This document shows, piece after piece, positions 1 to 64,000 of a stretch of DNA of 64,000 bases (positions are counted from its first letter, which is position 1; each line of letters starts with the position of its first letter). This DNA is from Bacteroidota bacterium (GTDB lineage Bacteria; Bacteroidota; Ignavibacteria; Palsa-1295): assembly GCA_030706745.1 (NCBI GenBank), contig JAUZNX010000002.1:186001-250000 (forward strand), in the 5' to 3' direction. A program made the position numbers and the translations under genes. The notes beneath the pieces were generated by a model. It did no database searches. It had not been told where the DNA came from and saw nothing but the letters and a program-made list of their open reading frames with translations.

Positions 1-525
1 GAGCGATGCATAGCATTTATGAACTGCACGCACGACATTCTCTTCACCCGATACGTTAAGATAGGTTTCCTGCTGACCGGCAAAGCTTGCGTTCGGGAGA
101 TCCTCGGCCGTTGCGCTGCTGCGCACCGCTACCGTGGCCATTGTACCGCTCTCCGAAAGAGTCATATAGCCATCGATGATTGCCCGTTGTATCTCTTTCG
201 GCAGTGTGCCTAGCATGATTTGTGCACGGATGGCCTCGCCAATTTCATGCAGATTCGAGTAATCTTTCCGATCGAGAGAAGCGAGTTTTTCCAGGATGAA
301 TTGTTTCAGGTTGTTTGCAGTAATAAAATCCCAAAAGGCTTCGGTCGAGAGTGCGAAGCCTTTGGGTATGCGGATCCCCAGTTGCGAGAGACGGGATGTC
401 ATCTCGCCGAGTGACGCATTCTTACCGCCGACGCGTGGGAGGTCCGACATTCCGATACGCGCAAAGGGCAGTACATACTGTAGTCGGCCGTTGGTGCTTG
501 TTTCGAGCAAGAGTTGAGGGTTCAT
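1..525 (-). CDS. ppsA: Phosphoenolpyruvate synthase, N-terminal part (runs off window)
   Basis: Only the first 175 codons are present; the gene continues beyond base 1. The ATG at 525-523 gives MNPQLLLETS, then VGGKNASLGEM and AVRSSATAEDLPNASFAGQQ, the hallmark N-terminal (ATP-grasp, pyruvate phosphate dikinase family) motifs of PEP synthase, which makes PEP from pyruvate and ATP in gluconeogenesis. The start lies 2 bp after the stop of the upstream baeRF-like gene with no clear Shine-Dalgarno site, so translation is probably coupled. It is the last visible gene of a minus-strand operon with stress genes. PPDK shares the fold, but the N-terminal signature fits PEP synthase better. Confidence 0.9.
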   Translation of the reverse strand, partial: MNPQLLLETSTNGRLQYVLPFARIGMSDLPRVGGKNASLGEMTSRLSQLGIRIPKGFALSTEAFWDFITANNLKQFILEKLASLDRKDYSNLHEIGEAIRAQIMLGTLPKEIQRAIIDGYMTLSESGTMATVAVRSSATAEDLPNASFAGQQETYLNVSGEENVVRAVHKCYASL

Positions 526-527
526 GG

Positions 528-1679
528 CTAGGATTGGTTAACCGTAACCGCGGGTCGCAGCAGCGCGGCGACTCCGGTGGGTGAATGAAAATTCGTTCTG
601 GACATCACAGTGCCGTGATGTCGCAATGTCAAGATGAGGGCAGCGTTGACGTGATCTGGATTGGATGGATCGGAGCTGATGGCTGCGAGTTCGGGCTCGT
701 TGACCATCAGGGTCATAATGCCACCCGTGGCGGATAGCGATAAGATGGTGTCGATGTCTTCTGTCACACGACCTTGCGCGCGCAGAGCTTCGAGCTGACT
801 CCCTTCAGTTTCGGATACGTCCGCGCGGCTGGAGTCAAGCAGGGCACAGGTTTGCCAGAGATGACCGTCGAGTGTAAGCGGATTTCCTTCCGGAACGGCT
901 AGCCGATTCGGACTCACGAGGACGTTATGATACGGAAGGTGCTTGCGAAAATGGGCGATGACTTCTTCGGTCCCGGTAATGACCAGCGGCACATGCTCAT
1001 TTCGAAGCGCGCTATTGACAGCCTGCGCAAGTGCCTGGATCAGGTGTTCTCGCTTGCGAAAATCACCATCCTGGGAGCCGCCATGGGGGACCATCCCACC
1101 GTGGTGAGCTTCTCCGCTTGCCGGCGCTGACGTGTGGAATGCCCGGTCATGCACGATATCCTCACTGTCGAATGATTCCTCGAGCGCCCATACATCTTCC
1201 AGTGAAATGGGGATCGCGAATTGTGGATGAATGCGGGCCATGCGCGGCTTGCCACGCGAGACATCCAGAAGATAGAAGTGCTCAGGCAGCGATAGAAGCG
1301 GAATCAGCGGCGTCAAACGAAAGTCGTTACCGATCCAAACATTCTCAGCTACACGAAGTGGGAGTGCATAGTACCGAAGAATTGATGGGCTGGCAAAGAT
1401 TGCGTAACTCTCACTTCGTTGACTCCAAAGTTTGGGCTCTTGGAGGAGCGAGCGAAGTGTTTCAAGAACTGCATGACTCGCTTCATCCGAAAAGCTGCTA
1501 CTCTTTAAGAGCGTTGCCGCAGTGTGAATGTGCCCCTTGAGTTCTGCACGACCAATGATTCCGAAGTCCGAGGACTGCGGTACCGAGAAATAAATCGTGA
1601 CTTTCGGACCTGCGGTCTTCGATTCCTGCTCGAACATCTCGAGCAAGCTTTGAAGATCAATTATGGATTGTTGTTTCAC
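528..1679 (-). CDS. baeRF (eRF1-like) family protein
   Basis: A 383-residue soluble protein with no signal peptide. The middle part (about residues 85-160: YAIFASPSILRYYALPL, then FYLLDVSRGKPRMARI) resembles the bacterial archaeo-eukaryotic release-factor-like (baeRF) families, whose exact function is unsettled but probably ribosome or stress related. The C-terminal third (about 300-380) has the look of an eRF1 domain 3 with a VTEDIDTILSLSATGGIMTLMV stretch. The start is GTG at 1679, overlapping the upstream gene by 23 bp, and the stop lies 2 bp from ppsA, so this is a tight operon. Family assignment is by pattern only. Confidence 0.6.
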   Translation of the reverse strand: MKQQSIIDLQSLLEMFEQESKTAGPKVTIYFSVPQSSDFGIIGRAELKGHIHTAATLLKSSSFSDEASHAVLETLRSLLQEPKLWSQRSESYAIFASPSILRYYALPLRVAENVWIGNDFRLTPLIPLLSLPEHFYLLDVSRGKPRMARIHPQFAIPISLEDVWALEESFDSEDIVHDRAFHTSAPASGEAHHGGMVPHGGSQDGDFRKREHLIQALAQAVNSALRNEHVPLVITGTEEVIAHFRKHLPYHNVLVSPNRLAVPEGNPLTLDGHLWQTCALLDSSRADVSETEGSQLEALRAQGRVTEDIDTILSLSATGGIMTLMVNEPELAAISSDPSNPDHVNAALILTLRHHGTVMSRTNFHSPTGVAALLRPAVTVNQS

Positions 1680-2211
1680 GAGCGTTATGAGCGTTATGAG
1701 TGTGGCGACCCGGGATTCCGGTCTCGGGTCGGCGGATCGTCAATTCAGAGAGAGTCCCAGCTTCAGGTTGTGCAGCCGTTGCCGCCACGGTTGCATCGTC
1801 CGTAATGACGGTCCGTGGCGCACGGAGCCCATACCAGTTGAGAACATGGCGTTCGAGCTCAGCCATATGTTCCGGTAATAGTTCTTTGATGCCATGCTGC
1901 TCCAGCAGCAAGTGCATAGCCCTGGCGAGCGAATCCGATGCAAGCTCCAAATCGGCTTCGGCCAGTTCATATTTCATCAATGCGGTTCGGGCCTGTTGAA
2001 GGAGGTCGGCTCGTGCCACATGCGATGCCGGAGGTGAATTATAGAGCTGCGCAAGCGCGGCAACATCGATTGTGGCCGGAAGGGCCGTAAGACATTCAGA
2101 TGAAGAAACGGTTGTGGCCTTTGGCCGCCTCGGAACACGAATGATGGGTTCGTCTGGTCGTGCACTTCCCGATTTAGGTAGTGTGGGCGGTGGCGCTGTC
2201 AGCTTCTTCAT
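1657..2211 (-). CDS. Hypothetical protein, Pro/Ala-rich N-terminus
   Basis: About 184 residues, unrecognised. The N-terminal 60 residues are rich in Pro, Arg and Ser and probably disordered; residues about 65-140 look helical (ALAQLYNSPPASHVARADLLQQ, LLLEQHGIKELLPEHMAELE); the C-terminal tail contains a HNAHNA repeat from a 9-bp tandem duplication. I prefer the ATG at 2211 (MKKLTAPPP) because GGAG lies 6 bp upstream; an in-frame ATG at 2223 would add four residues. It sits 27 bp after the cupin gene and overlaps the baeRF-like gene by 23 bp, so it is co-transcribed with stress genes. Confidence 0.65.
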   Translation of the reverse strand: MKKLTAPPPTLPKSGSARPDEPIIRVPRRPKATTVSSSECLTALPATIDVAALAQLYNSPPASHVARADLLQQARTALMKYELAEADLELASDSLARAMHLLLEQHGIKELLPEHMAELERHVLNWYGLRAPRTVITDDATVAATAAQPEAGTLSELTIRRPETGIPGRHTHNAHNARETTIHN

Positions 2212-2238
2212 ATCATGCTCCATCGAACGTCTACGGTA

Positions 2239-2811
2239 TCATAATTCCATTGGTTGCGTCGCCGCCACAGTCCGCTTGGTGCGCACAATGGCGGGATCAT
2301 CATGAATAAAAGGCGCTGGGGAGTCAGGGTTCTGCAGCGGACTGCCAGGATTGGGTCGTGGCTCGATATCGGGGAGAAATCCTGGAGTCACAGCCGATGC
2401 ACTCATGGCGAATACACCAATGGCTTTGGAGTAAGCTTCATCTTCCTCGTCATGGTCCGCATCGAGCTTCGTGGCATGGACTCGTCCATCAAGATGATTT
2501 GGTGGAGTGTAAATCGTGTAGATCTTTAATGCTGTCGACCCAGTATTTTCAATATTGTGTTCAGTGCCCGGCGCAACGACCAGCACGTCCCCAGGCTTGA
2601 TCGACTGACGCTCCCCATCGAGCACGGCAGTGCCGGTGCCGCTTAGGAAGAACAAGGTTTGTTCGACACTGTCATGCGTCTCCGTTCCAATCTCGCCACC
2701 GGGTGGAATGGACATGATCACAAGTTGCGAATGCTCGCCAGTATGAAGAACCGTTCGAAAATTCTGATTCTCCGATGTATCATAGACAATGTTCGTGAGG
2801 TAGTTCATCAT
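2239..2811 (-). CDS. Cupin-domain protein
   Basis: A 190-residue protein whose first 115 residues form a single cupin barrel: HTGEHSQLVIMSIPPGGEIG, ETHDSVEQTLFFLSGTG and PGTEHNIENTG supply the usual His/Glu metal ligands. Single-domain cupins bind a metal and range from dioxygenases to sensors, so the reaction cannot be told. The C-terminal 75 residues (Pro/Asp/Glu-rich) look disordered. A strong Shine-Dalgarno (AAAGGAGA) precedes the ATG at 2811, and the upstream stress protein stop overlaps it as ATGA. Part of the minus-strand stress operon. Confidence 0.8.
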   Translation of the reverse strand: MMNYLTNIVYDTSENQNFRTVLHTGEHSQLVIMSIPPGGEIGTETHDSVEQTLFFLSGTGTAVLDGERQSIKPGDVLVVAPGTEHNIENTGSTALKIYTIYTPPNHLDGRVHATKLDADHDEEDEAYSKAIGVFAMSASAVTPGFLPDIEPRPNPGSPLQNPDSPAPFIHDDPAIVRTKRTVAATQPMEL

Positions 2812-3692
2812 CTTGTTCTCCTTTCATGATAATCTGCTTGACGCCTTCTGACGATCTCCACGGTAGTTTCCGCTCGCTGCACAATATCCAGAGCGGCCAC
2901 GTTCACTGCATGTTGATGGCTATTCTCAAGTGAATCATCCGCTGCAATGAAGATTGCATCGATCTCCTGCTGGCGGGCATAACGGAGAATCTGCTCCGCA
3001 ATGTCGCCGTAGCGGATCTGCGATTCGATGTGTGGAAAGTTTTTGCGAATGTGCTCGGCAAAATAATCGAGCATATGATGGACTCGCTCAATGTTCCACT
3101 CGAGTTCATTTACAACGCTGATCAAATGGACACATGTATTTCTTGGGAATGGTCGTGCCGCAAATTCTTCCATCATGAGCAGCGATTCCGGAGATCCATC
3201 AATGAACAGAAGCAATTGCAGCGGTGCATCCGGATGCTGGTGCTGCGGATATACAATCCTCACAGAGCATGGCGCAACATCCGCAATGTGCGCTGAAATG
3301 GATTCTGACTTCGCCGTGAGAAAGAACGACCGGCGTCGTTCGGAGCCGATCACAATGAGATCGGCATTCCATGCATGCGCACGATCCGAGATCGATTCTG
3401 CGGCATTCATTGAGGAACGGTCATTGACCTCGGTTTCAATCAGCCAATCCGGGAAGGCCCGTGAAAGGGTGCATTTTGACCGCTGTGCTTCGCTCAGTAC
3501 CTGCTCGTCCAGACTGTCTTCCAATGTGTATTCATGATTGGATGCCACAAAGGCCCGGCTTGGAATGGCCACATGGTGGGCATGGGGTGTGAGCAACAGT
3601 GCGTGGGCATGTTTTGGCAGTCCAGCATAGTGCAGGTCTTTGACAAGCAAATCCGGATTTGGGGCACCTTCCCATGGAATAAGAATTCTCAT
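2808..3692 (-). CDS. Universal stress protein, two tandem Usp domains (divergent)
   Basis: About 294 residues from the ATG at 3692 (MRILIPWEGAPNPD), which matches the usual Usp beginning; a longer reading to 3749 would add 19 atypical residues. The first Usp domain spans about 1-150 (NADLIVIGSERRR), the second about 155-285 (LLLFIDGSPESL, then EIDAIFIAADDS). The second domain lacks the full G-x2-G-x9-G-S/T nucleotide loop, so ATP binding there is doubtful. The stop overlaps the cupin start. Usp proteins are cytoplasmic and induced by starvation or oxygen limitation. Compare the more canonical Usp at 7277-8197. Confidence 0.85.
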   Translation of the reverse strand: MRILIPWEGAPNPDLLVKDLHYAGLPKHAHALLLTPHAHHVAIPSRAFVASNHEYTLEDSLDEQVLSEAQRSKCTLSRAFPDWLIETEVNDRSSMNAAESISDRAHAWNADLIVIGSERRRSFFLTAKSESISAHIADVAPCSVRIVYPQHQHPDAPLQLLLFIDGSPESLLMMEEFAARPFPRNTCVHLISVVNELEWNIERVHHMLDYFAEHIRKNFPHIESQIRYGDIAEQILRYARQQEIDAIFIAADDSLENSHQHAVNVAALDIVQRAETTVEIVRRRQADYHERRTR

Positions 3693-3730
3693 AATTCGCT
3701 CTAAAGTGTAGATAGTGAGGACCGTTGGCG

Positions 3731-3763
3731 GGTGTGACGCATGCATCAATCATGCGTCACACC
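3731..3763. repeat. Perfect 13-bp inverted repeat between hsp20 and usp
   Basis: GGTGTGACGCATG (3731-3743) and its exact complement (3751-3763) flank a 7-bp spacer. It lies 47 bp after the hsp20 stop and 38 bp before the usp start, on a minus-strand transcript. There is no T run on the minus-strand side, so it may act as a processing or attenuation hairpin, or as an operator, rather than a simple terminator. Confidence 0.6.
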
Positions 3764-3810
3764 CCGGTTTTTCGGCTACGCGCTACGCGATGGCGCTGAG
3801 GCTTGGCCGC

Positions 3811-4356
3811 TTAGGCGTCAATGCGTCTTTTTCGTGCGCCCCGCTGTGCCGTGGCGTTCTGCAACTCTGGTTTCGAGTTGCCGTGGCCGTTCTGCATGAC
3901 CCGCGTCTCGGTGTGCAGCGGGATTTCACGCGTAGCCGGTGAGATGGCCGCAATTTTCGGCAAGGTGAGTTCGAGCAGTCCGTCCCTGAATGTCCCCCTG
4001 ATGGCGTCCGCCTTCACATTCTTGGGCAATGAAAGCGAACGGGCAAACTGGCCGAATGAACGTTCGGTCCGTTGATAATCCCATTCGTGTTTCTCGTCCT
4101 TCCGTTCTTTCTTGCCGCTGATCGTTACCATATCAGTGTCAGCGGTTACTTTTACATTGTGCTCGCTCAAGCCCGGTAGCTCGGCAAGGATGTAGAAGTT
4201 CTTTTTGTCTTCCGAGATATCGAGATTCGGCACATACACGTCGCGATCGCTTCCCCCCCGTTGGGTCGACCCGTAATCAAGGTCGCCGAGCATACGAAGG
4301 AACATATGTTCCATCATAGCGGTCGGTGAGTCGTCGTTCCAGTGAATCCGTGCCAT
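3811..4356 (-). CDS. Small heat shock protein, Hsp20/alpha-crystallin family
   Basis: A 181-residue cytoplasmic chaperone. The alpha-crystallin domain spans about residues 42-145 (VPNLDISEDKKNFYILAELPG, VTISGKKE, then the conserved FRDGLLELTLPK). The C-terminus (about 150-181) is Asn/Arg-rich and lacks a clear I-x-I tail motif beyond REIPLH. Small heat shock proteins hold unfolding proteins for refolding by Hsp70/Hsp100. It is divergent from the BON gene and heads the minus-strand stress operon (usp, cupin, baeRF-like, ppsA), which suggests induction with general stress. Confidence 0.93.
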   Translation of the reverse strand: MARIHWNDDSPTAMMEHMFLRMLGDLDYGSTQRGGSDRDVYVPNLDISEDKKNFYILAELPGLSEHNVKVTADTDMVTISGKKERKDEKHEWDYQRTERSFGQFARSLSLPKNVKADAIRGTFRDGLLELTLPKIAAISPATREIPLHTETRVMQNGHGNSKPELQNATAQRGARKRRIDA

Positions 4357-4691
4357 AACAGTGCAGTATCAGGTGAGATAATGTGATCGAATATGCCCGT
4401 TCGGAGGACTATTTCCGTGCCGAACAATTGAAAAGCTGAAATTCGATTAGTTCCTGTACCATGGCGATTGGACGCCGTCGGTTGGGGGGAAGATTTCTTT
4501 CATGGCACGGGAAGATTCTTGCCTGTTCATCTTTCCGTAATGCGGATGGATATGCCCACTATGGCTCGGATTCCAAATCTGCGTTCGAGTGGCTCGGCAT
4601 TCGCTATTATCAGGGCAGCCGCACAGTCTCACCACACAAATCACAAGCGGGAATGCGAGCGGCAGGGTTATTTTAAGGGGATACACACACT
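4357..4691. other. Divergent intergenic region, hsp20 / BON gene
   Basis: 335 bp between divergent genes that must carry both promoters. The BON gene ATG at 4692 is preceded by TTTTAAGGGGATACACACACT, whose AAGGGG is a weak Shine-Dalgarno. Short open frames here are not convincing as genes. I saw no GTAA...TTAC palindrome and no strong inverted repeat. Confidence 0.5.
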
Positions 4692-5360
4692 ATGAAGACA
4701 AACGAACAACTCCAGCGGGATGTAATGGAAGCGTTGAAATGGGAGCCAGTCCTCAATGCCACAGATATTGGCGTTGCAGCACGGGACGGCGTCATCACAC
4801 TCACGGGGACAGTTGATAGTTACCCGAAGAAGCTCGCTGCCGAACGAGCCGCAAAGAACGTCGCCGGCGTCAAAGCGGTGGCCGAAGAAGTCGTGGTGCA
4901 TATCGATGGCAATAATCGGCGAACCGATACCGAGATCGCCGAAGCAGCCGTGAATGCCCTACGCTGGTGCAATACCGTTCCGGATGAAAAAATTAAGGTC
5001 TCTGTCGAGAATGGCTGGGTCAAGCTCGAAGGCGAAGTTGAATGGGATTATCAAAAGACTGAAGCACGCCGCGAAGTCGAAGATCTCACCGGCGTCAAAG
5101 GTGTTACAAATCTCATCTCGCTCTCACCACAACTGAAGCCGTCCGAGATCAAGAATAAGATTCGGCGCGCGTTCGAGCGTTCGGCGACAGTCGATTCCGG
5201 AAATATCGCGATCGATGTCAATGGGAGTATTGTGACACTGCGTGGTCCGGTTCGCTCTTGGGCAGAACGTGAGGACGCAGAGAATGCTGCGTGGGCTGCT
5301 CCAGGCGTCTCACAAGTCAAGGACGAGCTTCGGGTCGAATCGCTCGAAACAATCTACTAG
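4692..5360 (+). CDS. Protein with three BON domains
   Basis: 222 residues comprising three BON repeats: about 5-75 (VAARDGVITLTGTVDSY), 80-148 (VSVENGWVKLEGEVEW) and 150-218 (IDVNGSIVTLRGPVRSW). Each has the conserved Gly and the V-x-L-x-G strand. BON domains bind phospholipid or other cell-envelope surfaces, as in OsmY and Kbp. No signal peptide is visible, unlike OsmY, so it may be cytoplasmic. Triple-BON proteins of this size are common in stress loci next to hsp20 and usp genes, as here. Confidence 0.9.
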   Translation: MKTNEQLQRDVMEALKWEPVLNATDIGVAARDGVITLTGTVDSYPKKLAAERAAKNVAGVKAVAEEVVVHIDGNNRRTDTEIAEAAVNALRWCNTVPDEKIKVSVENGWVKLEGEVEWDYQKTEARREVEDLTGVKGVTNLISLSPQLKPSEIKNKIRRAFERSATVDSGNIAIDVNGSIVTLRGPVRSWAEREDAENAAWAAPGVSQVKDELRVESLETIY

Positions 5361-5412
5361 ATCGGCTCTGTGATGGTCACTTCGACCATGAAATTGAAAG
5401 GATAATTCCAGG

Positions 5413-5946
5413 ATGATCACAACCTCATTACCATGGACGCCGAAAATGTCTGCTCGACCGGAGCAGGTTCGTCGAGCCGGGATCGGCCTTGCCATGGCTG
5501 CTGCAGGAGCTGCTGCAGCATACGGTATTGGCCGCATATTCCTTAAGCGGAATTCGGCCGCCCGGCAATATAGACATCAGTTGGAGGAGTGGCTCGATCG
5601 ACGATTGGAGACGCTCTCACAGGTGCTTGGGACCACTGCGGAGATTGCGAACCAACTCCGAGATGAGGTCCGCTCCGCAGCTCGTGCTGCCCTGAGTATG
5701 GCGCAGAAAAGTCGAACGATAAAACCGGAGAAACGAAACCTCATCGAGATCGAGCTCGATCGGCGACTCCTGAAAATGAAAATGAAGATCCACAAGATCC
5801 TCGACATTTCCGAAGCCGCGCAGACTGAAGCCTTACATCGATTCTATGAGGAATTGCGCAGTTGGATCGTTTCGGCTGGCGAACACCAGAACACGCGCGA
5901 ATTCGCGCAGTTTATGGAGGCACCCATTGAAGCACGCGTGGCCTGA
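5413..5946 (+). CDS. Hypothetical protein with one membrane segment and coiled coil
   Basis: 177 residues, unrecognised. An Ala/Gly-rich hydrophobic segment at about residues 22-45 (AGIGLAMAAAGAAAAYGIG) may anchor it in the inner membrane. The rest is charged and helical (about 50-165), consistent with a coiled coil of the YtxH-like or envelope-stress type. The start is ATG 5413 with AAAGGA upstream; an ATG at residue 12 is possible. Its end overlaps the next gene by 20 bp, so the two are co-translated. Confidence 0.7.
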   Translation: MITTSLPWTPKMSARPEQVRRAGIGLAMAAAGAAAAYGIGRIFLKRNSAARQYRHQLEEWLDRRLETLSQVLGTTAEIANQLRDEVRSAARAALSMAQKSRTIKPEKRNLIEIELDRRLLKMKMKIHKILDISEAAQTEALHRFYEELRSWIVSAGEHQNTREFAQFMEAPIEARVA

Positions 5947-6520
5947 CAGACGGTCCACGGCATGCGTGCTCCTTGTCTTCGGATCTCTGCTTTTCGCACG
6001 GCCGCTGCTGGCACAACAGCATGCGGCCATGCGAGGGCCGGTCGGTCTTCGCGATCCCATTGCGATCGGTCTAACGGTTGGCACTTCAAATGGATTGTCC
6101 GCCGATCTTCAGGTTGGTCGAATGGATAATGTGGCAGGTGCCATCGAAGGGTATGTTGGTGCAAGCGTTGCATCATGGGGAATTAGCTTGGGATGGAGTG
6201 CTGCACTCCGAGCGGATGTCGTAGCTTCTGACGATGGCAAAAACGACGCGATGATTCTTGGTCCGACCCTGGGATATGGCGAGATGCTTACAATCGGAGG
6301 GCCACGCTCATATATCGATTTTTCGCCATTTCATGATGTTCAGGCGATCTTCTTGCTACTTGGAGTTGCATGGGTCCACGAGTTTAGCAGTGGTTGGTCC
6401 ACAGAGATTTCCCTTCGACCTGGTGAAGCACTTGCACTCAACGGGGAGGATAAGAATCGCTCGCTGGCGAAAGGAGAATACTCCTTTCAATTGAGTCTGG
6501 TTGGCTTGATTCGATTCTAA
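5927..6520 (+). CDS. Secreted hypothetical protein, probable small beta-barrel
   Basis: About 197 residues using the TTG start at 5927, chosen because GGAGG lies 6 bp upstream and the result is a proper Sec signal peptide (Lys/Arg start, hydrophobic STACVLLVFGSLLF, cleavage after LLAQ). The mature part has alternating hydrophobic/polar strands (YVGASVASWGISLGWSAALRADV) and ends with SLVGLIRF; a terminal Phe is usual for outer-membrane barrels. No named family recognised. The first 20 bp lie inside the upstream gene. Confidence 0.65.
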   Translation: MKHAWPDRRSTACVLLVFGSLLFARPLLAQQHAAMRGPVGLRDPIAIGLTVGTSNGLSADLQVGRMDNVAGAIEGYVGASVASWGISLGWSAALRADVVASDDGKNDAMILGPTLGYGEMLTIGGPRSYIDFSPFHDVQAIFLLLGVAWVHEFSSGWSTEISLRPGEALALNGEDKNRSLAKGEYSFQLSLVGLIRF

Positions 6521-6632
6521 TCGCTGCGCGTCCCATATCTGCTCGTTGAGCTGATCTATCCTATCTCATACGTGCCTGGTTGCAAATAGCTTCTGCAGTT
6601 CTGGCCTAAATGATGGACGACTGCTTGAGAGA

Positions 6633-7247
6633 TTATTCGATACTGAACGGTGGATACTGATCGGTCGTGAGCAAGAACGCGTAAGCTGAGACGCGAAGCG
6701 ACCAGCGGAACACTCCCGTTACAAAGTTGAAGAGCGACTTTGGGTAGCGTCCCGTAAAGAGAATGGCAAACCATGCGATGATGACGCACACGACTGCCGC
6801 AATTCCCAATGCCCACAAAACTATGTAGTGCGGAATGGCGAGAAACCACTTGATTAACGGCATGCCTGGGCTAAGGTCAAGTTCCACATTTGGATAGGAG
6901 ATCGCAATATGGACTTCTTGCTCCTGATCCGTTGAAGGATACTCGTCACTTAGGAGCGCAAGGTACGCAGCGCATCTGGTGCTGAAGTTTACGAGCGCGA
7001 GATTCCAATCGTACCACCAGCGTGGGTACTTCTTGCGGAAGAGCAGCATAAGGACAGTTGGCACAAAGAGCACGCCGCCGGCGCCGAGTGCGGTTGGCCA
7101 TGGGCTGTGTGTGAGCGGACCGGCGATGAGTGCGAGGAGGATCACGATTGGAATCGCAAGCAGGGGCCGGAAGAATGTCGAAAGGCGATCGAGAGGCCGG
7201 TCGGGGTAATCAATCGTAAGCGTGGCTGGGAATGCAGTTGTGCTCAT
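6633..7247 (-). CDS. DUF4389 membrane protein
   Basis: 204 residues with three or four hydrophobic segments (about 28-45, 52-68, 140-165). The pattern FPATLTIDYPDRPLDRL at the start and the aromatic KKYPRWWYDW and GRYPKSLFNFVTGVFRW motifs are those of DUF4389 proteins, inner-membrane proteins of unknown function often found beside stress genes. It is in the same orientation as, and 29 bp downstream of, the Usp gene at 7277-8197, so probably co-transcribed. Convergent with the secreted protein gene; the 112 bp between show nothing notable. Confidence 0.8.
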   Translation of the reverse strand: MSTTAFPATLTIDYPDRPLDRLSTFFRPLLAIPIVILLALIAGPLTHSPWPTALGAGGVLFVPTVLMLLFRKKYPRWWYDWNLALVNFSTRCAAYLALLSDEYPSTDQEQEVHIAISYPNVELDLSPGMPLIKWFLAIPHYIVLWALGIAAVVCVIIAWFAILFTGRYPKSLFNFVTGVFRWSLRVSAYAFLLTTDQYPPFSIE

Positions 7248-7276
7248 GATGTGTCGGTTCTATTTTGGATATGATA

Positions 7277-8197
7277 TTATCGCACGATTTCGACAGTCGC
7301 TTCAGCGTTGGCTGCAATACTATGAGCCACACTACCCAGCAATAGTCTCTCAAATCGTGAGAGTCCCCGAGAGCCAATAAAAATCGTATCTGCCGCGACA
7401 CGTTTTGCTTCCAACAGTAGCTCGCGCGGAGGGTGTCCGACCGGCATTGCGGTTGTAACACTAAACCGCTTTTGCATCTCGCGCTCGAGGGAGTGCAAAG
7501 CATGTTGGATATTGGATTCCTTCATTTCCTGGTACTGTCCCAAATCGTCACCGACCAGCCAGATGTACTCCGGAGTAGATAAAATGCTCACATCGATGAC
7601 AGTCACAATGTGGAGCTTCGTGCCGGCTGGCCATGTGCGGTGGAGGAGCTGGTGCACTGTATTACGCGCACCGCGAGAACCATCGAATGCAAGCAAAATA
7701 ACGGGCGTAGCCTTCCCATCGAGATGCAACTTGCTTCTGGTAATGCGAACGGATGTCTTTGCTTCTGTCAAAACGCGCAAGGAGACACTCCCCAAAAACA
7801 ATCTCTTGAAACCGGAACGGCCGTGCGAGCCCATCACAATAAGATCCGGCTTAGAAGTCTCGGCCACTTCCAGAATACTCGAGGCCGGTGAGTTAAGACG
7901 CGCACATGGTTTCACTGTCCACTGGGGGAACAATCGTGCAAGGTCTTCTGCCCCTTCCGCCGCATCCTTTTCTGTTGCTTCCCGGGCGTAGGAAAGAGCG
8001 TCCTGGGTGTTCTCGAGCGCGTAGGTAACAATCGGCAAGGTCGGCTCGAGATTGAACGCCGGTTCGGCTGGCATCCGAACTTCTCCAACGGAAAGTACGG
8101 TAGCTTCCACGCCGCTCACAGGAAGTCCGGCATATCGCAAATCCTGAATCGCATCTTTCGACGATTGTGAGCCATCGTACGCAATAAGAAGTTTCAT
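7277..8197 (-). CDS. Universal stress protein, two canonical Usp domains
   Basis: 306 residues, cytoplasmic. Domain 1 (about 1-150) has LIAYDGSQSS and the ATP loop VMGSHGRSGFKRLFLGSVS; domain 2 (about 158-306) has LLAFDGSRGA and FIGSRGLSRFERLLLGSVA, so both retain the G-x2-G-x9-G-S nucleotide signature. This contrasts with the degenerate second domain of the Usp at 2808-3692. An excellent Shine-Dalgarno (AGGAGGAGC) precedes the ATG at 8197. It is divergent from the L,D-transpeptidase gene; a GTAAA...CTTAC palindrome lies between them. Confidence 0.93.
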   Translation of the reverse strand: MKLLIAYDGSQSSKDAIQDLRYAGLPVSGVEATVLSVGEVRMPAEPAFNLEPTLPIVTYALENTQDALSYAREATEKDAAEGAEDLARLFPQWTVKPCARLNSPASSILEVAETSKPDLIVMGSHGRSGFKRLFLGSVSLRVLTEAKTSVRITRSKLHLDGKATPVILLAFDGSRGARNTVHQLLHRTWPAGTKLHIVTVIDVSILSTPEYIWLVGDDLGQYQEMKESNIQHALHSLEREMQKRFSVTTAMPVGHPPRELLLEAKRVAADTIFIGSRGLSRFERLLLGSVAHSIAANAEATVEIVR

Positions 8198-8314
8198 CTT
8201 GCTCCTCCTGAAACCGAATTAACGTGAGAGCGCTATGCCAGGCCTGGCCCAGCCATGTTTTGAAGGATTCGGCATGTAAGGTTATTGTACAGAATGTAAA
8301 ATCGTTGTCACGAT

Positions 8315-8331
8315 GGTAAAAGAATCTTACT
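8315..8331. promoter_or_regulatory. GTAA-N7-TTAC palindrome (6-5-6 class), candidate operator
   Basis: GGTAAAAGAATCTTACT in the 217-bp divergent region between usp and the L,D-transpeptidase gene, with a further half site CGTAAGAATC at 8341. Same layout as sites upstream of the respiratory operons in this window. Confidence 0.45.
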
Positions 8332-8414
8332 TCGCAATTCCGTAAGAATCATGGGAATGGTATCCGGTTGAATTAGCCGGAAGTCAGATTGTCTGGCATA
8401 TTTATGCAAGGCAT

Positions 8415-9149
8415 ATGGTCATGCACCTACGATCACTTCTCTCCATCTCAGCTCAAATTGCTTTTTCACTCTGCAGTATGATTTGTTGTTTGCCGCTGGG
8501 CGCCAGGGCTCAGAGCACCGCGCCCGCCAAACAAGCTCCGAGTTCACAGTCAAGCGCCACTGCAATGCATGCCATTGGCCGGCTGAACGAGCTTAACTAT
8601 TGGACGGCGAGGGACTATTCACTGACGAATGATGCAAATCGTCAGGCAATTATCGCGTTCCAGAAACTCTCCGGGCTGCCGCGAACCGGTAAATTGACCG
8701 ATTCGACCATGGCGCGGATCAGTCGGGCAGCCACTCCGATTGCGCGTGATTCAATGCACTCGCATCACATCGAAATCGATTTGAATCATCAGGTACTTCT
8801 CGTCATCGATTCCAACGATCATGTGGCTCGCATTCTCTCGGTCTCGACGGGGAATGGTCAGCTCTTCGATTATCCTGGCATCGGTCCGCGGTATGCTCGT
8901 ACGCCTCGTGGGAATTTCAAGGTCTTCTACAAAATCACTGGATGGCGAAAGAGCCCTCTCGGACTCATGTTCGACCCGATGTATATTACGGGAGGTATCG
9001 CTGTGCATGGTTCGAAGAGCGTACCTGCGAAACCGGCGAGTCATGGCTGTATTCGCATTCCGATGTTTGCCGCGGACGAGTTGTTTGCCGCGACGCCAAT
9101 CGGCACGCCGGCCATTGTTTTTGGTGAGAATCCGAAGCCCGCGAATTGA
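8415..9149 (+). CDS. L,D-transpeptidase with peptidoglycan-binding domain
   Basis: 244 residues. A signal peptide (about 1-33, ending LPLGARAQ) is followed by a peptidoglycan-binding helix bundle (about 52-105, NRQAIIAFQKLSGLPRTGKL) and a YkuD catalytic domain (about 115-240). The active-site motif is complete: HGSKSVPAKPASHGCIRI, with catalytic Cys in SHGC. It makes 3-3 cross-links or attaches proteins to peptidoglycan in the periplasm. Such enzymes are typical of stationary or stress cell-wall remodelling, which fits the surrounding island. Confidence 0.92.
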   Translation: MVMHLRSLLSISAQIAFSLCSMICCLPLGARAQSTAPAKQAPSSQSSATAMHAIGRLNELNYWTARDYSLTNDANRQAIIAFQKLSGLPRTGKLTDSTMARISRAATPIARDSMHSHHIEIDLNHQVLLVIDSNDHVARILSVSTGNGQLFDYPGIGPRYARTPRGNFKVFYKITGWRKSPLGLMFDPMYITGGIAVHGSKSVPAKPASHGCIRIPMFAADELFAATPIGTPAIVFGENPKPAN

Positions 9150-9154
9150 ACGTC

Positions 9155-9472
9155 TCAGTCGTGAAACAATACCCGTTGGAGCGTGTAGAGGATTAATGTC
9201 CAGAGCGCAGAGGCCAGGACGATCGAAAGAAGAAGACGTGCTATCGCGACTTTTCCATCCGGCTTGCGAAACCGTGCGGCAAGTTTCGCAATCAGGGGTG
9301 AATGCGCCTCCCAGCGTTCGGTGGCTCTGCGGATGGCGGGTACGGCTTGACCGAGCATCAGGAGGCCCGCCAGCAGAAGCGCAATGCCCTGGAGGCCGGG
9401 CAGAACAAGACCGACGAGCCCCAGTAGGAGCAATACGATAGAGATCGCAATAAGAAGCGGGCGAGATTGCAT
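9155..9472 (-). CDS. Small membrane protein
   Basis: 105 residues from the ATG at 9472 (MQSRPLLIAIS). Hydrophobic segments at about 5-22, 26-42 and 80-98, with VGLVLPGLQGIALLLAGLLM, a turn resembling short PGPGW/DUF454-like membrane proteins; assignment is weak. Its ATG shares the palindrome CATG with the start of the divergent P-type ATPase, so the two 5-prime ends abut exactly and each promoter must lie in the other gene, or one gene has another start (a TTG at 9484 is in frame). Confidence 0.6.
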   Translation of the reverse strand: MQSRPLLIAISIVLLLLGLVGLVLPGLQGIALLLAGLLMLGQAVPAIRRATERWEAHSPLIAKLAARFRKPDGKVAIARLLLSIVLASALWTLILYTLQRVLFHD

Positions 9473-11999
9473 GGCAGAGGACAAACAAACTTCTCAACCA
9501 ATCAGTGTGCCAGAAGTAGCAAGGCAAGGCCTCAGCAACGCTGAGGCCGCGGAGCGTCTTCTTCGCTTTGGTCATAATGAGCTCCCGGAAGGAGATGGTG
9601 TTCGCTGGCTCAAGCCCATCCTCAAAACGCTTGGCGAGCCAATGATTCTGTTATTGTTGGCAACGGCAGGGATCTACATGCTGCTTGGAGACCGAGTTGA
9701 GGCCGCTCTGCTTAGTGCGTCAGCATTATTTGTTGTTGGGATCTCGTTGACTGAGGAGATTCGCTCCGATCGCGCTCTTCGTGCATTGCGCGATATGGCG
9801 AGCCCTCGAGCGCTCGTGCTTCGAGACGGCAAGGCCGTTCGTGTGGCTGCACGAGAGATCGTACCGGACGATCTGCTCATCCTTGCCGAAGGCGATCGCA
9901 TTGCAGCTGATGCCGACCTAATCTCGGCATCGGGTTTTGCGGTGGACGAATCCCTTCTCAGTGGAGAATCCGTTGCGGCCGAAAAATCTCTGAAGTCCTT
10001 CGCCGAAAGCAAAGTGTTTAGTGGAACACTTGCCGTGCGCGGCAGTGCTTTGGCGCGAGTGTTCGCGACAGGTGCCCGGACTGAGTTTGGCCGGATCGGC
10101 AGCGTTCTGGCTGAGGTCGTTGAATCCCGGACACCGCTCCAAAAGGAAACTGGACGACTTGTTCGTCTTGCTGCGATTGTAGGGGTAGGAGTGTGCTTAG
10201 TTGTTGTGGTCATTGGTGGGTTGATGAGAGGGAATTGGATCGAAGCGACTCTGGCAGGACTTGCGTTGGCGATCTCACTTCTTCCAGAGGAATTTCCCGT
10301 CATACTCTCGGTCTTTCTTGCACTTGGCGCACGACGTTTGGCAGCAACCGGCATGCTCGTTCATCGCATGCCGGCGGTAGAGGGATTGGGAACAGTGACA
10401 GCCTTATGCGTGGACAAAACCGGCACGCTTACCAAGAATATCATGACCCTTGCAGCAGTCCAAGCTGGAGAGCATGTCAGCTGGCTGGGCAAGGCTCCAC
10501 TCTCGCCAGAAGCGAAGCGCGTGCTCTGGACAGCCGAGCTTGCGACCAAAGTGCCGGCGTGGGATCCGATGGACCGTGCAGTTCAGGAGGCCGCGGACGG
10601 GCAACACGGTTCGGGTTCTCGGCCGGTGCCTGCGCTCGAGGTTCCCATCACTTCTGAGCTTGCGATCATGTTCAATGGTTACTCGAACCTGAATGGCGGA
10701 TTCATTTCCGCAAAGGGGATGCCCGAAGCTGTCGCGTCACTTTGTCGCATGCCCGAGAGAGAATTAGAAGCACTTCACAAGGCGATTCGGGATTTTGCCG
10801 TACGGGGCATGCGGGTGCTTGGTGTTGCGGAGAGTAACACCTTTGTTCCGTCGATACCTCTTGCAGAGCATTCGTTCGTATTTCTCGGTCTGGTTGCTTT
10901 TCATGATCCGTTGCGTGATGGCGTTCCTGATTCCGTGCAGCAGTGTTATACCGCCGGCATTCGCGTCATAATGATTACCGGGGACTATCCTGCGACCGCC
11001 GCGGCGATTGCTCGCGAAGCTGGCATCCAGAATGCGGACACCGTCTTGACCGGCACGGAGCTTTCGTTGTTCGATGCGGCGGAGTTTCGAGAACGCCTTC
11101 GCTCTGTCAATGTCTTTGCGCGAATCAAGCCGATGCAGAAATTGCAGATCGTGCAGGCGCTACGGGATGCTGGTGAGATCGTTGTCATGACTGGAGATGG
11201 CATCAACGACGCGCCAGCGCTCAAAGCGGCGCATATCGGAGTTGCGATGGGTGCTCGCGGTACGGATGTCGCTCGAGAGGCCGCAGCGATGGTACTAACG
11301 CAGGACGATTTTTCATCCCTTGTCGGTGCTGTTCGTCTCGGTCGCCGAACATATGATAATATAAAGAAGGCGATGTACTACGTGATTGCGATGCATATTC
11401 CAATCGCCGGTCTTTCCATCCTTCCGCTTGTTTTGGGAATGCCACTCATTCTCTTTCCCATTCATATCGTTTTACTCGAACTCATCATCGATCCAATGTC
11501 ATCGATTGTGTTCGAATCCGAAGGGGAGGAGGCCGATATTATGCGTCGCCCCCCGAGGGATCCCAAATCGCCGATGTTTCGCTCTTCGAGTATCATGATT
11601 GCATTGCTACAAGGACTGAGTATCTTCGCGGTCGTTTCGATTATTTTTTTGATTTCCTATGGGCGAACGCATTCCGAATACGAGTCACGGACGCTGGCAT
11701 TCGCGACATTGATTCTCTCGAATCTGATACTCGCATTGGTCGATCGCTCATGGGCTCGGACTTTTATTGCAATGCTTGTCGATCCAGGCACTGGGACCAA
11801 AAACCGAGCATTATGGTGGTGCGTCGGAGGTGGGTTGGCGATGCTGTTTCTCATCACTACCGTCCCATCCGTGTCCGTTCTCTTTCACTTCGGACCATTC
11901 CACTTTCATGATTGGATCCTGACCGCGGTTGCTGCTGGTGCAAGTCTTGCGTGGTTCGAAATATTCAAACTATTACGGAAGCGGACCGTAACATCATGA
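9471..11999 (+). CDS. P2-type cation-transporting P-type ATPase
   Basis: 842 residues from ATG 9471 (MAEDKQTSQ); the longer frame upstream has no family match. Order: cation-ATPase N-domain (about 10-70), actuator domain with LLSGESVA (TGES-equivalent), membrane motif PEEFP in M4, phosphorylation site DKTGTLT, hinge TGDGINDAPAL, and a C-terminal block of four to six helices. This is the PacL/Ca2+-ATPase-like P2 family; PEEFP in place of SERCA PEGLP is common in bacterial members with uncertain ion (Ca2+, Mn2+ or monovalent). Inner membrane. Stands with stress proteins, as do CtpF-type pumps in dormancy regulons. Confidence 0.9.
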   Translation: MAEDKQTSQPISVPEVARQGLSNAEAAERLLRFGHNELPEGDGVRWLKPILKTLGEPMILLLLATAGIYMLLGDRVEAALLSASALFVVGISLTEEIRSDRALRALRDMASPRALVLRDGKAVRVAAREIVPDDLLILAEGDRIAADADLISASGFAVDESLLSGESVAAEKSLKSFAESKVFSGTLAVRGSALARVFATGARTEFGRIGSVLAEVVESRTPLQKETGRLVRLAAIVGVGVCLVVVVIGGLMRGNWIEATLAGLALAISLLPEEFPVILSVFLALGARRLAATGMLVHRMPAVEGLGTVTALCVDKTGTLTKNIMTLAAVQAGEHVSWLGKAPLSPEAKRVLWTAELATKVPAWDPMDRAVQEAADGQHGSGSRPVPALEVPITSELAIMFNGYSNLNGGFISAKGMPEAVASLCRMPERELEALHKAIRDFAVRGMRVLGVAESNTFVPSIPLAEHSFVFLGLVAFHDPLRDGVPDSVQQCYTAGIRVIMITGDYPATAAAIAREAGIQNADTVLTGTELSLFDAAEFRERLRSVNVFARIKPMQKLQIVQALRDAGEIVVMTGDGINDAPALKAAHIGVAMGARGTDVAREAAAMVLTQDDFSSLVGAVRLGRRTYDNIKKAMYYVIAMHIPIAGLSILPLVLGMPLILFPIHIVLLELIIDPMSSIVFESEGEEADIMRRPPRDPKSPMFRSSSIMIALLQGLSIFAVVSIIFLISYGRTHSEYESRTLAFATLILSNLILALVDRSWARTFIAMLVDPGTGTKNRALWWCVGGGLAMLFLITTVPSVSVLFHFGPFHFHDWILTAVAAGASLAWFEIFKLLRKRTVTS

Positions 12000-12025
12000 A
12001 GCCCTCCGACAGAGGGCTTCATGAT
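11993..12025. terminator. Hairpin at the end of the P-type ATPase gene
   Basis: Perfect 14-bp arms (11993-12006 and 12012-12025, ATCATGAAGCCCTC and complement) with a 5-base loop, overlapping the ATPase stop codon. It also lies 54 bp downstream of the convergent regulator gene. No U tract follows, so it could serve both convergent transcripts as a stabilising or Rho-assisted terminator. Confidence 0.65.
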
Positions 12026-12079
12026 CCATGTTACAGTATTAGTATCCTGACTTACCGAGCTTCCTTAGCCGAGCTTCAA

Positions 12080-12616
12080 TCAGGAAGTCCGAATGAATGG
12101 ACGATGGGGAGTGGTTAAATGTGCGGCCCGCTCGACAACCCTGTCCATTTCCGCAATGCCGTATGCTTTGGAGAGCACCGTCGAGGCACCCGCGAGAATC
12201 GCTCGTTCTTCAACTTCCACAGTCTGCGGACCACCAACGAGGACGATATGACTATTTGGCTGTGCACTGTGCAAACGCTCAATCGCATGCAGAGCCGTCT
12301 CACCACTCAAATCATAGTCGATGATAATTACATGAGGAGATTCCTCCCACGCAATTGCGAGTGCATCGCGAAGTGTGCAGGAAGAGAATACTTCATAGCC
12401 TCGCTCTGTGAAGTGGCGGGAGAGAAAGGCCCGAATCTCATCGAAGTCCTCCAGAATCAGCATTACACAACTTGGTGATGCCGCGGGAGCAACTGCAGCC
12501 ATCGCACGAAGGCTTCGACCGGTCGATTTCGGAGGGGGAATGGAAACCATCCCTGTTCCGCTCTGAGTGTCCGGCATACCTAGATAATAGCCTTCTAATT
12601 CCTGATGTAGATGCAT
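12080..12616 (-). CDS. Receiver-only response regulator (paralog 1)
   Basis: About 178 residues: a 50-residue Pro/Ser-rich N-terminal region and one receiver domain (about 50-170). The acidic pocket is LEDFDE, the phospho-acceptor Asp is in IIIDYDLSG and the conserved Lys in LSKAYG; the usual Thr/Ser switch residue is replaced (LVGGPQ). No output domain. It is closely related to the regulator at 18428-18889 (shared RGYEVFSS and LRDALAIAWEE). The two flank the ferredoxin-NrfD-Cyc2 operon, which suggests a role in its control or a duplicated border. The start is uncertain; several in-frame ATGs exist. Confidence 0.8.
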   Translation of the reverse strand: MHLHQELEGYYLGMPDTQSGTGMVSIPPPKSTGRSLRAMAAVAPAASPSCVMLILEDFDEIRAFLSRHFTERGYEVFSSCTLRDALAIAWEESPHVIIIDYDLSGETALHAIERLHSAQPNSHIVLVGGPQTVEVEERAILAGASTVLSKAYGIAEMDRVVERAAHLTTPHRPFIRTS

Positions 12617-13140
12617 GTCATAAGCTAAAGATACTTCATAATGTGCGAAAGCGGCGTGCCATCTAATTCAAATGGCGATGCTTCAACGAATTTCAATAGG
12701 AGAGAGCGGTCTTCTTGAGATTGCAGTAGAAATGAAGGAAAGAATCTTGCCTTGCATGGCAAAGACTTAACGGTTTCATGTTCGAAATCCTGTCTGTAGA
12801 GCGACGATCGAGTCATGCTTGATTTCCGCAAAAAAGACTGTGAAATGCGAGGAATTGATGTCGTCAAGAGTCTCATAGATTAGATGTGAAAATCAAGTGC
12901 GAAGCTTGACCGATCATCTTGACTAGGACCTGCCAATAATCGCGGCGACTTGTCGATGGTTGGTGAGAATTACAGGAACACAATCCCATTAAGTGATCTG
13001 CATGTATCGCAAACAAAGAGGCGGTTGATCGCCTGCTGATTCCAACCTAGACTAGGCCGCCAGCGGCTTTCCAAAAGATTGTTGTAAAACCTTACGCTTT
13101 CAAAAGAATTGACGGCAAGAATTAATACAATGTTCAATAT

Positions 13141-13159
13141 ATCGTAAGCTTCTTACGAT
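13141..13159. promoter_or_regulatory. Perfect 8-3-8 palindrome, candidate operator (6-3-6 class)
   Basis: ATCGTAAG-CTT-CTTACGAT, the best of the dyads upstream of the ferredoxin-NrfD operon. Related 3-bp-spacer sites occur at 22894-22908 and 26791-26805 beside the MtrAB modules. Confidence 0.5.
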
Positions 13160-13225
13160 TCAATGTTATGTCCTCCAGAATTTCTTACAAAAGTGGCTTG
13201 ATGATCGTAAGAATCTTCCACCCCA

Positions 13226-13242
13226 TGTAAGAAATCCTTACG
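13226..13242. promoter_or_regulatory. GTAA-N7-TTAC palindrome (6-5-6 class), candidate operator
   Basis: TGTAAGAAATCCTTACG, 84 bp (eight helical turns, centre to centre) downstream of the 8-3-8 dyad and 149 bp before the ferredoxin ATG. Confidence 0.45.
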
Positions 13243-13390
13243 ATTTCGACTTGTGCAAAACTTGATAAAGAGCCAATTTAGAACTATGGATGATTGGAAC
13301 AGTGGTTGTGCCGGTGCGCCCCAAGAAACCTATTGAAGTTGGTTGACTCCCAGTTTCGAAGCCAACGTGAGGTTGTGAATATCTAATCAA

Positions 13391-14338
13391 ATGGAAGAGG
13401 AAAAGAAGTCCAATCGAAGGAAGTTTTTGCAGCTTACCGTCGTGAGCGGAGCCGCAATCGCAACAGGTGCTGGATTGCGAAATGCCTTCTCCGAACCCAA
13501 TTCAGAGTTGGCGAAATCACAGAATGCGGGTGAAAGCGTGCATGCATTAACGGCCAGTGGAGATCTGGTCCAAGTGGATACAGCACACGCACGCGCCGTC
13601 GTGCATCACCCTGTCACCAATGACGAGGCGCGTACTGGAATCGCTGGCAAACGCTTCGTCATGGTCATCGATTTGGCGAAGTGCGATGGTTGCAAGAAGT
13701 GTACGGTAGCATGTCAAAAGATGCACTTCACCCCGAAGGACCGCGAGTGGATGAAGGTCTTTGAGATGCAGGACTCCGAAACGACGCCATCGTATTGGAT
13801 GCCGAAACCATGCTTCCACTGTGATAATCCTCCTTGTACGAAAGTCTGCCCTGTCAATGCTACGTTCAAACGTCAGGACGGTATTGTCCTGATCGATAAT
13901 GAACGATGCATCGGTTGCCGATTTTGCATGGCTGCATGCCCATATAGCTCGCGTTTCTTCAATTGGGAGCGCCCCGTGGAGACCCCCGAAATGGCACTAA
14001 CCCCTTACTCCCCGGAACAAGGTTACCCACGCCGGGTCGGTACCGTTGAGAAGTGCGATTTTTGCCCGGATATGATTCGACAGGGCAAGATGCCAGGATG
14101 CATCTCGGCCTGTGCAATGAAGGCTCTATACTTCGGCGACGAGAACGAAGATGCTGTCACGAACTCGGACGGTGAAACGGTCCGGTTGAGTACTCTTCTC
14201 GAGCAGAACGCGGGGTACCGCTACATGGAAGATCTCGGTACGAAGCCGCGTGTGTATTATTTGCCACCAAAGAACCGACGGTATCCCAAGCCCGATCTCG
14301 ATCACGCAGCAAGCGGACATGCTGCTGTGAAGAGCTGA
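13391..14338 (+). CDS. Tat-exported four-cluster ferredoxin subunit (NrfC/HybA/DmsB-like)
   Basis: 315 residues. A twin-arginine signal (NRRKFLQL at 8-15) is followed by about 60 unassigned residues, then four [4Fe-4S] sets: C98-DGC-KKC-TVAC, CFHCDNPPCTKVC, CIGCRFCMAAC and CDFC...GCISAC. This is the electron-transfer subunit that links a periplasmic partner to an NrfD-type membrane quinone-binding protein, encoded next. No molybdopterin catalytic subunit is present nearby, so the redox partner is more likely a cytochrome, such as the monoheme cytochrome at 16417. First gene of a five-gene plus-strand operon ending with a Cyc2-like protein. Confidence 0.9.
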   Translation: MEEEKKSNRRKFLQLTVVSGAAIATGAGLRNAFSEPNSELAKSQNAGESVHALTASGDLVQVDTAHARAVVHHPVTNDEARTGIAGKRFVMVIDLAKCDGCKKCTVACQKMHFTPKDREWMKVFEMQDSETTPSYWMPKPCFHCDNPPCTKVCPVNATFKRQDGIVLIDNERCIGCRFCMAACPYSSRFFNWERPVETPEMALTPYSPEQGYPRRVGTVEKCDFCPDMIRQGKMPGCISACAMKALYFGDENEDAVTNSDGETVRLSTLLEQNAGYRYMEDLGTKPRVYYLPPKNRRYPKPDLDHAASGHAAVKS

Positions 14339-14370
14339 CGCAAGTTCTGACGATCAATCTAATATCCCTA

Positions 14371-15798
14371 ATGGAAATTACACCTGTCGAGAAAATTCGT
14401 GCTGATTTTCTGAGGCCGATCACGCCTGGAAATTTCGGCAAAACCAGCCGTTACTGGGTTATTGGCCTCACCCTCCTGCTCTGCTGGGGCATATTTGCAT
14501 ACATCTATCAACTCCGCACCGGCCTTGAGGCGACCGCGATGCGCAACTACGTGTCGTGGGGTCTTTACATCTCCACGTTCGTCTTCTTTATCGGGATCAG
14601 CCACTCGGGAACGCTGGTGTCGGCGATTCTTCGAATCACCAATCAGGAGTGGCGCCGTCCAATCACGCGCTCCGCGGAGTTGCTGACTGCCGTCGCCCTG
14701 ATGTTCGGTGGCATCATGCCCATCATTGACATGGGCCGCCCCGACCGCGTGGCGAACATGGTCATTTTTGGCCGAGTGCAATCGCCGCTCCTCTGGGATA
14801 TTATGTGCATTACCACCTACCTGACCGGCAGTCTGCTGTTTCTGTATTTGCCGATGATACCCGATATCGCACTGTGCAAAGAACGATTTGCGAAGACCGG
14901 GTCAACATTTCGATTGTGGGTCTATGACAAACTCGCAATGGGGTGGAAGGATACTCCCGAAAACTGGCGGAGGCTTGAGCGTGCAATGCGCGTCATGACT
15001 GTGATGATTATTCCAATCGCAGTGTCAGTCCACACAGTCGTCTCATACATTTTTGCGATGACCTTGCGCGCTGGATGGAATAGTACCATCTTTGGTCCAT
15101 ATTTCGTGATCGGCGCACTCTATTCCGGATCGGCCGGGGTAATCCTGACGATGTCTGCATTCCGCCGAATCTATCACCTTGAGGAGTACATAACTCCGCG
15201 CCATTTCGATCTGATGAGCAAGATCGTGCTCTCGCTCACAATGATTTATGCATACTTTAATTTGAACGAGTACTGGGTACCAGCATACAAAATGGAGTCG
15301 CACGATGGCATTCTATTGAGCGATCTGTTCTCAGGCGGATGGTCCACGGTCTTCTGGATTCTGCAATTTGGTACCGTGCTGCTGCCAATTGTCATTCTTG
15401 CGATTCCACGAGGTCGTAAGCCAGTGGGAGCGACAATCGCATGTATTATTATCGTCGCGGGTGCGTGGGTCAAGCGGTATGTCATCGTTATTCCGACACT
15501 GTTGCATCCTTTCCTTCCGATTCAGAATGTACCCGCCTCCTGGTCATCATACTTCCCGAATTGGGTCGAGTTCTCAGTCACCGGCGGCGCGCTGGCCGGG
15601 ATATTCTTAGTCATCACACTCTTCTCAAAGTTCTTCCCGATCGCGTCGATCTGGGAGGTCGAAGAAGGGGTGCACCTGGCAAAGAAGGGCTTGGTCATTC
15701 CTGGTATCAATACTCAAAACGGTGCGGATGATAGATCATCCGCTGACCATTCGAATCACAAACCTATACCGGCAGTCCAGGAGGCATTCGCAAAATGA
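14371..15798 (+). CDS. NrfD/PsrC-like polytopic membrane quinone-interacting subunit
   Basis: 475 residues with about ten hydrophobic segments, longer than the eight-helix minimal NrfD, and closest in style to the ten-helix PsrC/ActC/HybB-like proteins. Recognisable elements are VSWGLYISTFVFFIGISHSG, the MGRPDR turn after helix 3, and YIFAMTLRAGWNSTIFGPYFVIGALYSG. NrfD-type proteins oxidise or reduce quinone in the inner membrane together with the ferredoxin subunit. 32 bp after the ferredoxin gene; its stop overlaps the next gene (ATGA). In an electron-uptake scheme it could pass electrons into the quinone pool. Confidence 0.9.
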   Translation: MEITPVEKIRADFLRPITPGNFGKTSRYWVIGLTLLLCWGIFAYIYQLRTGLEATAMRNYVSWGLYISTFVFFIGISHSGTLVSAILRITNQEWRRPITRSAELLTAVALMFGGIMPIIDMGRPDRVANMVIFGRVQSPLLWDIMCITTYLTGSLLFLYLPMIPDIALCKERFAKTGSTFRLWVYDKLAMGWKDTPENWRRLERAMRVMTVMIIPIAVSVHTVVSYIFAMTLRAGWNSTIFGPYFVIGALYSGSAGVILTMSAFRRIYHLEEYITPRHFDLMSKIVLSLTMIYAYFNLNEYWVPAYKMESHDGILLSDLFSGGWSTVFWILQFGTVLLPIVILAIPRGRKPVGATIACIIIVAGAWVKRYVIVIPTLLHPFLPIQNVPASWSSYFPNWVEFSVTGGALAGIFLVITLFSKFFPIASIWEVEEGVHLAKKGLVIPGINTQNGADDRSSADHSNHKPIPAVQEAFAK

Positions 15799-16427
15799 GA
15801 AAAATCCGACGCTCCCTTGTATTGTCCGTTGCGTGCCTGATCGCGTGTTCCATCATCGCCGTCCATCCGGCAACCGGACAAATGTGCCCGATGGATTCTA
15901 CTCCTTCGAATGCTGGAGGGATCGACACGAGCAATCCACATCAGGCGAAGCTTACACTGAACGTGCGAGATGGTGATTCCACCTGGATCGTAACCGCTAC
16001 ACTCATCGCGCTTGATTCGACCGGAAAGATGGGTCCGATCGGTAGCACTCCTGTGAATATTCTGGCCAAGCGATTATTCGGTCTGATGCCCGTCTCGGAT
16101 GAGAGCCCGGGAACCACGGATGCCGCCGGCAACGTGGATATTGCATTCCCGAAAGATATTCCCGGCAATGCACAAGGAGTGCTTACACTCATTGCACGTG
16201 TCGATGATAACGATCGGACGGGTGCCATTGAGTCGCGGATTGTTGGTCCCTGGGGCAGGCCGGTCGCGCAAGTTGCGGATCCCTTCCCTCGAGCACTTTG
16301 GGAGCCGCGAGCGCCGATCGCGATGATTATCACATTTTGCATTCTCTTCGGCGGCGTGTGGACGACCTATGGATTTATCTTGACTCAACTTGTCAACATC
16401 AAAAAAGGAAAACACGATGAAGCCTAA
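15795..16427 (+). CDS. Hypothetical membrane-anchored periplasmic protein
   Basis: 210 residues, family not recognised. A signal peptide or anchor (about 8-29, LVLSVACLIACSIIAV) is followed by a beta-rich domain (about 55-165, NVRDGDSTWIVTATLIALDS, DAAGNVDIAFPKDIPG) and a C-terminal transmembrane helix (about 174-196) with a basic tail. The fold resembles an Ig-like or FixH-like periplasmic domain, but this is only impression. It overlaps the NrfD gene by 4 bp and the cytochrome gene by 11 bp, so it is an obligate part of this operon and possibly an accessory subunit of the ferredoxin-NrfD complex. Confidence 0.75.
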   Translation: MRKIRRSLVLSVACLIACSIIAVHPATGQMCPMDSTPSNAGGIDTSNPHQAKLTLNVRDGDSTWIVTATLIALDSTGKMGPIGSTPVNILAKRLFGLMPVSDESPGTTDAAGNVDIAFPKDIPGNAQGVLTLIARVDDNDRTGAIESRIVGPWGRPVAQVADPFPRALWEPRAPIAMIITFCILFGGVWTTYGFILTQLVNIKKGKHDEA

Positions 16428-16848
16428 TTTTAGCTGGACACGGCTCTCGGCAGTGCTTGCCGTCAGCGCGACTTTTGCAATTACAGCCGGACTTGGTAAT
16501 GCATTTACACCGGGCGGCAGCGGTCCGAAGTGGATGGCTCCCACAGCGGCCAGCGGAAAGAAGAATCCTGTTGCCAGTAATGCCGCGTCGATCAGTACTG
16601 GAAAAAAGATTTTCGGTAAAGAATGCGAGTCATGTCATGGCAAGACGGGAATCGGCAACGGACCGAAAGCAGCTGAGTTATCCAAAGTCCCCGGAAACCT
16701 GACGACCCATGAGTTCCAAAGCCAGAGCGATGGAGCGATCTTTTGGAAGATTACCAAAGGCAATAAGCCAATGCCGACATTCGCGACCGCATACTCTGAG
16801 GAGGAGCGTTGGAGTGTCGTGAATTATTTGCGGACGCTCGGCAAATGA
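16417..16848 (+). CDS. Periplasmic monoheme cytochrome c
   Basis: 143 residues from ATG 16417, with AAGGA 10 bp upstream. Signal peptide about 1-29 (ending LGNAFTPG). One heme site, CESCHGKTGIGNGPKA, and a likely axial Met in NKPMPTF, the class I cytochrome c layout. It shares the operon with the ferredoxin-NrfD pair and the Cyc2-like cytochrome-porin, and is the natural soluble carrier between the outer-membrane protein and the inner-membrane complex. That role is inferred from gene order only. Confidence 0.9.
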   Translation: MKPNFSWTRLSAVLAVSATFAITAGLGNAFTPGGSGPKWMAPTAASGKKNPVASNAASISTGKKIFGKECESCHGKTGIGNGPKAAELSKVPGNLTTHEFQSQSDGAIFWKITKGNKPMPTFATAYSEEERWSVVNYLRTLGK

Positions 16849-16888
16849 TCTGATTGTAGTTCATTCGTCAAACTAACTAACAACTACT

Positions 16889-18256
16889 ATGATATCTTCG
16901 AAGAAGCGTCTCTGGATGCTTGGTCATCCATTGATACTCGCTAGCGTGCTTGGCGCTGCCTTGCTTTCCCCATCGCAGTCCTATGGTATTCCCGCCTTTG
17001 CTCGGAAATATCAAATGGAATGTACCATGTGTCACGAGCCTGTTCCTCGATTAAACGAATTCGGCTACAAGTTTCGCGCGGCAGGTTTCCGATTGCCATC
17101 AGAGATCGGCAAAGGAGAAGCCTCGGACGATTACAGCAATTATATTGCCGCGCGAGTCGTGGTTTCGGGGACCTATCAAAGCACGGTCGGTAGTGATAAT
17201 AACACCGGCGTCAATACGACCGCCCTCAATAATATTAACTTCGGCCCCGCAGCGATCTATCCCTTGTGCGGTGCCTTCGGTGGACACATTTCGGCATTCT
17301 CCGAATTCGAATTCACGCCAGGTGAAGGTATCGACATTGATAATGCATTCTTGAGGTTTACCTTCGGTGACACGGCGAGTTTCTGGTCCTTCCGGGTGGG
17401 AATATTCCATCCGATCGAAGGCTACGGGGCATCGGATGCGGACGCAATGCTCGGCGCTTCGAGTCAACTGTTTCCAAATTCCCCCGCAACAACGCTTGTC
17501 GGCGGAAGTCCCACCTCATCCCTCTACTCGATCACGGCCGCGGAGACCGGAATCGAAGCTGGATGGAATGCTGATCGGCTTTCCGTGCGTGCCGGAATAT
17601 TCAATGGCGGTTATGCGGATGGCTCACCGTTGGAATTCCAGTCAGCCGTTGGTGGCAGCTTGAGCAAACCAATGGGTACACCGTCATACAATGCCAAGGA
17701 ATATCGTCTGTTTGCGAATTACATGCTTGACGAACATGGTGGCAGCATCGCGGCGTATGGGTTCACTGGAAGTATTGATCTGCCGAACCCGGCGACTTCG
17801 GTTGCGAGCGATCCGGCAGCCATGTTTCCCGACCGATATAATCGTTATGGTGTGTTCGCCACATCACCCACGTTCTCTGGGCTCAAGCTTCTGATGGGGC
17901 TGGGCTTGGGGACAGACCAAGAGTGGATTTCGGATCCGGCAATCCTTCCATTCAGTGGCAAGGTTGCGGATTCGACTTCATCGAGCATGGGCTATTTCGG
18001 AGAACTCGATTATCGGCTCGATAAGGATTGGTCCTTTGGTGGCCGATACGATTTCTTTGATCCCATGACCGGGACCAACTATCAGAACAATGAGGTCAAT
18101 GCCATTTCTGTATTTGCGAACTTTTGCGCGAACAATGGATTGGTCGTTGCAGCTGAGTTGATGCGTCAAACCACGCTAGAGGGAGTTGATTCCAAGAATG
18201 ACCCCCTCAAACAAAATGATTATAGCGCAACGATAAGAGCGTTCTTCATTTGGTAG
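16889..18256 (+). CDS. Cyc2-like fused monoheme cytochrome and outer-membrane porin (copy 1)
   Basis: 455 residues. A signal peptide (about 1-33) is followed directly by IPAFARKYQMECTMCHEPVP and LNEFGYKF, one c-type heme at C45-H49, then about 390 residues of alternating strands ending in AFFIW. This N-terminal signature (IPxFAR...CxxCH...P.LN.FG..F) followed by a barrel is the arrangement of Cyc2, the fused cytochrome-porin proposed to oxidise Fe(II) at the outer membrane. Known Cyc2 proteins are of similar length. Last gene of the ferredoxin-NrfD operon and followed by a strong terminator. A second homolog lies at 38283-39554. Substrate is not provable from sequence. Confidence 0.8.
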   Translation: MISSKKRLWMLGHPLILASVLGAALLSPSQSYGIPAFARKYQMECTMCHEPVPRLNEFGYKFRAAGFRLPSEIGKGEASDDYSNYIAARVVVSGTYQSTVGSDNNTGVNTTALNNINFGPAAIYPLCGAFGGHISAFSEFEFTPGEGIDIDNAFLRFTFGDTASFWSFRVGIFHPIEGYGASDADAMLGASSQLFPNSPATTLVGGSPTSSLYSITAAETGIEAGWNADRLSVRAGIFNGGYADGSPLEFQSAVGGSLSKPMGTPSYNAKEYRLFANYMLDEHGGSIAAYGFTGSIDLPNPATSVASDPAAMFPDRYNRYGVFATSPTFSGLKLLMGLGLGTDQEWISDPAILPFSGKVADSTSSSMGYFGELDYRLDKDWSFGGRYDFFDPMTGTNYQNNEVNAISVFANFCANNGLVVAAELMRQTTLEGVDSKNDPLKQNDYSATIRAFFIW

Positions 18257-18287
18257 AAGATTAGCAAGTCCCCAGCTGAATGCTTGG

Positions 18288-18329
18288 AAGGCCCGAATGC
18301 AATCGATGCATTCGGGCCTTTCATTTTGT
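18288..18329 (+). terminator. Intrinsic terminator after the Cyc2-like gene
   Basis: 14-bp perfect arms AAGGCCCGAATGCA (18288-18301) and complement (18307-18320), loop ATCGA, followed by TCATTTTGT. It closes the ferredoxin-NrfD-Cyc2 operon. Confidence 0.85.
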
Positions 18330-18427
18330 ATTACGCTCTACTTTTTGATTTTGCGCCGTGCAAGTTGGCGGCCGGATCAGTAACTCCGGATTCATGTGCT
18401 TACCGGCAGCGGTCCGTTCTCCGGAGA

Positions 18428-18889
18428 TTAATCGGGGAGAGATCTTAACCAGACTCTGGAAGCGCCGGCCGCGATGGCCTGTTCTTCAACTTCCACTTCT
18501 GGCGGACATGCCGCGAGAACAATCTGGCTGAGCGGCTGAGCGTTGTGAAGCCGCTCGATCACGTGCATGGCATCTTCACCGCGCAGGGAATAATCAATGA
18601 TGATCATTTGTGGAGCCTCTTCCCATGCAATTGCCAGCGCATCTCGAAGCGTCGATGACGAGAATACTTCATATCCGCGTTCGACAAAGTGCCTGGCAAG
18701 TAAGGCCCGCAACTCATCAAAATCTTCAAGGATTAGGAGAACGTGCCTTGGCTCAGTGGCTGCCTGTGCGATTGCCGAGGACCGGCGCATCCGTTGACTA
18801 GTCCAGTCCATGATTGCCATGTTTGCCAGACTGGAGGGTTGCAGGTCAGGCCCCAAAGGAGATGCTTCAGATTCCGAGTGTTGGCGCAT
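18428..18889 (-). CDS. Receiver-only response regulator (paralog 2, degenerate Lys)
   Basis: 153 residues with a single receiver domain (about 48-150): acidic pocket LEDFDE, phospho-acceptor Asp in IIIDYSLRG. The conserved Lys near the C-terminus is missing (WLRSLPD where paralog 1 has LSKAYG), the Thr/Ser switch is replaced by Ala, and the domain ends about 20 residues early, so normal phosphorylation switching is doubtful. It is strongly similar to the regulator at 12080-12616. No output domain or adjacent kinase; the only kinase in the window is at 60471. Confidence 0.8.
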   Translation of the reverse strand: MRQHSESEASPLGPDLQPSSLANMAIMDWTSQRMRRSSAIAQAATEPRHVLLILEDFDELRALLARHFVERGYEVFSSSTLRDALAIAWEEAPQMIIIDYSLRGEDAMHVIERLHNAQPLSQIVLAACPPEVEVEEQAIAAGASRVWLRSLPD

Positions 18890-19033
18890 AACCTGTTTCC
18901 CCGTATGAGAGTGAGTGAAGTAGAATCAACGTACCTGCAATATAGGAGCGTTGTAACCGAACAGTCCTGCTCTTCTCGCAAGATCTTGTATCGGACCAGA
19001 GCATAATCGAAGTGATCTTACGATCCAGAGTCG

Positions 19034-19099
19034 GAAGGGACGCCATGACCGGCGTCCCTTCGACTACTGGAAGGAGGGACGATTGCTCGTCATCCCTCC
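19034..19099 (-). terminator. Double hairpin after MtrB-like gene 1
   Basis: Two hairpins lie downstream of the minus-strand MtrB-like gene: an imperfect one at 19073-19099 and a perfect GAAGGGACGCC stem at 19034-19044/19051-19061. The second stem is identical to that after MtrB-like gene 2 (23073-23100), so it was duplicated with the module. Confidence 0.75.
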
Positions 19100-19106
19100 A
19101 TGTTCG

Positions 19107-21452
19107 TTAGAACTTAAGTGCGAAACCTCCCCGGATCAAGTTGCCCGCGAAGTTATTGACCGCCCAGAAGTTTGCTTCGTGATCTTCCTTGTATGCGACA
19201 TGTTGGAAGTCCACGTTCACCCCGATATTGGGAGTGACATCGTAGGCTGCCGCAACATGGATATTCTGCATGGAGTATGGACCTCCGAAGTGAGTGGAAT
19301 CACCAACAATGCCGGGTGCCACTGCGACGAAGGTTGACGGCTCACCGGTCGATCGGGTCAGTGCAAGACCACCTTCAAGATGGAGGGCTGCGACTGGCTC
19401 CCATGTCAGCGAGCAATCAAGATACCGGTCAATGGTGTTCTGTGACACGAGCACCGTCATCGAGTCGATATAACCGGGGTAATTGGTCGGCACAATGTTG
19501 CCACGCGTCCAGGTTGTTGGGATTGAGTACTTGTTTTCCTTGTACTGTCCGCTGACCTGGAAGCCCAGCTTGATCTCCTTGAAGAAGTATCCGAACGATG
19601 CGGTGATCGACGAATTGTCGTTCGTGTAATCGAGTTCGGGAAGATTCACCGCGTGCGCGGCGGATGTCCATGGAATGCTAACCGCATTGAATGTAGACGT
19701 GCCATTGACGCCCGCATACCGCACGGCGAGATTCATTCTTTCGATGGGCTGGTAGCTAATACCGCCGCTGATGTTCAGAATCTTCTCCGGAGCGGTGCGG
19801 ATTGGCATGTCAGTCGAGTTGCCGACGGAATCCTTTATACTCCGAGTTGTCTGGCTCAGCCGTGCATCGAGCCGAAGTTGGCTCATTGGGCGGAGATTGA
19901 TGGCCACGTATGGAGTGATCGCCGAGATCTCTCGAGAGAGGACCTGGTCACGCGCGTCCTCCACCGTAATATCCGGTTTACGGTCCATGTATTTAACGCC
20001 GGCCTTAATTCCGAGCGATCCGAAGCCTTCGATCATGGGAGTGTAGCTTAGGAACCCATCGATCGTCTGCTGTGGGATCTTATAGGTATTCGAAAGCTCA
20101 CCAGTACCTGTCGCCGTGATTGGCTTGAGTACCTTGGTCCCGGTATCGGCTGTGATCGTCACGTCATGGCTGGCATGAACATCCTCGTTGATGTTGGACA
20201 TGCTGAAGGTCGCCGTAGCTGAAAGCGCCTCCATGAGTTTGCCAGATAAAGCCACGTTTGCGGTCAGGCTATTCCAGTCCATCTTATCTGCGAGCCCGCT
20301 GAAGGTCGCGCTGTACGCCGCTTTCACTTTGTCGAAGTTGGTCGGCGCGCCGGTTAGCGTGTCGTACGTGATGGTGGCGCCTGTTCTGGCGATACCATTC
20401 ATATCGTAAGTCACCGTTGGCTTTGAGGTCGAGCTTTCATAGCGGAGGTCCGCAGTGACGGTCATCTCGTCAACTGGCTTTGTCACACCCTGAAAGTATA
20501 CGAACGGTCCACTGGACTCGCGGTGGTCAGTATAATTCAGGCCCAGCAGCGGCTCGAATGGAGTCTGCCGATAAGCGTAGTTCTTACCAACGACGGGCGA
20601 GCTGTAGCCGCGAATGCCAGAAAATGCGTTCGCGATATTCCCACCATAGGTCAGGGCCGTGTCGCTGACGATCGTCGGCGAGAATTCCTGTGTAAAGGAG
20701 CGGAGACCGCCGCCAAGGGCAATCGAACTCGCTGCTGGTAGCTTGTATGTCAGGCCAGCGGAGAACTCGGTCGTCTTGTCGTTCTTCGGCACATTGATCC
20801 AGTAGAAATCGCCGCGGTAGATTCCGCCGACATAACTTCCGATCAATGTCTCACCGTCTTCGATGAAGGGTGACATCGTTGTCGTCATGTCTCCACTTCT
20901 GGAAATGGAGTTGAGCTTCAGGTTGACTTTCAAGTCTTCGGTTGCATTGATATCGAGCGAGGCATCAAGAAGATCCCTCGTCATATCATACTTATGAAGA
21001 CCCGTGAAAATGGAATCGTCACGATTCAGGAAGTACTTCGCTTGTCGAAAGTCAACCTTCAAGTCGTAGGAGTTGAAAGCCCGCATGCGGAGCGATCCCG
21101 TCGTGAACGGATCGTTGATGCCGGATGCGGTGACGAACATTTCGTCAAAGAATCCATCGGCGCCTTTGCGTTCGCCATAGAGATCGAATGAATTGAGGTT
21201 GATCCCCGAACGCTGGTTATACATTTCGTAGAACCGGTTGGTGGCCCAATCGCTCTTGTTGCCGTCGAAGTCGGTGACGTCGGTATTGCGATAACCGGCA
21301 GTCAATCCGAGGTTGAATACGTATGGCCCGGACTCGAAGCTCGGTGTGGTCTGGCCTTCCTGGGCATTCACCGGGAAGGTGACAGCCAGTGCAAAGAGCA
21401 GGGTGAGCGCGAGCGTGGCGATCATGGAATTGTGTTTTGTCATGTATTTCAT
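19107..21452 (-). CDS. MtrB/PioB-type outer-membrane beta-barrel (copy 1)
   Basis: 781 residues with a signal peptide (about 1-30, ending FPVNAQ) and a long mature region of alternating strands ending GGFALKF, a typical outer-membrane C-terminal Phe. Motifs FNLGLTAGYRNTD, NLYGERKGADGFFDE-like and YDVTPNIGVNVDFQHVAYKED mark the MtrB/PioB family, barrels that sheathe a decaheme cytochrome and form a transmembrane electron conduit. The start is supported by AGGAGG, which overlaps the stop of the decaheme gene 9 bp upstream. No CXXC motif in the N-terminus, unlike Shewanella MtrB. Partner of the cytochrome at 21462-22490. Confidence 0.88.
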   Translation of the reverse strand: MKYMTKHNSMIATLALTLLFALAVTFPVNAQEGQTTPSFESGPYVFNLGLTAGYRNTDVTDFDGNKSDWATNRFYEMYNQRSGINLNSFDLYGERKGADGFFDEMFVTASGINDPFTTGSLRMRAFNSYDLKVDFRQAKYFLNRDDSIFTGLHKYDMTRDLLDASLDINATEDLKVNLKLNSISRSGDMTTTMSPFIEDGETLIGSYVGGIYRGDFYWINVPKNDKTTEFSAGLTYKLPAASSIALGGGLRSFTQEFSPTIVSDTALTYGGNIANAFSGIRGYSSPVVGKNYAYRQTPFEPLLGLNYTDHRESSGPFVYFQGVTKPVDEMTVTADLRYESSTSKPTVTYDMNGIARTGATITYDTLTGAPTNFDKVKAAYSATFSGLADKMDWNSLTANVALSGKLMEALSATATFSMSNINEDVHASHDVTITADTGTKVLKPITATGTGELSNTYKIPQQTIDGFLSYTPMIEGFGSLGIKAGVKYMDRKPDITVEDARDQVLSREISAITPYVAINLRPMSQLRLDARLSQTTRSIKDSVGNSTDMPIRTAPEKILNISGGISYQPIERMNLAVRYAGVNGTSTFNAVSIPWTSAAHAVNLPELDYTNDNSSITASFGYFFKEIKLGFQVSGQYKENKYSIPTTWTRGNIVPTNYPGYIDSMTVLVSQNTIDRYLDCSLTWEPVAALHLEGGLALTRSTGEPSTFVAVAPGIVGDSTHFGGPYSMQNIHVAAAYDVTPNIGVNVDFQHVAYKEDHEANFWAVNNFAGNLIRGGFALKF

Positions 21453-21461
21453 ACTCGCCTC

Positions 21462-22490
21462 CTATTGAATAAAGTACTGATTGCGGTTCGAGCCGTGAAT
21501 CTCAGAGTGGCATCGAGTGCAGTCACCCGTGGTCTGCAAACTGAGTCCTGCGCGGCTATGCGGAGTCCCGGTCCCCAAGGTGGCCCCGTTCGCATTCATT
21601 TCGCGAGTGTGACAGCTCATGCATAGTTGCCGTGGGTCTCGGTTCTTCAGCATGTTGCGGGCGCCAGAGCCATGCTGTTCGTGGCAGGCGGTGCACCCAT
21701 CGACAGAAGAAGCATTATGCTCATAGATGAATGGGCCCTTTTTGTCCTGATGGCACGAAACACACAGTGCTTTGCCTTCCGCGCGAAGCTGATGTTCATT
21801 GGTCGAGCCATGCGGATTATGGCAACTCGTGCAGTTCATCACGCCCTCTTTCATACGATGATGTGTGACTTTCGCAAAGTCGGCTTCGGTCGCCTTATGA
21901 CAGGAGAAACAAAGCTCTGTTTGCGTGCCGCGGATCATCGCGCTCTTGCCTTCGCTGTTCATCAACGTCTTCTGTTCTTTGGACGGATGCACATCGTGGC
22001 AGGTCACGCAGGAGACACCGGCGCGAGCGTGTTCGCTAAGCCCAGCGTGTTCTTGTTCGCCTGTTTTCTCGTGACACTTGAGGCACGTCTCCGAAAGCTT
22101 CTGCGGAGTGAGCTTTGCGGTGCTGACGATCGTCCCTTCTGCACCCTTGGACTCCACATGCTTGGTGACATCGCCGTGGCACTGCTCGCATGCCATACCG
22201 TGCTGCCATGACTTGGAGTGCGTCGTTCGATTGAACGCTGCAACTTCATCATCATGACAATCGGCACACGCATCCGGACCGTACGTGGTGGTCGCAACGA
22301 TCGGGGTCGTTCGGGAATTACTCCGTCCGGCCGCAGTCGCGGTGCGGTTACACGCGCCCGAGCTGGCGCTCGTCGGTGCACTCGCAGTGATTGCTGCGGC
22401 TGGGGCGGGTCGTCTTGGAGCATTGTCAAATGCACCGAAGAGAAACACCACCCCCGTCGCTGTTATGAGGTAATAGAGTAGTTTCTTCAT
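21462..22490 (-). CDS. MtrA/DmsE-type periplasmic decaheme cytochrome c (copy 1)
   Basis: 342 residues. Signal/anchor MKKLLYYLITATGVVFLFGAF, a low-complexity linker to about residue 70, then ten CXXCH hemes: CADCH (C75), CEQCH, CLKCH, CVTCH, CFSCH, CTSCH, CVSCH, CTACH, CMSCH and CTRCH. The spacing and the C-terminal IHGSNRNQYFIQ fit DmsE/MtrA/PioA cytochromes that fill an MtrB-type barrel. A single Cys at about 47 in the linker is conserved in copy 2 and is not part of a heme motif; its role is unknown. No MtrC-like surface cytochrome follows, which favours an inward (PioAB/MtoAB-like) conduit. Confidence 0.93.
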   Translation of the reverse strand: MKKLLYYLITATGVVFLFGAFDNAPRRPAPAAAITASAPTSASSGACNRTATAAGRSNSRTTPIVATTTYGPDACADCHDDEVAAFNRTTHSKSWQHGMACEQCHGDVTKHVESKGAEGTIVSTAKLTPQKLSETCLKCHEKTGEQEHAGLSEHARAGVSCVTCHDVHPSKEQKTLMNSEGKSAMIRGTQTELCFSCHKATEADFAKVTHHRMKEGVMNCTSCHNPHGSTNEHQLRAEGKALCVSCHQDKKGPFIYEHNASSVDGCTACHEQHGSGARNMLKNRDPRQLCMSCHTREMNANGATLGTGTPHSRAGLSLQTTGDCTRCHSEIHGSNRNQYFIQ

Positions 22491-22731
22491 GAGGTTAGGC
22501 CTGAAATAAGTGAATACACTTGGACCGTAAACTTTTCAAACTATCGTTAAAGAACTTGTCGGGAGAACTCGAAGTATCATCGAATCATGGGCTGGAGTTC
22601 ATTGAGTAACTGAGCCATCACCAATTTTTACACGGCAAGCTTGTGCCATGAAGATCGCTTCATAAAATTGGGGCCTTTTGGTGGGCAGCCTGAAGTATTC
22701 AGGGACGACTAGCGTAAAATTCTTCTCGTTC

Positions 22732-22748
22732 AGTAAAAGAATCTTAGC
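22732..22748. promoter_or_regulatory. GTAA-N7-TTAG palindrome (6-5-6 class), candidate operator
   Basis: AGTAAAAGAATCTTAGC, about 242 bp upstream of the decaheme gene of module 1. Core nearly identical to the site at 8315-8331. Confidence 0.4.
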
Positions 22749-22893
22749 TAATCTATCTTATCTTGTGGACGTAGATTCGGAAGAATCATTAGAATGCTCG
22801 ATCTGAGCCGCGAATTATTTGATTTTATGGAAGCTATTTTGCCGTAAGGTTATCAAAATGTTCAACGACAAACTTTACGATGCCTCAAAGAAG

Positions 22894-22908
22894 CGTAATA
22901 ATATTACG
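22894..22908. promoter_or_regulatory. CGTAAT-AAT-ATTACG palindrome (6-3-6 class), candidate operator
   Basis: Perfect 6-bp arms with a 3-bp spacer, between module 2 and module 1 of the MtrAB-like genes. Confidence 0.4.
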
Positions 22909-23072
22909 TCAGCCATTCGATGACGGCGAGCTTGGGCTGCGTTCCAATGAGAGGGTATTCCCAATCTTCTACTGAGTTGATCTCCATCGAAGCGGCAGAG
23001 ATGCAGGCTTGATGATTTCCTGAACATTGATCGCAGTAGATTGGCGCATCCAATTGCGACATTCAAAAACAG

Positions 23073-23100
23073 GAAGGGACGCCATTGCTGGCGTCCCTTC
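23073..23100 (-). terminator. Hairpin after MtrB-like gene 2
   Basis: GAAGGGACGCC (23073-23083) and complement (23090-23100) around a 6-base loop. Same stem as the terminator at 19034-19061. Confidence 0.75.
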
Positions 23101-23144
23101 ATTGGATTATTGGTATCGAAGCTTAGTCCGAGGCCAACGAGTCG

Positions 23145-25472
23145 TTAAAACTTAAGAGAGAACCCACCTCGCAGGAGGCTGCCTTTGAAGTTGTTCAAGC
23201 CATAGTAGTCACCGACCTGATCTTCCTTATAATAGACCAGTTGGTAATCGGCCATAATGCCGACGTTTGGTGTGACATCATATGAGGCCTGCGCATGCGC
23301 CGTATAAGAGGAATACGGCCCCCCGTAGCGCGTCAGGTCCGGATATGCGCCCTTATTGTTCGGAGTTGCCTGGCCATTCCATGGCACCGCAACACCAGCA
23401 TACATAAGAACTCCGCCAGTCGAGGACATCAACGAATAGCCAGCCTCGACATGTAACGCTTCGATCGGATTGGCTCGGAGCGTTAAATCAAGATACCGGT
23501 CAATCGTATTCTGGGAGATCGGTGTGGTGCCCGAATCACCGTAAAACGCCTGATCGGCAAGGGTGGTCGCCCCGGACTTCCCACGGCCCCAGGTAATCGG
23601 AATTTCGTACACATTGTCGCGGTATTCGCCACTTACGAATAGCGAGACTGTTTTGCCAAAGGAATAGCCAACGGATCCCGAAATCGATTTTCGGTCGTTG
23701 GTATAAGGACGGTCTGTCAGATTAATCAACCGCTGAACTTCACCGCCGATTGGAATGGTCATGGCGGGGAAGGTTGAGCTTCCGTTGGTTGCGCTGTATC
23801 GGAGACTTGTGCTCATGTGCGTGATCGGTTGCGCCTGGATACCAACCGAATAGTCATCAATCGACTTGGCGACTACTCGAATGGGCATATTGACATCAGC
23901 TCCGGATGCGTCGGTAGCCTTGTTTGTTGTGTGTCCATATCGCCCGTCAATACGAACCTCTTTCACCGGCCGCAAATTGAAATTGAAATACGGCGTCATC
24001 GAGGTTGTTTTCTCCGACAGGAATGCACTCAGTTCCTCATCCGGAATTGCAGTAAAGGGCTGCATGCTCAGTGTGACATCAGGAGTGATGGAGCTGAAGC
24101 GAACGCCTGCTTTCATCGAGAGCATCTCAATGGGAGCATAGTTGACGAATCCTTCATAATCCTGCCGTGTGGTAGAATAGCTGGTCGTCGTGACACGCCC
24201 TGCAGTATCCGGCAACACAGTAGTGTTTAGAATCATGGAATAACCGTAGTTCGCAGTTCCATCTTCCTTTGTCTGTGTCGTCTGATACCGTCCTGTAATG
24301 GACAGGTCATCATTGATGTGGCCGGTCACATTCAAGGATCCAGTCAGCGTCGAGCGCGACAAGTCTATGCCCTGAGTGTTGATTCCGAAGAAGTACGAGG
24401 AGTCAACCGGAAGTCCCTTGACGAGTGCTCCTGCGGTGGCTGTCTGTGCTTCAACGATCGATGGATTCTCCGTCGTCTTCTCGTAGCGGACATTCGCCGT
24501 CACATCGATCTCATCGATCGGCCGCGAGACGCCTTCGAAGAAGAAATAGGGCGTCTTACTGTCGCGGTTCTCAGAGTACGAATATCCCGTCATTGGCTGG
24601 AAGTTCGAAGAGTTCAGCGATAGAAGCGTTGTTTGTCCCTGGATTCCGGAAAAGCCATTCACAAGCCCACCTGGCCGGTAGAATGTCAATGATGTATCAT
24701 TAACCCGAGAGCCATCGAGCGTCTGAGTGAATGACCGAATGCCGCCGCCGATCACCAGCGAAGTCATTGAAGGAAGTTTCAACGAAATCGATCCGAGGAA
24801 ATCATTGGTCTTATCATTCCGGGGAACGCTTACCCAATAAAGGTTGGATTCATTGATGTTCTTATACCCATCGTTGAATGGATTATGCGTGAATGTGGCA
24901 TCGCCATCGCGACCAGTCGAGTTGTACTGGACATTGACTTTGACATTCTCCGCTGCATCCACATCAAGTGAGGCATTGAAGAAATTACGCGTGAAGTCGA
25001 ATTTATGCAAGCCCGAGAAGATCGAGTCATTGCGATTTAGATAGTACTTCGCGGACGTATAATCAACCTTTAGATCGTAGGAATTGAACGCTCGCATCCG
25101 GAGAGACCCTTTGGTGAATGGGTCATTAATTCCACTGGCGGTCACATATAGTTCGTCGAAGAACCCTTCGGCGCCTTTGCGTTCGCCATAAAGATTGAAC
25201 GAGTTCAAGTTGATGCCCTTCTGCAGATTGTACGACTCATTATACCGAGCCTCCGCAAACGGGTTCGCGTTACCCTCAGCATCGGTCAGCGTGGCACTCC
25301 GATAGCCGGCTGTCAGACCGAAGTTGAAGACGTAATTGCCCGCATCGATTCCTTCCGATGGCGGTGTGATTACGGGTGGTTTTTGTGCGCGGACAGAACT
25401 GGCTGTTAATAAGAGAACAACCAGTGTGCATGCACTCCTCCAAAGGGGGTGTTGCTTGAAAAATGGTGTCAT
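23145..25472 (-). CDS. MtrB/PioB-type outer-membrane beta-barrel (copy 2)
   Basis: About 775 residues from ATG 25472 (MTPFFKQHPLW), chosen because AGGAGAA precedes it and a signal peptide follows (WRSACTLVVLLLTASSVRAQ); the frame is open 56 codons further upstream but over the decaheme gene. Mature region ends GGFSLKF. Strong similarity to copy 1 along its length, including LYGERKGAEGFFDELYVTA, RMRAFNSYDLKVDY and YDVTPNVGIMADYQLVYYKED. Its decaheme partner ends 13 bp upstream. With copy 1 it forms a tandem duplication of the conduit module. Confidence 0.88.
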   Translation of the reverse strand: MTPFFKQHPLWRSACTLVVLLLTASSVRAQKPPVITPPSEGIDAGNYVFNFGLTAGYRSATLTDAEGNANPFAEARYNESYNLQKGINLNSFNLYGERKGAEGFFDELYVTASGINDPFTKGSLRMRAFNSYDLKVDYTSAKYYLNRNDSIFSGLHKFDFTRNFFNASLDVDAAENVKVNVQYNSTGRDGDATFTHNPFNDGYKNINESNLYWVSVPRNDKTNDFLGSISLKLPSMTSLVIGGGIRSFTQTLDGSRVNDTSLTFYRPGGLVNGFSGIQGQTTLLSLNSSNFQPMTGYSYSENRDSKTPYFFFEGVSRPIDEIDVTANVRYEKTTENPSIVEAQTATAGALVKGLPVDSSYFFGINTQGIDLSRSTLTGSLNVTGHINDDLSITGRYQTTQTKEDGTANYGYSMILNTTVLPDTAGRVTTTSYSTTRQDYEGFVNYAPIEMLSMKAGVRFSSITPDVTLSMQPFTAIPDEELSAFLSEKTTSMTPYFNFNLRPVKEVRIDGRYGHTTNKATDASGADVNMPIRVVAKSIDDYSVGIQAQPITHMSTSLRYSATNGSSTFPAMTIPIGGEVQRLINLTDRPYTNDRKSISGSVGYSFGKTVSLFVSGEYRDNVYEIPITWGRGKSGATTLADQAFYGDSGTTPISQNTIDRYLDLTLRANPIEALHVEAGYSLMSSTGGVLMYAGVAVPWNGQATPNNKGAYPDLTRYGGPYSSYTAHAQASYDVTPNVGIMADYQLVYYKEDQVGDYYGLNNFKGSLLRGGFSLKF

Positions 25473-25485
25473 AGTGAGTGTTCTC

Positions 25486-26490
25486 CTAGTTAATAAAGTA
25501 CTTGTTTCGATTCGAGCCATGGATCTCCATGTGACATCGGGTGCAATCGCCTTCCGTGGCAAGGCTGAGATTTGCACGACCGTGTGGTGGCGAGATTCCA
25601 ACGTCCTGACTATGACAGCTCTCGCAGAGTGCGCGGACATCTCTTACCTTCAGCATATTGCGAGCCGCGGATCCGTGGTTTTCATGGCAGGCCATGCAAC
25701 CATCATTGCCCATGGCGTTATGTTCGTAGACGAACGGCCCACGCTTATCCTGATGGCAGTTGACGCAAAGCGTCTTCGTATCAGCCCGCAACTGATGGGG
25801 CTTATCGGCTCCGTGTGGGTTGTGGCAGCTGGTGCAGTTCATGGCGCCTTCGATCACCTTATGGTGCGATGGTTTCGAAAGATCTGCTTCAACGCTGGGG
25901 TGACAGGAAAGGCAGAGTTCCGCCTGCGTTCCGCGAATCATCGCGCTCTTGCCAACCGTATTCATCGTGCTCTTCTGTTCTTTCGAAGGATGAACGTCGT
26001 GGCATGTAACGCAAGCGACGCCCGCTCTGGCATGTTCGCTGATGCGGATATGGCTTTGCTCGCCCGTCTTTTCATGACACTTTAAGCAGGTCTCACTGAG
26101 CTTCTGCGGCGTCAGATTTGCGGGATTGACAATCGTCCCTTCCGCGCCTTTGGACTCCACGTGCTTTGTTACGTCACCGTGACATTGCTCGCACGCCATA
26201 CCGTGCTGCCACGATTTGGAGTGTGTCGTTCGATTGAACGCCGCGACTTCATCGTCATGGCAATCAGCGCAAGCGTCCGGCCCGTAGGTGGATTTTGCGA
26301 CAATCGGAGTGGAACTGGCTGTGCTCGTCGTAGCAATACCGGAGGCCCGCATGCAGGCTCCCGAGTTCACGCTGGTCGCAGCACCTCCGGCAACCGGCGT
26401 AGGTGTGGGTCTATTCGGCGCGCTGTCAAACGCGCTGAAGAGAAGCACCACCCCCGTCGCTGTGAGGAGATAATAGAGTAGTTTCTTCAT
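25486..26490 (-). CDS. MtrA/DmsE-type periplasmic decaheme cytochrome c (copy 2)
   Basis: 334 residues with N-terminal MKKLLYYLLTATGVVLLFSAF and ten CXXCH sites: CADCH (C74), CEQCH, CLKCH, CVTCH, CLSCH, CTSCH, CVNCH, CMACH, CESCH and CTRCH. Nearly identical to copy 1 from hemes 1 to 4 and more divergent after; heme 9 region is shorter. The lone linker Cys (about 46) is kept. The linker sequences differ almost completely while heme-bearing parts are conserved, as expected for two functional duplicates. Confidence 0.93.
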   Translation of the reverse strand: MKKLLYYLLTATGVVLLFSAFDSAPNRPTPTPVAGGAATSVNSGACMRASGIATTSTASSTPIVAKSTYGPDACADCHDDEVAAFNRTTHSKSWQHGMACEQCHGDVTKHVESKGAEGTIVNPANLTPQKLSETCLKCHEKTGEQSHIRISEHARAGVACVTCHDVHPSKEQKSTMNTVGKSAMIRGTQAELCLSCHPSVEADLSKPSHHKVIEGAMNCTSCHNPHGADKPHQLRADTKTLCVNCHQDKRGPFVYEHNAMGNDGCMACHENHGSAARNMLKVRDVRALCESCHSQDVGISPPHGRANLSLATEGDCTRCHMEIHGSNRNKYFIN

Positions 26491-27175
26491 TTAGATTGCG
26501 GATGGAATTAGTAAATAGAGATTGGACCCACGCTGCGCGCAATCGAGGATGATCGCCTCGGCAGAGAGAACTCTCGTTCCTGATTCGGCCGGGACAACTT
26601 CTCATTCGGCATGCATGATCCAACGCATGTCCGCCGTGGCTTCAAGGTGAATGCCGTGAAGAGAAGTTAACTAAATTCGCCCATAGGAAGGAATTTGCTA
26701 ATTGGAGGCCGAATTCTTTACGGAAGTAAAACTTACGATTGGTAAATAATTTTCCTCCCATGACCGGAATCTCATGTTGAATCGGAATTGCGTAAGAAGC
26801 TTACACGCTCTTCATCAACTAGTTTTTATGTGAACAAAGAATTATCGAGAGTCGCGACAAAGTTCATCAAGCGTTAAATAACTTTACGTGAAAAGAGTAG
26901 TTGAAGGAAATCTTGATGGTGGCATAAAGCAAACGATAATATTCTTTACTATCTCCTCCAAAGCGGTTTCGGGCTCGAAATGCCTTGAATATCGCCCGAA
27001 AATGCGGATCTTTTCTATATAGTGGCGTCAACATTTCTTACTCTTCGGTTTATAACATCGGCGATATTGGCTCAAAATCGCCAAGTTTCTATCATGGAAT
27101 GGAACTGGCACTCGCAACAAGCGAAATTGAAAGCCAAGGCCCACACAGCCGAAGCGAAGTTTGAATGATACAACA
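26491..27175. promoter_or_regulatory. 685-bp divergent region, MtrAB module 2 / YceI operon
   Basis: No credible gene. Contains CGTAAG-AAG-CTTACA (26791-26805) and GTAAAACTTAC (26726-26736), plus TGG-N10-GC at 27095-27109 (TGGAATGGAACTGGC), a weak sigma-54-like candidate 66 bp before the first YceI ATG. The region is AT-rich relative to the genes. Confidence 0.45.
26791..26805. promoter_or_regulatory. CGTAAG-AAG-CTTACA palindrome (6-3-6 class), candidate operator
   Basis: Near-perfect dyad in the divergent region between MtrAB module 2 and the YceI operon; same class as 13141-13159 and 22894-22908. Confidence 0.4.
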
Positions 27176-27844
27176 ATGACTCACAATGCTTTTCTCAAAG
27201 TCACATTCGGGTTGCTATTCATACTGACATCTTTAGCAACTGGATCGTCTGCAGATGGTCGTCGCAGCATCAGCCAGACAACTATTACTGTTCACCAGGA
27301 CGCCTCATCTAAGGGAATCAAGGAAGCGATCTATAGACTGAGTGGCTCCAAGAATGTCTGTATTCGTCTCTCTGGGACAACTCCGATACACGATTGGACG
27401 ATGTGCGCAATCGGACTTTCAGGGGAGGCCAGAATGCTGGTAACCGATGACGAAGGGCTCACGGAAGTGCGCGCGCTTGACTTCACCCTTCCGGTGTGCA
27501 ATCTCAAGGGCGAAGTAAAAGCGATGGATAACGATGCTTACACGGCACTGAAGTGTGACCGTTATAAAAACATTACCTTCAAACTCATCTCGGCGACCGT
27601 TGAGCCGAAAGGGCAGAACGCATATTCCGTCAGCGCGATGGGCAACCTGACCGTCGCAGGAGTGACAAGGACCGTGACCCTTCGGATGCGTTCGCATATG
27701 GACGCGGATGGAACGATCACGTTCACAGGTGCTGAGAAATTAAGAATGTCAGATTACAACGTCGAGCGGCCATCACTCCTGTTCGGTGCGATCAAAGCCG
27801 GCGACGTTATGACTCTTTCCTACTCTCTGATATTCATCAAGTAA
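27176..27844 (+). CDS. YceI-family periplasmic protein (1)
   Basis: About 222 residues from ATG 27176 (a TTG at 27161 is in frame). Signal peptide about 5-27 (VTFGLLFILTSLATGSSA), then a YceI lipocalin-like beta-barrel: IHDWTMCAIGLSGEA, PVCNLKGEVKAMDNDAY, ITFKLISATVEPKG and NLTVAGVTRTVTLRM. YceI proteins bind isoprenoid or other lipophilic molecules in the periplasm, often quinone-like in type. It has an unusual Cys-rich tendency (three Cys in the mature part). First of a three-gene operon with a second YceI and a porin. Confidence 0.85.
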   Translation: MTHNAFLKVTFGLLFILTSLATGSSADGRRSISQTTITVHQDASSKGIKEAIYRLSGSKNVCIRLSGTTPIHDWTMCAIGLSGEARMLVTDDEGLTEVRALDFTLPVCNLKGEVKAMDNDAYTALKCDRYKNITFKLISATVEPKGQNAYSVSAMGNLTVAGVTRTVTLRMRSHMDADGTITFTGAEKLRMSDYNVERPSLLFGAIKAGDVMTLSYSLIFIK

Positions 27845-27872
27845 CGACACATCACATCAAGGAATAGAACCC

Positions 27873-28475
27873 ATGCTTACCAAATCCATCCATCACCAAA
27901 TGATTCGTTTTGTAGCGCTCTTCTTTGTGCTGTTGGGAATAGCACAAGTAGCGAGTGCCCAAACAGCCTATAAGGTCGGCGCGCAACCGGTTATGACCTT
28001 ATACGGGACTTCGACACTCCATAATTGGACAATGACGGCACATGCATTCGCATGCAATGCCCAATTCGGTCTTACCGGGGACAATCAACTGACTTCAATC
28101 AGTGGGCTTTCGTTCAGCTTACCGGTGCATAATCTCAAAAGCGAGCATGATGGCATGAACGATAATGCCTATGATGCACTCAAAGCTGACAAGTATAAGG
28201 ACATTGTCTTCAAGCTCACATCCGCGAAAGTCACATCCACGGGAGCCAACAAATTTCAAATCATGGCTCTTGGTAATCTCTCTATTGCTGGAACGACTCG
28301 ACCGGTAACACTCACCGCAGCCGCGCTGGTCAATGCAGATGGCTCTGTGAGCTGCAGCGGGACGGTGCCACTCAAGCTTTCAGAATATAACATTCAACGT
28401 CCAACCTTCATGCTCGGCACAATGAGCGTAGGCGATGCACTGACACTGAATTATGCTCTGGTCTTCGTAAAGTAA
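27873..28475 (+). CDS. YceI-family periplasmic protein (2)
   Basis: 200 residues; signal peptide about 10-30 (FVALFFVLLGIAQVASAQ) and a YceI domain: LYGTSTLHNWTMTAHAF, LPVHNLKSEHDGMNDNAYDAL, DIVFKLTSAKV and LSIAGTTRPVTLT. Clearly paralogous to the preceding gene and closer to the family norm. AAGGA precedes the ATG. Probably carries an apolar ligand in the periplasm; co-expression with the adjacent porin suggests uptake or envelope function under respiratory conditions. Confidence 0.88.
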   Translation: MLTKSIHHQMIRFVALFFVLLGIAQVASAQTAYKVGAQPVMTLYGTSTLHNWTMTAHAFACNAQFGLTGDNQLTSISGLSFSLPVHNLKSEHDGMNDNAYDALKADKYKDIVFKLTSAKVTSTGANKFQIMALGNLSIAGTTRPVTLTAAALVNADGSVSCSGTVPLKLSEYNIQRPTFMLGTMSVGDALTLNYALVFVK

Positions 28476-28523
28476 GGCAAAGAGATCGTAATCCCTTTTT
28501 TCGTAACCAACACTACACCCACT

Positions 28524-29879
28524 ATGAAATACATTGTAAGAGTTCTTTTGCTTCTCTGTCTCTTGTCCGGCACCGTATGGGCGCAACAACCGGCCATGCA
28601 GTTCTTCCGGCCATACGATAAGACTGGACTGAACACGTTCGAAGGTAACAAGACTGACACCACTCCTTACACTGGACTTCACGTCCGGATCGGTGGAGCG
28701 TTTGCCCAGGATTATCAGGCACTCAGCGATGAAAACTATGTCGCACTCTCTGGGAAATTGCCCAAAGTAGACTCTGCGAACATTCTCGATCCATTGACGA
28801 GCGGCTTCAACCTTGCGATGGCTAACATGTATATTGATGCGCAATTAGAAGACGGTGTTCGCGCGAATGTAACCGTGTATCTTTCCGCGAAACATCACAA
28901 CGAATCATGGGTAAAAAATGGCTACCTGCAGATTGACAAGTTGGACTTCTTGCACGTCAATGCCCTCAATGATATTATGAAAGCCTTGACGATCAAGGTC
29001 GGTGATCTCGAAGTGGATTATGGCGACCAGCATTTCCGCCGCGTCGATGGTGGAAACGAGATGTATAATCCATTCGTCGAAAATTACATCATGGACGAGT
29101 TCGCAACCGAGATCGGCGGCGAAATCTACTACCATCCACTGAGCAATCACATCATTGCGATGGTTGGCGTAACGGATGGCATGTTAAACCCGACCGTCGT
29201 TGCCGCCAACGCGATCGACAGCGTGACCAAGAGTCCGAACTCATATCAGCCGGCGTTCCACTTCAAGCTTGGCTACGATAATCAGATCAATTCCGACCTG
29301 AGACTTCGCCTTACTGCCTCCATGTACCAGGAGAGCAGCACATCCAGCAGCACGCTGTTCGGTGGTGATCGCACAGGATCACACTACTTCCTCGTTCTGG
29401 AACCGACGACTGCTACCACGACAGGCAATGCCTTCTCTGGGCGCTTCAATCCTGGGTTCAGTGATCAAGTAACGACCTTCATGATCAACCCCTTTGTCAA
29501 GTATGCTGGCTTTGAATTCTTCGGTACCTATGAAAGTGCAAAGGGCCGCAAGATTAATGAGACGAGCCAACGTAGTGCAACGCAGATGGCCGCAGATGCT
29601 CTCTATCGCTTCGGTGCGTCGGAGAATTTCTGGATTGGTGCGCGCTACAATACTGTGAAGGCCGATCTCTACCAAACGCCGACGACGAACACACCGGTCA
29701 CGATCAACCGGATCGTCGGTTCTCTTGGATGGTTCATTACTCCGAATGTGATGATGAAGGCCGAGTATGTTTCACAAAGCTACAACGACTATCCCGGCGG
29801 GACCGGTATAGCAGGAACGAGTATCCTTAACGGTGGCAAGTTCAATGGCGCCGTGATTGAAGCGGTACTTGCATTCTAA
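28524..29879 (+). CDS. Outer-membrane porin-like beta-barrel
   Basis: 451 residues. Signal peptide about 1-20 (LLLLCLLSGTVWAQ); the mature protein has regular amphipathic strands (GLHVRIGGAFAQDYQAL, MYIDAQLEDGVRANVTVYLSAK, NVMMKAEYVSQSY) and ends EAVLAF. The general look is of phosphate-selective porin O/P-like barrels, but no heme motif is present, so this is not another Cyc2-like protein. Third gene of the YceI operon, ended by an intrinsic terminator. Substrate unknown. Confidence 0.8.
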   Translation: MKYIVRVLLLLCLLSGTVWAQQPAMQFFRPYDKTGLNTFEGNKTDTTPYTGLHVRIGGAFAQDYQALSDENYVALSGKLPKVDSANILDPLTSGFNLAMANMYIDAQLEDGVRANVTVYLSAKHHNESWVKNGYLQIDKLDFLHVNALNDIMKALTIKVGDLEVDYGDQHFRRVDGGNEMYNPFVENYIMDEFATEIGGEIYYHPLSNHIIAMVGVTDGMLNPTVVAANAIDSVTKSPNSYQPAFHFKLGYDNQINSDLRLRLTASMYQESSTSSSTLFGGDRTGSHYFLVLEPTTATTTGNAFSGRFNPGFSDQVTTFMINPFVKYAGFEFFGTYESAKGRKINETSQRSATQMAADALYRFGASENFWIGARYNTVKADLYQTPTTNTPVTINRIVGSLGWFITPNVMMKAEYVSQSYNDYPGGTGIAGTSILNGGKFNGAVIEAVLAF

Positions 29880-29947
29880 GACATCCTAAGGAGCAGCGCC
29901 ATCCACCTTGACATTGCCTGGCGCCGCAATAAGGCCAGTAGTAAAGC

Positions 29948-29983
29948 GGGCGCCGTGTGGAAAGCACGGCGCCCTTTCTTTCT
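29948..29983 (+). terminator. Intrinsic terminator after the porin gene
   Basis: GGGCGCCGTG (29948-29957) and complement (29965-29974), 7-base loop, then TTTCTTTCT. Textbook form. Confidence 0.9.
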
Positions 29984-30137
29984 CCGAAGAGAGTGGGGCC
30001 GAACAGCAATTGCCTGAATGTGGCGAGCGCTCCTCGTGAGTGTGCCAATCGGATCGGTAGTTGGTATGTCAATTGCCAGTCAGCGTTTTATGGAACATTA
30101 TGAAAGCGAGATTGTGCGAGAAAGAACTGCGGACAAT

Positions 30138-30644
30138 ATGCCGAAAATCTCTGTTGGACCAAAGGTGAAAGCTTCAGTTCGTTTAGATACCACACTCCGA
30201 ATCATTGGCACGAATGCGAAAGGCCACGAGACAGCGTTTGATACTAGTGTAAAGGGCGGTGGCTTGGACTCCGCCGCCAGCCCAATGGAAGTGGTCCTCG
30301 AGGCGGTGGCCGCATGCACAGCAATGGATGTGGTGCCTATTATTCGCAAGCGTCGGAAGACCGTCTCGGAGTTTTCCGTTGATCTGATTGCTGAACGAGC
30401 GGTTACCGATCCGAAGGTCTTTACCAAAATCGACATGAACATTCGACTTACGAGCCCAGATGCGACGCTGAGTGAATTAGCTCGTGCGATCGAGCTCTCG
30501 CAAACGACCTATTGCAGCGTTAGCACCATGATTGCCCGTGGTGGATGCGTCATTTCCTGGGTAGCGGTGCTCAAGGACGAGAAGACACAACTGGAACAAC
30601 AGATGTCATCAGCGGAATTTCACCGGGCTAAAGAAATTGCGTAA
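30138..30644 (+). CDS. OsmC-family protein (YhfA-like)
   Basis: About 168 residues from ATG 30138 (MPKISVGPKVKASV), the usual beginning of OsmC proteins; the frame is open upstream to 30018 without family character. The two conserved cysteines are present in EAVAACTAMDVVPIIRKRR and TTYCSVSTMIARG. The Cys-based peroxidase function of OsmC/Ohr is known for the family; YhfA-type members have unclear substrates. Monocistronic, between the porin terminator and a palindrome preceding the cytochrome gene. Confidence 0.85.
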   Translation: MPKISVGPKVKASVRLDTTLRIIGTNAKGHETAFDTSVKGGGLDSAASPMEVVLEAVAACTAMDVVPIIRKRRKTVSEFSVDLIAERAVTDPKVFTKIDMNIRLTSPDATLSELARAIELSQTTYCSVSTMIARGGCVISWVAVLKDEKTQLEQQMSSAEFHRAKEIA

Positions 30645-30677
30645 GCATTGTTAATTGCGAAAGAAAATATGACGATG

Positions 30678-30694
30678 CGTAAAGGAATCTTACG
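30678..30694. promoter_or_regulatory. GTAA-N7-TTAC palindrome (6-5-6 class), candidate operator
   Basis: CGTAAAGGAATCTTACG, 125 bp upstream of the monoheme cytochrome at 30819; the most symmetric member of the 5-bp-spacer class. A weaker GTAAATTCCTTAT follows at 30713-30725. Confidence 0.5.
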
Positions 30695-30818
30695 GATAAT
30701 TTTTTCGAATGCGTAAATTCCTTATCGATATCGCAACATGGACGCTGGAATAGAAATTGGCTTGCGAAGGAGTATGGCTGCACTTAGCAGCGCAAGTGAA
30801 ATTTAATTTGACGAAGAC

Positions 30819-31172
30819 ATGAAGAAACTCGCACTCCCCGTAGTCCTAGGCCTTACGACTGTCATTCTCACGAGCGCTGGACGGCTCACCCCTTCGGCCA
30901 GTTCGGGAAAGGCTATTTTTGAGCAGTATAAATGTTCGAAATGCCATACGATCTCATCTCAGGGCATCGAACGCGAAGGTACTCCTCCTGCAGGTGGTAA
31001 GTTGCCTCCGGATCTTTCCGGAGTCGGCCTGAGACATGATGCGGCCTGGATGACAAAGTGGCTGCTCAAAGAAGAAGAGCAAAATGGTAAGAAACACATG
31101 AAGAAGTTTACCGGCCCCGATGATGAGCTCAAGACACTCACGACCTGGCTCGCTACGTTAAAGAAGAAGTAA
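30819..31172 (+). CDS. Small monoheme cytochrome c (paralog A)
   Basis: 117 residues. Signal peptide about 1-21, then SGKAIFEQYKCSKCHTISSQGIE (heme CSKCH) and a Lys-rich end (KKHMKKF, LATLKKK) with likely axial Met in HMKKF. Closely related to the cytochrome at 33040 and more distantly to that at 32351; the shared DLSGVGLRHDAAWMTKWLLKEE block is distinctive. The basic surface suits docking to acidic partners such as NirK, NosZ or cbb3. Periplasmic electron carrier; partner unproven. Confidence 0.9.
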   Translation: MKKLALPVVLGLTTVILTSAGRLTPSASSGKAIFEQYKCSKCHTISSQGIEREGTPPAGGKLPPDLSGVGLRHDAAWMTKWLLKEEEQNGKKHMKKFTGPDDELKTLTTWLATLKKK

Positions 31173-31207
31173 TTCAGCACGTTCCTCAATCTGAGGGACT
31201 AAGCGAG

Positions 31208-31244
31208 AAGCCCGCGCACATCCGTGGATGTGCGCGGGCTTTTT
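31208..31244 (+). terminator. Intrinsic terminator after cytochrome c paralog A
   Basis: 16-bp arms AAGCCCGCGCACATCC (31208-31223) and complement (31226-31241), followed by TTTT. Convergent with the small membrane gene at 31267, so it may serve both directions. Confidence 0.88.
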
Positions 31245-31266
31245 GATAGACTTTGGACGACCCGAC

Positions 31267-31485
31267 TCAGGAAGCAGTCGTTCGACCACTCCCACGGAGG
31301 ATCGCGATTAGAAAATAGATGTTGGCGACGAGCATTACCGTGATGCCGGTAAGAATGAAGCCAATAAATGCCAAAGGATGGAAGATGAGCAACGATGCGA
31401 GTGTCCCCGCCAGCCCGATTACGACCAAAGTAGCTGAAAGCCGTATCCGACGTTCGAGCGGAGTGAGTGGAATTGTCAGTTTCAT
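31267..31485 (-). CDS. Small two-helix membrane protein
   Basis: 72 residues with two hydrophobic segments (about 18-36 and 41-65: LVVIGLAGTLASLLIF, FIGFILTGITVMLVANIYFLIAIL) and a basic N-terminus. No family recognised. It lies 5 bp after the NapC-like gene on the same strand, so probably a co-translated accessory subunit of that quinol dehydrogenase, though this is inference from position. Confidence 0.65.
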   Translation of the reverse strand: MKLTIPLTPLERRIRLSATLVVIGLAGTLASLLIFHPLAFIGFILTGITVMLVANIYFLIAILRGSGRTTAS

Positions 31486-31490
31486 AGGTG

Positions 31491-32237
31491 TTAGTTGGCT
31501 AAAGAGGTTGGAACTGCCGGTACTGTCTTATGGCCAAATTGATGATCAGCCTTTATGAGTGCGAGCTCTGCTTTCATCCTGGTTGAATCAAGCATCCAAT
31601 CTGGTTGATACTTTGCCTCCGGTCTCCAGAATGTTGCCGTCGGCAGGCTCTTGATGTCATGGGCAATGTCATGACAACCACTGGATAAGCATGACAGTTG
31701 ATTGCGCTTGATCGAATCCAGGAGTCCCGGTGTGCTCAGATGAATCGATTGTTCCTCGAAGGAGCGCGCTCCTTCATGGCAATGCAGGCATTCGCGATTG
31801 CTGAATGGTTCGTACAGATGGATTGTATCGGGGATCGTACCGATATACTGATAGTAGATGTGTCGCAATCCACGCATCTTTGCGGCATAATCGCCATACA
31901 GCGTGTAAGTTGTGTGGCATGTGAAGCAGGCTTGATCTTTCGGAATGCGATGATTCTGAAAGTGAACGGCAGGAATATACTCTTTGTCATCGACATAGAG
32001 ACTCATGCCATGAGTCTTCATGACATGGCAGGAGAGACAGAATTCGGTCCGCTTGGAGAGCTCCATGTGGGTTTCAAGCGACATGGTGCAGATCAGCAAT
32101 GGAAGAAGGAAGATGCCGATGAATCCAAGTAGTTTGCCGCCACCGTTCTTTGAAACGGCAGGCCGGTATATGAGATAAACATCGATGATCGCCGTTACAA
32201 CGATCAGTCCGATGAGTGCTTCGAGTGGTGTGATCAT
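31491..32237 (-). CDS. NapC/NrfH/NirT-like membrane multiheme cytochrome c with one CX4CH site
   Basis: 248 residues. Two N-terminal membrane segments (about 5-23 and 35-52), then hemes at C67LSCH, C104FTCH and C150LHCH, plus C183LSSGCH, a CX4CH arrangement. The block HRIPKDQACFTCHTTYTLYGDY is typical of NapC/NirT quinol dehydrogenases, which pass electrons from menaquinol to periplasmic acceptors and normally have four CXXCH sites. CX4CH heme attachment is known in some cytochromes c3, so a fourth heme is plausible here. Downstream of a monoheme cytochrome on the same strand (113-bp gap). Confidence 0.85.
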   Translation of the reverse strand: MITPLEALIGLIVVTAIIDVYLIYRPAVSKNGGGKLLGFIGIFLLPLLICTMSLETHMELSKRTEFCLSCHVMKTHGMSLYVDDKEYIPAVHFQNHRIPKDQACFTCHTTYTLYGDYAAKMRGLRHIYYQYIGTIPDTIHLYEPFSNRECLHCHEGARSFEEQSIHLSTPGLLDSIKRNQLSCLSSGCHDIAHDIKSLPTATFWRPEAKYQPDWMLDSTRMKAELALIKADHQFGHKTVPAVPTSLAN

Positions 32238-32350
32238 AGTTTTGGTTCGCGAGTATTCTTCGGCTCACCGAAGGCCGGGAAGCCGAGAATAAATGTGAGA
32301 TGCGCGTCAAATCGATTGGGGAGGCCAGCGCAGGCCGCGAGAGAACGGCT

Positions 32351-32707
32351 CTATTTTTTCTCGCCCTTGAGGGTCTCAAGCCAATTTGCAAGGGTGTGAA
32401 GTTCTTCCGCAGAGCCTTTGAACTTCTTCATGTGCTTTTTATTGTATAGCGTCTCTTCTTTCATCAGCCATTTTTCGAACCACTCGGATTTGAATTTGCT
32501 GCCGACATTCGAAAGATCGCTCGGTTTCGCTCCGCCTTCCGGCCGGAGCCCCTTAATGCCTTCCGAAGAGATGGAATGACAATTCGAACATTTGCTATCG
32601 AGAAAAATCGCCTTGCCGTCTTTTTCGGCTGGATGACCTGGGGTGAAGCCCATTGCAAGGAATCCAAGAACAGCAAGAGACGTGGTAAGAGATCGTTTTG
32701 ACATCAT
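32351..32707 (-). CDS. Small monoheme cytochrome c (paralog B)
   Basis: 118 residues; signal peptide about 1-27 and heme CSNCHSISSEGIKG. It shares with paralogs A and C the KAIF, DLS.VG, W..KWL.KEE and KKHMKKF blocks but is the most divergent of the three. First gene of a minus-strand operon with the NapC-like cytochrome, so it is the likely electron acceptor or donor of that quinol dehydrogenase. Two adjacent ATGs (32707 and 32704) are possible starts. Confidence 0.9.
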   Translation of the reverse strand: MMSKRSLTTSLAVLGFLAMGFTPGHPAEKDGKAIFLDSKCSNCHSISSEGIKGLRPEGGAKPSDLSNVGSKFKSEWFEKWLMKEETLYNKKHMKKFKGSAEELHTLANWLETLKGEKK

Positions 32708-33039
32708 GGTTAATTGAGTTTTGCTTTGGATCGTTGCCAGTCGAATGCCGTTCGCAAAATCCCTCGAATTCCGTTCATTCTTTCCGTTTTGCCTGAAGCA
32801 GATAGTTAAGTAATTTTGACAATGATTAAAAAAGATTACGATTGCTTTGGGGGGGGGGTATGGTTCGGCACGCTATTTTGAGTAAAAAACGGAAGATCGC
32901 TCGATTGTGGTCCGATGGAATGATACTTGGGAATTACCCAACTGTTGCAGAAATGCGACGAAGGGGGGTGAGGCGTCTTTTGACGCTCCGCCTGGCCTAT
33001 AGGTGGCCGAATGCCTTTCAAAATCTAATTCGTTGGACA
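32708..33039. promoter_or_regulatory. Divergent region between cytochrome c paralogs B and C, with G10 tract
   Basis: 332 bp without a credible gene. A run of ten G residues lies at 32849-32858, 181 bp before the paralog C ATG; such tracts can slip in replication and are also error-prone in sequencing. Upstream is an AT-rich segment (GATTAAAAAAGATTACG). TGG-N10-GC (CTGGCCTATAGGTGGC) near 32992-33007 is a weak sigma-54-like candidate. Confidence 0.5.
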
Positions 33040-33381
33040 ATGAAGAAACTCGCAGTATCTCTCTTGATGACCCTGGTTGTCGCTGCCTTGAGTAGTGCAA
33101 GCACGTTGGGTAGCTCTGGCAAGGCAATCTTCGAACAATACAAGTGCTCGAAGTGCCATTCAGTCACCTCGCAGGGGATCGAACGAAGTGGCCCCGCGGC
33201 TGAGGGTAAGCAATCACCCGATCTTTCGGGTGCCGGCCTCAAACATGATGCAGCCTGGATCCAAAAGTGGCTCGTCAAAGAAGAGACTCTCAATGGCAAG
33301 AAGCACATCAAGAAGTTCTCTGGCTCGGATGATGAGTTAAAGACGCTTGCTGGATGGTTGGCTGGGCTCAAAAAGAAATGA
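33040..33381 (+). CDS. Small monoheme cytochrome c (paralog C)
   Basis: 113 residues from ATG 33040 (MKKLAVSLLMTLVV); the frame is open 66 codons upstream through the G tract, but without signal peptide character. Heme CSKCHSVTSQGIE, and a Lys-rich C-terminus (KKHIKKF, AGLKKK). Much closer to paralog A than to B; the Met of HMKKF in A and B is replaced by Ile (HIKKF), so either that Met is not the axial ligand or this paralog has different ligation. 134 bp before the Rieske gene. Confidence 0.9.
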   Translation: MKKLAVSLLMTLVVAALSSASTLGSSGKAIFEQYKCSKCHSVTSQGIERSGPAAEGKQSPDLSGAGLKHDAAWIQKWLVKEETLNGKKHIKKFSGSDDELKTLAGWLAGLKKK

Positions 33382-33422
33382 GTGGGGCCTGCCATATTCA
33401 GCAGTTAGCATAATTTTTATCC

Positions 33423-33499
33423 CGTCATTACGGAGCGTGATGCGGCACAATGTGCCGCAAACGCCCCAGAACCAAATGCGGTCATGCGCCGTAGTGACG
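33423..33499. repeat. Nested inverted repeat upstream of the Rieske gene
   Basis: Outer arms CGTCATTACGG (33423-33433) and CCGTAGTGACG (33489-33499) pair with one wobble; inside is a perfect 9-1-9 palindrome TGCGGCACA-A-TGTGCCGCA (33441-33459). No T run follows. It may be a leader RNA structure, an operator, or a small inverted-repeat element remnant. Confidence 0.55.
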
Positions 33500-33515
33500 T
33501 TCGCCTGATTTTAGC

Positions 33516-34112
33516 ATGATTGAAGAACGAACCGATATTGAAATGCTTGAGACAAAACCTGAACAAACTGTCGCCATACGCACCGATGATCATGATGGAC
33601 ATCGCGATCCCAGTCGTCGATCGTTCTTGCGGTGGTTCCTTGGGATCGGATCGGTCTCCGTCGCCGGAGTGCTCTCCGTTCCTCTGATTCGCTTCGCACT
33701 GGATCCGCTCATGCGGACGACGACACAAACCGACTGGAGTGATTTGGGGCCGGCATCCGACTTTGCGGAAGTGAACGTTCCACAGAAGCGGACGATCTCC
33801 ATTACCCAAATGGATGGCTGGCGAAAAGTGGTGATGGAAAAATCCATCTATGTCGTCAAAGGCAACGATGGTGTCCTAAGTGTATTTACGGCCACGTGCC
33901 CCCACTTAGGCTGCTCGGTGAAGTGGGTAGATACTAACAATCAATTCAAGTGCCCTTGCCATAACGGTGCATTCTCTCCGGAAGGCAAACTGATTTCCGG
34001 GCCACCGCCCCGTGATCTGGATACACTTGAGTCCCGCCTTGTCGATGGACATCTTCAAATTCGCTATCAGTCATTCCGTCAGCTCGTGAAGACGAAGGAA
34101 GTACTGGCCTAA
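33516..34112 (+). CDS. Rieske iron-sulfur subunit of a bc-type complex
   Basis: 198 residues. A Tat-like SRRSFLRWFLG (about 33-43) and membrane segment anchor it; the Rieske [2Fe-2S] motifs CPHLGC and CPCHNGAF are complete (about 125-155), followed by the SGPPPRDLD loop. It is the high-potential oxidant of quinol at the Qo site of the cytochrome bc complex. 22 bp before the cytochrome b gene. The N-terminal 30 residues are acidic and longer than usual. Confidence 0.93.
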   Translation: MIEERTDIEMLETKPEQTVAIRTDDHDGHRDPSRRSFLRWFLGIGSVSVAGVLSVPLIRFALDPLMRTTTQTDWSDLGPASDFAEVNVPQKRTISITQMDGWRKVVMEKSIYVVKGNDGVLSVFTATCPHLGCSVKWVDTNNQFKCPCHNGAFSPEGKLISGPPPRDLDTLESRLVDGHLQIRYQSFRQLVKTKEVLA

Positions 34113-34134
34113 CGCACGAAACTAATTACACGCA

Positions 34135-35607
34135 ATGACCATGAAACGCCATCACGAACATCATATCATCCATACTTCCGAGTGGGAACAGAGTCGCATC
34201 ATGCAGTGGCTCGACAAACGCACAGGCCTTATCCATTTGAAACGGGAAGCGCTCTATGAGCCGATCCCGGGAGGAGCGCGCTGGGCATATATATTCGGTT
34301 CGGGCCTTCTATACATTCTGTTCTCGCAAATTGTGACGGGTGTCTTCCTTGCCATGTATTATGTGGCGAGCGCAGATCATGCCCATACAACAATCGAGTA
34401 CATCACAAAACAGGTAACCGCCGGCTCTTTCATTCGAAGTCTCCATTCCTACGGTTCGAGTGCAATGGTGGTAACACTTGTCCTTCACATGGCGCAGACG
34501 TATTTCTTCGGTTCTTATAAAGGTCGAAGGGAAATTCTCTGGCTCTCTGGACTAATCCTGTTTGCGATGATAATTGGTATGGCCTTTACCGGCTACCTAT
34601 TGCCATGGGATCAGAAAGCATTTTTTGCCACAGCCGTCGGTACGAATATCGCTGGTGAAGTCCCTCTGATTGGAGATTGGCTCAAGAGCCTTATGCGTGG
34701 CGGCACCGAGATGGGAACACTGACACTGTCCCGATTCTTTGTCGCACATGTATTTCTGATACCGGCCTGTATCTTTGGATTTGTTGGTGCACACGTGTTT
34801 CTTTTCCGCAAGGCCGGAAGCGCGGGGCCAATCGATGAAGATCCAATCGACCCGAAGAAGCCGACAGAGCAATTCTATCCGAAGCAGGTGATTATGGATA
34901 TCGTCTTCGCGACGATACTGATCGGAACGCTGGGACTTCTTTCCTATTTTTCGCCGGTCGAACTTGGACCAAAGGCGAGTCCGGCAGACACTCAATTCTT
35001 GCCCAGGCCAGAGTGGTATTACTTGCCGATCTTCCAATGGTTGAAGTACTGGAGTGGACAGTCTGCCGTCATCGGTATTGTGATCATACCCGGTATTATC
35101 GCAGCACTTCTGGTCGCTTTGCCGTTCATTGATCGGCGCCCGGAACGTCGTCCATGGAAGCGTCCGATCGCGTCATTCTCGTTTGCGATCATTCTTTGCG
35201 GGCTAATCTTCCTGGGCTGGCAGAGTGGTCACGAGGATTCGACCGACCCTTCGGTGGCAAAGCAACTCGCGAAGCAAGAGCAGGAAACTGAAAAATTTAT
35301 GAAGGCAACATTTGAGCCTGAGACGATGGGACCGCCGCTGCTCATTGCCGCGCCGCTCAGCCCCGATGCCGCCAAAGGCAAAAAACTCTTTGCTGACAAC
35401 TCATGCGACGGCTGTCATGGCGATAATGGACAAGGAACTGAAAATGGACCGAAGCTCATTGGCGTCAGCCTAAAATTCGATCATGATGAGATGCTCAAGG
35501 TTCTCCGGAATCCAACGAAGAAGATGCGAGACGGGAATATGGATCCGGTCGAACTCGGCGATGATGACATGAACTTACTAATGGCCTATTTGAATAGCCT
35601 CAAGTAG
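34135..35607 (+). CDS. Cytochrome b fused to a C-terminal monoheme cytochrome c
   Basis: 490 residues. Cytochrome b (about 20-360) with heme-binding pairs H-X13-H (SLHSYG...LHM) and H-X14-H (VAHVF...AHVF); the X14 spacing is that of b6-type rather than mitochondrial-type b. The Qo motif appears as PRPEWYYLPIF. After the last membrane helix (about 350-368) a linker leads to a cytochrome c domain (about 405-490) with CDGCHGDNGQG. With the Rieske protein this forms a complete minimal bc complex whose cytochrome c subunit is fused to b. Inner membrane; oxidises menaquinol and feeds periplasmic cytochromes. Confidence 0.93.
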   Translation: MTMKRHHEHHIIHTSEWEQSRIMQWLDKRTGLIHLKREALYEPIPGGARWAYIFGSGLLYILFSQIVTGVFLAMYYVASADHAHTTIEYITKQVTAGSFIRSLHSYGSSAMVVTLVLHMAQTYFFGSYKGRREILWLSGLILFAMIIGMAFTGYLLPWDQKAFFATAVGTNIAGEVPLIGDWLKSLMRGGTEMGTLTLSRFFVAHVFLIPACIFGFVGAHVFLFRKAGSAGPIDEDPIDPKKPTEQFYPKQVIMDIVFATILIGTLGLLSYFSPVELGPKASPADTQFLPRPEWYYLPIFQWLKYWSGQSAVIGIVIIPGIIAALLVALPFIDRRPERRPWKRPIASFSFAIILCGLIFLGWQSGHEDSTDPSVAKQLAKQEQETEKFMKATFEPETMGPPLLIAAPLSPDAAKGKKLFADNSCDGCHGDNGQGTENGPKLIGVSLKFDHDEMLKVLRNPTKKMRDGNMDPVELGDDDMNLLMAYLNSLK

Positions 35608-35624
35608 CATTTACCACAGGTACT

Positions 35625-35837
35625 ATGGACGGTTTCGTAGGATTTATGAGAAGCATTGCGGGGCGTGTGCTCCGCATTGCTCTTGGCTTATTGCTGATTT
35701 GGTGGGGTTTCTGGGGCAATGCCGGTGTGATCGTCGGTTTCATCGGCTTCGTGCCTCTTGCCGCCGGGTTTATGAACTTCTGCGTTTTCGCACCACTCTT
35801 CGGACGAACAATCTGGGGAAAGCCACGCGGAGTGTAA
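35625..35837 (+). CDS. DUF2892-like small membrane protein
   Basis: 70 residues with two hydrophobic segments (about 16-33 and 35-58) and the pattern RIALGLLLIWWGFWG then GFVPLAAGFMNFCVFAPLFG, matching DUF2892 (YgaP transmembrane-like) proteins. One Cys (about 53) sits in the second helix. 17 bp after the cytochrome b-c gene and probably co-transcribed; a terminator follows. Function unknown. Confidence 0.75.
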   Translation: MDGFVGFMRSIAGRVLRIALGLLLIWWGFWGNAGVIVGFIGFVPLAAGFMNFCVFAPLFGRTIWGKPRGV

Positions 35838-35870
35838 ATCGATCCGGATGCAACGGAATGTTCTAGATAC

Positions 35871-35897
35871 GAGGTAGCAGCTAATTGCTGCTACCTC
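35871..35897 (+). terminator. Terminator after the bc-complex operon
   Basis: GAGGTAGCAGC (35871-35881) and complement (35887-35897), loop TAATT, followed by TGCCTGTTTATTT. Lies 37 bp before the tryptophanase ATG. Confidence 0.75.
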
Positions 35898-35934
35898 TGC
35901 CTGTTTATTTGAATCACGAATTACAACGAACGTT

Positions 35935-37320
35935 ATGAAGACCATCATCGAACCATTCAAGATCAAGATGGTCGAGCAGTTGCGCTTTACCACACAGGAA
36001 GAGCGCGAGGAATTGCTAGTCGCGGCCCATTACAATCCGTTTCTACTCCGCTCCGACGATGTGCTGATCGATCTACTGACCGATAGCGGCACCACCGCCA
36101 TGAGTGCAAAACAGTGGTCCGCACTTATGGATGGCGATGAAGCCTATGCCGGCTCTCGGAGTTACTACAAGTTCGAGGATGCTGTCCGCGACATCACCGG
36201 GTTTACCCATATCATCCCAACGCATCAGGGCCGGGCAGCAGAAAAGATCATTTTTAGCCTGATTGGAGCTCCCGGAAAGATCATTCCGAATAATACGCAT
36301 TTTGATACTACGCGCGCAAATATTGAATCGTCAGGCGCGCGTGCCGTGGATTTGCCGAATCCGATTGGGCTGATTCCGGAAATTGTCGCTGATTTCAAAG
36401 GCGACATGAATACGGATGCACTGGAGGATTTGATCCGACAGGAAGGACCTGAGAATATTCCACTGGTGATGCTGACAATCACGAACAATACCGGCGGCGG
36501 ACAGCCCGTCTCCATGGCAAATATTAAAGCAGTCAGCAAGATCGCTCATGCAAATGGGATTCCCTTCTTTCTCGACGCATGCCGCTTTGCGGAAAATGCA
36601 ATGTTCATCAAGCAGCGGGAAGAGGGCTATGCGAATGTGCCGGTGAAGGCTATTGCGCAAGAGATGTTTTCGTACACTGATGGCTGTACGATGAGCGCGA
36701 AAAAGGATGGCCTCGTTAATACCGGCGGTTTTCTGGCAATGAACGATGGCGAATTAGCCATGCGCGCGCGCAACGTCCTGATCGTCACGGAAGGTTTTAC
36801 GACTTACGGCGGCCTTGCCCGAAGAGATTTGGAAGCAATCGCCCGTGGACTTGTCGAAGTCATGGACGAATCATATCTTGCCTATCGACTTCGATCCATC
36901 CAATACCTTGGCGATGCACTCGAGCTGAATAATGTGCCGATTGTTCGTCCAACCGGTGGACATGCGGTTTACATCGACGCCAAACGGTTCGCTCCTCACC
37001 TGCGCGCCGAGGACTACCCTGGCCAATCCATTGTCTGTGCGCTATATACCCATGCTGGAATTCGGTCCGTGGAGGTTGGCAGTGTTATGTTCGGAAAATA
37101 TGACCAAGATGGCCGCCTGATACCATCACCTATGGAGCTTGTTCGGCTGGCAATCCCAAGACGCGTATATACTCAGAGCCACATAGACTATGTTGCCGAG
37201 GCGGTTTGTGAAGTGTTTGAGGAGCGCGATAACCTCCCCGCCCTCCACATAACATACGAGGCACCGATCTTAAGACATTTCACTGCCCATTTTGAGCCGG
37301 TCCCTGTCTTAGTTAGTTAA
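35935..37320 (+). CDS. tnaA: Tryptophanase (beta-eliminating PLP lyase)
   Basis: 461 residues, the usual length. PLP-dependent fold type I lyase: DSGTTAMSAKQWSALMDGDEAYAG near the start, THQGRAAEKI, NNTGGGQPVS, the PLP Lys in SAKKDG, and TYGGLARRD. The C-terminal TYEAPILRHFTAHFEPV is typical of tryptophanase. It converts tryptophan to indole, pyruvate and ammonia. Tyrosine phenol-lyase shares this fold, but overall pattern favours tryptophanase. No TnaC-like leader was seen in the 97-bp gap. It is a metabolic gene isolated by terminators between respiratory operons. Confidence 0.85.
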   Translation: MKTIIEPFKIKMVEQLRFTTQEEREELLVAAHYNPFLLRSDDVLIDLLTDSGTTAMSAKQWSALMDGDEAYAGSRSYYKFEDAVRDITGFTHIIPTHQGRAAEKIIFSLIGAPGKIIPNNTHFDTTRANIESSGARAVDLPNPIGLIPEIVADFKGDMNTDALEDLIRQEGPENIPLVMLTITNNTGGGQPVSMANIKAVSKIAHANGIPFFLDACRFAENAMFIKQREEGYANVPVKAIAQEMFSYTDGCTMSAKKDGLVNTGGFLAMNDGELAMRARNVLIVTEGFTTYGGLARRDLEAIARGLVEVMDESYLAYRLRSIQYLGDALELNNVPIVRPTGGHAVYIDAKRFAPHLRAEDYPGQSIVCALYTHAGIRSVEVGSVMFGKYDQDGRLIPSPMELVRLAIPRRVYTQSHIDYVAEAVCEVFEERDNLPALHITYEAPILRHFTAHFEPVPVLVS

Positions 37321-37324
37321 AATA

Positions 37325-37346
37325 CTTTACGGGTGTAAGGTTTTTT
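37325..37346 (+). terminator. Intrinsic terminator after tnaA
   Basis: Short stem CTTTAC/GTAAGG around GGGT, followed by six T, 4 bp after the stop codon. Stem is short but the U tract is clear. Confidence 0.7.
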
Positions 37347-37378
37347 GGGCCTTGCGTCGAGGTATGGTAAGTATTTCG

Positions 37379-37399
37379 GTCTAATTTCGCGAATTAGAC
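37379..37399. promoter_or_regulatory. Perfect 8-5-8 palindrome upstream of the NirK operon
   Basis: Arms GTCTAATT (37379-37386) and AATTAGAC (37392-37399) around a 5-bp spacer, 95 bp before the first ATG of the cupredoxin-Cyc2-nirK operon. Unlike the GTAA...TTAC family. A likely operator, for example for an Rrf2 (NsrR/IscR-like) or CRP/FNR-type regulator; identity unknown. Confidence 0.55.
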
Positions 37400-37494
37400 A
37401 AGAATTTTAACGCTGGCATAATTGTCCTGTGGTCTAGTTGTTGTCGGAACATGCAAACCGATAATAAACATACAAGACCATGGAGGATAAAGAA

Positions 37495-38286
37495 ATGAAA
37501 GTGTTAAGTAATCGGCAAGAACCTCTCCTTTCGCGAGGCGACCTTGCATTTGCGCTAATAGTATGTCTGGCCACGAGTTTTGGCTTCTTGGCATTGCCCA
37601 AGGACCAGAAGACGCCAACGGCCAGCGGGTCGATCTCAGGTACCGTACGATTCTCTGGCCCGGCTCCAAAGCTGGCGCATGCGAAGACGACAGGTTTCGA
37701 TATTTGCGGTCAGTCGCACTCTTACGACCGCCTGATCGTCGGCAAAGGCAACGGAGTTGAGTATACCCTGGTCTACATTGCCAACCCCCCAGCTGGCAAG
37801 GCGAATTTCCCTGCACCGACAATAACACAACAGGGTTGTGGTTATACGCCGCATTTAACGGTCGCTTCGCGTGGGTCATCAGTTACGTTTGTCAACGAGG
37901 ATCCGGGACTTCACAATGTTCATGGATACTATATCAGTGGCTCCGAGCGCTCCACTTTGTTCAACTTCGCCCAACCTTCGCAAGGTCAAAAGTCCGCGCA
38001 GCAATTGCGGAAAGCCGGGATGGTCAATGTCGAGTGCGACGTGCACCCGTGGATGTCCTCGTGGATCTGGGTGACCGATAATCCCTACGTCGCAGTAACA
38101 AAAGCAGACGGATCCTATTCCATCGATGGACTTCCGCCTGGGACCTATACGGTCGTCATGTGGCATGAGGGCTGGAAAATGTCCACGCCAGAAGGCGGCC
38201 GCCCCGTCTTCTCGGGCAACGTCGTCGAACAACGCCAAATCACGGTTTCGGCTGGTACCGCTAACGCAGACTTTGAATTGAAATGA
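37495..38286 (+). CDS. Periplasmic cupredoxin-like protein with carboxypeptidase-regulatory-like domain
   Basis: 263 residues from ATG 37495, with GGAGG 8 bp upstream. N-terminal membrane or signal segment (about 17-33, ALIVCLATSFGFLAL). A type-1 copper-like set is visible: His in GLHNVHG, then Cys-His-Met in VECDVHPWMSSW (C-X2-H-X2-M). A C-terminal beta-sandwich (about 195-263: KADGSYSIDGLPPGTYTVVMWHEG) is of the carboxypeptidase regulatory type. Such blue-copper proteins carry electrons or bind copper. First gene of the NirK operon, overlapping the Cyc2-like gene by ATGA, so it is probably its periplasmic partner. Confidence 0.8.
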   Translation: MKVLSNRQEPLLSRGDLAFALIVCLATSFGFLALPKDQKTPTASGSISGTVRFSGPAPKLAHAKTTGFDICGQSHSYDRLIVGKGNGVEYTLVYIANPPAGKANFPAPTITQQGCGYTPHLTVASRGSSVTFVNEDPGLHNVHGYYISGSERSTLFNFAQPSQGQKSAQQLRKAGMVNVECDVHPWMSSWIWVTDNPYVAVTKADGSYSIDGLPPGTYTVVMWHEGWKMSTPEGGRPVFSGNVVEQRQITVSAGTANADFELK

Positions 38287-39554
38287 AGACGAGTAAAACC
38301 GTTGCAGTAAATTTCGCCGCGTTGACGGTCATCGCACTGATGGCCTTTGCGCCGCGCGCAGAAGCGATTCCGCTCTTCGCGCACAAATACAACACGACAT
38401 GTTTTACATGCCATACGACACCACCCGTTCTGAACGAATTCGGACGGCGCTTCCAGGCCAATGGCTACCAACTCCCAGGGACGATCGAGAAGATCGCCCT
38501 CTGGGATCAGCCCACATTCGCCTTCGGCGCGGTGGCGCAACCGATGGTCATTCAGTCAGAGGGATGGATCGGCGATAGTTCTACCGGCAAAAGCACGACG
38601 TTCAGCGGTATCGAGGTCGCACTGTTCAGTTCTGCTTCGCTTGGCGCACACCTATCCTATTTCGCGGCTGTGCCTGTCTCTATTGCGGACGGCAACACAT
38701 CAATCGAGATCGAAACAGCAAACCTGATGTATTCCGACTTGCTCAACGATGGCACCGGCTCCGTGAACCTTCGGCTTGGCAAATTCCGGTTCTTCGTTCC
38801 ATTTCCGGAGAACGTGATGCTCACCAATCCGGGCATCGATCCTCCCATTCTTGTTAATGGATACGATGCGTTCGATGGGAAGGACAATCTCGTGAAAGCG
38901 AACGATCTCGTTGCGACCGATCCGACCTTTGGCGCATCAGCCTTCGGGATGATTCCGGGAATTGCCGAGGGGCTTCGTTGGGAGGTCGGGATGACGGGCG
39001 GCAATAGCAGCGATATTGATCTGACCACCGCGAAGGCATACTTCGCATCGCTCGATCAGACCTTTTATGTCGACAACGCGCCGCTCCGAATCAGTGGATT
39101 CTATTATACCGGATCCCAGGGAATTACAGACTCGCTGGGTGTCGATTCGCTTTCAAATACCATCAGTGTCGGATGGACTAACCATACGGTACGAGGGGGT
39201 GTAGGCGTGGATTTCCTTGACCCGTTCGTGAAGCGGCTCGACTTTTTCGGTGAGTACATGGTCGGCAAAGACGACAACGTCGATACCGTCGGCGTCGTGC
39301 AGAATATGTCCGGCGGGTTTGCGGGTGTCAATGTAATCGTGCTGCCAGAGAAACTCTACGTCTATGGCCGATATGACTTCAGGACCGTCAAAGAAACGAG
39401 TGATGCCGTCAATCAAATTGACGTCGGCATCCAGTATCACTTGTTGCCAAACGTCTTCTTGACCGGCGTTTATTCCGTTAAGAACGAGACGATCCCGCAA
39501 TCACCCGATCAGAAAACAACGACTTTTGGCGCCGGTGTGCGCTTCGGATTCTAA
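38283..39554 (+). CDS. Cyc2-like fused monoheme cytochrome and outer-membrane porin (copy 2)
   Basis: 423 residues. Signal peptide about 1-28 (ending PRAEA), then IPLFAHKYNTTCFTCHTTPP and LNEFGRRFQANGYQLPG: one heme at C40-H44 in the Cyc2-type context, and about 370 residues of beta-strands ending VRFGF. Shares its N-terminal signature with the protein at 16889-18256, but barrels differ strongly. Embedded in the NirK operon between a cupredoxin and a diheme cytochrome c, which gives a possible chain outer membrane - cupredoxin/cytochrome - NirK. Iron oxidation is known for Cyc2 but the substrate here is unproven. Confidence 0.8.
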   Translation: MKTSKTVAVNFAALTVIALMAFAPRAEAIPLFAHKYNTTCFTCHTTPPVLNEFGRRFQANGYQLPGTIEKIALWDQPTFAFGAVAQPMVIQSEGWIGDSSTGKSTTFSGIEVALFSSASLGAHLSYFAAVPVSIADGNTSIEIETANLMYSDLLNDGTGSVNLRLGKFRFFVPFPENVMLTNPGIDPPILVNGYDAFDGKDNLVKANDLVATDPTFGASAFGMIPGIAEGLRWEVGMTGGNSSDIDLTTAKAYFASLDQTFYVDNAPLRISGFYYTGSQGITDSLGVDSLSNTISVGWTNHTVRGGVGVDFLDPFVKRLDFFGEYMVGKDDNVDTVGVVQNMSGGFAGVNVIVLPEKLYVYGRYDFRTVKETSDAVNQIDVGIQYHLLPNVFLTGVYSVKNETIPQSPDQKTTTFGAGVRFGF

Positions 39555-39569
39555 GAATAGGAGAGCACT

Positions 39570-40415
39570 ATGTACATTCAAACACTAACAGTCGCCGCAG
39601 CGATAGGGCTGTCGAGTTTAGCAGTCTCCGTCCGCACAGTCACGCCGTCAGAGCCCGCGCCGGGTTCGAGGGTCTCGGCTCCCGAGCCACCAGCTTCGCA
39701 TGAAGTTCTTGCGCGCGGTAAGAAGATGTTTCTCATTTCTTGCTCGCCGTGTCACGGTGCTGATGGGACCGGCAATGGGCCGATCGCGTCCAATCTTCGA
39801 TACAAGCCGCGTGATTTTACGCGCGGTATCTATCTGAACCGCTCGACGGCAAGCGGCGAATTGCCGACCGATTATGATCTCTTTCGCACGATCACGACCG
39901 GTCTCCATAACACAGCAATGCCCTCGTTCCGGCAAATGGCACCGGGCGATCGTTGGGATATCGTGCAATACATCAAGACCTTCTCGCCACGATTCAATGA
40001 TTCGAGCGAATACCCGCTCGATGTCATCAATGTCGGGAGCGAGATTCTGCCAAGTCCGCAAAGTCTCGCACGTGGTAGAGAACTCTATCTCCAAATGCAG
40101 TGCACAAGCTGTCATGGCATTCGTGGTCAGGGCGATGGCCCGGCGTCATCTACGCTTTCCGATGATTTCAGAAATCAAATCTGGCCGACAGATCTGACCA
40201 ACGCATCTGAGTTCAAGTTTGGAAGAAGTGTACTCGATATCTTTCGAATCTTCTCGACCGGGCTCAATGGAACACCAATGCCGTCTTATGCGCAGACACT
40301 CTCCGATACCGACCGGTGGCATCTCGCGAATTACGTTTGGTCGCTCCAAAATACCGATCAGTATGTTGACGGTGTCGGTGCCGATAGCCTCGCCGGCTTG
40401 CACGGCCCGAGATAA
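39570..40415 (+). CDS. Periplasmic diheme cytochrome c
   Basis: 281 residues with two cytochrome c domains: CSPCHGADGTGNGP (about residue 57) and CTSCHGIRGQGDGP (about 176), each with a Met in an MPS-F/Y context (AMPSFRQM, PMPSYAQT). Signal or anchor at 1-20. AGGAGAG precedes the ATG. Resembles NirC/NosC-like diheme carriers. Lies between the Cyc2-like gene and nirK, so it is the likely electron donor to NirK. Confidence 0.9.
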   Translation: MYIQTLTVAAAIGLSSLAVSVRTVTPSEPAPGSRVSAPEPPASHEVLARGKKMFLISCSPCHGADGTGNGPIASNLRYKPRDFTRGIYLNRSTASGELPTDYDLFRTITTGLHNTAMPSFRQMAPGDRWDIVQYIKTFSPRFNDSSEYPLDVINVGSEILPSPQSLARGRELYLQMQCTSCHGIRGQGDGPASSTLSDDFRNQIWPTDLTNASEFKFGRSVLDIFRIFSTGLNGTPMPSYAQTLSDTDRWHLANYVWSLQNTDQYVDGVGADSLAGLHGPR

Positions 40416-40459
40416 GACGTCGTAGGGAAATTCAGTCGCAATCGCCTTTTCATTGTCTT

Positions 40460-40487
40460 CCGCCACGGTCCGATGGGACTGTGGCGG
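40460..40487 (+). promoter_or_regulatory. Hairpin immediately upstream of nirK
   Basis: CCGCCACGGTCC (40460-40471) and GGACTGTGGCGG (40476-40487) pair over 12 bp with one G-U wobble and a GATG loop, ending 10 bp before the nirK ATG. No T run, so it may affect mRNA stability or nirK translation within the operon rather than terminate it. Confidence 0.5.
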
Positions 40488-40497
40488 TTCAACTAAC

Positions 40498-41919
40498 ATG
40501 CTTACAAGAATTCAATATTATACCGTCGCAATTATCGTATTGCTGCTCGCCTCCTGCACGGGCAAGAAATCGGGCCTTCCAGAGTTGACCGGAGGCCAGC
40601 GCGAAGCCCAGCTAACCGACGCGCCGTTGGTCCCAAAGCGGGTCGAATCCAAGGGACCGCAAAAGGTTATCGTACATCTCGAAATTCGCGAAGTTGTTAA
40701 GCAAATCTCTGACGGGACTGCGTATACCTTTTGGACATTCGGTGGAAACGTGCCTGGAAAGTTCATTCGCGTAATGCAGGATGACTTAGTGGAATTCCAC
40801 TTGAGCAATCATCCCGGTAATAAACTTCCTCACAATATTGATTTGCATGCAGTCAATGGTCCCGGTGGTGGTGCGGAGGCTTCGCTCACTGCGCCAGGAC
40901 ATACATCCGTGTTTTCATTTCGTGCTCTGAATCCGGGACTGTACGTCTACCATTGCGCGACTGCTCCGGTTGGGATGCATATCGCGAATGGAATGTATGG
41001 GATGATTTTCGTGGAGTCCCGAGAACATCCGCTCCCGCCGGTCGATCATGAGTTTTACATGATGCAGGGCGAAATCTATACGACCGGGAAGTTCGGCGAT
41101 GCTGGTCTGCAGGCGTTCTCGATGCAAAATGCAATCGATGAAAAACCGACGTACGTTGTGTTCAATGGTTCGGTCGGATCGACATTGGGTCCAAAAGCGC
41201 TCAATGTGAAAGTCGGTGAGACTGTCCGTCTGTTCGTCGGAAATGCCGGTCCAAATCTATCGTCGTCTTTTCATGTGATCGGTGAAATTTTCGACAACGT
41301 CTACCCCGAGGGTGGAAGCGAAATCATCAATCATAACGTGCAAACGACGGTGATTCCTCCGGGTGGCGCAGCCATTGTCGAGTTCAAAGTCAATGTTCCA
41401 GGGGTCTACCACATGGTCGATCATGCGATCTTCCGTGCCTTCAATCAGGGTGCACTTGCGGATATCAACGTGACCGGGCGTGATGACTCAAGCATCTATT
41501 CCCACAAGCAGCGAGATGAGGTATACATGCTGGAGGGCGGTAATATTCAGAGTCTTGAAACATCCCCACCGGTTGAAATGAAGGAACGGCCAATGGCCGA
41601 GCGCATGCAGATCGGCGAGCAAATATTCACCACGAACTGCGCCGCATGTCATCAGCTCACGGGTCAGGGTTTGCCTGGTGTATTCCCACCGTTGGCAGGC
41701 TCTGACTTCCTCAAGAATCGTCCGGATAAAGGTGTAAACATCGTTATGCACGGCTTGCAGGAGCCGATCACCGTACGCGGAATGCAATTCAACGGAGTCA
41801 TGCCGATCTGGTCGTTCAATGAAGATCAGGTAGCAAGTGTATTGACCTACGTCCGCAACTCATGGGGCAATAATTTCGGACCGGTCTCGCTGAGTGAAGT
41901 TCGCAAGCTAAAGAAGTGA
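40498..41919 (+). CDS. nirK: Copper nitrite reductase with C-terminal cytochrome c domain
   Basis: 473 residues from ATG 40498. The N-terminus is a lipoprotein signal (VLLLASCTG). Two cupredoxin domains (about 60-370): type-1 Cu ligands H in HNIDLH, C in YHCATAP, H in MHIANG and M in NGMYG; type-2 ligands the second His of HNIDLH, the His before that Cys and His in VDHAIFRAF. A C-terminal cytochrome c domain (about 385-473) has CAACHQLTGQGLPGVFPPL. It reduces nitrite to NO in the periplasm, taking electrons through its own heme. Cytochrome-fused NirK is known. The upstream frame begins with TTG without signal character and was not used. Confidence 0.95.
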   Translation: MLTRIQYYTVAIIVLLLASCTGKKSGLPELTGGQREAQLTDAPLVPKRVESKGPQKVIVHLEIREVVKQISDGTAYTFWTFGGNVPGKFIRVMQDDLVEFHLSNHPGNKLPHNIDLHAVNGPGGGAEASLTAPGHTSVFSFRALNPGLYVYHCATAPVGMHIANGMYGMIFVESREHPLPPVDHEFYMMQGEIYTTGKFGDAGLQAFSMQNAIDEKPTYVVFNGSVGSTLGPKALNVKVGETVRLFVGNAGPNLSSSFHVIGEIFDNVYPEGGSEIINHNVQTTVIPPGGAAIVEFKVNVPGVYHMVDHAIFRAFNQGALADINVTGRDDSSIYSHKQRDEVYMLEGGNIQSLETSPPVEMKERPMAERMQIGEQIFTTNCAACHQLTGQGLPGVFPPLAGSDFLKNRPDKGVNIVMHGLQEPITVRGMQFNGVMPIWSFNEDQVASVLTYVRNSWGNNFGPVSLSEVRKLKK

Positions 41920-41926
41920 AGACGCC

Positions 41927-42736
41927 ATGATTGCCATTCATCGGCTCGCGTTATCCTTCCTGCTGCTCGCGGCATTGAGCGTTTCGTGTGTACCGGGCTT
42001 CTCAAAAGTTCGGCCCGCTCAGTCACGGGCTGTCGAGTCGAGCAGGGGAATGGTACGGATACCCTCCGGCTATTATAAGCCGTTCTATATCACGAAGGGA
42101 ATCGATTCGGTTTTTATTCATTCCTTTTTGATGGATGCGACACCGGTGACGAATAAGGAATTCCTCGACTTCGTGAAGTCGAATACTTCATGGACACGAT
42201 CGAGAGTCTCATCCTTGCTGGCTGAATCCGGTTATTTGAAGCACTGGAAGGGAGATTTTGATATTGGCGACAAGTCGCTGGAAGGCGTGCCAGTTGTTAA
42301 TGTCTCCTGGTTCGCGGCAAGTGCTTACGCTCGATGGCGGCATAAGCGACTTCCCACAATCTCCGAGTGGGAATATGCATCCCTCGCTCCGATTGTAAGC
42401 CCGCGCCACTCCACAGGCAAAGCGAAGAATGACCTAATTCTGGCATGGTATGGCAGCCCAAATGCATCACGATTGCATCCGGCAGGAACGGTGAATAAGA
42501 ATGCATACGGCGTCTGCGATATGTTCGGACAGGTTTGGGATTGGGTGGAAGACTTTAGCAGCGTCATAATTCCACCCGATCCACGTGGTGGTTTGGACTT
42601 GCGCTCCTTTTGTGGCGCAGGCGCTGCTGGGACGATCGACCCATCGGACTACGCGACCTTCATGCGGTTTGCAATGCGGAACAGCCTTAAGGCTAACTAC
42701 TGCGTTGAAAATCTTGGCTTTCGATGTGTACAATGA
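41927..42736 (+). CDS. nirV: NirV: formylglycine-generating-enzyme-like lipoprotein
   Basis: 269 residues; lipoprotein signal (LAALSVSCVPG). FGE/SUMF1-like fold: MVRIPSGYYKPFYITKG, DATPVTNKEFLDFV, PVVNVSWFAASAYARWRHKRLPT and EWEYAS, FGQVWDWVEDF, and a C-terminal NLGFRC. nirV genes of this family follow nirK in many denitrifiers, with unsettled function (possible cofactor or maturation role). The FGE catalytic Cys pair is not clearly present (single Cys in SFCGAG), so sulfatase-type activity is unlikely. 7 bp after nirK; its stop overlaps the SCO start. Confidence 0.85.
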   Translation: MIAIHRLALSFLLLAALSVSCVPGFSKVRPAQSRAVESSRGMVRIPSGYYKPFYITKGIDSVFIHSFLMDATPVTNKEFLDFVKSNTSWTRSRVSSLLAESGYLKHWKGDFDIGDKSLEGVPVVNVSWFAASAYARWRHKRLPTISEWEYASLAPIVSPRHSTGKAKNDLILAWYGSPNASRLHPAGTVNKNAYGVCDMFGQVWDWVEDFSSVIIPPDPRGGLDLRSFCGAGAAGTIDPSDYATFMRFAMRNSLKANYCVENLGFRCVQ

Positions 42737-43350
42737 AAAAAACAAAGGCGGTTGGCGGTCTCGTTATCGCCGTATTGGCAGCTCAGATCATGATCTCGTG
42801 CGGTCCTCATAAATTGGGGCTGGCCGATATTGGCAATGGAGATAGCTTAAAACGAGCTCACGCAAATCAAGGATCGATATACTCTATCAATGTTACACTC
42901 CAGAACCAGGATGCTCGGACCATCCCATGGCAATCCTTGAGTGGCAAGGTGCAGGTGATGGCCATGATTTTCACGCATTGTCAGGCATCCTGCCCCATGA
43001 TCACGAATGAAATCAAGGACGCAGAGGCGCTCATTCCTGAATCGATGAGGGACCGGGTCGGCTTTACGCTAATTTCTTTCGATTCGAAGCGCGATACGGC
43101 TGCTCGCTTGAAGGAACATTACACGGCGATGCACCTTGATTCCCTTTGGCAATTACTTCACGGTAATCCAGCTGATATTCAGACGATCGCGAACCTGCTC
43201 GATGTAAAATTCAAAGAGGTTGCGGAAGGTAATTTTTCACACTCGAACGTGATCGTTGTGGTTGATGAGAAAGGTCATATCATCTTGCGCGAAGAAGGGA
43301 TTGAAAAGCACTCTGCGGAGATCGCTCGCACCGCTCAATTTCTATTATGA
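42733..43350 (+). CDS. SCO1/SenC-family copper chaperone lipoprotein
   Basis: 205 residues from ATG 42733 (overlapping the nirV stop); ATG 42724 is an alternative. Lipoprotein signal (QIMISCGPH). Thioredoxin-like fold with copper-binding CXXXC (THCQASCPM) and the conserved His in NFSHSNVIVVVD. SCO proteins deliver copper to CuA or T1/T2 sites. In this operon the client may be NirK, or the CuA of NosZ encoded next. Last gene of the NirK operon, followed by a short GCCAGCA-G-TGCTGGC dyad (43375-43389). Confidence 0.9.
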   Translation: MKKTKAVGGLVIAVLAAQIMISCGPHKLGLADIGNGDSLKRAHANQGSIYSINVTLQNQDARTIPWQSLSGKVQVMAMIFTHCQASCPMITNEIKDAEALIPESMRDRVGFTLISFDSKRDTAARLKEHYTAMHLDSLWQLLHGNPADIQTIANLLDVKFKEVAEGNFSHSNVIVVVDEKGHIILREEGIEKHSAEIARTAQFLL

Positions 43351-43395
43351 ATAGTAATGTCCCCGCATTCCACGGCCAGCAGTGCTGGCTCTGCG

Positions 43396-43434
43396 TGTAA
43401 AGAAATTTTACAGCGCGTGTAAATTCTCTTTACG
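43396..43434. promoter_or_regulatory. Two tandem GTAA-N7-TTAC palindromes upstream of nosZ
   Basis: TGTAAAGAAATTTTACA (43396-43412) and TGTAAATTCTCTTTACG (43418-43434), centres 22 bp apart, about two helical turns, 160-200 bp before nosZ. Both fit the 6-5-6 class. This is the best candidate operator pair in the window. Confidence 0.55.
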
Positions 43435-43595
43435 GAATAATCGGAATTTCGTGTCCGATATTTGAAATCGGACTAAAATAGACGGGTATTCAGGATGGCA
43501 TGACAATCCACTATGCAAGGTAGGCCAGGCAAACGGACATTTGCGTAGCATTAGGCAAAACCGTGGGCGGCCATCACACCATAGCACACATTCCA

Positions 43596-45635
43596 ATGCA
43601 CAATACCGTACTACCGAAGAGAAAGATTCTACCCGTAACGATGGGTGAGCGGTCATCCACAGCGGCTCTATCGCTTCTGGCGATGCTCGTTCTCTTGCCA
43701 ATTATTATTTCAGGTTGCCAGAAATCTGGTGGTCCGAGCCTGCAGTCCATCGCCTCTGCCCGCGGTCTCTCGCCAGCGGATATGGAGAGCGCGATCCGTA
43801 CGTTTGTGCCACCGGGCAAGAAAGATGACTATTACATTTTTGCTTCCGGCGGTCATTCAGGCCAGGTCCACGTGATTGGCGTTCCGTCAATGCGTTTGCT
43901 CAAAACGATCCCTGTCTTTTCTCAGGATTCCTGGTCGGGCTATGGTCTTGGCACGACAGAATCGGAATCCCTTTTCAAAGAAGGCAGCGCAGGTGAAGAT
44001 GTGGAGCTTCGCTGGGGCGATTCGCATCATCCTGCGTTAAGTGAAACTGATGGCGATTATGATGGCAAATGGTTGTACATCAACGACCGGGCGAATGGGC
44101 GGGTGGCCATGATCGATCTCCGTGATTTTGCGACGAAGCAGATTCTGAAAATCCCGAATATTGAGACCTGCCACGGAGGCGTTTTTGTTACGCCGAATTC
44201 GGAATATGCTTACGTTTCGGCGATGGTCCCAAAGGCGTATGCCTTCTCCGAAACGCAAAAGGGCGTCACGCTCGACGATCATCTCAATCATTACAAAGAC
44301 ATCTATCGCGGAGTCGCCAGCTTCCTGAAGATTAAGAAAGACGACGGTCATCTCGATCTCGCGCAGAGCTTTCAGATCGAATTGCCACCCTATGGTCAGG
44401 ATATATCCGATGCGGGAAAAGGTGTAAGTGACGGTTTTGTCTTCACCAATTCCTATAACACGGAAATGGCAACAGGAGGTACAAAACAGGGACGTCCAAC
44501 AATCGAAGTCGGTGCTTCTGCCAACGATTTCGATTACCTCCACGTCATCGACTGGAAGAAGGCCGAACAGTTGGTCGCAGCCGGCAAAGCCGAAGTACAC
44601 AATGGTGTGCGGGTGCTACCGTTGCAAACTGCGATCGACAATGGCGTACTCTATTTCGTACCCGAACCCCGCAGTCCTCATGGAGTCGATGTTTCACCAG
44701 ATGGCAACTACCTTGTCGTCGCCGGTAAGCTCGATCCGCACGTGACGATCTTCAGTATGGAGTTGATCAAGAAGGCAATCGCTACGAAGAACTTCGAGAA
44801 GCACGATGCGTGGGGAGTGCCTGTGCTTAATTACAAGGCGTGCGTCGCGGGGCAGGTCGAAGTCGGCGCGGGTCCGCTGCACACGCAGTTCGATGGCAAC
44901 GGCAACGCCTATACAAGCCTCTTCCTCGAAAATGCCGTCGCGAAATGGACGCTTGGGACGCCGTATCATCCCGCAGATAAGGCGTGGAAGCTCGTGGACA
45001 AGATCACGATTCACTATAATATCGGGCATCTCACAATGCCCTGCGGCGATACGCGGCACCCGGAAGGGAAGTACATTATCGCAATGGATAAGTGGTCGAT
45101 TGACCGGTATGGCCCGGTGGGGCCGCTGCTTCCACAGAATTTCCAATTGATCGACATTTCAGGGGACAAAATGAAATTGCTGAGCGACATGCCGATCGGA
45201 TTCGCCGAGCCGCATTATGCTCAAACGATTCCAGTGAGCCGGTTGCATCCGATCCAGACCTATGCACTGGGGACGGATCCACTAACGATGAAGCTCTCGC
45301 CGAATGCACTCAAGAACGCCAAAGATGCACGCATTGAGCGGCATGGCAATGTCGTCGATGTATACATGAGTGTGATTCGGAGTTCGTTCTCGCCGGATAT
45401 TGTCGAAGTGCATAAAGGGGATCTGGTCCGATTTCATATTACCAACATCGAGCAGACTTTGGATGCTACACATGGGTTTGCGGTGCCGGAGTATAACATC
45501 AGCGCAAGCTTGGAACCTGGAGCAACTGTCGATGTCGAATTCAATGCGATTCGGCCGGGATCTTTCAGCTATTACTGCACCGAGTTCTGCTCGGCGCTCC
45601 ATCTGGAGATGCAGGGCTGGCTGCTGGTCAACTGA
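43596..45635 (+). CDS. nosZ: Nitrous oxide reductase, clade II (Sec-type)
   Basis: About 679 residues from ATG 43596; GTG 43563 and ATG 43641 are alternatives, with no clear Shine-Dalgarno for any. The export signal is Sec or lipoprotein-like (MLVLLPIIISGCQKS) with no twin arginine, as in clade II NosZ. The beta-propeller carries CuZ ligands (WGDSHHPALSETDGDYDG, ETCHGG, SPHGVD, GPLHTQFD, AEPHYAQ). The C-terminal CuA domain has C-X3-C-X3-H-X2-M (YYCTEFCSALHLEM). Reduces N2O to N2 in the periplasm. First gene of the nos operon. Confidence 0.97.
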   Translation: MHNTVLPKRKILPVTMGERSSTAALSLLAMLVLLPIIISGCQKSGGPSLQSIASARGLSPADMESAIRTFVPPGKKDDYYIFASGGHSGQVHVIGVPSMRLLKTIPVFSQDSWSGYGLGTTESESLFKEGSAGEDVELRWGDSHHPALSETDGDYDGKWLYINDRANGRVAMIDLRDFATKQILKIPNIETCHGGVFVTPNSEYAYVSAMVPKAYAFSETQKGVTLDDHLNHYKDIYRGVASFLKIKKDDGHLDLAQSFQIELPPYGQDISDAGKGVSDGFVFTNSYNTEMATGGTKQGRPTIEVGASANDFDYLHVIDWKKAEQLVAAGKAEVHNGVRVLPLQTAIDNGVLYFVPEPRSPHGVDVSPDGNYLVVAGKLDPHVTIFSMELIKKAIATKNFEKHDAWGVPVLNYKACVAGQVEVGAGPLHTQFDGNGNAYTSLFLENAVAKWTLGTPYHPADKAWKLVDKITIHYNIGHLTMPCGDTRHPEGKYIIAMDKWSIDRYGPVGPLLPQNFQLIDISGDKMKLLSDMPIGFAEPHYAQTIPVSRLHPIQTYALGTDPLTMKLSPNALKNAKDARIERHGNVVDVYMSVIRSSFSPDIVEVHKGDLVRFHITNIEQTLDATHGFAVPEYNISASLEPGATVDVEFNAIRPGSFSYYCTEFCSALHLEMQGWLLVN

Positions 45636-45661
45636 GTAACCGAAGTAACGGGTAACGAGTA

Positions 45662-46150
45662 ATGAGTAACGAGCGGGCTGCATTGCACAAGACGTTTCGA
45701 GCGATGGGCATCCGACTACTCATTACTAGTTCCTTGTTACTCGCTGCATTTGTCATGGGCTGTGCGGGTGGGACCGCCACGCCGCCAGAACTGGTAGCGG
45801 ACCGGTCCTCGTGCCACAAGTGTCAAATGCTTATCAGTGATACACGATATGCCGCAGCCATCAATGATGGTGAGATAAGAACATTTGATGACATCGGATG
45901 CATGCTAAGTGCGATTACGAGTATGAAGCAAGAGCCGGCAAATGTTTGGGTGCGAGACTTTAACAAGAATACCTGGCTGGATGCACGCAAAGCGAGCTAT
46001 GTCTTCGCGGCGAAGCTCGGGACACCAATGAACTACGGATTTGTAGCAGTTGTAAGTCGCACCGAAGCACAATCTCTTGCGACCAGAGTCGCTGGTCAGC
46101 CGATTGACAGTTGGGGTCAGCTACGACAACAGTTTAAGGAAAGACGCTAA
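45662..46150 (+). CDS. nosL: NosL copper chaperone lipoprotein
   Basis: 162 residues; lipoprotein signal (LLLAAFVMGCAGG). The metal-binding motif CHKCQMLI is the C-X2-C-X-M motif of NosL; ETRTFDD-type IRTFDDIGCML follows. NosL carries Cu(I) to the CuZ site of NosZ together with NosDFY. The start region lies in a GTAAC-rich direct repeat, and AGTAATGAGTA (45658-45668), which includes the ATG, is complementary to 45717-45727. Overlaps nosD (TAATG). Confidence 0.92.
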   Translation: MSNERAALHKTFRAMGIRLLITSSLLLAAFVMGCAGGTATPPELVADRSSCHKCQMLISDTRYAAAINDGEIRTFDDIGCMLSAITSMKQEPANVWVRDFNKNTWLDARKASYVFAAKLGTPMNYGFVAVVSRTEAQSLATRVAGQPIDSWGQLRQQFKERR

Positions 46151-48180
46151 TGGAATGGTTTAAGGAATATCATCGCAAGACGCGCGCGCAATGGATTGGA
46201 GCAGCTCTCCTGCTATTATTAATTGCCGCTCTCTCGCTCATTGGCGAGCGATCGCCACTCTGGGTCATGCATCTCGAGTCGCATAATTATCCGCAAGGAC
46301 TTGAATTGCGCGCATATGGCGATCGGGTCGAGGGTGATGTGAATGAAATCAATACGTTGAATCAATACATCGGAATGAAAGACCTTGATCCTCAGGAGAT
46401 CAAGGCGATGTTCTTGTGTCCGTATGCGGTTGGAGCAATTGTTTTCCTGGCCGCTCTTGCGTTCGTCCTTCCTCGATTCCGATGGTTATTCTCAGTGCTT
46501 GCCATGACCATTCCTCTCGGGATTCTTGTGGTGATCCAGTATTACCTCTATTCATTCGGACACTCGCTGGACCCTCATGCACCGCTGCGCATGCCCGCGT
46601 TCACCCCTCACGTAATTGGACCGACGACCGTCTGGAATTTCAAGACAGTGGCGCTTCCGGGTTCCGGTTTTTGGCTGCTCGCAGCGGCCTCGTTGTTGAT
46701 CGGCTTTGGAAATCGGCTTGCACGGAGCCTTGTCCATGGGGTCAATCCATTTCGCAAACGTGGGCTTGCATTTCCTATCATTGCAGCGATCACGATTATG
46801 TCGCTGTCACAACTGAACGCGCAGTCCATTTCACATGATCGGTCGGTGGCTTCGGTCGGCGAACTCCAATCAACGATTGATGCAGCAGCCCCCGGTTCGA
46901 CAATCACGGTTCCACCGGGTATTTATCGAGGGCCGATCACAATCGTCAAACCACTCACTCTGATTGGCAATGGAATGCCCGAAATTCGCGGCGATGGTCA
47001 GGGGACTGTTGTTACGATCGCTTCAAACGATGTGACCTTCAAAGGCTTTCGCGTAAGTTTGAGTGGAAAAGAAGTGTCCCAGGACGCCGCTGGCATTTTG
47101 ACGAAGGGTAGCAATATCATAGTGCGCTCAAGCGAGGTCTTGGATGTCTATTTCGGCGTTCATGTTACAAGCGGCAACAATATTCTGATAGCGGATAATG
47201 AGATTCATCCTGGACAGTTGTATGGCGACCGGCCAGGACATGCGATCAACGTTTGGAATGTGGAAGACATCACTATCCGCGGCAATTATCTTCACGATGC
47301 GCGGGACGGTGTGATACTGACCTATGTGGCGAAAGCGATCGTCGATTCGAACCAAGTGACGAACTGCCGGTATGGTCTGCACTCGATGTATTCGAAGAAC
47401 CTCGCATTCACACGCAATTACGTCCACGATAATCTGTTGGGGGTCGCTCTGATGTATACCGACACGATGCTCGCGGAAGGGAACCTGGTCACGAGTCATA
47501 AAACCGGAGCAACTCCATTTGGTTTTTTGCTCAAGGACCTGAATAATCTCGTGATGCGACACAATACGATTACATGTAATCGTGTTGGCATTTATGCCGA
47601 TGGAATTTCAATGCAATTGGGCAGTGCATCGAGGATCTCGGAGAACACGATCGCCGGTAACGAGCGCGGACTCTCCGCGATGAGCAACTCATCCTTCGAT
47701 TTCGTTGCCAATAACGTGATTGACAATTTGACTGATGTCTATAATGAAGGTGAGCGCACCTCGCCAACCGTTCATTGGTCCGATGCTCAAAGTGGAAACT
47801 TCTGGAGCGAGTATCATGGATTCGATCGGAATGGCGATGGCATTGGCGATCTTGCCTATCACGAAGAAAATCTTACGGAATCGGTTCTTAATACGTCGAA
47901 CCCAGCCCGTGCGTTTATTTATACGCCGGCGCACCTGGTCCTCGATGCCGTACTAAAGATGTTTCCCCTATTCAAGAGCGATCCTGTAGTGAGCGATGGA
48001 CTGCCGCTCATGGAGGCCAGGATGCTTCCGTGGAGTTCAGGAGTCGGCATCGAGCATTCCCGAAATGAGTTTATTTCGCGGTTGATTGTCTCACTTGTGG
48101 CTTCGCTGGTGATTGGCCTTGCGCTCTGGTTACTATGGAAATGGCGTCCCTTTCATTCATTCTCATACAAAGCCTCATGA
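46150..48180 (+). CDS. nosD: NosD with an N-terminal polytopic membrane domain (fusion)
   Basis: 676 residues. The N-terminal 220 residues are not NosD: four membrane segments (about 14-33, 92-108, 112-134, 172-188) with a periplasmic loop reading LESHNYPQGLELRAYGDRVEG and EINTLNQYIGMKD. Then comes a signal-like segment (FPIIAAITIMSLSQLNAQ) and a right-handed beta-helix NosD domain (about 235-600) rich in repeats such as NNILIADNEIHPG, plus a C-terminal membrane helix (about 645-668). NosD binds NosL and, with NosFY, powers copper loading of NosZ. The fusion anchors NosD to the membrane at both ends. A clade II NosB-like role for the N-terminal domain is possible but unverified. Confidence 0.85.
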   Translation: MEWFKEYHRKTRAQWIGAALLLLLIAALSLIGERSPLWVMHLESHNYPQGLELRAYGDRVEGDVNEINTLNQYIGMKDLDPQEIKAMFLCPYAVGAIVFLAALAFVLPRFRWLFSVLAMTIPLGILVVIQYYLYSFGHSLDPHAPLRMPAFTPHVIGPTTVWNFKTVALPGSGFWLLAAASLLIGFGNRLARSLVHGVNPFRKRGLAFPIIAAITIMSLSQLNAQSISHDRSVASVGELQSTIDAAAPGSTITVPPGIYRGPITIVKPLTLIGNGMPEIRGDGQGTVVTIASNDVTFKGFRVSLSGKEVSQDAAGILTKGSNIIVRSSEVLDVYFGVHVTSGNNILIADNEIHPGQLYGDRPGHAINVWNVEDITIRGNYLHDARDGVILTYVAKAIVDSNQVTNCRYGLHSMYSKNLAFTRNYVHDNLLGVALMYTDTMLAEGNLVTSHKTGATPFGFLLKDLNNLVMRHNTITCNRVGIYADGISMQLGSASRISENTIAGNERGLSAMSNSSFDFVANNVIDNLTDVYNEGERTSPTVHWSDAQSGNFWSEYHGFDRNGDGIGDLAYHEENLTESVLNTSNPARAFIYTPAHLVLDAVLKMFPLFKSDPVVSDGLPLMEARMLPWSSGVGIEHSRNEFISRLIVSLVASLVIGLALWLLWKWRPFHSFSYKAS

Positions 48181-48845
48181 TCCAAATCAAAGAGCTTTAT
48201 AAGTACTTCGGCAGCCTGAAAGTCCTGACAGGATTGGACGCATCCATTTCCGCAGGTGAACTCGTTGTTTTGCTGGGGCCGAATGGCTGCGGCAAGTCGA
48301 CGCTGTTCCGGTGCCTGCTGGGTCTGACAGACTATGAAGGAATGATCCAGGTCAATGGACTATCTCCAATCGAGCGCGGTAAGGAAGTGCGCAAACGCGT
48401 CGGTTACATGCCTCAGCAATGCGGCCTTCATCTGGATATTTCAGTCGAAGAGACCTTAGAGTTCTACGCCTTACTTCGTCAATCCGATGCATCGCTTGCG
48501 TTCAGACTCCTCGAGCGTGTCTCGCTTGCTGGAAAGCGCCATATGAAGGTTGGAGAATTATCGGGAGGTATGAAGCAACGGCTGGCCTACGTGGTGTCGG
48601 CATTTTCGAAACCAAACGTGCTTTTGCTGGATGAACCAATCGCAAATCTCGATCGCGACAGTCAGTCGCTCATTCTATCGCATCTCCTGGAACTCCGCGA
48701 GCAGAAAACCACTATTCTCCTTTCGACTCACCAGAAACATGGAATGCTCGATGTGGCTGATCGCTCGTTAGTCTTGGCGGAAGGTCGGCTCTGGGATACC
48801 GAAGTCGTCACGGAATATGGCATGGAAGGAGCGATTCCCCAATGA
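48177..48845 (+). CDS. nosF: NosF ABC-transporter ATPase
   Basis: 222 residues from ATG 48177 overlapping the nosD stop. Walker A GPNGCGKST, Q-loop MPQQCG, signature LSGGMKQR, Walker B VLLLDEPIANLD and H-loop STHQ are all present. It is the cytoplasmic ATPase of the NosDFY complex. The upstream in-frame extension lies within nosD and is not used. Start of nosY overlaps the stop by 4 bp. Confidence 0.95.
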   Translation: MIQIKELYKYFGSLKVLTGLDASISAGELVVLLGPNGCGKSTLFRCLLGLTDYEGMIQVNGLSPIERGKEVRKRVGYMPQQCGLHLDISVEETLEFYALLRQSDASLAFRLLERVSLAGKRHMKVGELSGGMKQRLAYVVSAFSKPNVLLLDEPIANLDRDSQSLILSHLLELREQKTTILLSTHQKHGMLDVADRSLVLAEGRLWDTEVVTEYGMEGAIPQ

Positions 48846-50230
48846 TCGGATTTGCCAGGATAGTTGATTCGATTCGTCCGCCAGTTTCTACGATCAGCAT
48901 TGCGCTGAAGGAGTTGAACGATGCGCGACGGAACCGTTGGCTGATCGGGTATGCGCTGGTGCTGGCATTACTCGGGATCGTGATCGCGATCATGGGTAGT
49001 TCCAGTACGAGCGGACTTGCATTGCAGATGTTTGGCCGCACGACAGCGACATTTGTCAATCTCTGCCTTTTTGTCGCCCCACTCGTCGCGATTACTTTGG
49101 GAGCTGGTGCGATCGCCGGGGAGCGTGATATGGGAACTCTGGAGCATCTTCTTGCGCAGCCGATCGAACGATCGGAATTGCTCCTCGGAAAATTTTCCGG
49201 GCTGTGGTGCGCGATGGCAATTGCGACACTGGCGGGTTTCGCGCCAGCGGGAATCATAATCGGTTCGTTGACCGGTGTCGGAAGTTTTCTCCATTTCCTT
49301 CTGTTCCCAATGCTCGCGCTGCTAGTAGCCAGCGCCATGCTTGCCGTTGGCCTGTACATTTCTGTGCGCGCAAAGGGCCGCGCCGAAGCGCAGACGACGT
49401 CGATTCTTCTTTGGTTCGTTTTCGTTCTCGCGTATGACTTGCTGCTAATGGGAAGCCTTTCGGTCGTGCGTCTTCCGGCGGGAACGCTGGGATTTCTGCT
49501 ATTCGCAAATCCCATCGATGCGGCCAGGACGCTCACGATTCTTGCGCTGGACCCTGAACTCTATGTTCTTGGTCCGGCAGGGGCGTACCTCACGCAGACG
49601 CTTGGCGTGGGCACAACCGCCATCATGCTTGTGATGAGCCTGTTTGTTTGGACAGGGATTCCGTTATTTCTCAGTGTGAAACGTTTTAGTATCGCCAGCC
49701 CAGGCACTCGCAAGAGGAGCGTGGGCGGCACCATTAACCATCCAGTAAAGAACCGTATGAAATCTGTTAGATCGTCTGTCGTCAGCGGCGCCATCGGTGC
49801 CGCGGCCTTCGCTATCTTTGTCTCGCTCGCATCATGTGGCGGGGGAAGCGATAAGCTCAATCAGGACCAGGGAGCCGCTACCACTACCACCACCCCGGCA
49901 CCGGCCGGTGAAACGGCGGTTACAATCGATAGGTCGCCTGAGCACATCGCGCTAGGCAAAGCAACTTACCACACCACCTGCGCGCCATGTCACGGCGAAG
50001 GTGGCAAGGGAGACGGGCCTGCCGCTGCAGCGCTTAATCCGAAGCCCCGCGATCACACGAACGGAGCGTACATGGACAAGCTGACCAATGCGCACATCTT
50101 CCAGGTGGTCAAACAAGGCGGTGCGGCATTTGGATACCCCACTATGCCAGCACAGCCTCAAATGGCGGATGACACGATCAAGAATGTCATCGCATTTGTG
50201 CGCTCATTGAGCTCGACATACAAGCAGTAA
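48842..50230 (+). CDS. nosY: NosY permease fused to a C-terminal monoheme cytochrome c
   Basis: 462 residues. NosY part (about 1-285) has six hydrophobic segments and AGAIAGERDMGTLEHLLAQP, typical of NosY. With no stop codon it continues through a lipoprotein-like leader (MKSVRSSV from residue 306, hydrophobic stretch, FVSLASCGGG) into a Thr/Pro linker and a cytochrome c domain (about 370-462, CAPCHGEGGKGDGP, likely Met in PTMPAQP). An internal ATG at 49757 could also yield a free cytochrome lipoprotein. Fusion to a heme domain is unusual for NosY. In separate-gene nos clusters, small cytochromes (NosC) sit nearby, so this may be a tethered electron donor to NosZ. Confidence 0.85.
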   Translation: MIGFARIVDSIRPPVSTISIALKELNDARRNRWLIGYALVLALLGIVIAIMGSSSTSGLALQMFGRTTATFVNLCLFVAPLVAITLGAGAIAGERDMGTLEHLLAQPIERSELLLGKFSGLWCAMAIATLAGFAPAGIIIGSLTGVGSFLHFLLFPMLALLVASAMLAVGLYISVRAKGRAEAQTTSILLWFVFVLAYDLLLMGSLSVVRLPAGTLGFLLFANPIDAARTLTILALDPELYVLGPAGAYLTQTLGVGTTAIMLVMSLFVWTGIPLFLSVKRFSIASPGTRKRSVGGTINHPVKNRMKSVRSSVVSGAIGAAAFAIFVSLASCGGGSDKLNQDQGAATTTTTPAPAGETAVTIDRSPEHIALGKATYHTTCAPCHGEGGKGDGPAAAALNPKPRDHTNGAYMDKLTNAHIFQVVKQGGAAFGYPTMPAQPQMADDTIKNVIAFVRSLSSTYKQ

Positions 50231-50245
50231 GGTATTTATACGACC

Positions 50246-50284
50246 GAGCCGGGTGGTGTAAATAAATTTTACACTGCCCGGCTC
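50246..50284 (+). terminator. Intrinsic terminator of the nos operon
   Basis: GAGCCGGG...TGTAAA and TTTACA...CCCGGCTC arms with two internal mismatches, then TTCTTTT. The stem apex contains TGTAAATAAATTTTACA (50257-50273), the same core as the candidate operators upstream of nosZ, so here the palindrome may simply be part of a terminator. Confidence 0.75.
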
Positions 50285-50425
50285 TTCTTTTGCCTTTGAG
50301 TTGTCCGATTTCCCATCCTTTTTTACATTGAAGCCGCTGAATTGCTGATGGCATGAAGTTGCACAGTCTGCAAATCGCTGGGCGTATGGTTTTGGGTTGC
50401 TTTTGTCGCAACGCCCTGTTCTTCA

Positions 50426-52960
50426 ATGTCAGAGAGTCAGCGCAATGCTTCGGATTTGAGACACCTGGCGCCGGGTACGGTGGCATGTGTGCATTGTGGC
50501 GAAGACGTCGTTGGTGCTGGTATCGTAGACGGCTCACTGGCCTTTTGCTGTTCCGGCTGCAAGACCGTCTATGAGATTCTTGCGGAGCATGAACTATGCG
50601 ACTATTATGGTCGTGGTGAAAATGCCGGCATCAGTATGAAGCGTCGGTCCATCCGCGAAGATGAATTCGCGGTACTCGACGATCCAAGTGTGGGCGGAGG
50701 GTTGCTGACCTTCGCCAGTTCATCCATGGCCAGAGTGGTTTGGACGGTCCCCGCAATTCACTGCGTCTCCTGCGTATGGCTCATCGAACGGTTTGATCGG
50801 CTGGAGTCGGGCGTGCTGGCATCCACCGTCGATTTCATTCGACGAACCGTCACCATCGATTTCGATCCACGAATCACATCGTTGCGGAAGATCGCAGAAC
50901 GTATGGCATCTGTCGGCTATGCCCCGCTGCTCCGGCTTGAAGGGAATATCAAGCCCGATCACACCGCAACACGCAGGTTGTATGCCCGCATCGGCATTGC
51001 CGGGTTCGCGGCGGGAAATACGATGATGATGTATGTTGCGCAGTATTTCGCTGGGAGTTCTGGAGTGGAACACCCACTGATGAGCGTCTTCCGAATCCTC
51101 TCAATTGCTCTTTCTGTGCCTGTACTTTTTTATTGTGCCTCGCCCTGGTTTGAAGGTGCTCGTGGTGCTCTCCGGGGTCGGCGGATCAATCTTGATGTGC
51201 CCGTGGCATTGGGCATTCTTGTGCTCTTTGCGCGCAGTGTGTTCGATATTACGACAGGGCAAGGCGAAGGCTATCTCGACTCCTTCAACGGTCTGGTGTT
51301 CTTTCTTCTGATTGGCCGGCTCTTTCAGCAGAAGGCGTTCGATGCGCTCTCTTTTGATCGTACGTATCGCTCGTTTTTCCCACTCTCGGTGCGAATCGAG
51401 CGTTCTGGTGCGAGTTCGGTTCTTCCAATCGAGAAAGTCCAGATTGGCGACGTCCTCTCGATCCGCAATGGCGAGGTTGTACCATGCGATAGTATGCTCG
51501 AGAGTGAAATTGGCTATATCGATTACAGTTTTGTGACGGGTGAAGCAGTCCCGGTCGAGTGTACAAAAGGAGCACTTGTTTATGCAGGAGGTAAGGTGCT
51601 CGGCCAATCCATGCGACTGCTGGCGATCAAGAGTGTCTCGCACAGCGAACTTGCTGCGATGTGGGACCGCAGTGGCAATATCCGGCAAATAGCGGGATCC
51701 AACGGTGAATCAGGTGGAGAAGGGGTTGGGCTACCGCGCTCGACATTCTTCAAACTTAGCGACCGCTTCGGCCAGTGGTTTACGGGTATTGCAGTTATGA
51801 TCGCTCTTGCGGGCGCTTCCTTATGGCTGCCAGATTGGGCAAAGGCCTTCAATATTCTAACGGCGGTCCTGATCATTGCATGTCCCTGCGCGCTCACGCT
51901 GGCAGCACCGATCACGCTCGGGAGCGCAATGGGTCGGCTTGGTCGGCAGGGTATCTACCTCAAGAACATGGGCGTCCTTCTTGATCTCGACCGAGTGAAA
52001 CATGTGATCTTCGATAAAACCGGCACACTCACAGCATCCGATCATGAATTGGTATTTCTGGGACGCAGTCTCACGCGGGAGGAGTGGCGCGCAATCGGCA
52101 CTATTGCCGCGCAGAGTACTCACCCGATCAGCCGAGCTATCGCGGACCAGCTAAATGGCGCAAAGGGAATAGAAGAGCAAGTCGAGTTAGACGAGCAGGG
52201 TTTCAGGTTGGGTCCAGTACGCGAAATAATTGGACGCGGGATTTTCGGGACCGCGATCGGTCACACGATCGTGATTGGGTCGCCAAGTTTTATCGAAGAA
52301 GAATGCGGGGCAATACCGGAACAGAGCGGAGCAAAGGAGATTGCCGCTGCTGTCGCCCTTGATGGGGCCTATGCCGGAGCGTTTACTTTGAAGCCCGTCC
52401 TTAAGAGTGGCATTGCCAATATGATCGCAAGATTGCGCGAGCGCCTGCCCGATACCGACAAGCAATCGCCGCGCGTCGCACTCATTTCTGGCGACTCCGA
52501 ACGAGACCGCCCCTTGCTCGAATCGCATTTCGATGCGAGCGCTATGACATTCAATTGCAGACCCGCACAAAAGGTGGAACGCGTCCAAGCGGCTCGCGCC
52601 GAAGGGCGAGCGGTGCTCATGGTCGGCGACGGGCTCAACGATGCCGGCGCGATGGCTGCTGCGGATGTCGCCATCGCGGTGACCGAAGGCACAGCGACTC
52701 TGGTACCGGCATGTGACATTATTATGCATGCGGACGCGCTCCAGGCTTTGCCGGCGCTGCTGCAATACGCTCGCGCAATGAAATGGGTGATTGCCGTTAG
52801 CTTGATCTTTTCAGTCTTGTACAATGCGCTCGGGCTAACACTCGCGATATTTGGCAGACTCTCTCCGATGATGGCCGCGATACTCATGCCGGTAAGTTCG
52901 CTAACGGTGATCGCGATCAGTGTAGGCGGCGCCAGGCACTTCATAGGGAGCATCAAATGA
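50426..52960 (+). CDS. ccoI: CcoI/FixI-type copper P1B-ATPase
   Basis: 844 residues. N-terminal Cys-rich segment (CVHCG...FCCSGCKTVYEIL), a heavy-metal domain with CVSC (HCVSCVW), actuator FVTGEAVP, membrane CPC motif (IACPCALTLA), DKTGTLT, STHPISR (HP motif) and MVGDGLNDAGAM. CcoI exports or loads copper for cbb3 oxidase assembly. Overlaps ccoS by ATGA, opening the cco operon. Start ATG 50426 is the first with good family match. TGGCAT-N4-TTGCA 75 bp upstream resembles sigma-54 but with a 9-base spacer. Confidence 0.93.
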   Translation: MSESQRNASDLRHLAPGTVACVHCGEDVVGAGIVDGSLAFCCSGCKTVYEILAEHELCDYYGRGENAGISMKRRSIREDEFAVLDDPSVGGGLLTFASSSMARVVWTVPAIHCVSCVWLIERFDRLESGVLASTVDFIRRTVTIDFDPRITSLRKIAERMASVGYAPLLRLEGNIKPDHTATRRLYARIGIAGFAAGNTMMMYVAQYFAGSSGVEHPLMSVFRILSIALSVPVLFYCASPWFEGARGALRGRRINLDVPVALGILVLFARSVFDITTGQGEGYLDSFNGLVFFLLIGRLFQQKAFDALSFDRTYRSFFPLSVRIERSGASSVLPIEKVQIGDVLSIRNGEVVPCDSMLESEIGYIDYSFVTGEAVPVECTKGALVYAGGKVLGQSMRLLAIKSVSHSELAAMWDRSGNIRQIAGSNGESGGEGVGLPRSTFFKLSDRFGQWFTGIAVMIALAGASLWLPDWAKAFNILTAVLIIACPCALTLAAPITLGSAMGRLGRQGIYLKNMGVLLDLDRVKHVIFDKTGTLTASDHELVFLGRSLTREEWRAIGTIAAQSTHPISRAIADQLNGAKGIEEQVELDEQGFRLGPVREIIGRGIFGTAIGHTIVIGSPSFIEEECGAIPEQSGAKEIAAAVALDGAYAGAFTLKPVLKSGIANMIARLRERLPDTDKQSPRVALISGDSERDRPLLESHFDASAMTFNCRPAQKVERVQAARAEGRAVLMVGDGLNDAGAMAAADVAIAVTEGTATLVPACDIIMHADALQALPALLQYARAMKWVIAVSLIFSVLYNALGLTLAIFGRLSPMMAAILMPVSSLTVIAISVGGARHFIGSIK

Positions 52961-53154
52961 ACATAGTAATCCTGCTGGTGCTATCAAGCGTCCTCGCTGC
53001 CTCCGTATTTCTCGTTGCATTCCTATGGGCCAATGCCAACGGGCAATACGACGATCTTCACACACCCGCAATAAGAATTCTATTTGACGATCAACCATCT
53101 GTGGTTGACCGCACACCCACCGATATCCATTCAATTACCACTCATGGCACTTGA
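52957..53154 (+). CDS. ccoS: CcoS, cbb3 oxidase assembly protein
   Basis: 65 residues, with one membrane helix (about 4-26) and the CcoS signature FLWANANGQYDDLHTPAIRILFDD. CcoS is needed for cofactor insertion in cbb3 oxidase. Overlaps ccoI by 4 bp and ccoNO by 11 bp. Confidence 0.93.
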   Translation: MNIVILLVLSSVLAASVFLVAFLWANANGQYDDLHTPAIRILFDDQPSVVDRTPTDIHSITTHGT

Positions 53155-55390
53155 ACTCACGCAACGACCCCCGGATGACGTGTTGCTCACAAAATCTGAA
53201 GCACCGCCTGTCGCTGCAGGCGGCCCGCTCCCACGGACAGAAACCGTAGCGTATGATAACAACATCGTCCGCCTGTTTTCCATGGCAACGATGGGGTGGG
53301 GGATCATCGGGATGTTGGTGGGGATCATTGTGGCTATGAAGCTCTATATCCCGGACTTCCTCGGCGGCATCAACATCCTTTCGTATGGCCGGCTTCGGCC
53401 GCTTCATACGAACGCGGTCATTTTTGCATTTGCAGGCAACGCGATCTTTGTTGGGGTCTATTACTCATTGCAGCGGCTCTGCAAGGCACGGATGGCGAGT
53501 GACCTGCTTAGCAAGCTCCACTTCTGGGGTTGGCAGATCATTATCGTTAGCGCGGCGATCACGCTACCGCTCGGTTTCACGACCAGCAAGGAATACGCCG
53601 AACTCGAGTGGCCGATTGATATCGCAATTGCTGCGGTCTGGGTCATCTTTGGATGGAATATGATCTGGACGATCCTGCACCGCAAGGATAAGCACATGTA
53701 CGTGGCGGTGTGGTTTTATCTGGCGACATTTCTCACCGTTGCCATTTTGCACATTGTGAATTCACTCGAGTTGCCGGTGTCATTTCTCAAAAGTTACTCG
53801 ATGTATGCGGGCGTTCAGGACGCGCTGGTTCAATGGTGGTATGGTCATAATGCCGTGGCATTCTTTCTTACGACGCCATTTCTCGGCGTTATGTATTACT
53901 TCGTGCCGAAGGCTGCGGACCGGCCAATTTTCTCCTATCGCCTTTCGATCATCCACTTTTGGGGTCTGATATTCATTTATATTTGGGCTGGCCCACACCA
54001 TCTGCTCTACACTGCTCTTCCGGATTGGGCTCAGTCGCTCGGCTCTGTTTTTAGCATCATGCTGATCGCGCCATCCTGGGGTGGAATGATCAATGGACTC
54101 ATGACTCTTCGAGGTGCGTGGGATAAGGTCCGGACCGACCCGGTGCTGAAGTTCTTTGTTGTTGGCATCACCGCCTACGGCATGGCGACATTCGAAGGGC
54201 CGATGATGGCATTCAAGAATGTAAATGCGCTAACACACTATACGAATTACGTGATCGGCCATGTGCATCTGCCAGCCCTATTGTGGAATGGCGGCTTTGC
54301 TTTTGCACTGCTCTATTACATCTTCCCACGCATCTACCGGACCAAATTGTACTCTCTGAAGATGGCCAACTGGCACTTTTGGCTCATGACGCTTGGCGTG
54401 GTCTTCTATGTGATCCCTATGTATTGGGCTGGGATCACCGAGGCGCTCATGTTCAAGCAATTCCGTCCGGATGGTTCACTCATGTATCCAAACTTTCTCG
54501 AAACGGTCATGCAGATCAAACCGATGTATATCATGCGGTCGATCGGAGGTGCACTGTATATTAGCGGAGCGATCTTAGCCGCGTGGAATTTATTTAAGAC
54601 AGCCAAGACTGGTTCACTATTGCGCGATGAAGAAGTGCAAGTCGTGAACCGAAGGCTTATGGTTGAACCGAAACGAGAAACCTGGCACCGAGCGCTCGAA
54701 GCAGCGCCACTGCGGTTCAGCCTTTATGCGCTCGTCGCGGTTCTCATCGGTGGGCTTATCGAGTACGTCCCAACCGCGCTCGTCGAATCCAATGTGCCGA
54801 CCATTGCCAGCGTCATGCCCTATACCCCGCTGGAAGTCGAAGGACGTGATATCTATATTCGCGAAGGCTGCAATAATTGCCATTCGCAGATGATCCGGCC
54901 ATTCCGCAGCGAAGTCGCGCGCTATGGGGACTATTCAAAACCCGGTGAATTCGTTTACGATCATCCATTCCTTTGGGGTTCGAAGCGGACTGGCCCGGAC
55001 CTGGCCCGCATTGGTGGCAAATATCCGAGTGCCTGGCATTGGCGACACATGATGGATCCGAGGTCAACTTCGCCGAACTCGATTATGCCAGCCTATACAT
55101 GGCTATTCGAGGACGATCTCGACCTCTCACATACGGAGGGTAAGATCATTACGCTCCGAAATCTTGGTGTGCCGTATGCGCATGATTTCGAGTTCGATGC
55201 TGTGGATCTTGCCCATGAACAGCAGCGCAAGATTGCGGCTGAACTGGGGACGACGGGCTTGCAAGGTATTAATCCCAACAAGGAAATCATCGCGCTCATC
55301 GCGTATTTGCAGCGGATGGGCACTGACATCAAAAAGATGCCCGTCGCATCTGCCCTCGTGCCAGCGCCGAACAATACTGCATCGAAATAG
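53144..55390 (+). CDS. ccoNO: CcoNO: fused catalytic and cytochrome c subunits of cbb3 oxidase
   Basis: 748 residues from ATG 53144 (a TTG at 53084 is in frame but upstream of family sequence). The CcoN part (about 30-510) has LRPLHTNAVIF (heme b His), WWYGHNAVAF (CuB His), GPHHLLYTALP (CuB His pair) and YVIGHVHLPALLWNG (heme b and b3 His). CcoO part (about 560-748) has one heme CNNCHSQMIRPF and Met in IMPAYTWL. The two are separate genes in Proteobacteria; fusion is usual in Bacteroidota. High-affinity O2 reductase of the inner membrane. Confidence 0.95.
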   Translation: MALELTQRPPDDVLLTKSEAPPVAAGGPLPRTETVAYDNNIVRLFSMATMGWGIIGMLVGIIVAMKLYIPDFLGGINILSYGRLRPLHTNAVIFAFAGNAIFVGVYYSLQRLCKARMASDLLSKLHFWGWQIIIVSAAITLPLGFTTSKEYAELEWPIDIAIAAVWVIFGWNMIWTILHRKDKHMYVAVWFYLATFLTVAILHIVNSLELPVSFLKSYSMYAGVQDALVQWWYGHNAVAFFLTTPFLGVMYYFVPKAADRPIFSYRLSIIHFWGLIFIYIWAGPHHLLYTALPDWAQSLGSVFSIMLIAPSWGGMINGLMTLRGAWDKVRTDPVLKFFVVGITAYGMATFEGPMMAFKNVNALTHYTNYVIGHVHLPALLWNGGFAFALLYYIFPRIYRTKLYSLKMANWHFWLMTLGVVFYVIPMYWAGITEALMFKQFRPDGSLMYPNFLETVMQIKPMYIMRSIGGALYISGAILAAWNLFKTAKTGSLLRDEEVQVVNRRLMVEPKRETWHRALEAAPLRFSLYALVAVLIGGLIEYVPTALVESNVPTIASVMPYTPLEVEGRDIYIREGCNNCHSQMIRPFRSEVARYGDYSKPGEFVYDHPFLWGSKRTGPDLARIGGKYPSAWHWRHMMDPRSTSPNSIMPAYTWLFEDDLDLSHTEGKIITLRNLGVPYAHDFEFDAVDLAHEQQRKIAAELGTTGLQGINPNKEIIALIAYLQRMGTDIKKMPVASALVPAPNNTASK

Positions 55391-55404
55391 AAAGCGGAGT
55401 AGCA

Positions 55405-55632
55405 ATGGAATCTAAAGTACTGACATCCATCCCAGGGATCGAATACTATCCAATCGTATCGCTCATACTGTTCTTCTCGCTCTTCGCGGTGCTGATAGTT
55501 TGGTTCTTCCGGGCCAACCCGCGATCGAGTCGAGGACAGAGACTCGAAGCAATCGCGCAGGCTGCATTATCCGACAACGATTGCTCATCTTCGGACTTCT
55601 CCACTTCGAACGCCAACCAAACATACGCCTGA
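55405..55632 (+). CDS. ccoQ: CcoQ-like small membrane subunit
   Basis: 75 residues with one membrane helix (about 17-37, IVSLILFFSLFAVLIVWFF) and a Ser/Asn-rich tail. Position between ccoNO and ccoP is that of ccoQ, and size and topology agree; sequence itself is poorly conserved in the family. AAAGCGGAG precedes the ATG. Confidence 0.8.
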   Translation: MESKVLTSIPGIEYYPIVSLILFFSLFAVLIVWFFRANPRSSRGQRLEAIAQAALSDNDCSSSDFSTSNANQTYA

Positions 55633-55635
55633 GCT

Positions 55636-56244
55636 ATGGCACACGAACCAAAAGATATTCTCATTGAAGGGCATGATGCCGACGGTATTCGCGAATATGA
55701 TAACGCACTACCGAAATGGTGGCTATATGGCTTTTACGTTACCATCATACTCGGTGCAATTTATTTGTTTTACTATCATGCGTGGGAGGGCCCGGATTGG
55801 AATTTCCTGTGGTATGGTCCGCGCGGGCAGGAACAGGAATTTGCTGCTGAGATGAAGAATGTGAAGACGCCGCTAAAACCCGGCGTTCGCGACTTTTCGA
55901 CATGGCAAAAGAAGACGGATGCTGCGTCGCTAAAGATTGGCGAGTCGATCTTCCAGCAGCGTAACCTTTGTTTCACGTGTCATCGACCCGATCTGGGTGG
56001 TTTGGTGGGCCCGAATCTGACCGATGACTACTGGCTGCACGGCGGTCGCTTCCAGGATATTCTTAAGAGTATCACGACCGGTTATCCCGAGAAGGGAATG
56101 CTCCAATTTGGCAATAACAATCGCCTGACCGATGACGAATTGCTGGACGTGGCGTCTTATGTTATCTCAAAGCACGGTTCGAATCCACCAAATCCGAAGC
56201 CAATCGATCCAGCCAGAGACGTGCTGGTCAAATCACAGGACTAA
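55636..56244 (+). CDS. ccoP: CcoP with a single heme c
   Basis: 202 residues. CcoP N-terminal motif HDADGIREYDNALPKWW and one membrane helix (about 30-50), then a single heme site CFTCHRPDLGG and a Met in GMLQFGN. Proteobacterial CcoP is usually about 300 residues with two hemes; the one-heme form is shorter and occurs in Bacteroidota. It collects electrons from soluble cytochromes. 3 bp after ccoQ. Confidence 0.93.
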   Translation: MAHEPKDILIEGHDADGIREYDNALPKWWLYGFYVTIILGAIYLFYYHAWEGPDWNFLWYGPRGQEQEFAAEMKNVKTPLKPGVRDFSTWQKKTDAASLKIGESIFQQRNLCFTCHRPDLGGLVGPNLTDDYWLHGGRFQDILKSITTGYPEKGMLQFGNNNRLTDDELLDVASYVISKHGSNPPNPKPIDPARDVLVKSQD

Positions 56245-56253
56245 GTATTCGGC

Positions 56254-57696
56254 ATGGCACTCACTGATCTGGATCTAATTCAAGAAGAGGAGCGATTTCG
56301 GTCGCAGCTTGCGAGCGTTGCTTCGGATGGCCGGCGCAAGTGGATCTATGCGAGAAAGCCGAAAGGCTCATTCACGCGCTGGCGAACAGCCGTCGCCGGG
56401 ATATTACTGGCATTTCTTGCAGTGGCGCCGTTCATCAAAATCGGTGGCGACCAGTTCCTGCTGTTCGATCTCATCAATCGGAAGTTTGTGCTGCTCGGCT
56501 TCGTGATTTGGCCGGAGGACTTCTACCTGATCGTCGTGCTGTTTCTGGCAGGTCTGGTCTCGATTGTTGTCTTCACTTCGGTGCTAGGTCGGATCTGGTG
56601 TGGCTGGCTCTGTCCGCAGACGGTATTTATGGAGATGGTCTTCCGACGAATCGAATGGCTGATCGACGGTACAGCTGGCGAGCAACTCACGCGACATCGA
56701 GGTCCCTGGACGGCGAGTCGAGTCGCGCGACTCGTTCTTAAGCAGTCCATCTTCTTCGCAATCTCATTCGCAATTGCGAATGTCTTCCTGGCTTATGTTG
56801 TCTCGAGCGATGCGCTTCAAGGATATGTGAAGGATGGGCCTTTGGCACATCTGGAGCTGTTCATTGCGCTACTTGCCTTTACGGTTGTTTTCTATTTAGT
56901 CTTCGCCCGATTTCGCGAACAAGCGTGCCTTGTCGTATGTCCGTATGGCCGGTTCATGTCGGCGCTCGTCGATGATAATACAGTAACGGTAACCTACGAC
57001 GCAAAACGCGGCGAACCGCGCTCCAAGTGGAAGCGCGACGATACACGCACGGAACGTGATACTGGCCATTGCATCGACTGTCACCAATGTGTTGCAGTAT
57101 GCCCTACCGGCATCGATATACGCAACGGGATTCAGCTCGAATGTGTCGCGTGTACCGCTTGTATCGATGCCTGCGATGATGTGATGACCAAGGTGAATCT
57201 GCCCAAAGGGCTGATTCGGTATGCGAGCGCCACGGCAGTTCAAACCGGGAATAAGAAATGGCTAACACCGAGGGTCAAGGCGTACGGTGCTCTCTGGACG
57301 GTACTGACACTTTTGACGATCGGACTCTTCGTGTTTCGTTCAGATCTCGATGTCCGCGTGCTTCGCTCACCCGGCACGACGTGGACAATGACGCAGCACG
57401 GGACCGCAAATTTCTACGACGTTCAGATCATCAACAAGGGATCGCGGGATTTGGCATATACACTCACGGCAATCGAGCCAAAAAACGCGACGATCACGCC
57501 TTTAGGGTTGCCTTTGAGTGTCAAGCGAGGTGAACGAGTACAAGGTCGATTCCTTGTCGAGGTTCCATCCAATCCGGAGCACGCGGACGATGAACACGAG
57601 CATGAGCATGGCGCACATGAAGTCCATTTGGTACTCGCGCTGCATTCCGGCAATGAAATTGTCAAGCAAGTGAAAAGCGAATTACTGATTCCATAA
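56254..57696 (+). CDS. ccoG: CcoG/FixG/RdxA-type ferredoxin
   Basis: 480 residues. Membrane helices (about 45-63, 88-110, 160-180, 200-218) and two [4Fe-4S] sets (CIDCHQCVAVC, CVACTACIDAC), then a C-terminal Ig-like domain (FixG-C). WCGWLCPQTVF is also typical. CcoG reduces Cu(II) for cbb3 assembly. A histidine-rich stretch (DDEHEHEHGAHEVH, near residue 450) is unusual and might bind copper. Abuts ccoH without a gap. Confidence 0.95.
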   Translation: MALTDLDLIQEEERFRSQLASVASDGRRKWIYARKPKGSFTRWRTAVAGILLAFLAVAPFIKIGGDQFLLFDLINRKFVLLGFVIWPEDFYLIVVLFLAGLVSIVVFTSVLGRIWCGWLCPQTVFMEMVFRRIEWLIDGTAGEQLTRHRGPWTASRVARLVLKQSIFFAISFAIANVFLAYVVSSDALQGYVKDGPLAHLELFIALLAFTVVFYLVFARFREQACLVVCPYGRFMSALVDDNTVTVTYDAKRGEPRSKWKRDDTRTERDTGHCIDCHQCVAVCPTGIDIRNGIQLECVACTACIDACDDVMTKVNLPKGLIRYASATAVQTGNKKWLTPRVKAYGALWTVLTLLTIGLFVFRSDLDVRVLRSPGTTWTMTQHGTANFYDVQIINKGSRDLAYTLTAIEPKNATITPLGLPLSVKRGERVQGRFLVEVPSNPEHADDEHEHEHGAHEVHLVLALHSGNEIVKQVKSELLIP

Positions 57697-58152
57697 ATGA
57701 TACGGATAAAACAAATTAGCTGGGGTTGGGGCATCATAGCAGCGTACGTCATCTTCATTGCAGGGACTGCAAGCTGGGTCGGCTATGCCATGACAACCGA
57801 AGTCGATCTCGTGCGAGGCGATTACTACGAGCAAAGTCTGAAACAGGACGTGACGGTGGCTGCTCAGGCGCGCGCGGCGACGCTATCCGGTGCAGCATCG
57901 ATCCAGAATGACAGGAGCCGCGGCGTCTTCGCTATTCAAATTCCACGCGATCAAGCTGCGTCAGCCCAGGGAAGCGTAACGCTCTACCGGCCAAATGCAT
58001 CGAATGAGGACCGAACACTGAAGCTTGCCCTTGGGAGCAATGGATCGATGCTCGTTCCAACGGCGCAGCTTTCCAGGGGGCTCTGGCGGGTAACTCTGGA
58101 TTGGACGTTCCAGAATCAGTCTTATCAGTTGATAGCAGACGACACCCTGTAG
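57697..58152 (+). CDS. ccoH: CcoH/FixH assembly protein
   Basis: 151 residues; N-terminal membrane helix (about 9-30, WGWGIIAAYVIFIAGTASWVGYA) and a periplasmic beta-domain with LVRGDYYEQSLKQD, typical of FixH. Needed for cbb3 assembly. Starts immediately after the ccoG stop. Confidence 0.93.
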   Translation: MIRIKQISWGWGIIAAYVIFIAGTASWVGYAMTTEVDLVRGDYYEQSLKQDVTVAAQARAATLSGAASIQNDRSRGVFAIQIPRDQAASAQGSVTLYRPNASNEDRTLKLALGSNGSMLVPTAQLSRGLWRVTLDWTFQNQSYQLIADDTL

Positions 58153-58159
58153 TTTATCC

Positions 58160-58870
58160 ATGATCGGAATTCTTGCCGGGCTTGCGCTCGGTCTTGGTGG
58201 CAGTTTGCATTGTGCGGGCATGTGCGGGCCAATTGCAGTTGCGCTTCCAAGTGGAACGCGGCCCGGATGGCCACGCCATGTAACGGAGAAATTTATCTAT
58301 CAACTCGGCAGGGTGACAACATATATGTCGCTTGGAGCAATCGTCGGTCTGAGTGGAAGTGCTGTCGTACTGGCCGGCTATAGCCGTGTGCTTTCGATTG
58401 TATCGGGTCTGGCGATGATCGTTGCACTTGCTGCGCAATTTCTCTGGCGACGGGAAGTACGGGTAAATATGCGACTAGATCGAGCTGTGATACCCATCAA
58501 GCGAGGACTTTCTCGTCTCTTCACTCATCATGGAACGCTCACGCATTTCGGAATTGGACTTCTCAATGGACTCCTGCCATGCGGCATGGTCACCGCCGCA
58601 TTGTTGGGTTCACTTGGAATGGGATCGATGATTCAAGGTGCAGTCTTCATGCTCGGTTTTGGTCTCGGTACCGTTCCGCTAATGAGTGCCATTGCCATCG
58701 GCGGTTCCAGAATGTCGTGTGAAGTCCGGCAACGTCTGCGATATGCTGCGCCAGCCATTGGTCTTGTGATTGCGACACTCTTTTTGTTGCGCGGTATGGA
58801 ATTGGGAATTCCATACGTTAGTCCGATTGCTGTGAAAACAAACACGCTGAGCATCGAACACTGCAGGTAG
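58160..58870 (+). CDS. TauE/SafE-like (CcoH-associated) membrane protein
   Basis: 236 residues and six hydrophobic segments. Two motifs with cysteines, GGSLHCAGMCGP and GLLPCGMV, are typical of the DsbD-like/SafE members that follow ccoH in Bacteroidota; the Cys pairs are related to metal handling. Probably a copper or disulfide transporter serving cbb3 assembly. 7 bp after ccoH, closing the cco operon. Exact substrate unknown. Confidence 0.85.
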   Translation: MIGILAGLALGLGGSLHCAGMCGPIAVALPSGTRPGWPRHVTEKFIYQLGRVTTYMSLGAIVGLSGSAVVLAGYSRVLSIVSGLAMIVALAAQFLWRREVRVNMRLDRAVIPIKRGLSRLFTHHGTLTHFGIGLLNGLLPCGMVTAALLGSLGMGSMIQGAVFMLGFGLGTVPLMSAIAIGGSRMSCEVRQRLRYAAPAIGLVIATLFLLRGMELGIPYVSPIAVKTNTLSIEHCR

Positions 58871-58990
58871 GCGCAATCAGAATTTCACAAAACACACCTG
58901 TAATCGGCTAAGTCGTCCAGGGGGTGCTTCGTTCTCTGCTGGAAGCAGTCGCTGGTCACACATTCTCAATTCGGCGGCAATTGAGACAGT

Positions 58991-59014
58991 GGAGCGGAAC
59001 ATCAGTTCCGCTCC
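58991..59014. terminator. Hairpin between the convergent cco operon and NtrC-type regulator
   Basis: GGAGCGGAAC (58991-59000) and complement (59005-59014), loop ATCA. No T run on either side; serves as shared terminator of both convergent operons by position. Confidence 0.65.
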
Positions 59015-59029
59015 AGTTATAGCAGAGCG

Positions 59030-60466
59030 CTAGGCGCTATGCGCTGTCTCGTGGTGATCCACCTTTTCTTCATGTTTAACGGTGGGAAGCTTGGCGTATA
59101 GCGTAGGTTTGGAAATCCCAAGAATGCGGGCTGCTTCGGTACGATTGCCGTGGACGGCATCGAGGACGCGACGAATATGTTCGCGCTCGACATCGGCCAG
59201 CGAGCGATTCCAGTCGTAGTGGTTCGCATGACCCAGATGTTCCGAAGGATTCGGAAGAACAGACTCCTCGATCACATCGGACTTGGAAAGCACGACCGCG
59301 CGGGTCAGCACATTCTCAAGCTCGCGGACATTCCCGGACCAATCGTGCTTTTGTATACGTTCCATCGCTTGCGAGCTAACCTTGAAGACCTTCGTGTGAA
59401 GTTCTTCATTGATGCGCCGAAGCAAGTTCGTGACGAGAATCGGAATGTCTTCCTTGCGCTCGCGAAGTGGCGGCGCTTTGATCGAAACGACATTAAGTCG
59501 ATAATATAAGTCCTCACGGAAGCGGCCTTCATCGACTTCTTTTTTGAGGTCGCGATTCGTCGCAGCGATGATTCGCGCACTCATGGGAAGCGTTTTTTCG
59601 CCTCCGACTCGTTCGAATTCCCGCTCCTGCAATACGCGCAATAGCTTAACCTGGAGCGTCGGTGAAATCTCGCCGATCTCATCGAGGAAGATTGTACCGC
59701 CGCGAGCAAGCTCGAATTTTCCACGCTTATCGGCGGTCGCACCGGTGAACGATCCCTTCATGTGCCCGAACAATTCAGATTCGAGCAACGTCTCGGCAAG
59801 TGCCGTGCAATTAACGGCAATGAACGGTTCGTCTTTCCATGGCGAGTTAAAATGAACTGCCCGTGCGATGAGCTCTTTGCCCGTGCCAGACTCGCCTTCG
59901 ATCAGAACAGTGACACGCGAGCGTGTCACGCTGCCGATTGTTTTGTAAATATCGAGCATCTGTCGGCTTCGTCCGACCAGAATGTTCTCGAGTTTATACT
60001 CTTCGGCCTCGGTCTTTTTCAGGAGTTCGAGTTGCTCGGAGAGTTGCTGCGTCTCGATCAGGCGAGTAAGGATCTTCTTGAGCCGTTCGAGATCGATCGG
60101 CTTCGTAAGATAATCGTATGCGCCTTGCTGCATGGCCTTGACGGTCGTTGGCATATCGTCTTGCCCGGTCATCAGCAAGATATTGATATGCGGCGCGAAT
60201 TCCTGGATCTTCGCTTGAAGCTCGAGACCAGACATGCCGGGCATATAAATGTCCGACAAGATGATTTCGGGCTGATCGACCTGCACTGCCAGCAAGCCCT
60301 CATTCGCATTTGCGGCAGTCGTTACGGAGAATCCCTCTCGCGTCAGGAATCGCTCAAGGGTGCGTCGTGCGGTTGCGTCGTCATCGATAACGAGGACGCG
60401 GCGGGTAGTGGATGCCCGTTGGGCAATACCATCTCGGGGTAGGGTTAGTACTTGCTCTTCTTCCAC
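59030..60466 (-). CDS. NtrC-family sigma-54-dependent response regulator
   Basis: 478 residues from GTG 60466. Receiver (about 22-135; phospho-acceptor Asp in LSDIYMPG, Lys in LTKPID), AAA+ domain (about 160-400; GESGTGKE, GSFTGATADKRG, LDEIGE) and Fis-type HTH (RTEAARILGISKPTLYAKL). The sigma-54 contact loop reads GSFTGA instead of GAFTGA, a conservative change. 4 bp after its kinase. It should activate sigma-54 promoters; targets may include operons in this window but this is not proven. Confidence 0.95.
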   Translation of the reverse strand: MEEEQVLTLPRDGIAQRASTTRRVLVIDDDATARRTLERFLTREGFSVTTAANANEGLLAVQVDQPEIILSDIYMPGMSGLELQAKIQEFAPHINILLMTGQDDMPTTVKAMQQGAYDYLTKPIDLERLKKILTRLIETQQLSEQLELLKKTEAEEYKLENILVGRSRQMLDIYKTIGSVTRSRVTVLIEGESGTGKELIARAVHFNSPWKDEPFIAVNCTALAETLLESELFGHMKGSFTGATADKRGKFELARGGTIFLDEIGEISPTLQVKLLRVLQEREFERVGGEKTLPMSARIIAATNRDLKKEVDEGRFREDLYYRLNVVSIKAPPLRERKEDIPILVTNLLRRINEELHTKVFKVSSQAMERIQKHDWSGNVRELENVLTRAVVLSKSDVIEESVLPNPSEHLGHANHYDWNRSLADVEREHIRRVLDAVHGNRTEAARILGISKPTLYAKLPTVKHEEKVDHHETAHSA

Positions 60467-60470
60467 GATA

Positions 60471-61679
60471 TTATGCGGGTAAAGCTACAGTGAATACGGT
60501 CGTAAAGGGAGGCTCTTCGGCCTTTCGAATGTCGAGAATTCCATGGTGCTGACGGACGATCTTCGCACTCGTCGCCAGCCCGAGTCCCAATCCCTGGGAT
60601 TTGGTCGTGAAGAATGGCCGAAAGAGTCGGCTTCGGACTTCTTCCGGGATGCCTGGGCCGCTATTAGCTACTTCAAAGAGAATGACGCGACCCGAAGAGC
60701 TGATGGGCCTCCAAGAGGAATCTTCACGTAGATTGGCCTGGACTTGGACTGCTCGCTGATCGCTTTGCTCAGCAGCTTCGATTGCGTTTTGAACGAGATT
60801 CAGCATGACCTGCTTCATCTGATCGGGATCGAAGCGTCCCGTGAGTTTATCTTGCTCGATCAATACTTTAAGTGTCACGTCCCGCTGCTCGGCTTGAAAA
60901 ACAAGCAATTCTTCAAGTTCTTCAAGGAATGAAGAAAGAATGACGCGTTCGTAGCGGAGTTCGACGTTTCGCGCATACGTCAGTACGTTCTTTACAAGTC
61001 CTTCGAGCCGTTTTGCCTCTCGGCTGATAAGATGGATCGACTCGCGCTCCTCCTCGGTCCAGTGCTTATCGGTGTTCGCACTGTGCTCGAGCATGTAGAT
61101 ATTCATCGCGATACCGTTGAGCGGATTGCGGATCTCATGCACGAGTGTTGCCACGCTTTCGCCAATCGCGGAGAGTTTTTCGCCTTGAATCAACTGAGAT
61201 TCAAGGCGCTTTCGCTCTGTCAGATCAATCTCCACTCCGAGATACCCAAGCCGTTCTCCTGCCTCGGAGAAAATCGAGGTGATGGTGAGAAAACATGTTT
61301 TCTCCGTCCCTTGCTTCGTCCGGTTAATGATCTCGCCTTTCCACTCGCCGCGTTCACGAAGTGAATTCCACATCATCTCATAAAACTCCTGCGTGGAATA
61401 CTGGGAGCGCAAAAAACCGGTCCGTTGTCCGATCACTTCATCGCGAGTAAAGCCGAACATGCGGATGAATGCATTATTGACCATCCGGATGACTCCATGA
61501 GGATCGGTCAAAAGCATCCCATCCGAGGAATGTTCGAAGGCAAAACGGAGCAAGGCGGATTCTGTTTGAGGCATAGCACGGAGTACAGCTCGGCGGCGCG
61601 CTTTCGGCCCCACATCCGTGAGCAGTAACGCGCCGTCAACCACAGAACATTGTTCCACCGGTTTCAATCCACTGTCCAT
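60471..61679 (-). CDS. PAS-domain histidine kinase (NtrB-like)
   Basis: 402 residues without membrane segments, so cytoplasmic. PAS domain about 40-160 (EHSSDGMLLTDPHGVIRMVNNAF), HisKA with phosphorylated His in VHEIRNPLNG, and HATPase (NLVQNAIEA, NSGPGIP, GLGLGLAT). The PAS ligand is unknown; no Cys set for an Fe-S cluster is seen. Pairs with the NtrC-type regulator 4 bp downstream and lies 17 bp after hemN. Confidence 0.93.
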   Translation of the reverse strand: MDSGLKPVEQCSVVDGALLLTDVGPKARRRAVLRAMPQTESALLRFAFEHSSDGMLLTDPHGVIRMVNNAFIRMFGFTRDEVIGQRTGFLRSQYSTQEFYEMMWNSLRERGEWKGEIINRTKQGTEKTCFLTITSIFSEAGERLGYLGVEIDLTERKRLESQLIQGEKLSAIGESVATLVHEIRNPLNGIAMNIYMLEHSANTDKHWTEEERESIHLISREAKRLEGLVKNVLTYARNVELRYERVILSSFLEELEELLVFQAEQRDVTLKVLIEQDKLTGRFDPDQMKQVMLNLVQNAIEAAEQSDQRAVQVQANLREDSSWRPISSSGRVILFEVANSGPGIPEEVRSRLFRPFFTTKSQGLGLGLATSAKIVRQHHGILDIRKAEEPPFTTVFTVALPA

Positions 61680-61696
61680 ACCAGCCTATCCGCATT

Positions 61697-63151
61697 TTAC
61701 ACTGCGCGGGAGTACATCTGCGCCGCCTGTGCGGAGGGCAGATATGCATCAAATTGTGCAGCGATGTTGCGCAAAAAATATCGGCCTCGGTCTGTGATGC
61801 CGATTGCATTGTTCTCTATCTCGCATAGACCATCGGCAGCCAGGGGGGAGAGGGCTGCGATTGCCTGAGAGAAATATTCTTTGAAATTGATTCCAAAAAG
61901 AAGCTCTGTCTCGCGCTCATCCAGTCGGGAGTTGCACATTAACTGCATAATGACATACTCGCGCACTGCATCGTCCGCGGTCAGTTCGTATCCCTTCTCG
62001 ATCGGGAGTCGACCTTCATCGATCATTCGATAGTAGTCAGGCAGCTCCTTGACATTTTGCGCGAAAAAGTTTTCCACACGTCCGATGGCGGAAATACCGA
62101 ATGCCAGAAGGTCCTTGCCAGCGAGTGTCGAATATCCCTGGAAATTTCGGTGAAGGGTTTTGGCATGCTTGGCCTGGACGAGAGCATCCGATGGCTTCGC
62201 AAAATGGTCCATTCCCAGATATTCATAGCCTGCCTCGCTAAGTACACGGATGGCAAGCTCAAGGAGCGCGAGTTTCGAACTTGCTTTCGGCAGCGTCTCG
62301 ATCTCGATCAACTTCTGATGAGGCTTGATCCACGGAACGTATGCGAAATTATATACCGCAATTCGGTCCGGAGAAATTTCCTTTACCGCTTCCAGCGTCC
62401 TCAGAAAACTCTCGCTGGTCTGGTAGGGGAGTCCATAAATAAGATCCAGATTAATAGCCGAAATCCCGGCTTGCCGGCACCAGGTGATCACTTGCTCTGT
62501 GATGCTCCGCGGCTGAACACGATTGATGGCTATCTGCACGTCAGAATCGAAATCCTGGACGCCAATACTTGCTCGGTTGAATCCGACAGCTTGCATGGCA
62601 GCAATGTGCTCTTTCGTTACGCCACGTGGATCGATTTCGATCGAGACTTCGGCATTCGGAGCAAATTCAAAAGTACTGCGAATATGCGCACCCAGTTCAG
62701 CGATTTCCTGAGGGAGCAGATGCGTGGGACTTCCTCCCCCCCAATGCATTTGGACGATGACGGGCGGCACCTCGAATAACTCAGAGGCCATCGTGATCTC
62801 GCGCTTGAGATACCCCAGGTATTCGGCGATCTTCTCCCGATTGTTCGAGATCAACATGGTGCAGCCACAGAAGTAGCAGAGCGTATCACAGAACGGCAAA
62901 TGCATATACAGCGAGAGCTCGGTCCGCTCGCCGTCACTTCCGATTTGTGCAATCTGGCTGATATAGCGGCCGCTATCGAAGGCTGCGGTAAATTGAGTTG
63001 CAGGCGGATAACTCGTGTATCGCGGTGCCTGCACATCATATTTGGCAAGCAATGGCAGAAGATCGTCTCGGCGTGGGACTTCCTTTGGCGGCGCTGCTTT
63101 CCGCATGCGCTCGCTCCGTTTTAGTGGTTTGAATGTGACAGCGTTATCCAT
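61697..63151 (-). CDS. hemN: Oxygen-independent coproporphyrinogen III oxidase
   Basis: 484 residues. Radical-SAM motif C-X3-C-X2-C-X-C (FCDTLCYFCGCTM), YTSYPPATQF at the start, MHWGGGSPTHL, and the HemN C-terminal region (ITDRGRYFLRNIAAQFDAY). Converts coproporphyrinogen III to protoporphyrinogen IX without O2, which supplies heme for the many cytochromes here during anoxia. The full HemN, not HemW, pattern is present. Between RIC and the kinase, in one operon. Confidence 0.95.
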   Translation of the reverse strand: MDNAVTFKPLKRSERMRKAAPPKEVPRRDDLLPLLAKYDVQAPRYTSYPPATQFTAAFDSGRYISQIAQIGSDGERTELSLYMHLPFCDTLCYFCGCTMLISNNREKIAEYLGYLKREITMASELFEVPPVIVQMHWGGGSPTHLLPQEIAELGAHIRSTFEFAPNAEVSIEIDPRGVTKEHIAAMQAVGFNRASIGVQDFDSDVQIAINRVQPRSITEQVITWCRQAGISAINLDLIYGLPYQTSESFLRTLEAVKEISPDRIAVYNFAYVPWIKPHQKLIEIETLPKASSKLALLELAIRVLSEAGYEYLGMDHFAKPSDALVQAKHAKTLHRNFQGYSTLAGKDLLAFGISAIGRVENFFAQNVKELPDYYRMIDEGRLPIEKGYELTADDAVREYVIMQLMCNSRLDERETELLFGINFKEYFSQAIAALSPLAADGLCEIENNAIGITDRGRYFLRNIAAQFDAYLPSAQAAQMYSRAV

Positions 63152-63169
63152 AGGTCTTTAGGCGATAAA

Positions 63170-63964
63170 TTATGATAAGGCGTTTGCACTCCTATGTGAA
63201 GGTTCTCTTGAATACGACGAAGCTCTGTCGGCCAGCGGAAGACCAGTCCGCTTGTCAAATTCTTGCTCGAGCGCGCGCGCGCGCGGAAATAGAAGGTTGT
63301 TCTCAAGGTGGACATGTTGATGCAGGTCATTCGTGAATGCCTGCAGACCCCTAATCACTGCAGCGTGCATCGGAGTCGCGTCCTTCGGTGTGGTAAAGTC
63401 ATTGAGCAGCGCGCGGATCTTCGCGAAGATCTGTACGGTCTCCTCGTGCTCTTCCTTCATACGCGTAATCGGACCTTCGATTGCGACAAATGGAGCCAGC
63501 GGACGCCGGCGCGAAAATTCGTGAGCCGAAGCCAATGACTTAATATATGGGAAGAGGATCATTTCCTCTTTGCGCATGTGCTGCTCGATTTCGTGCGTCA
63601 CGCGTTGAAAAAGGAACAACACCGGTCGAAGATACGCATAGCGCTCACCGTTCACTTCGTTAACCTTCGTCAACTGCTCGAGCAACACCGGCATCGTGGC
63701 TCGAAAATACCGGTGGTGGTTTTCAACAATGTACTCGATGAGGAATTCCTCGCTCCACAAGTCACCATGAAGGAAGCTATATGGGCGGGTCTGCCGCATA
63801 GCCTCAATTTCAGCTAAAACCAAGTCGACATCAAGACCTCTCTTGATACAAGCGACCTCCAGCGTTTCCTCGCCGTGGCAGCAGTAATCGATTCCCAGCC
63901 GTTCGAATAGGTGCGCCAACGCACCTTCGGCGAGCACCAAATCGTTTAGGGGGCGTGATTTCAT
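63170..63964 (-). CDS. RIC/ScdA/YtfE-type di-iron repair protein
   Basis: 264 residues from ATG 63964, with AGCAGGA upstream. ScdA_N domain at about 10-60 (LAHLFERLGIDYCCHGEETLE), then a hemerythrin-like four-helix domain (ENHHRYFRATM, THEIEQHMRKEEMILFPY, EEHEETV, HQHVHLENNLLFPRA) with di-iron His/Glu ligands. RIC proteins repair Fe-S clusters damaged by NO or peroxide, which fits a NirK-bearing cell. A (GC)7-type alternating run near 63270 encodes RARAL. First visible gene of the RIC-hemN-kinase-NtrC operon; its promoter is cut by the window end. Confidence 0.92.
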   Translation of the reverse strand: MKSRPLNDLVLAEGALAHLFERLGIDYCCHGEETLEVACIKRGLDVDLVLAEIEAMRQTRPYSFLHGDLWSEEFLIEYIVENHHRYFRATMPVLLEQLTKVNEVNGERYAYLRPVLFLFQRVTHEIEQHMRKEEMILFPYIKSLASAHEFSRRRPLAPFVAIEGPITRMKEEHEETVQIFAKIRALLNDFTTPKDATPMHAAVIRGLQAFTNDLHQHVHLENNLLFPRARALEQEFDKRTGLPLADRASSYSREPSHRSANALS

Positions 63965-64000
63965 GGTCCTGCTAGAATTCAAAACGCTTCTGACGAAAAT

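Follow-up and report, generated by a model that had tools for sequence, protein, structure and literature searches.

A Cyc2-like cytochrome-porin encoded beside nirK in a Bacteroidota genome is tied to a diheme cytochrome c and probably belongs to an electron-input module with exchangeable terminal reductases

Our analysis of a 64,000-nucleotide stretch of Bacteroidota DNA (the window) shows that the reading frame at 38283-39554 (+ strand) encodes a Cyc2-like protein of the outer membrane in which a monoheme cytochrome is fused to a porin barrel, that genes of its clade are invariably followed by a gene for a diheme cytochrome c, and that the terminal reductases encoded nearby differ from genome to genome. 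This combination of a constant Cyc2-diheme pair with differing terminal reductases points to a portable module for electron input among deep-branching Bacteroidota. With a probability of roughly 60%, we read the set as a Cyc2-type module that feeds the periplasmic carrier pool and is joined to different terminal reductases, in the manner of the rus operon. The conserved pair also names the diheme cytochrome as the partner protein.

The reading frame is real and complete, as originally predicted, and codes for 423 residues; its assignment draws on the frame itself, the heme motif, a tree and a predicted structure. We applied the Cyc2 criteria of PMC8406198, namely the motif AXPXFAR[Q/K][T/Y], a single CXXCH, a PXL motif, a length of at least 365 residues, which this protein exceeds, and a barrel of the OprO/OprP type. 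By motif count there is a single CxxCH, at residue 40, behind a Sec-type signal peptide whose cleavage site, read by eye, lies near the junction of AEA and IPLF. The CxxCH is invariant in 17 of 17 clade members of our alignment (A1) and is also present in the other clade members read, and it is shortly followed by the PXL motif P48-V-L50, whose P48 and L50 are invariant in the same alignment. The protein reads AIPLFAHKY, with His for Arg, and because it misses the first motif by this one residue we file it as Cyc2-like and not as Cyc2. The substitution is common to loci L053 and L054, the remaining motif positions fit, and most of the clade carries Arg at this position, so that the clade as a whole agrees with the motif.

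An AlphaFold2 model built with 48 homologues (mean pLDDT 86, pTM 0.81) predicts a barrel similar to OprO/OprP (VIA Z about 26, 3.0 A over 306-308 residues), which on structure comparison also matches the porin Omp32. This model replaced an earlier one from 17 sequences, with a pLDDT of 70 and a poor heme domain. His123 of the barrel was considered as a distal heme ligand and rejected: it is invariant in the first 17 sequences, but is Arg in L063, L066 and L068. No Pfam or NCBIfam model matches the protein, a PDB sequence search with the barrel profile returned chance matches only, and a plasmid search gave one weak N-terminal match, in Methylocystis. Some match to the protein, often N-terminal only, is found in 49 of 100 relatives. 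To our knowledge, the organisms that carry homologues in this wider group are not known to oxidise iron, and the function of Cyc2 homologues outside the known iron oxidisers is uncertain. There is good support for the 38283 protein as an electron-transfer protein of the Cyc2-like type that has redox partners in the periplasm.

The window holds another Cyc2-like protein of 455 residues (16889-18256, + strand), and the original prediction held that the two copies share the same heme signature and yet are not recent duplicates. The second half of this claim stands. Pairwise comparison limits the similarity to the N-terminal third (29% over 164 residues), and the phylogeny of both proteins that had been called for, a tree of 49 sequences, places the 38283 protein in a clade of 20 members and the 16889 protein in a separate clade of 5, each supported at 100/100. 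The signatures, on the other hand, are not quite the same, with PAFARKY in the 16889 protein and PLFAHKY in the 38283 protein. Matches in Chlorobiaceae were considered as cluster-1 Cyc2 references, were not taken as proven members of that cluster and were left out. Genes of the 16889 clade lie near Rieske/cytochrome b genes in four relatives. In a third Cyc2-like clade, a cytochrome with 4-5 CxxCH motifs is encoded directly upstream in eight of the nine loci read (L020, L022, L024, L029, L052, L098, L101 and L102, the exception being L028); L022 and L052 represent one place in a single genome, which leaves 7 distinct genomes for the eight loci. Since the third clade pairs with a multiheme cytochrome and the 16889 clade lies near Rieske/cytochrome b genes, partnering with periplasmic cytochromes recurs across the superfamily. 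Directly upstream of 16889, genes at 13391-16848 encode a 4Fe-4S protein, an NrfD-like membrane protein, a 210-residue protein and a cytochrome c, possibly a quinone-interacting complex.

The predicted order of a blue-copper protein, the Cyc2-like protein, a diheme cytochrome c and NirK is borne out by reading frames, domains and spacing, all on the + strand. The first of these genes (37480-38286) encodes a type-1 copper protein (cupredoxin) of 268 residues with a C-terminal carboxypeptidase-regulatory-like domain by Pfam/NCBIfam; its residues His145, His148, Cys186, His189 and Met192 do not vary among 14 homologues. It overlaps the Cyc2-like frame by 4 bp, the diheme gene (39570-40415, 281 residues, two CxxCH) follows after 15 bp, and nirK (40453-41919) after a further 37 bp. 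The product of the last passes the curated model TIGR02376 with 334.1 bits against a cut-off of 296.3, and it carries a fused cytochrome c domain (Cytochrom_C, residues 387-471) at its C-terminus. Downstream lie genes for a lipoprotein with an FGE-sulfatase domain (41927-42736, PF03781), a SCO1/SenC copper chaperone (42724-43350, PF02630), a Sec-dependent (clade II) nitrous oxide reductase NosZ (43563-45635, TIGR04246, 789 bits against a cut-off of 625) and, by Pfam, NosL, NosD and an ABC ATPase in the NosF position (45662-48845). Next comes a frame in which a NosY-like permease continues into a lipoprotein cytochrome c (48842-50230, Pfam), and the cbb3 oxidase genes for a FixI-like P-type ATPase, CcoNO, CcoP and a FixG-like protein occupy 50426-57696, as assigned by Pfam and synteny.

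The frame at 48842-50230 may be a true fusion or may give two proteins. Its residues 328-462, approximately, are 59-72% identical to the stand-alone cytochromes of L053, L055, L056, L057 and L058, and in relatives this cytochrome has a gene of its own that directly follows the diheme gene. The cytochrome part retains its own Met and a lipobox-like sequence. Upstream of the module, a Rieske protein and a cytochrome b-cytochrome c fusion (33516-35607, + strand, Pfam) make up a quinol-oxidising bc complex at a distance of 2-5 kb, a position conserved in Kapabacteria (L053, L055, L057 and L058). A tryptophanase-like gene (35935-37320) separates the bc complex from the cupredoxin gene and is conserved at this place in L053 and L058. 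Judging from gene spacing, the genes around 38283 would form an operon. Neither FNR/NnrR-like boxes (TTGATNNNNATCAA, 2 mismatches; 46 found, 41.6 expected) nor promoter-like sites (8 found, 8.4 expected) are enriched, and Rfam has no match in the window. Terminator-like sites number 12, with 8.2 expected; those on the + strand fall before the tryptophanase gene or inside genes, and we therefore draw no operon boundary from them.

We collected 24 distinct loci of the 38283 clade from Kapabacteria, Kryptonia and Ignavibacteria. Flanks were read up to about 10 kb and are in part cut by contig ends, so that a neighbour missing from a short locus is weak evidence. The diheme gene lies immediately downstream of the Cyc2-like gene in all 24 loci, which are not independent since several come from one genus, and the two genes are in obligate genetic linkage. 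Both CxxCH motifs of the diheme protein are invariant in 17 sequences. The cupredoxin gene precedes the Cyc2-like gene in 16 of the loci, where all three genes stand together. A second such set, 47-56% identical to that of the window, is present on contig 14 of the host genome (L033). The named homologues come from metagenome-assembled genomes labelled Kapaibacterium, Ignavibacteriae, Kryptonia or Bacteroidetes, and suggested sites include soil, permafrost and groundwater, among others. In the open-access part of the literature that we searched, no description of the order cupredoxin-Cyc2-diheme-nirK was found.

The terminal reductases beside the module are exchangeable between genomes. L042 has a run of cytochrome c, SCO1, COX1, COX3, COX2, UbiA, cytochrome c, cupredoxin, Cyc2-like and diheme genes, in which aa3 genes are joined to the module. 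Two Kryptonia loci (L048 and L070) have COX2 and COX1, then one more gene, before the Cyc2-like gene, and a third (L071) has COX1 at the contig edge followed by the module. In L053 and L056 the module is followed by genes for a monoheme cytochrome and a P-type ATPase and by cbb3 genes. Several loci (e.g. L033 and L060-L064) showed no terminal reductase within the flank read. The cbb3 genes of the window lie 13.5 kb downstream of the module, beyond the nirK-nos block: compared with L053 and L056, the window has nirK, FGE, SCO1, nosZ, nosL, nosD, ABC ATPase and nosY genes between the diheme gene and the monoheme cytochrome, the latter here sharing one frame with the NosY-like permease. This arrangement suggests that the nirK-nos block was inserted into a Cyc2-cbb3 region in this lineage, the direction of change being likewise only suggested by the gene orders.

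The link to nirK is far looser than that to the diheme cytochrome. The original prediction pointed to a conserved order cupredoxin-Cyc2-diheme-nirK in related genomes, and its cytochrome and cupredoxin parts recur as described above, but nirK is adjacent in only two of the 24 loci, the window and L057 (genome G004, same genus). These two share the order cupredoxin-Cyc2-diheme-(monoheme c)-nirK-FGE-SCO1 with 53-79% identity. The FGE-sulfatase domain gene comes right after nirK in both genomes with a nirK-linked module (41927-42736 here and 13816-14625 in L057). Among the 100 relatives, 15 genomes bear the module; seven have a nirK match and eight have none, and in five of the seven nirK is on another contig. 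In the 20 kb read around the second host module, nirK was not found. Homologues that lacked the heme, or that stood without nirK and without cytochromes, would have spoken against the original prediction; in fact heme and cytochrome are kept and nirK is mostly absent.

The host genome (3.8 Mb, an estimated 99.5% complete) has nirK, a clade II nosZ and two heme-copper oxidase genes (PF00115), one of which is the CcoNO of the window; it is doubtful whether a nitric oxide reductase accompanies nirK and nosZ. Neither narG nor a RuBisCO large subunit gene was found in it. Nitrite would therefore come from outside or from another reductase, and Calvin-cycle lithoautotrophy is unlikely.

The diheme cytochrome of the window is a full-length homologue of chain B of PDB entry 6H5L (218 residues, phmmer E 1.3e-53, profile E 2.7e-70), which the PDB labels 'conserved hypothetical cytochrome protein'. 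We take 6H5L to be the complex that Kustc0457 forms with Kustc0458 in Kuenenia (Dietl et al. 2019) and its diheme chain, presumably, to be the partner of a nitrite-reducing anammox enzyme. This homology makes an electron-delivery role of the window protein likely, without implying NirK as the recipient.

In the mechanism that we favour, the single N-terminal heme of the cytochrome-porin would accept electrons from a donor located at the cell surface or inside the pore and hand them on to the periplasmic diheme cytochrome of the neighbouring gene; the type-1 copper protein would serve as an additional carrier. A high-potential periplasmic carrier pool would receive these electrons, and any terminal reductase could draw on it: in this genome NirK, which has a cytochrome c fused to it, NosZ and the cbb3 oxidase, and in relatives aa3-type or other heme-copper oxidases. 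Dissolved Fe(II) is the foremost donor candidate, on the analogy of characterised Cyc2 proteins, whose role is that of Fe(II) oxidases (PMC8406198); the same paper warns that distant homologues may serve other functions. We infer the direction of electron flow, the donor, the order of carriers and the place of NirK as one sink among several. Against an electron-input module speak the commonness of homologues in organisms of the wider group that are not known to oxidise iron, the unlikely Calvin-cycle lithoautotrophy, the loci without a reductase and the His for Arg.

What the original prediction had suggested, a direct wiring of an outer-membrane donor to nitrite reduction, stands in so far as an electron-transfer protein with heme and a constant periplasmic partner is concerned, and is not supported in its specificity for NirK. 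A route reserved for NirK, bringing it electrons from an extracellular donor so that nitrite is reduced without the quinone pool, would account for the gene order shared by the window and L057, for the cytochrome c domain that NirK itself carries and for the kinship of the diheme protein with the 6H5L chain; we regard it as unlikely in view of the rarity of adjacent nirK, its absence from eight module-bearing genomes and its location on another contig in most of the rest, the second module of the same genome without nirK, the oxidases at other loci and the lack of a narG match in the host. The bc complex upstream in the same operon region also counts against it and would supply the same periplasmic carriers as the module; a bypass of the quinone pool is possible. 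That a Cyc2-type input module was recruited to denitrification here, with extracellular electrons passing through the cytochrome-porin and diheme cytochrome to NirK and NosZ and bypassing the quinone pool, is a tentative proposal that we find doubtful. If the module does feed NirK and NosZ, soil and peat bacteria would have an extracellular electron donor coupled directly to the formation of NO and the removal of N2O.

The recurrent neighbours of the module are copper enzymes and chaperones (NirK, NosZ, COX1/COX2, cbb3, SCO1 and P-type ATPase), as would be expected if porin and heme imported or reduced copper for copper enzymes and the cupredoxin delivered it. There is, however, little likelihood of this: some modules (L033, L060-L064) have no copper enzyme in their flanks, the partner conserved best is not a copper protein but a diheme cytochrome, and in another Cyc2-like clade a multiheme cytochrome takes the partner's place. 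In the interval from one Cyc2-like gene of the window to the other, the - strand at 19107-26490 carries genes for two decaheme cytochromes with 10 CxxCH apiece; behind each lies a gene for a probable outer-membrane barrel of 781-831 residues, which makes two MtrAB/MtoAB-like pairs. Alongside these, the 38283 protein could send respiratory electrons outward to an extracellular acceptor, which we judge very improbable because linkage to high-potential terminal reductases (oxidases, NirK, NosZ) suits input better, as does the Fe(II) oxidase activity of characterised Cyc2 proteins.

The input module that we prefer resembles several known systems. Like Cyc2PV-1 of Mariprofundus, Cyc2 of Acidithiobacillus and Cyt572 of Leptospirillum, the window protein combines a signal peptide, a length over 365 residues and a short N-terminal monoheme domain (PxFA..[TY]...CxxCH....PxL) with a porin barrel, and an OprO/OprP-type porin fold is reported for the Mariprofundus Cyc2 (PMC8406198). 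Unlike them, it belongs to a Bacteroidota lineage with a clade of its own, has His for Arg and is a candidate iron oxidase by analogy. The Bradyrhizobium Cyc2 cluster with HiPIP and periplasmic cytochromes (PMC5566968) likewise sets a Cyc2 gene among periplasmic carriers, but the carriers and the phylum are others and no nitrite reductase is described. In anammox bacteria the octaheme protein Kustc0458, a candidate nitrite:NO reductase, has the diheme cytochrome Kustc0457 as its redox partner (PMC6423088, PMC8388095). The window diheme protein is homologous over ~218 residues to 6H5L chain B, which we take to belong to this complex; in contrast to that pair, no octaheme HAO-like gene lies beside the window gene, whose constant neighbour is the Cyc2-like porin. 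The rus operon of Acidithiobacillus (PMC10654088), ordered cyc2-cyc1-cup-coxBACD-rus, shares with our module the grouping of a Cyc2-type gene with genes for a diheme cytochrome and a cupredoxin, and the junction with terminal oxidase genes, which is clearest in L042. Our module differs from it in its order (cupredoxin-Cyc2-diheme), in a terminal reductase that varies and can be NirK plus NosZ, in a diheme cytochrome whose best PDB match is 6H5L chain B, and in a cupredoxin with a carboxypeptidase-regulatory domain, whose profile matched copper nitrite reductase and amicyanin weakly in the PDB and, for this one cupredoxin at E up to 0.1, did not match rusticyanin.
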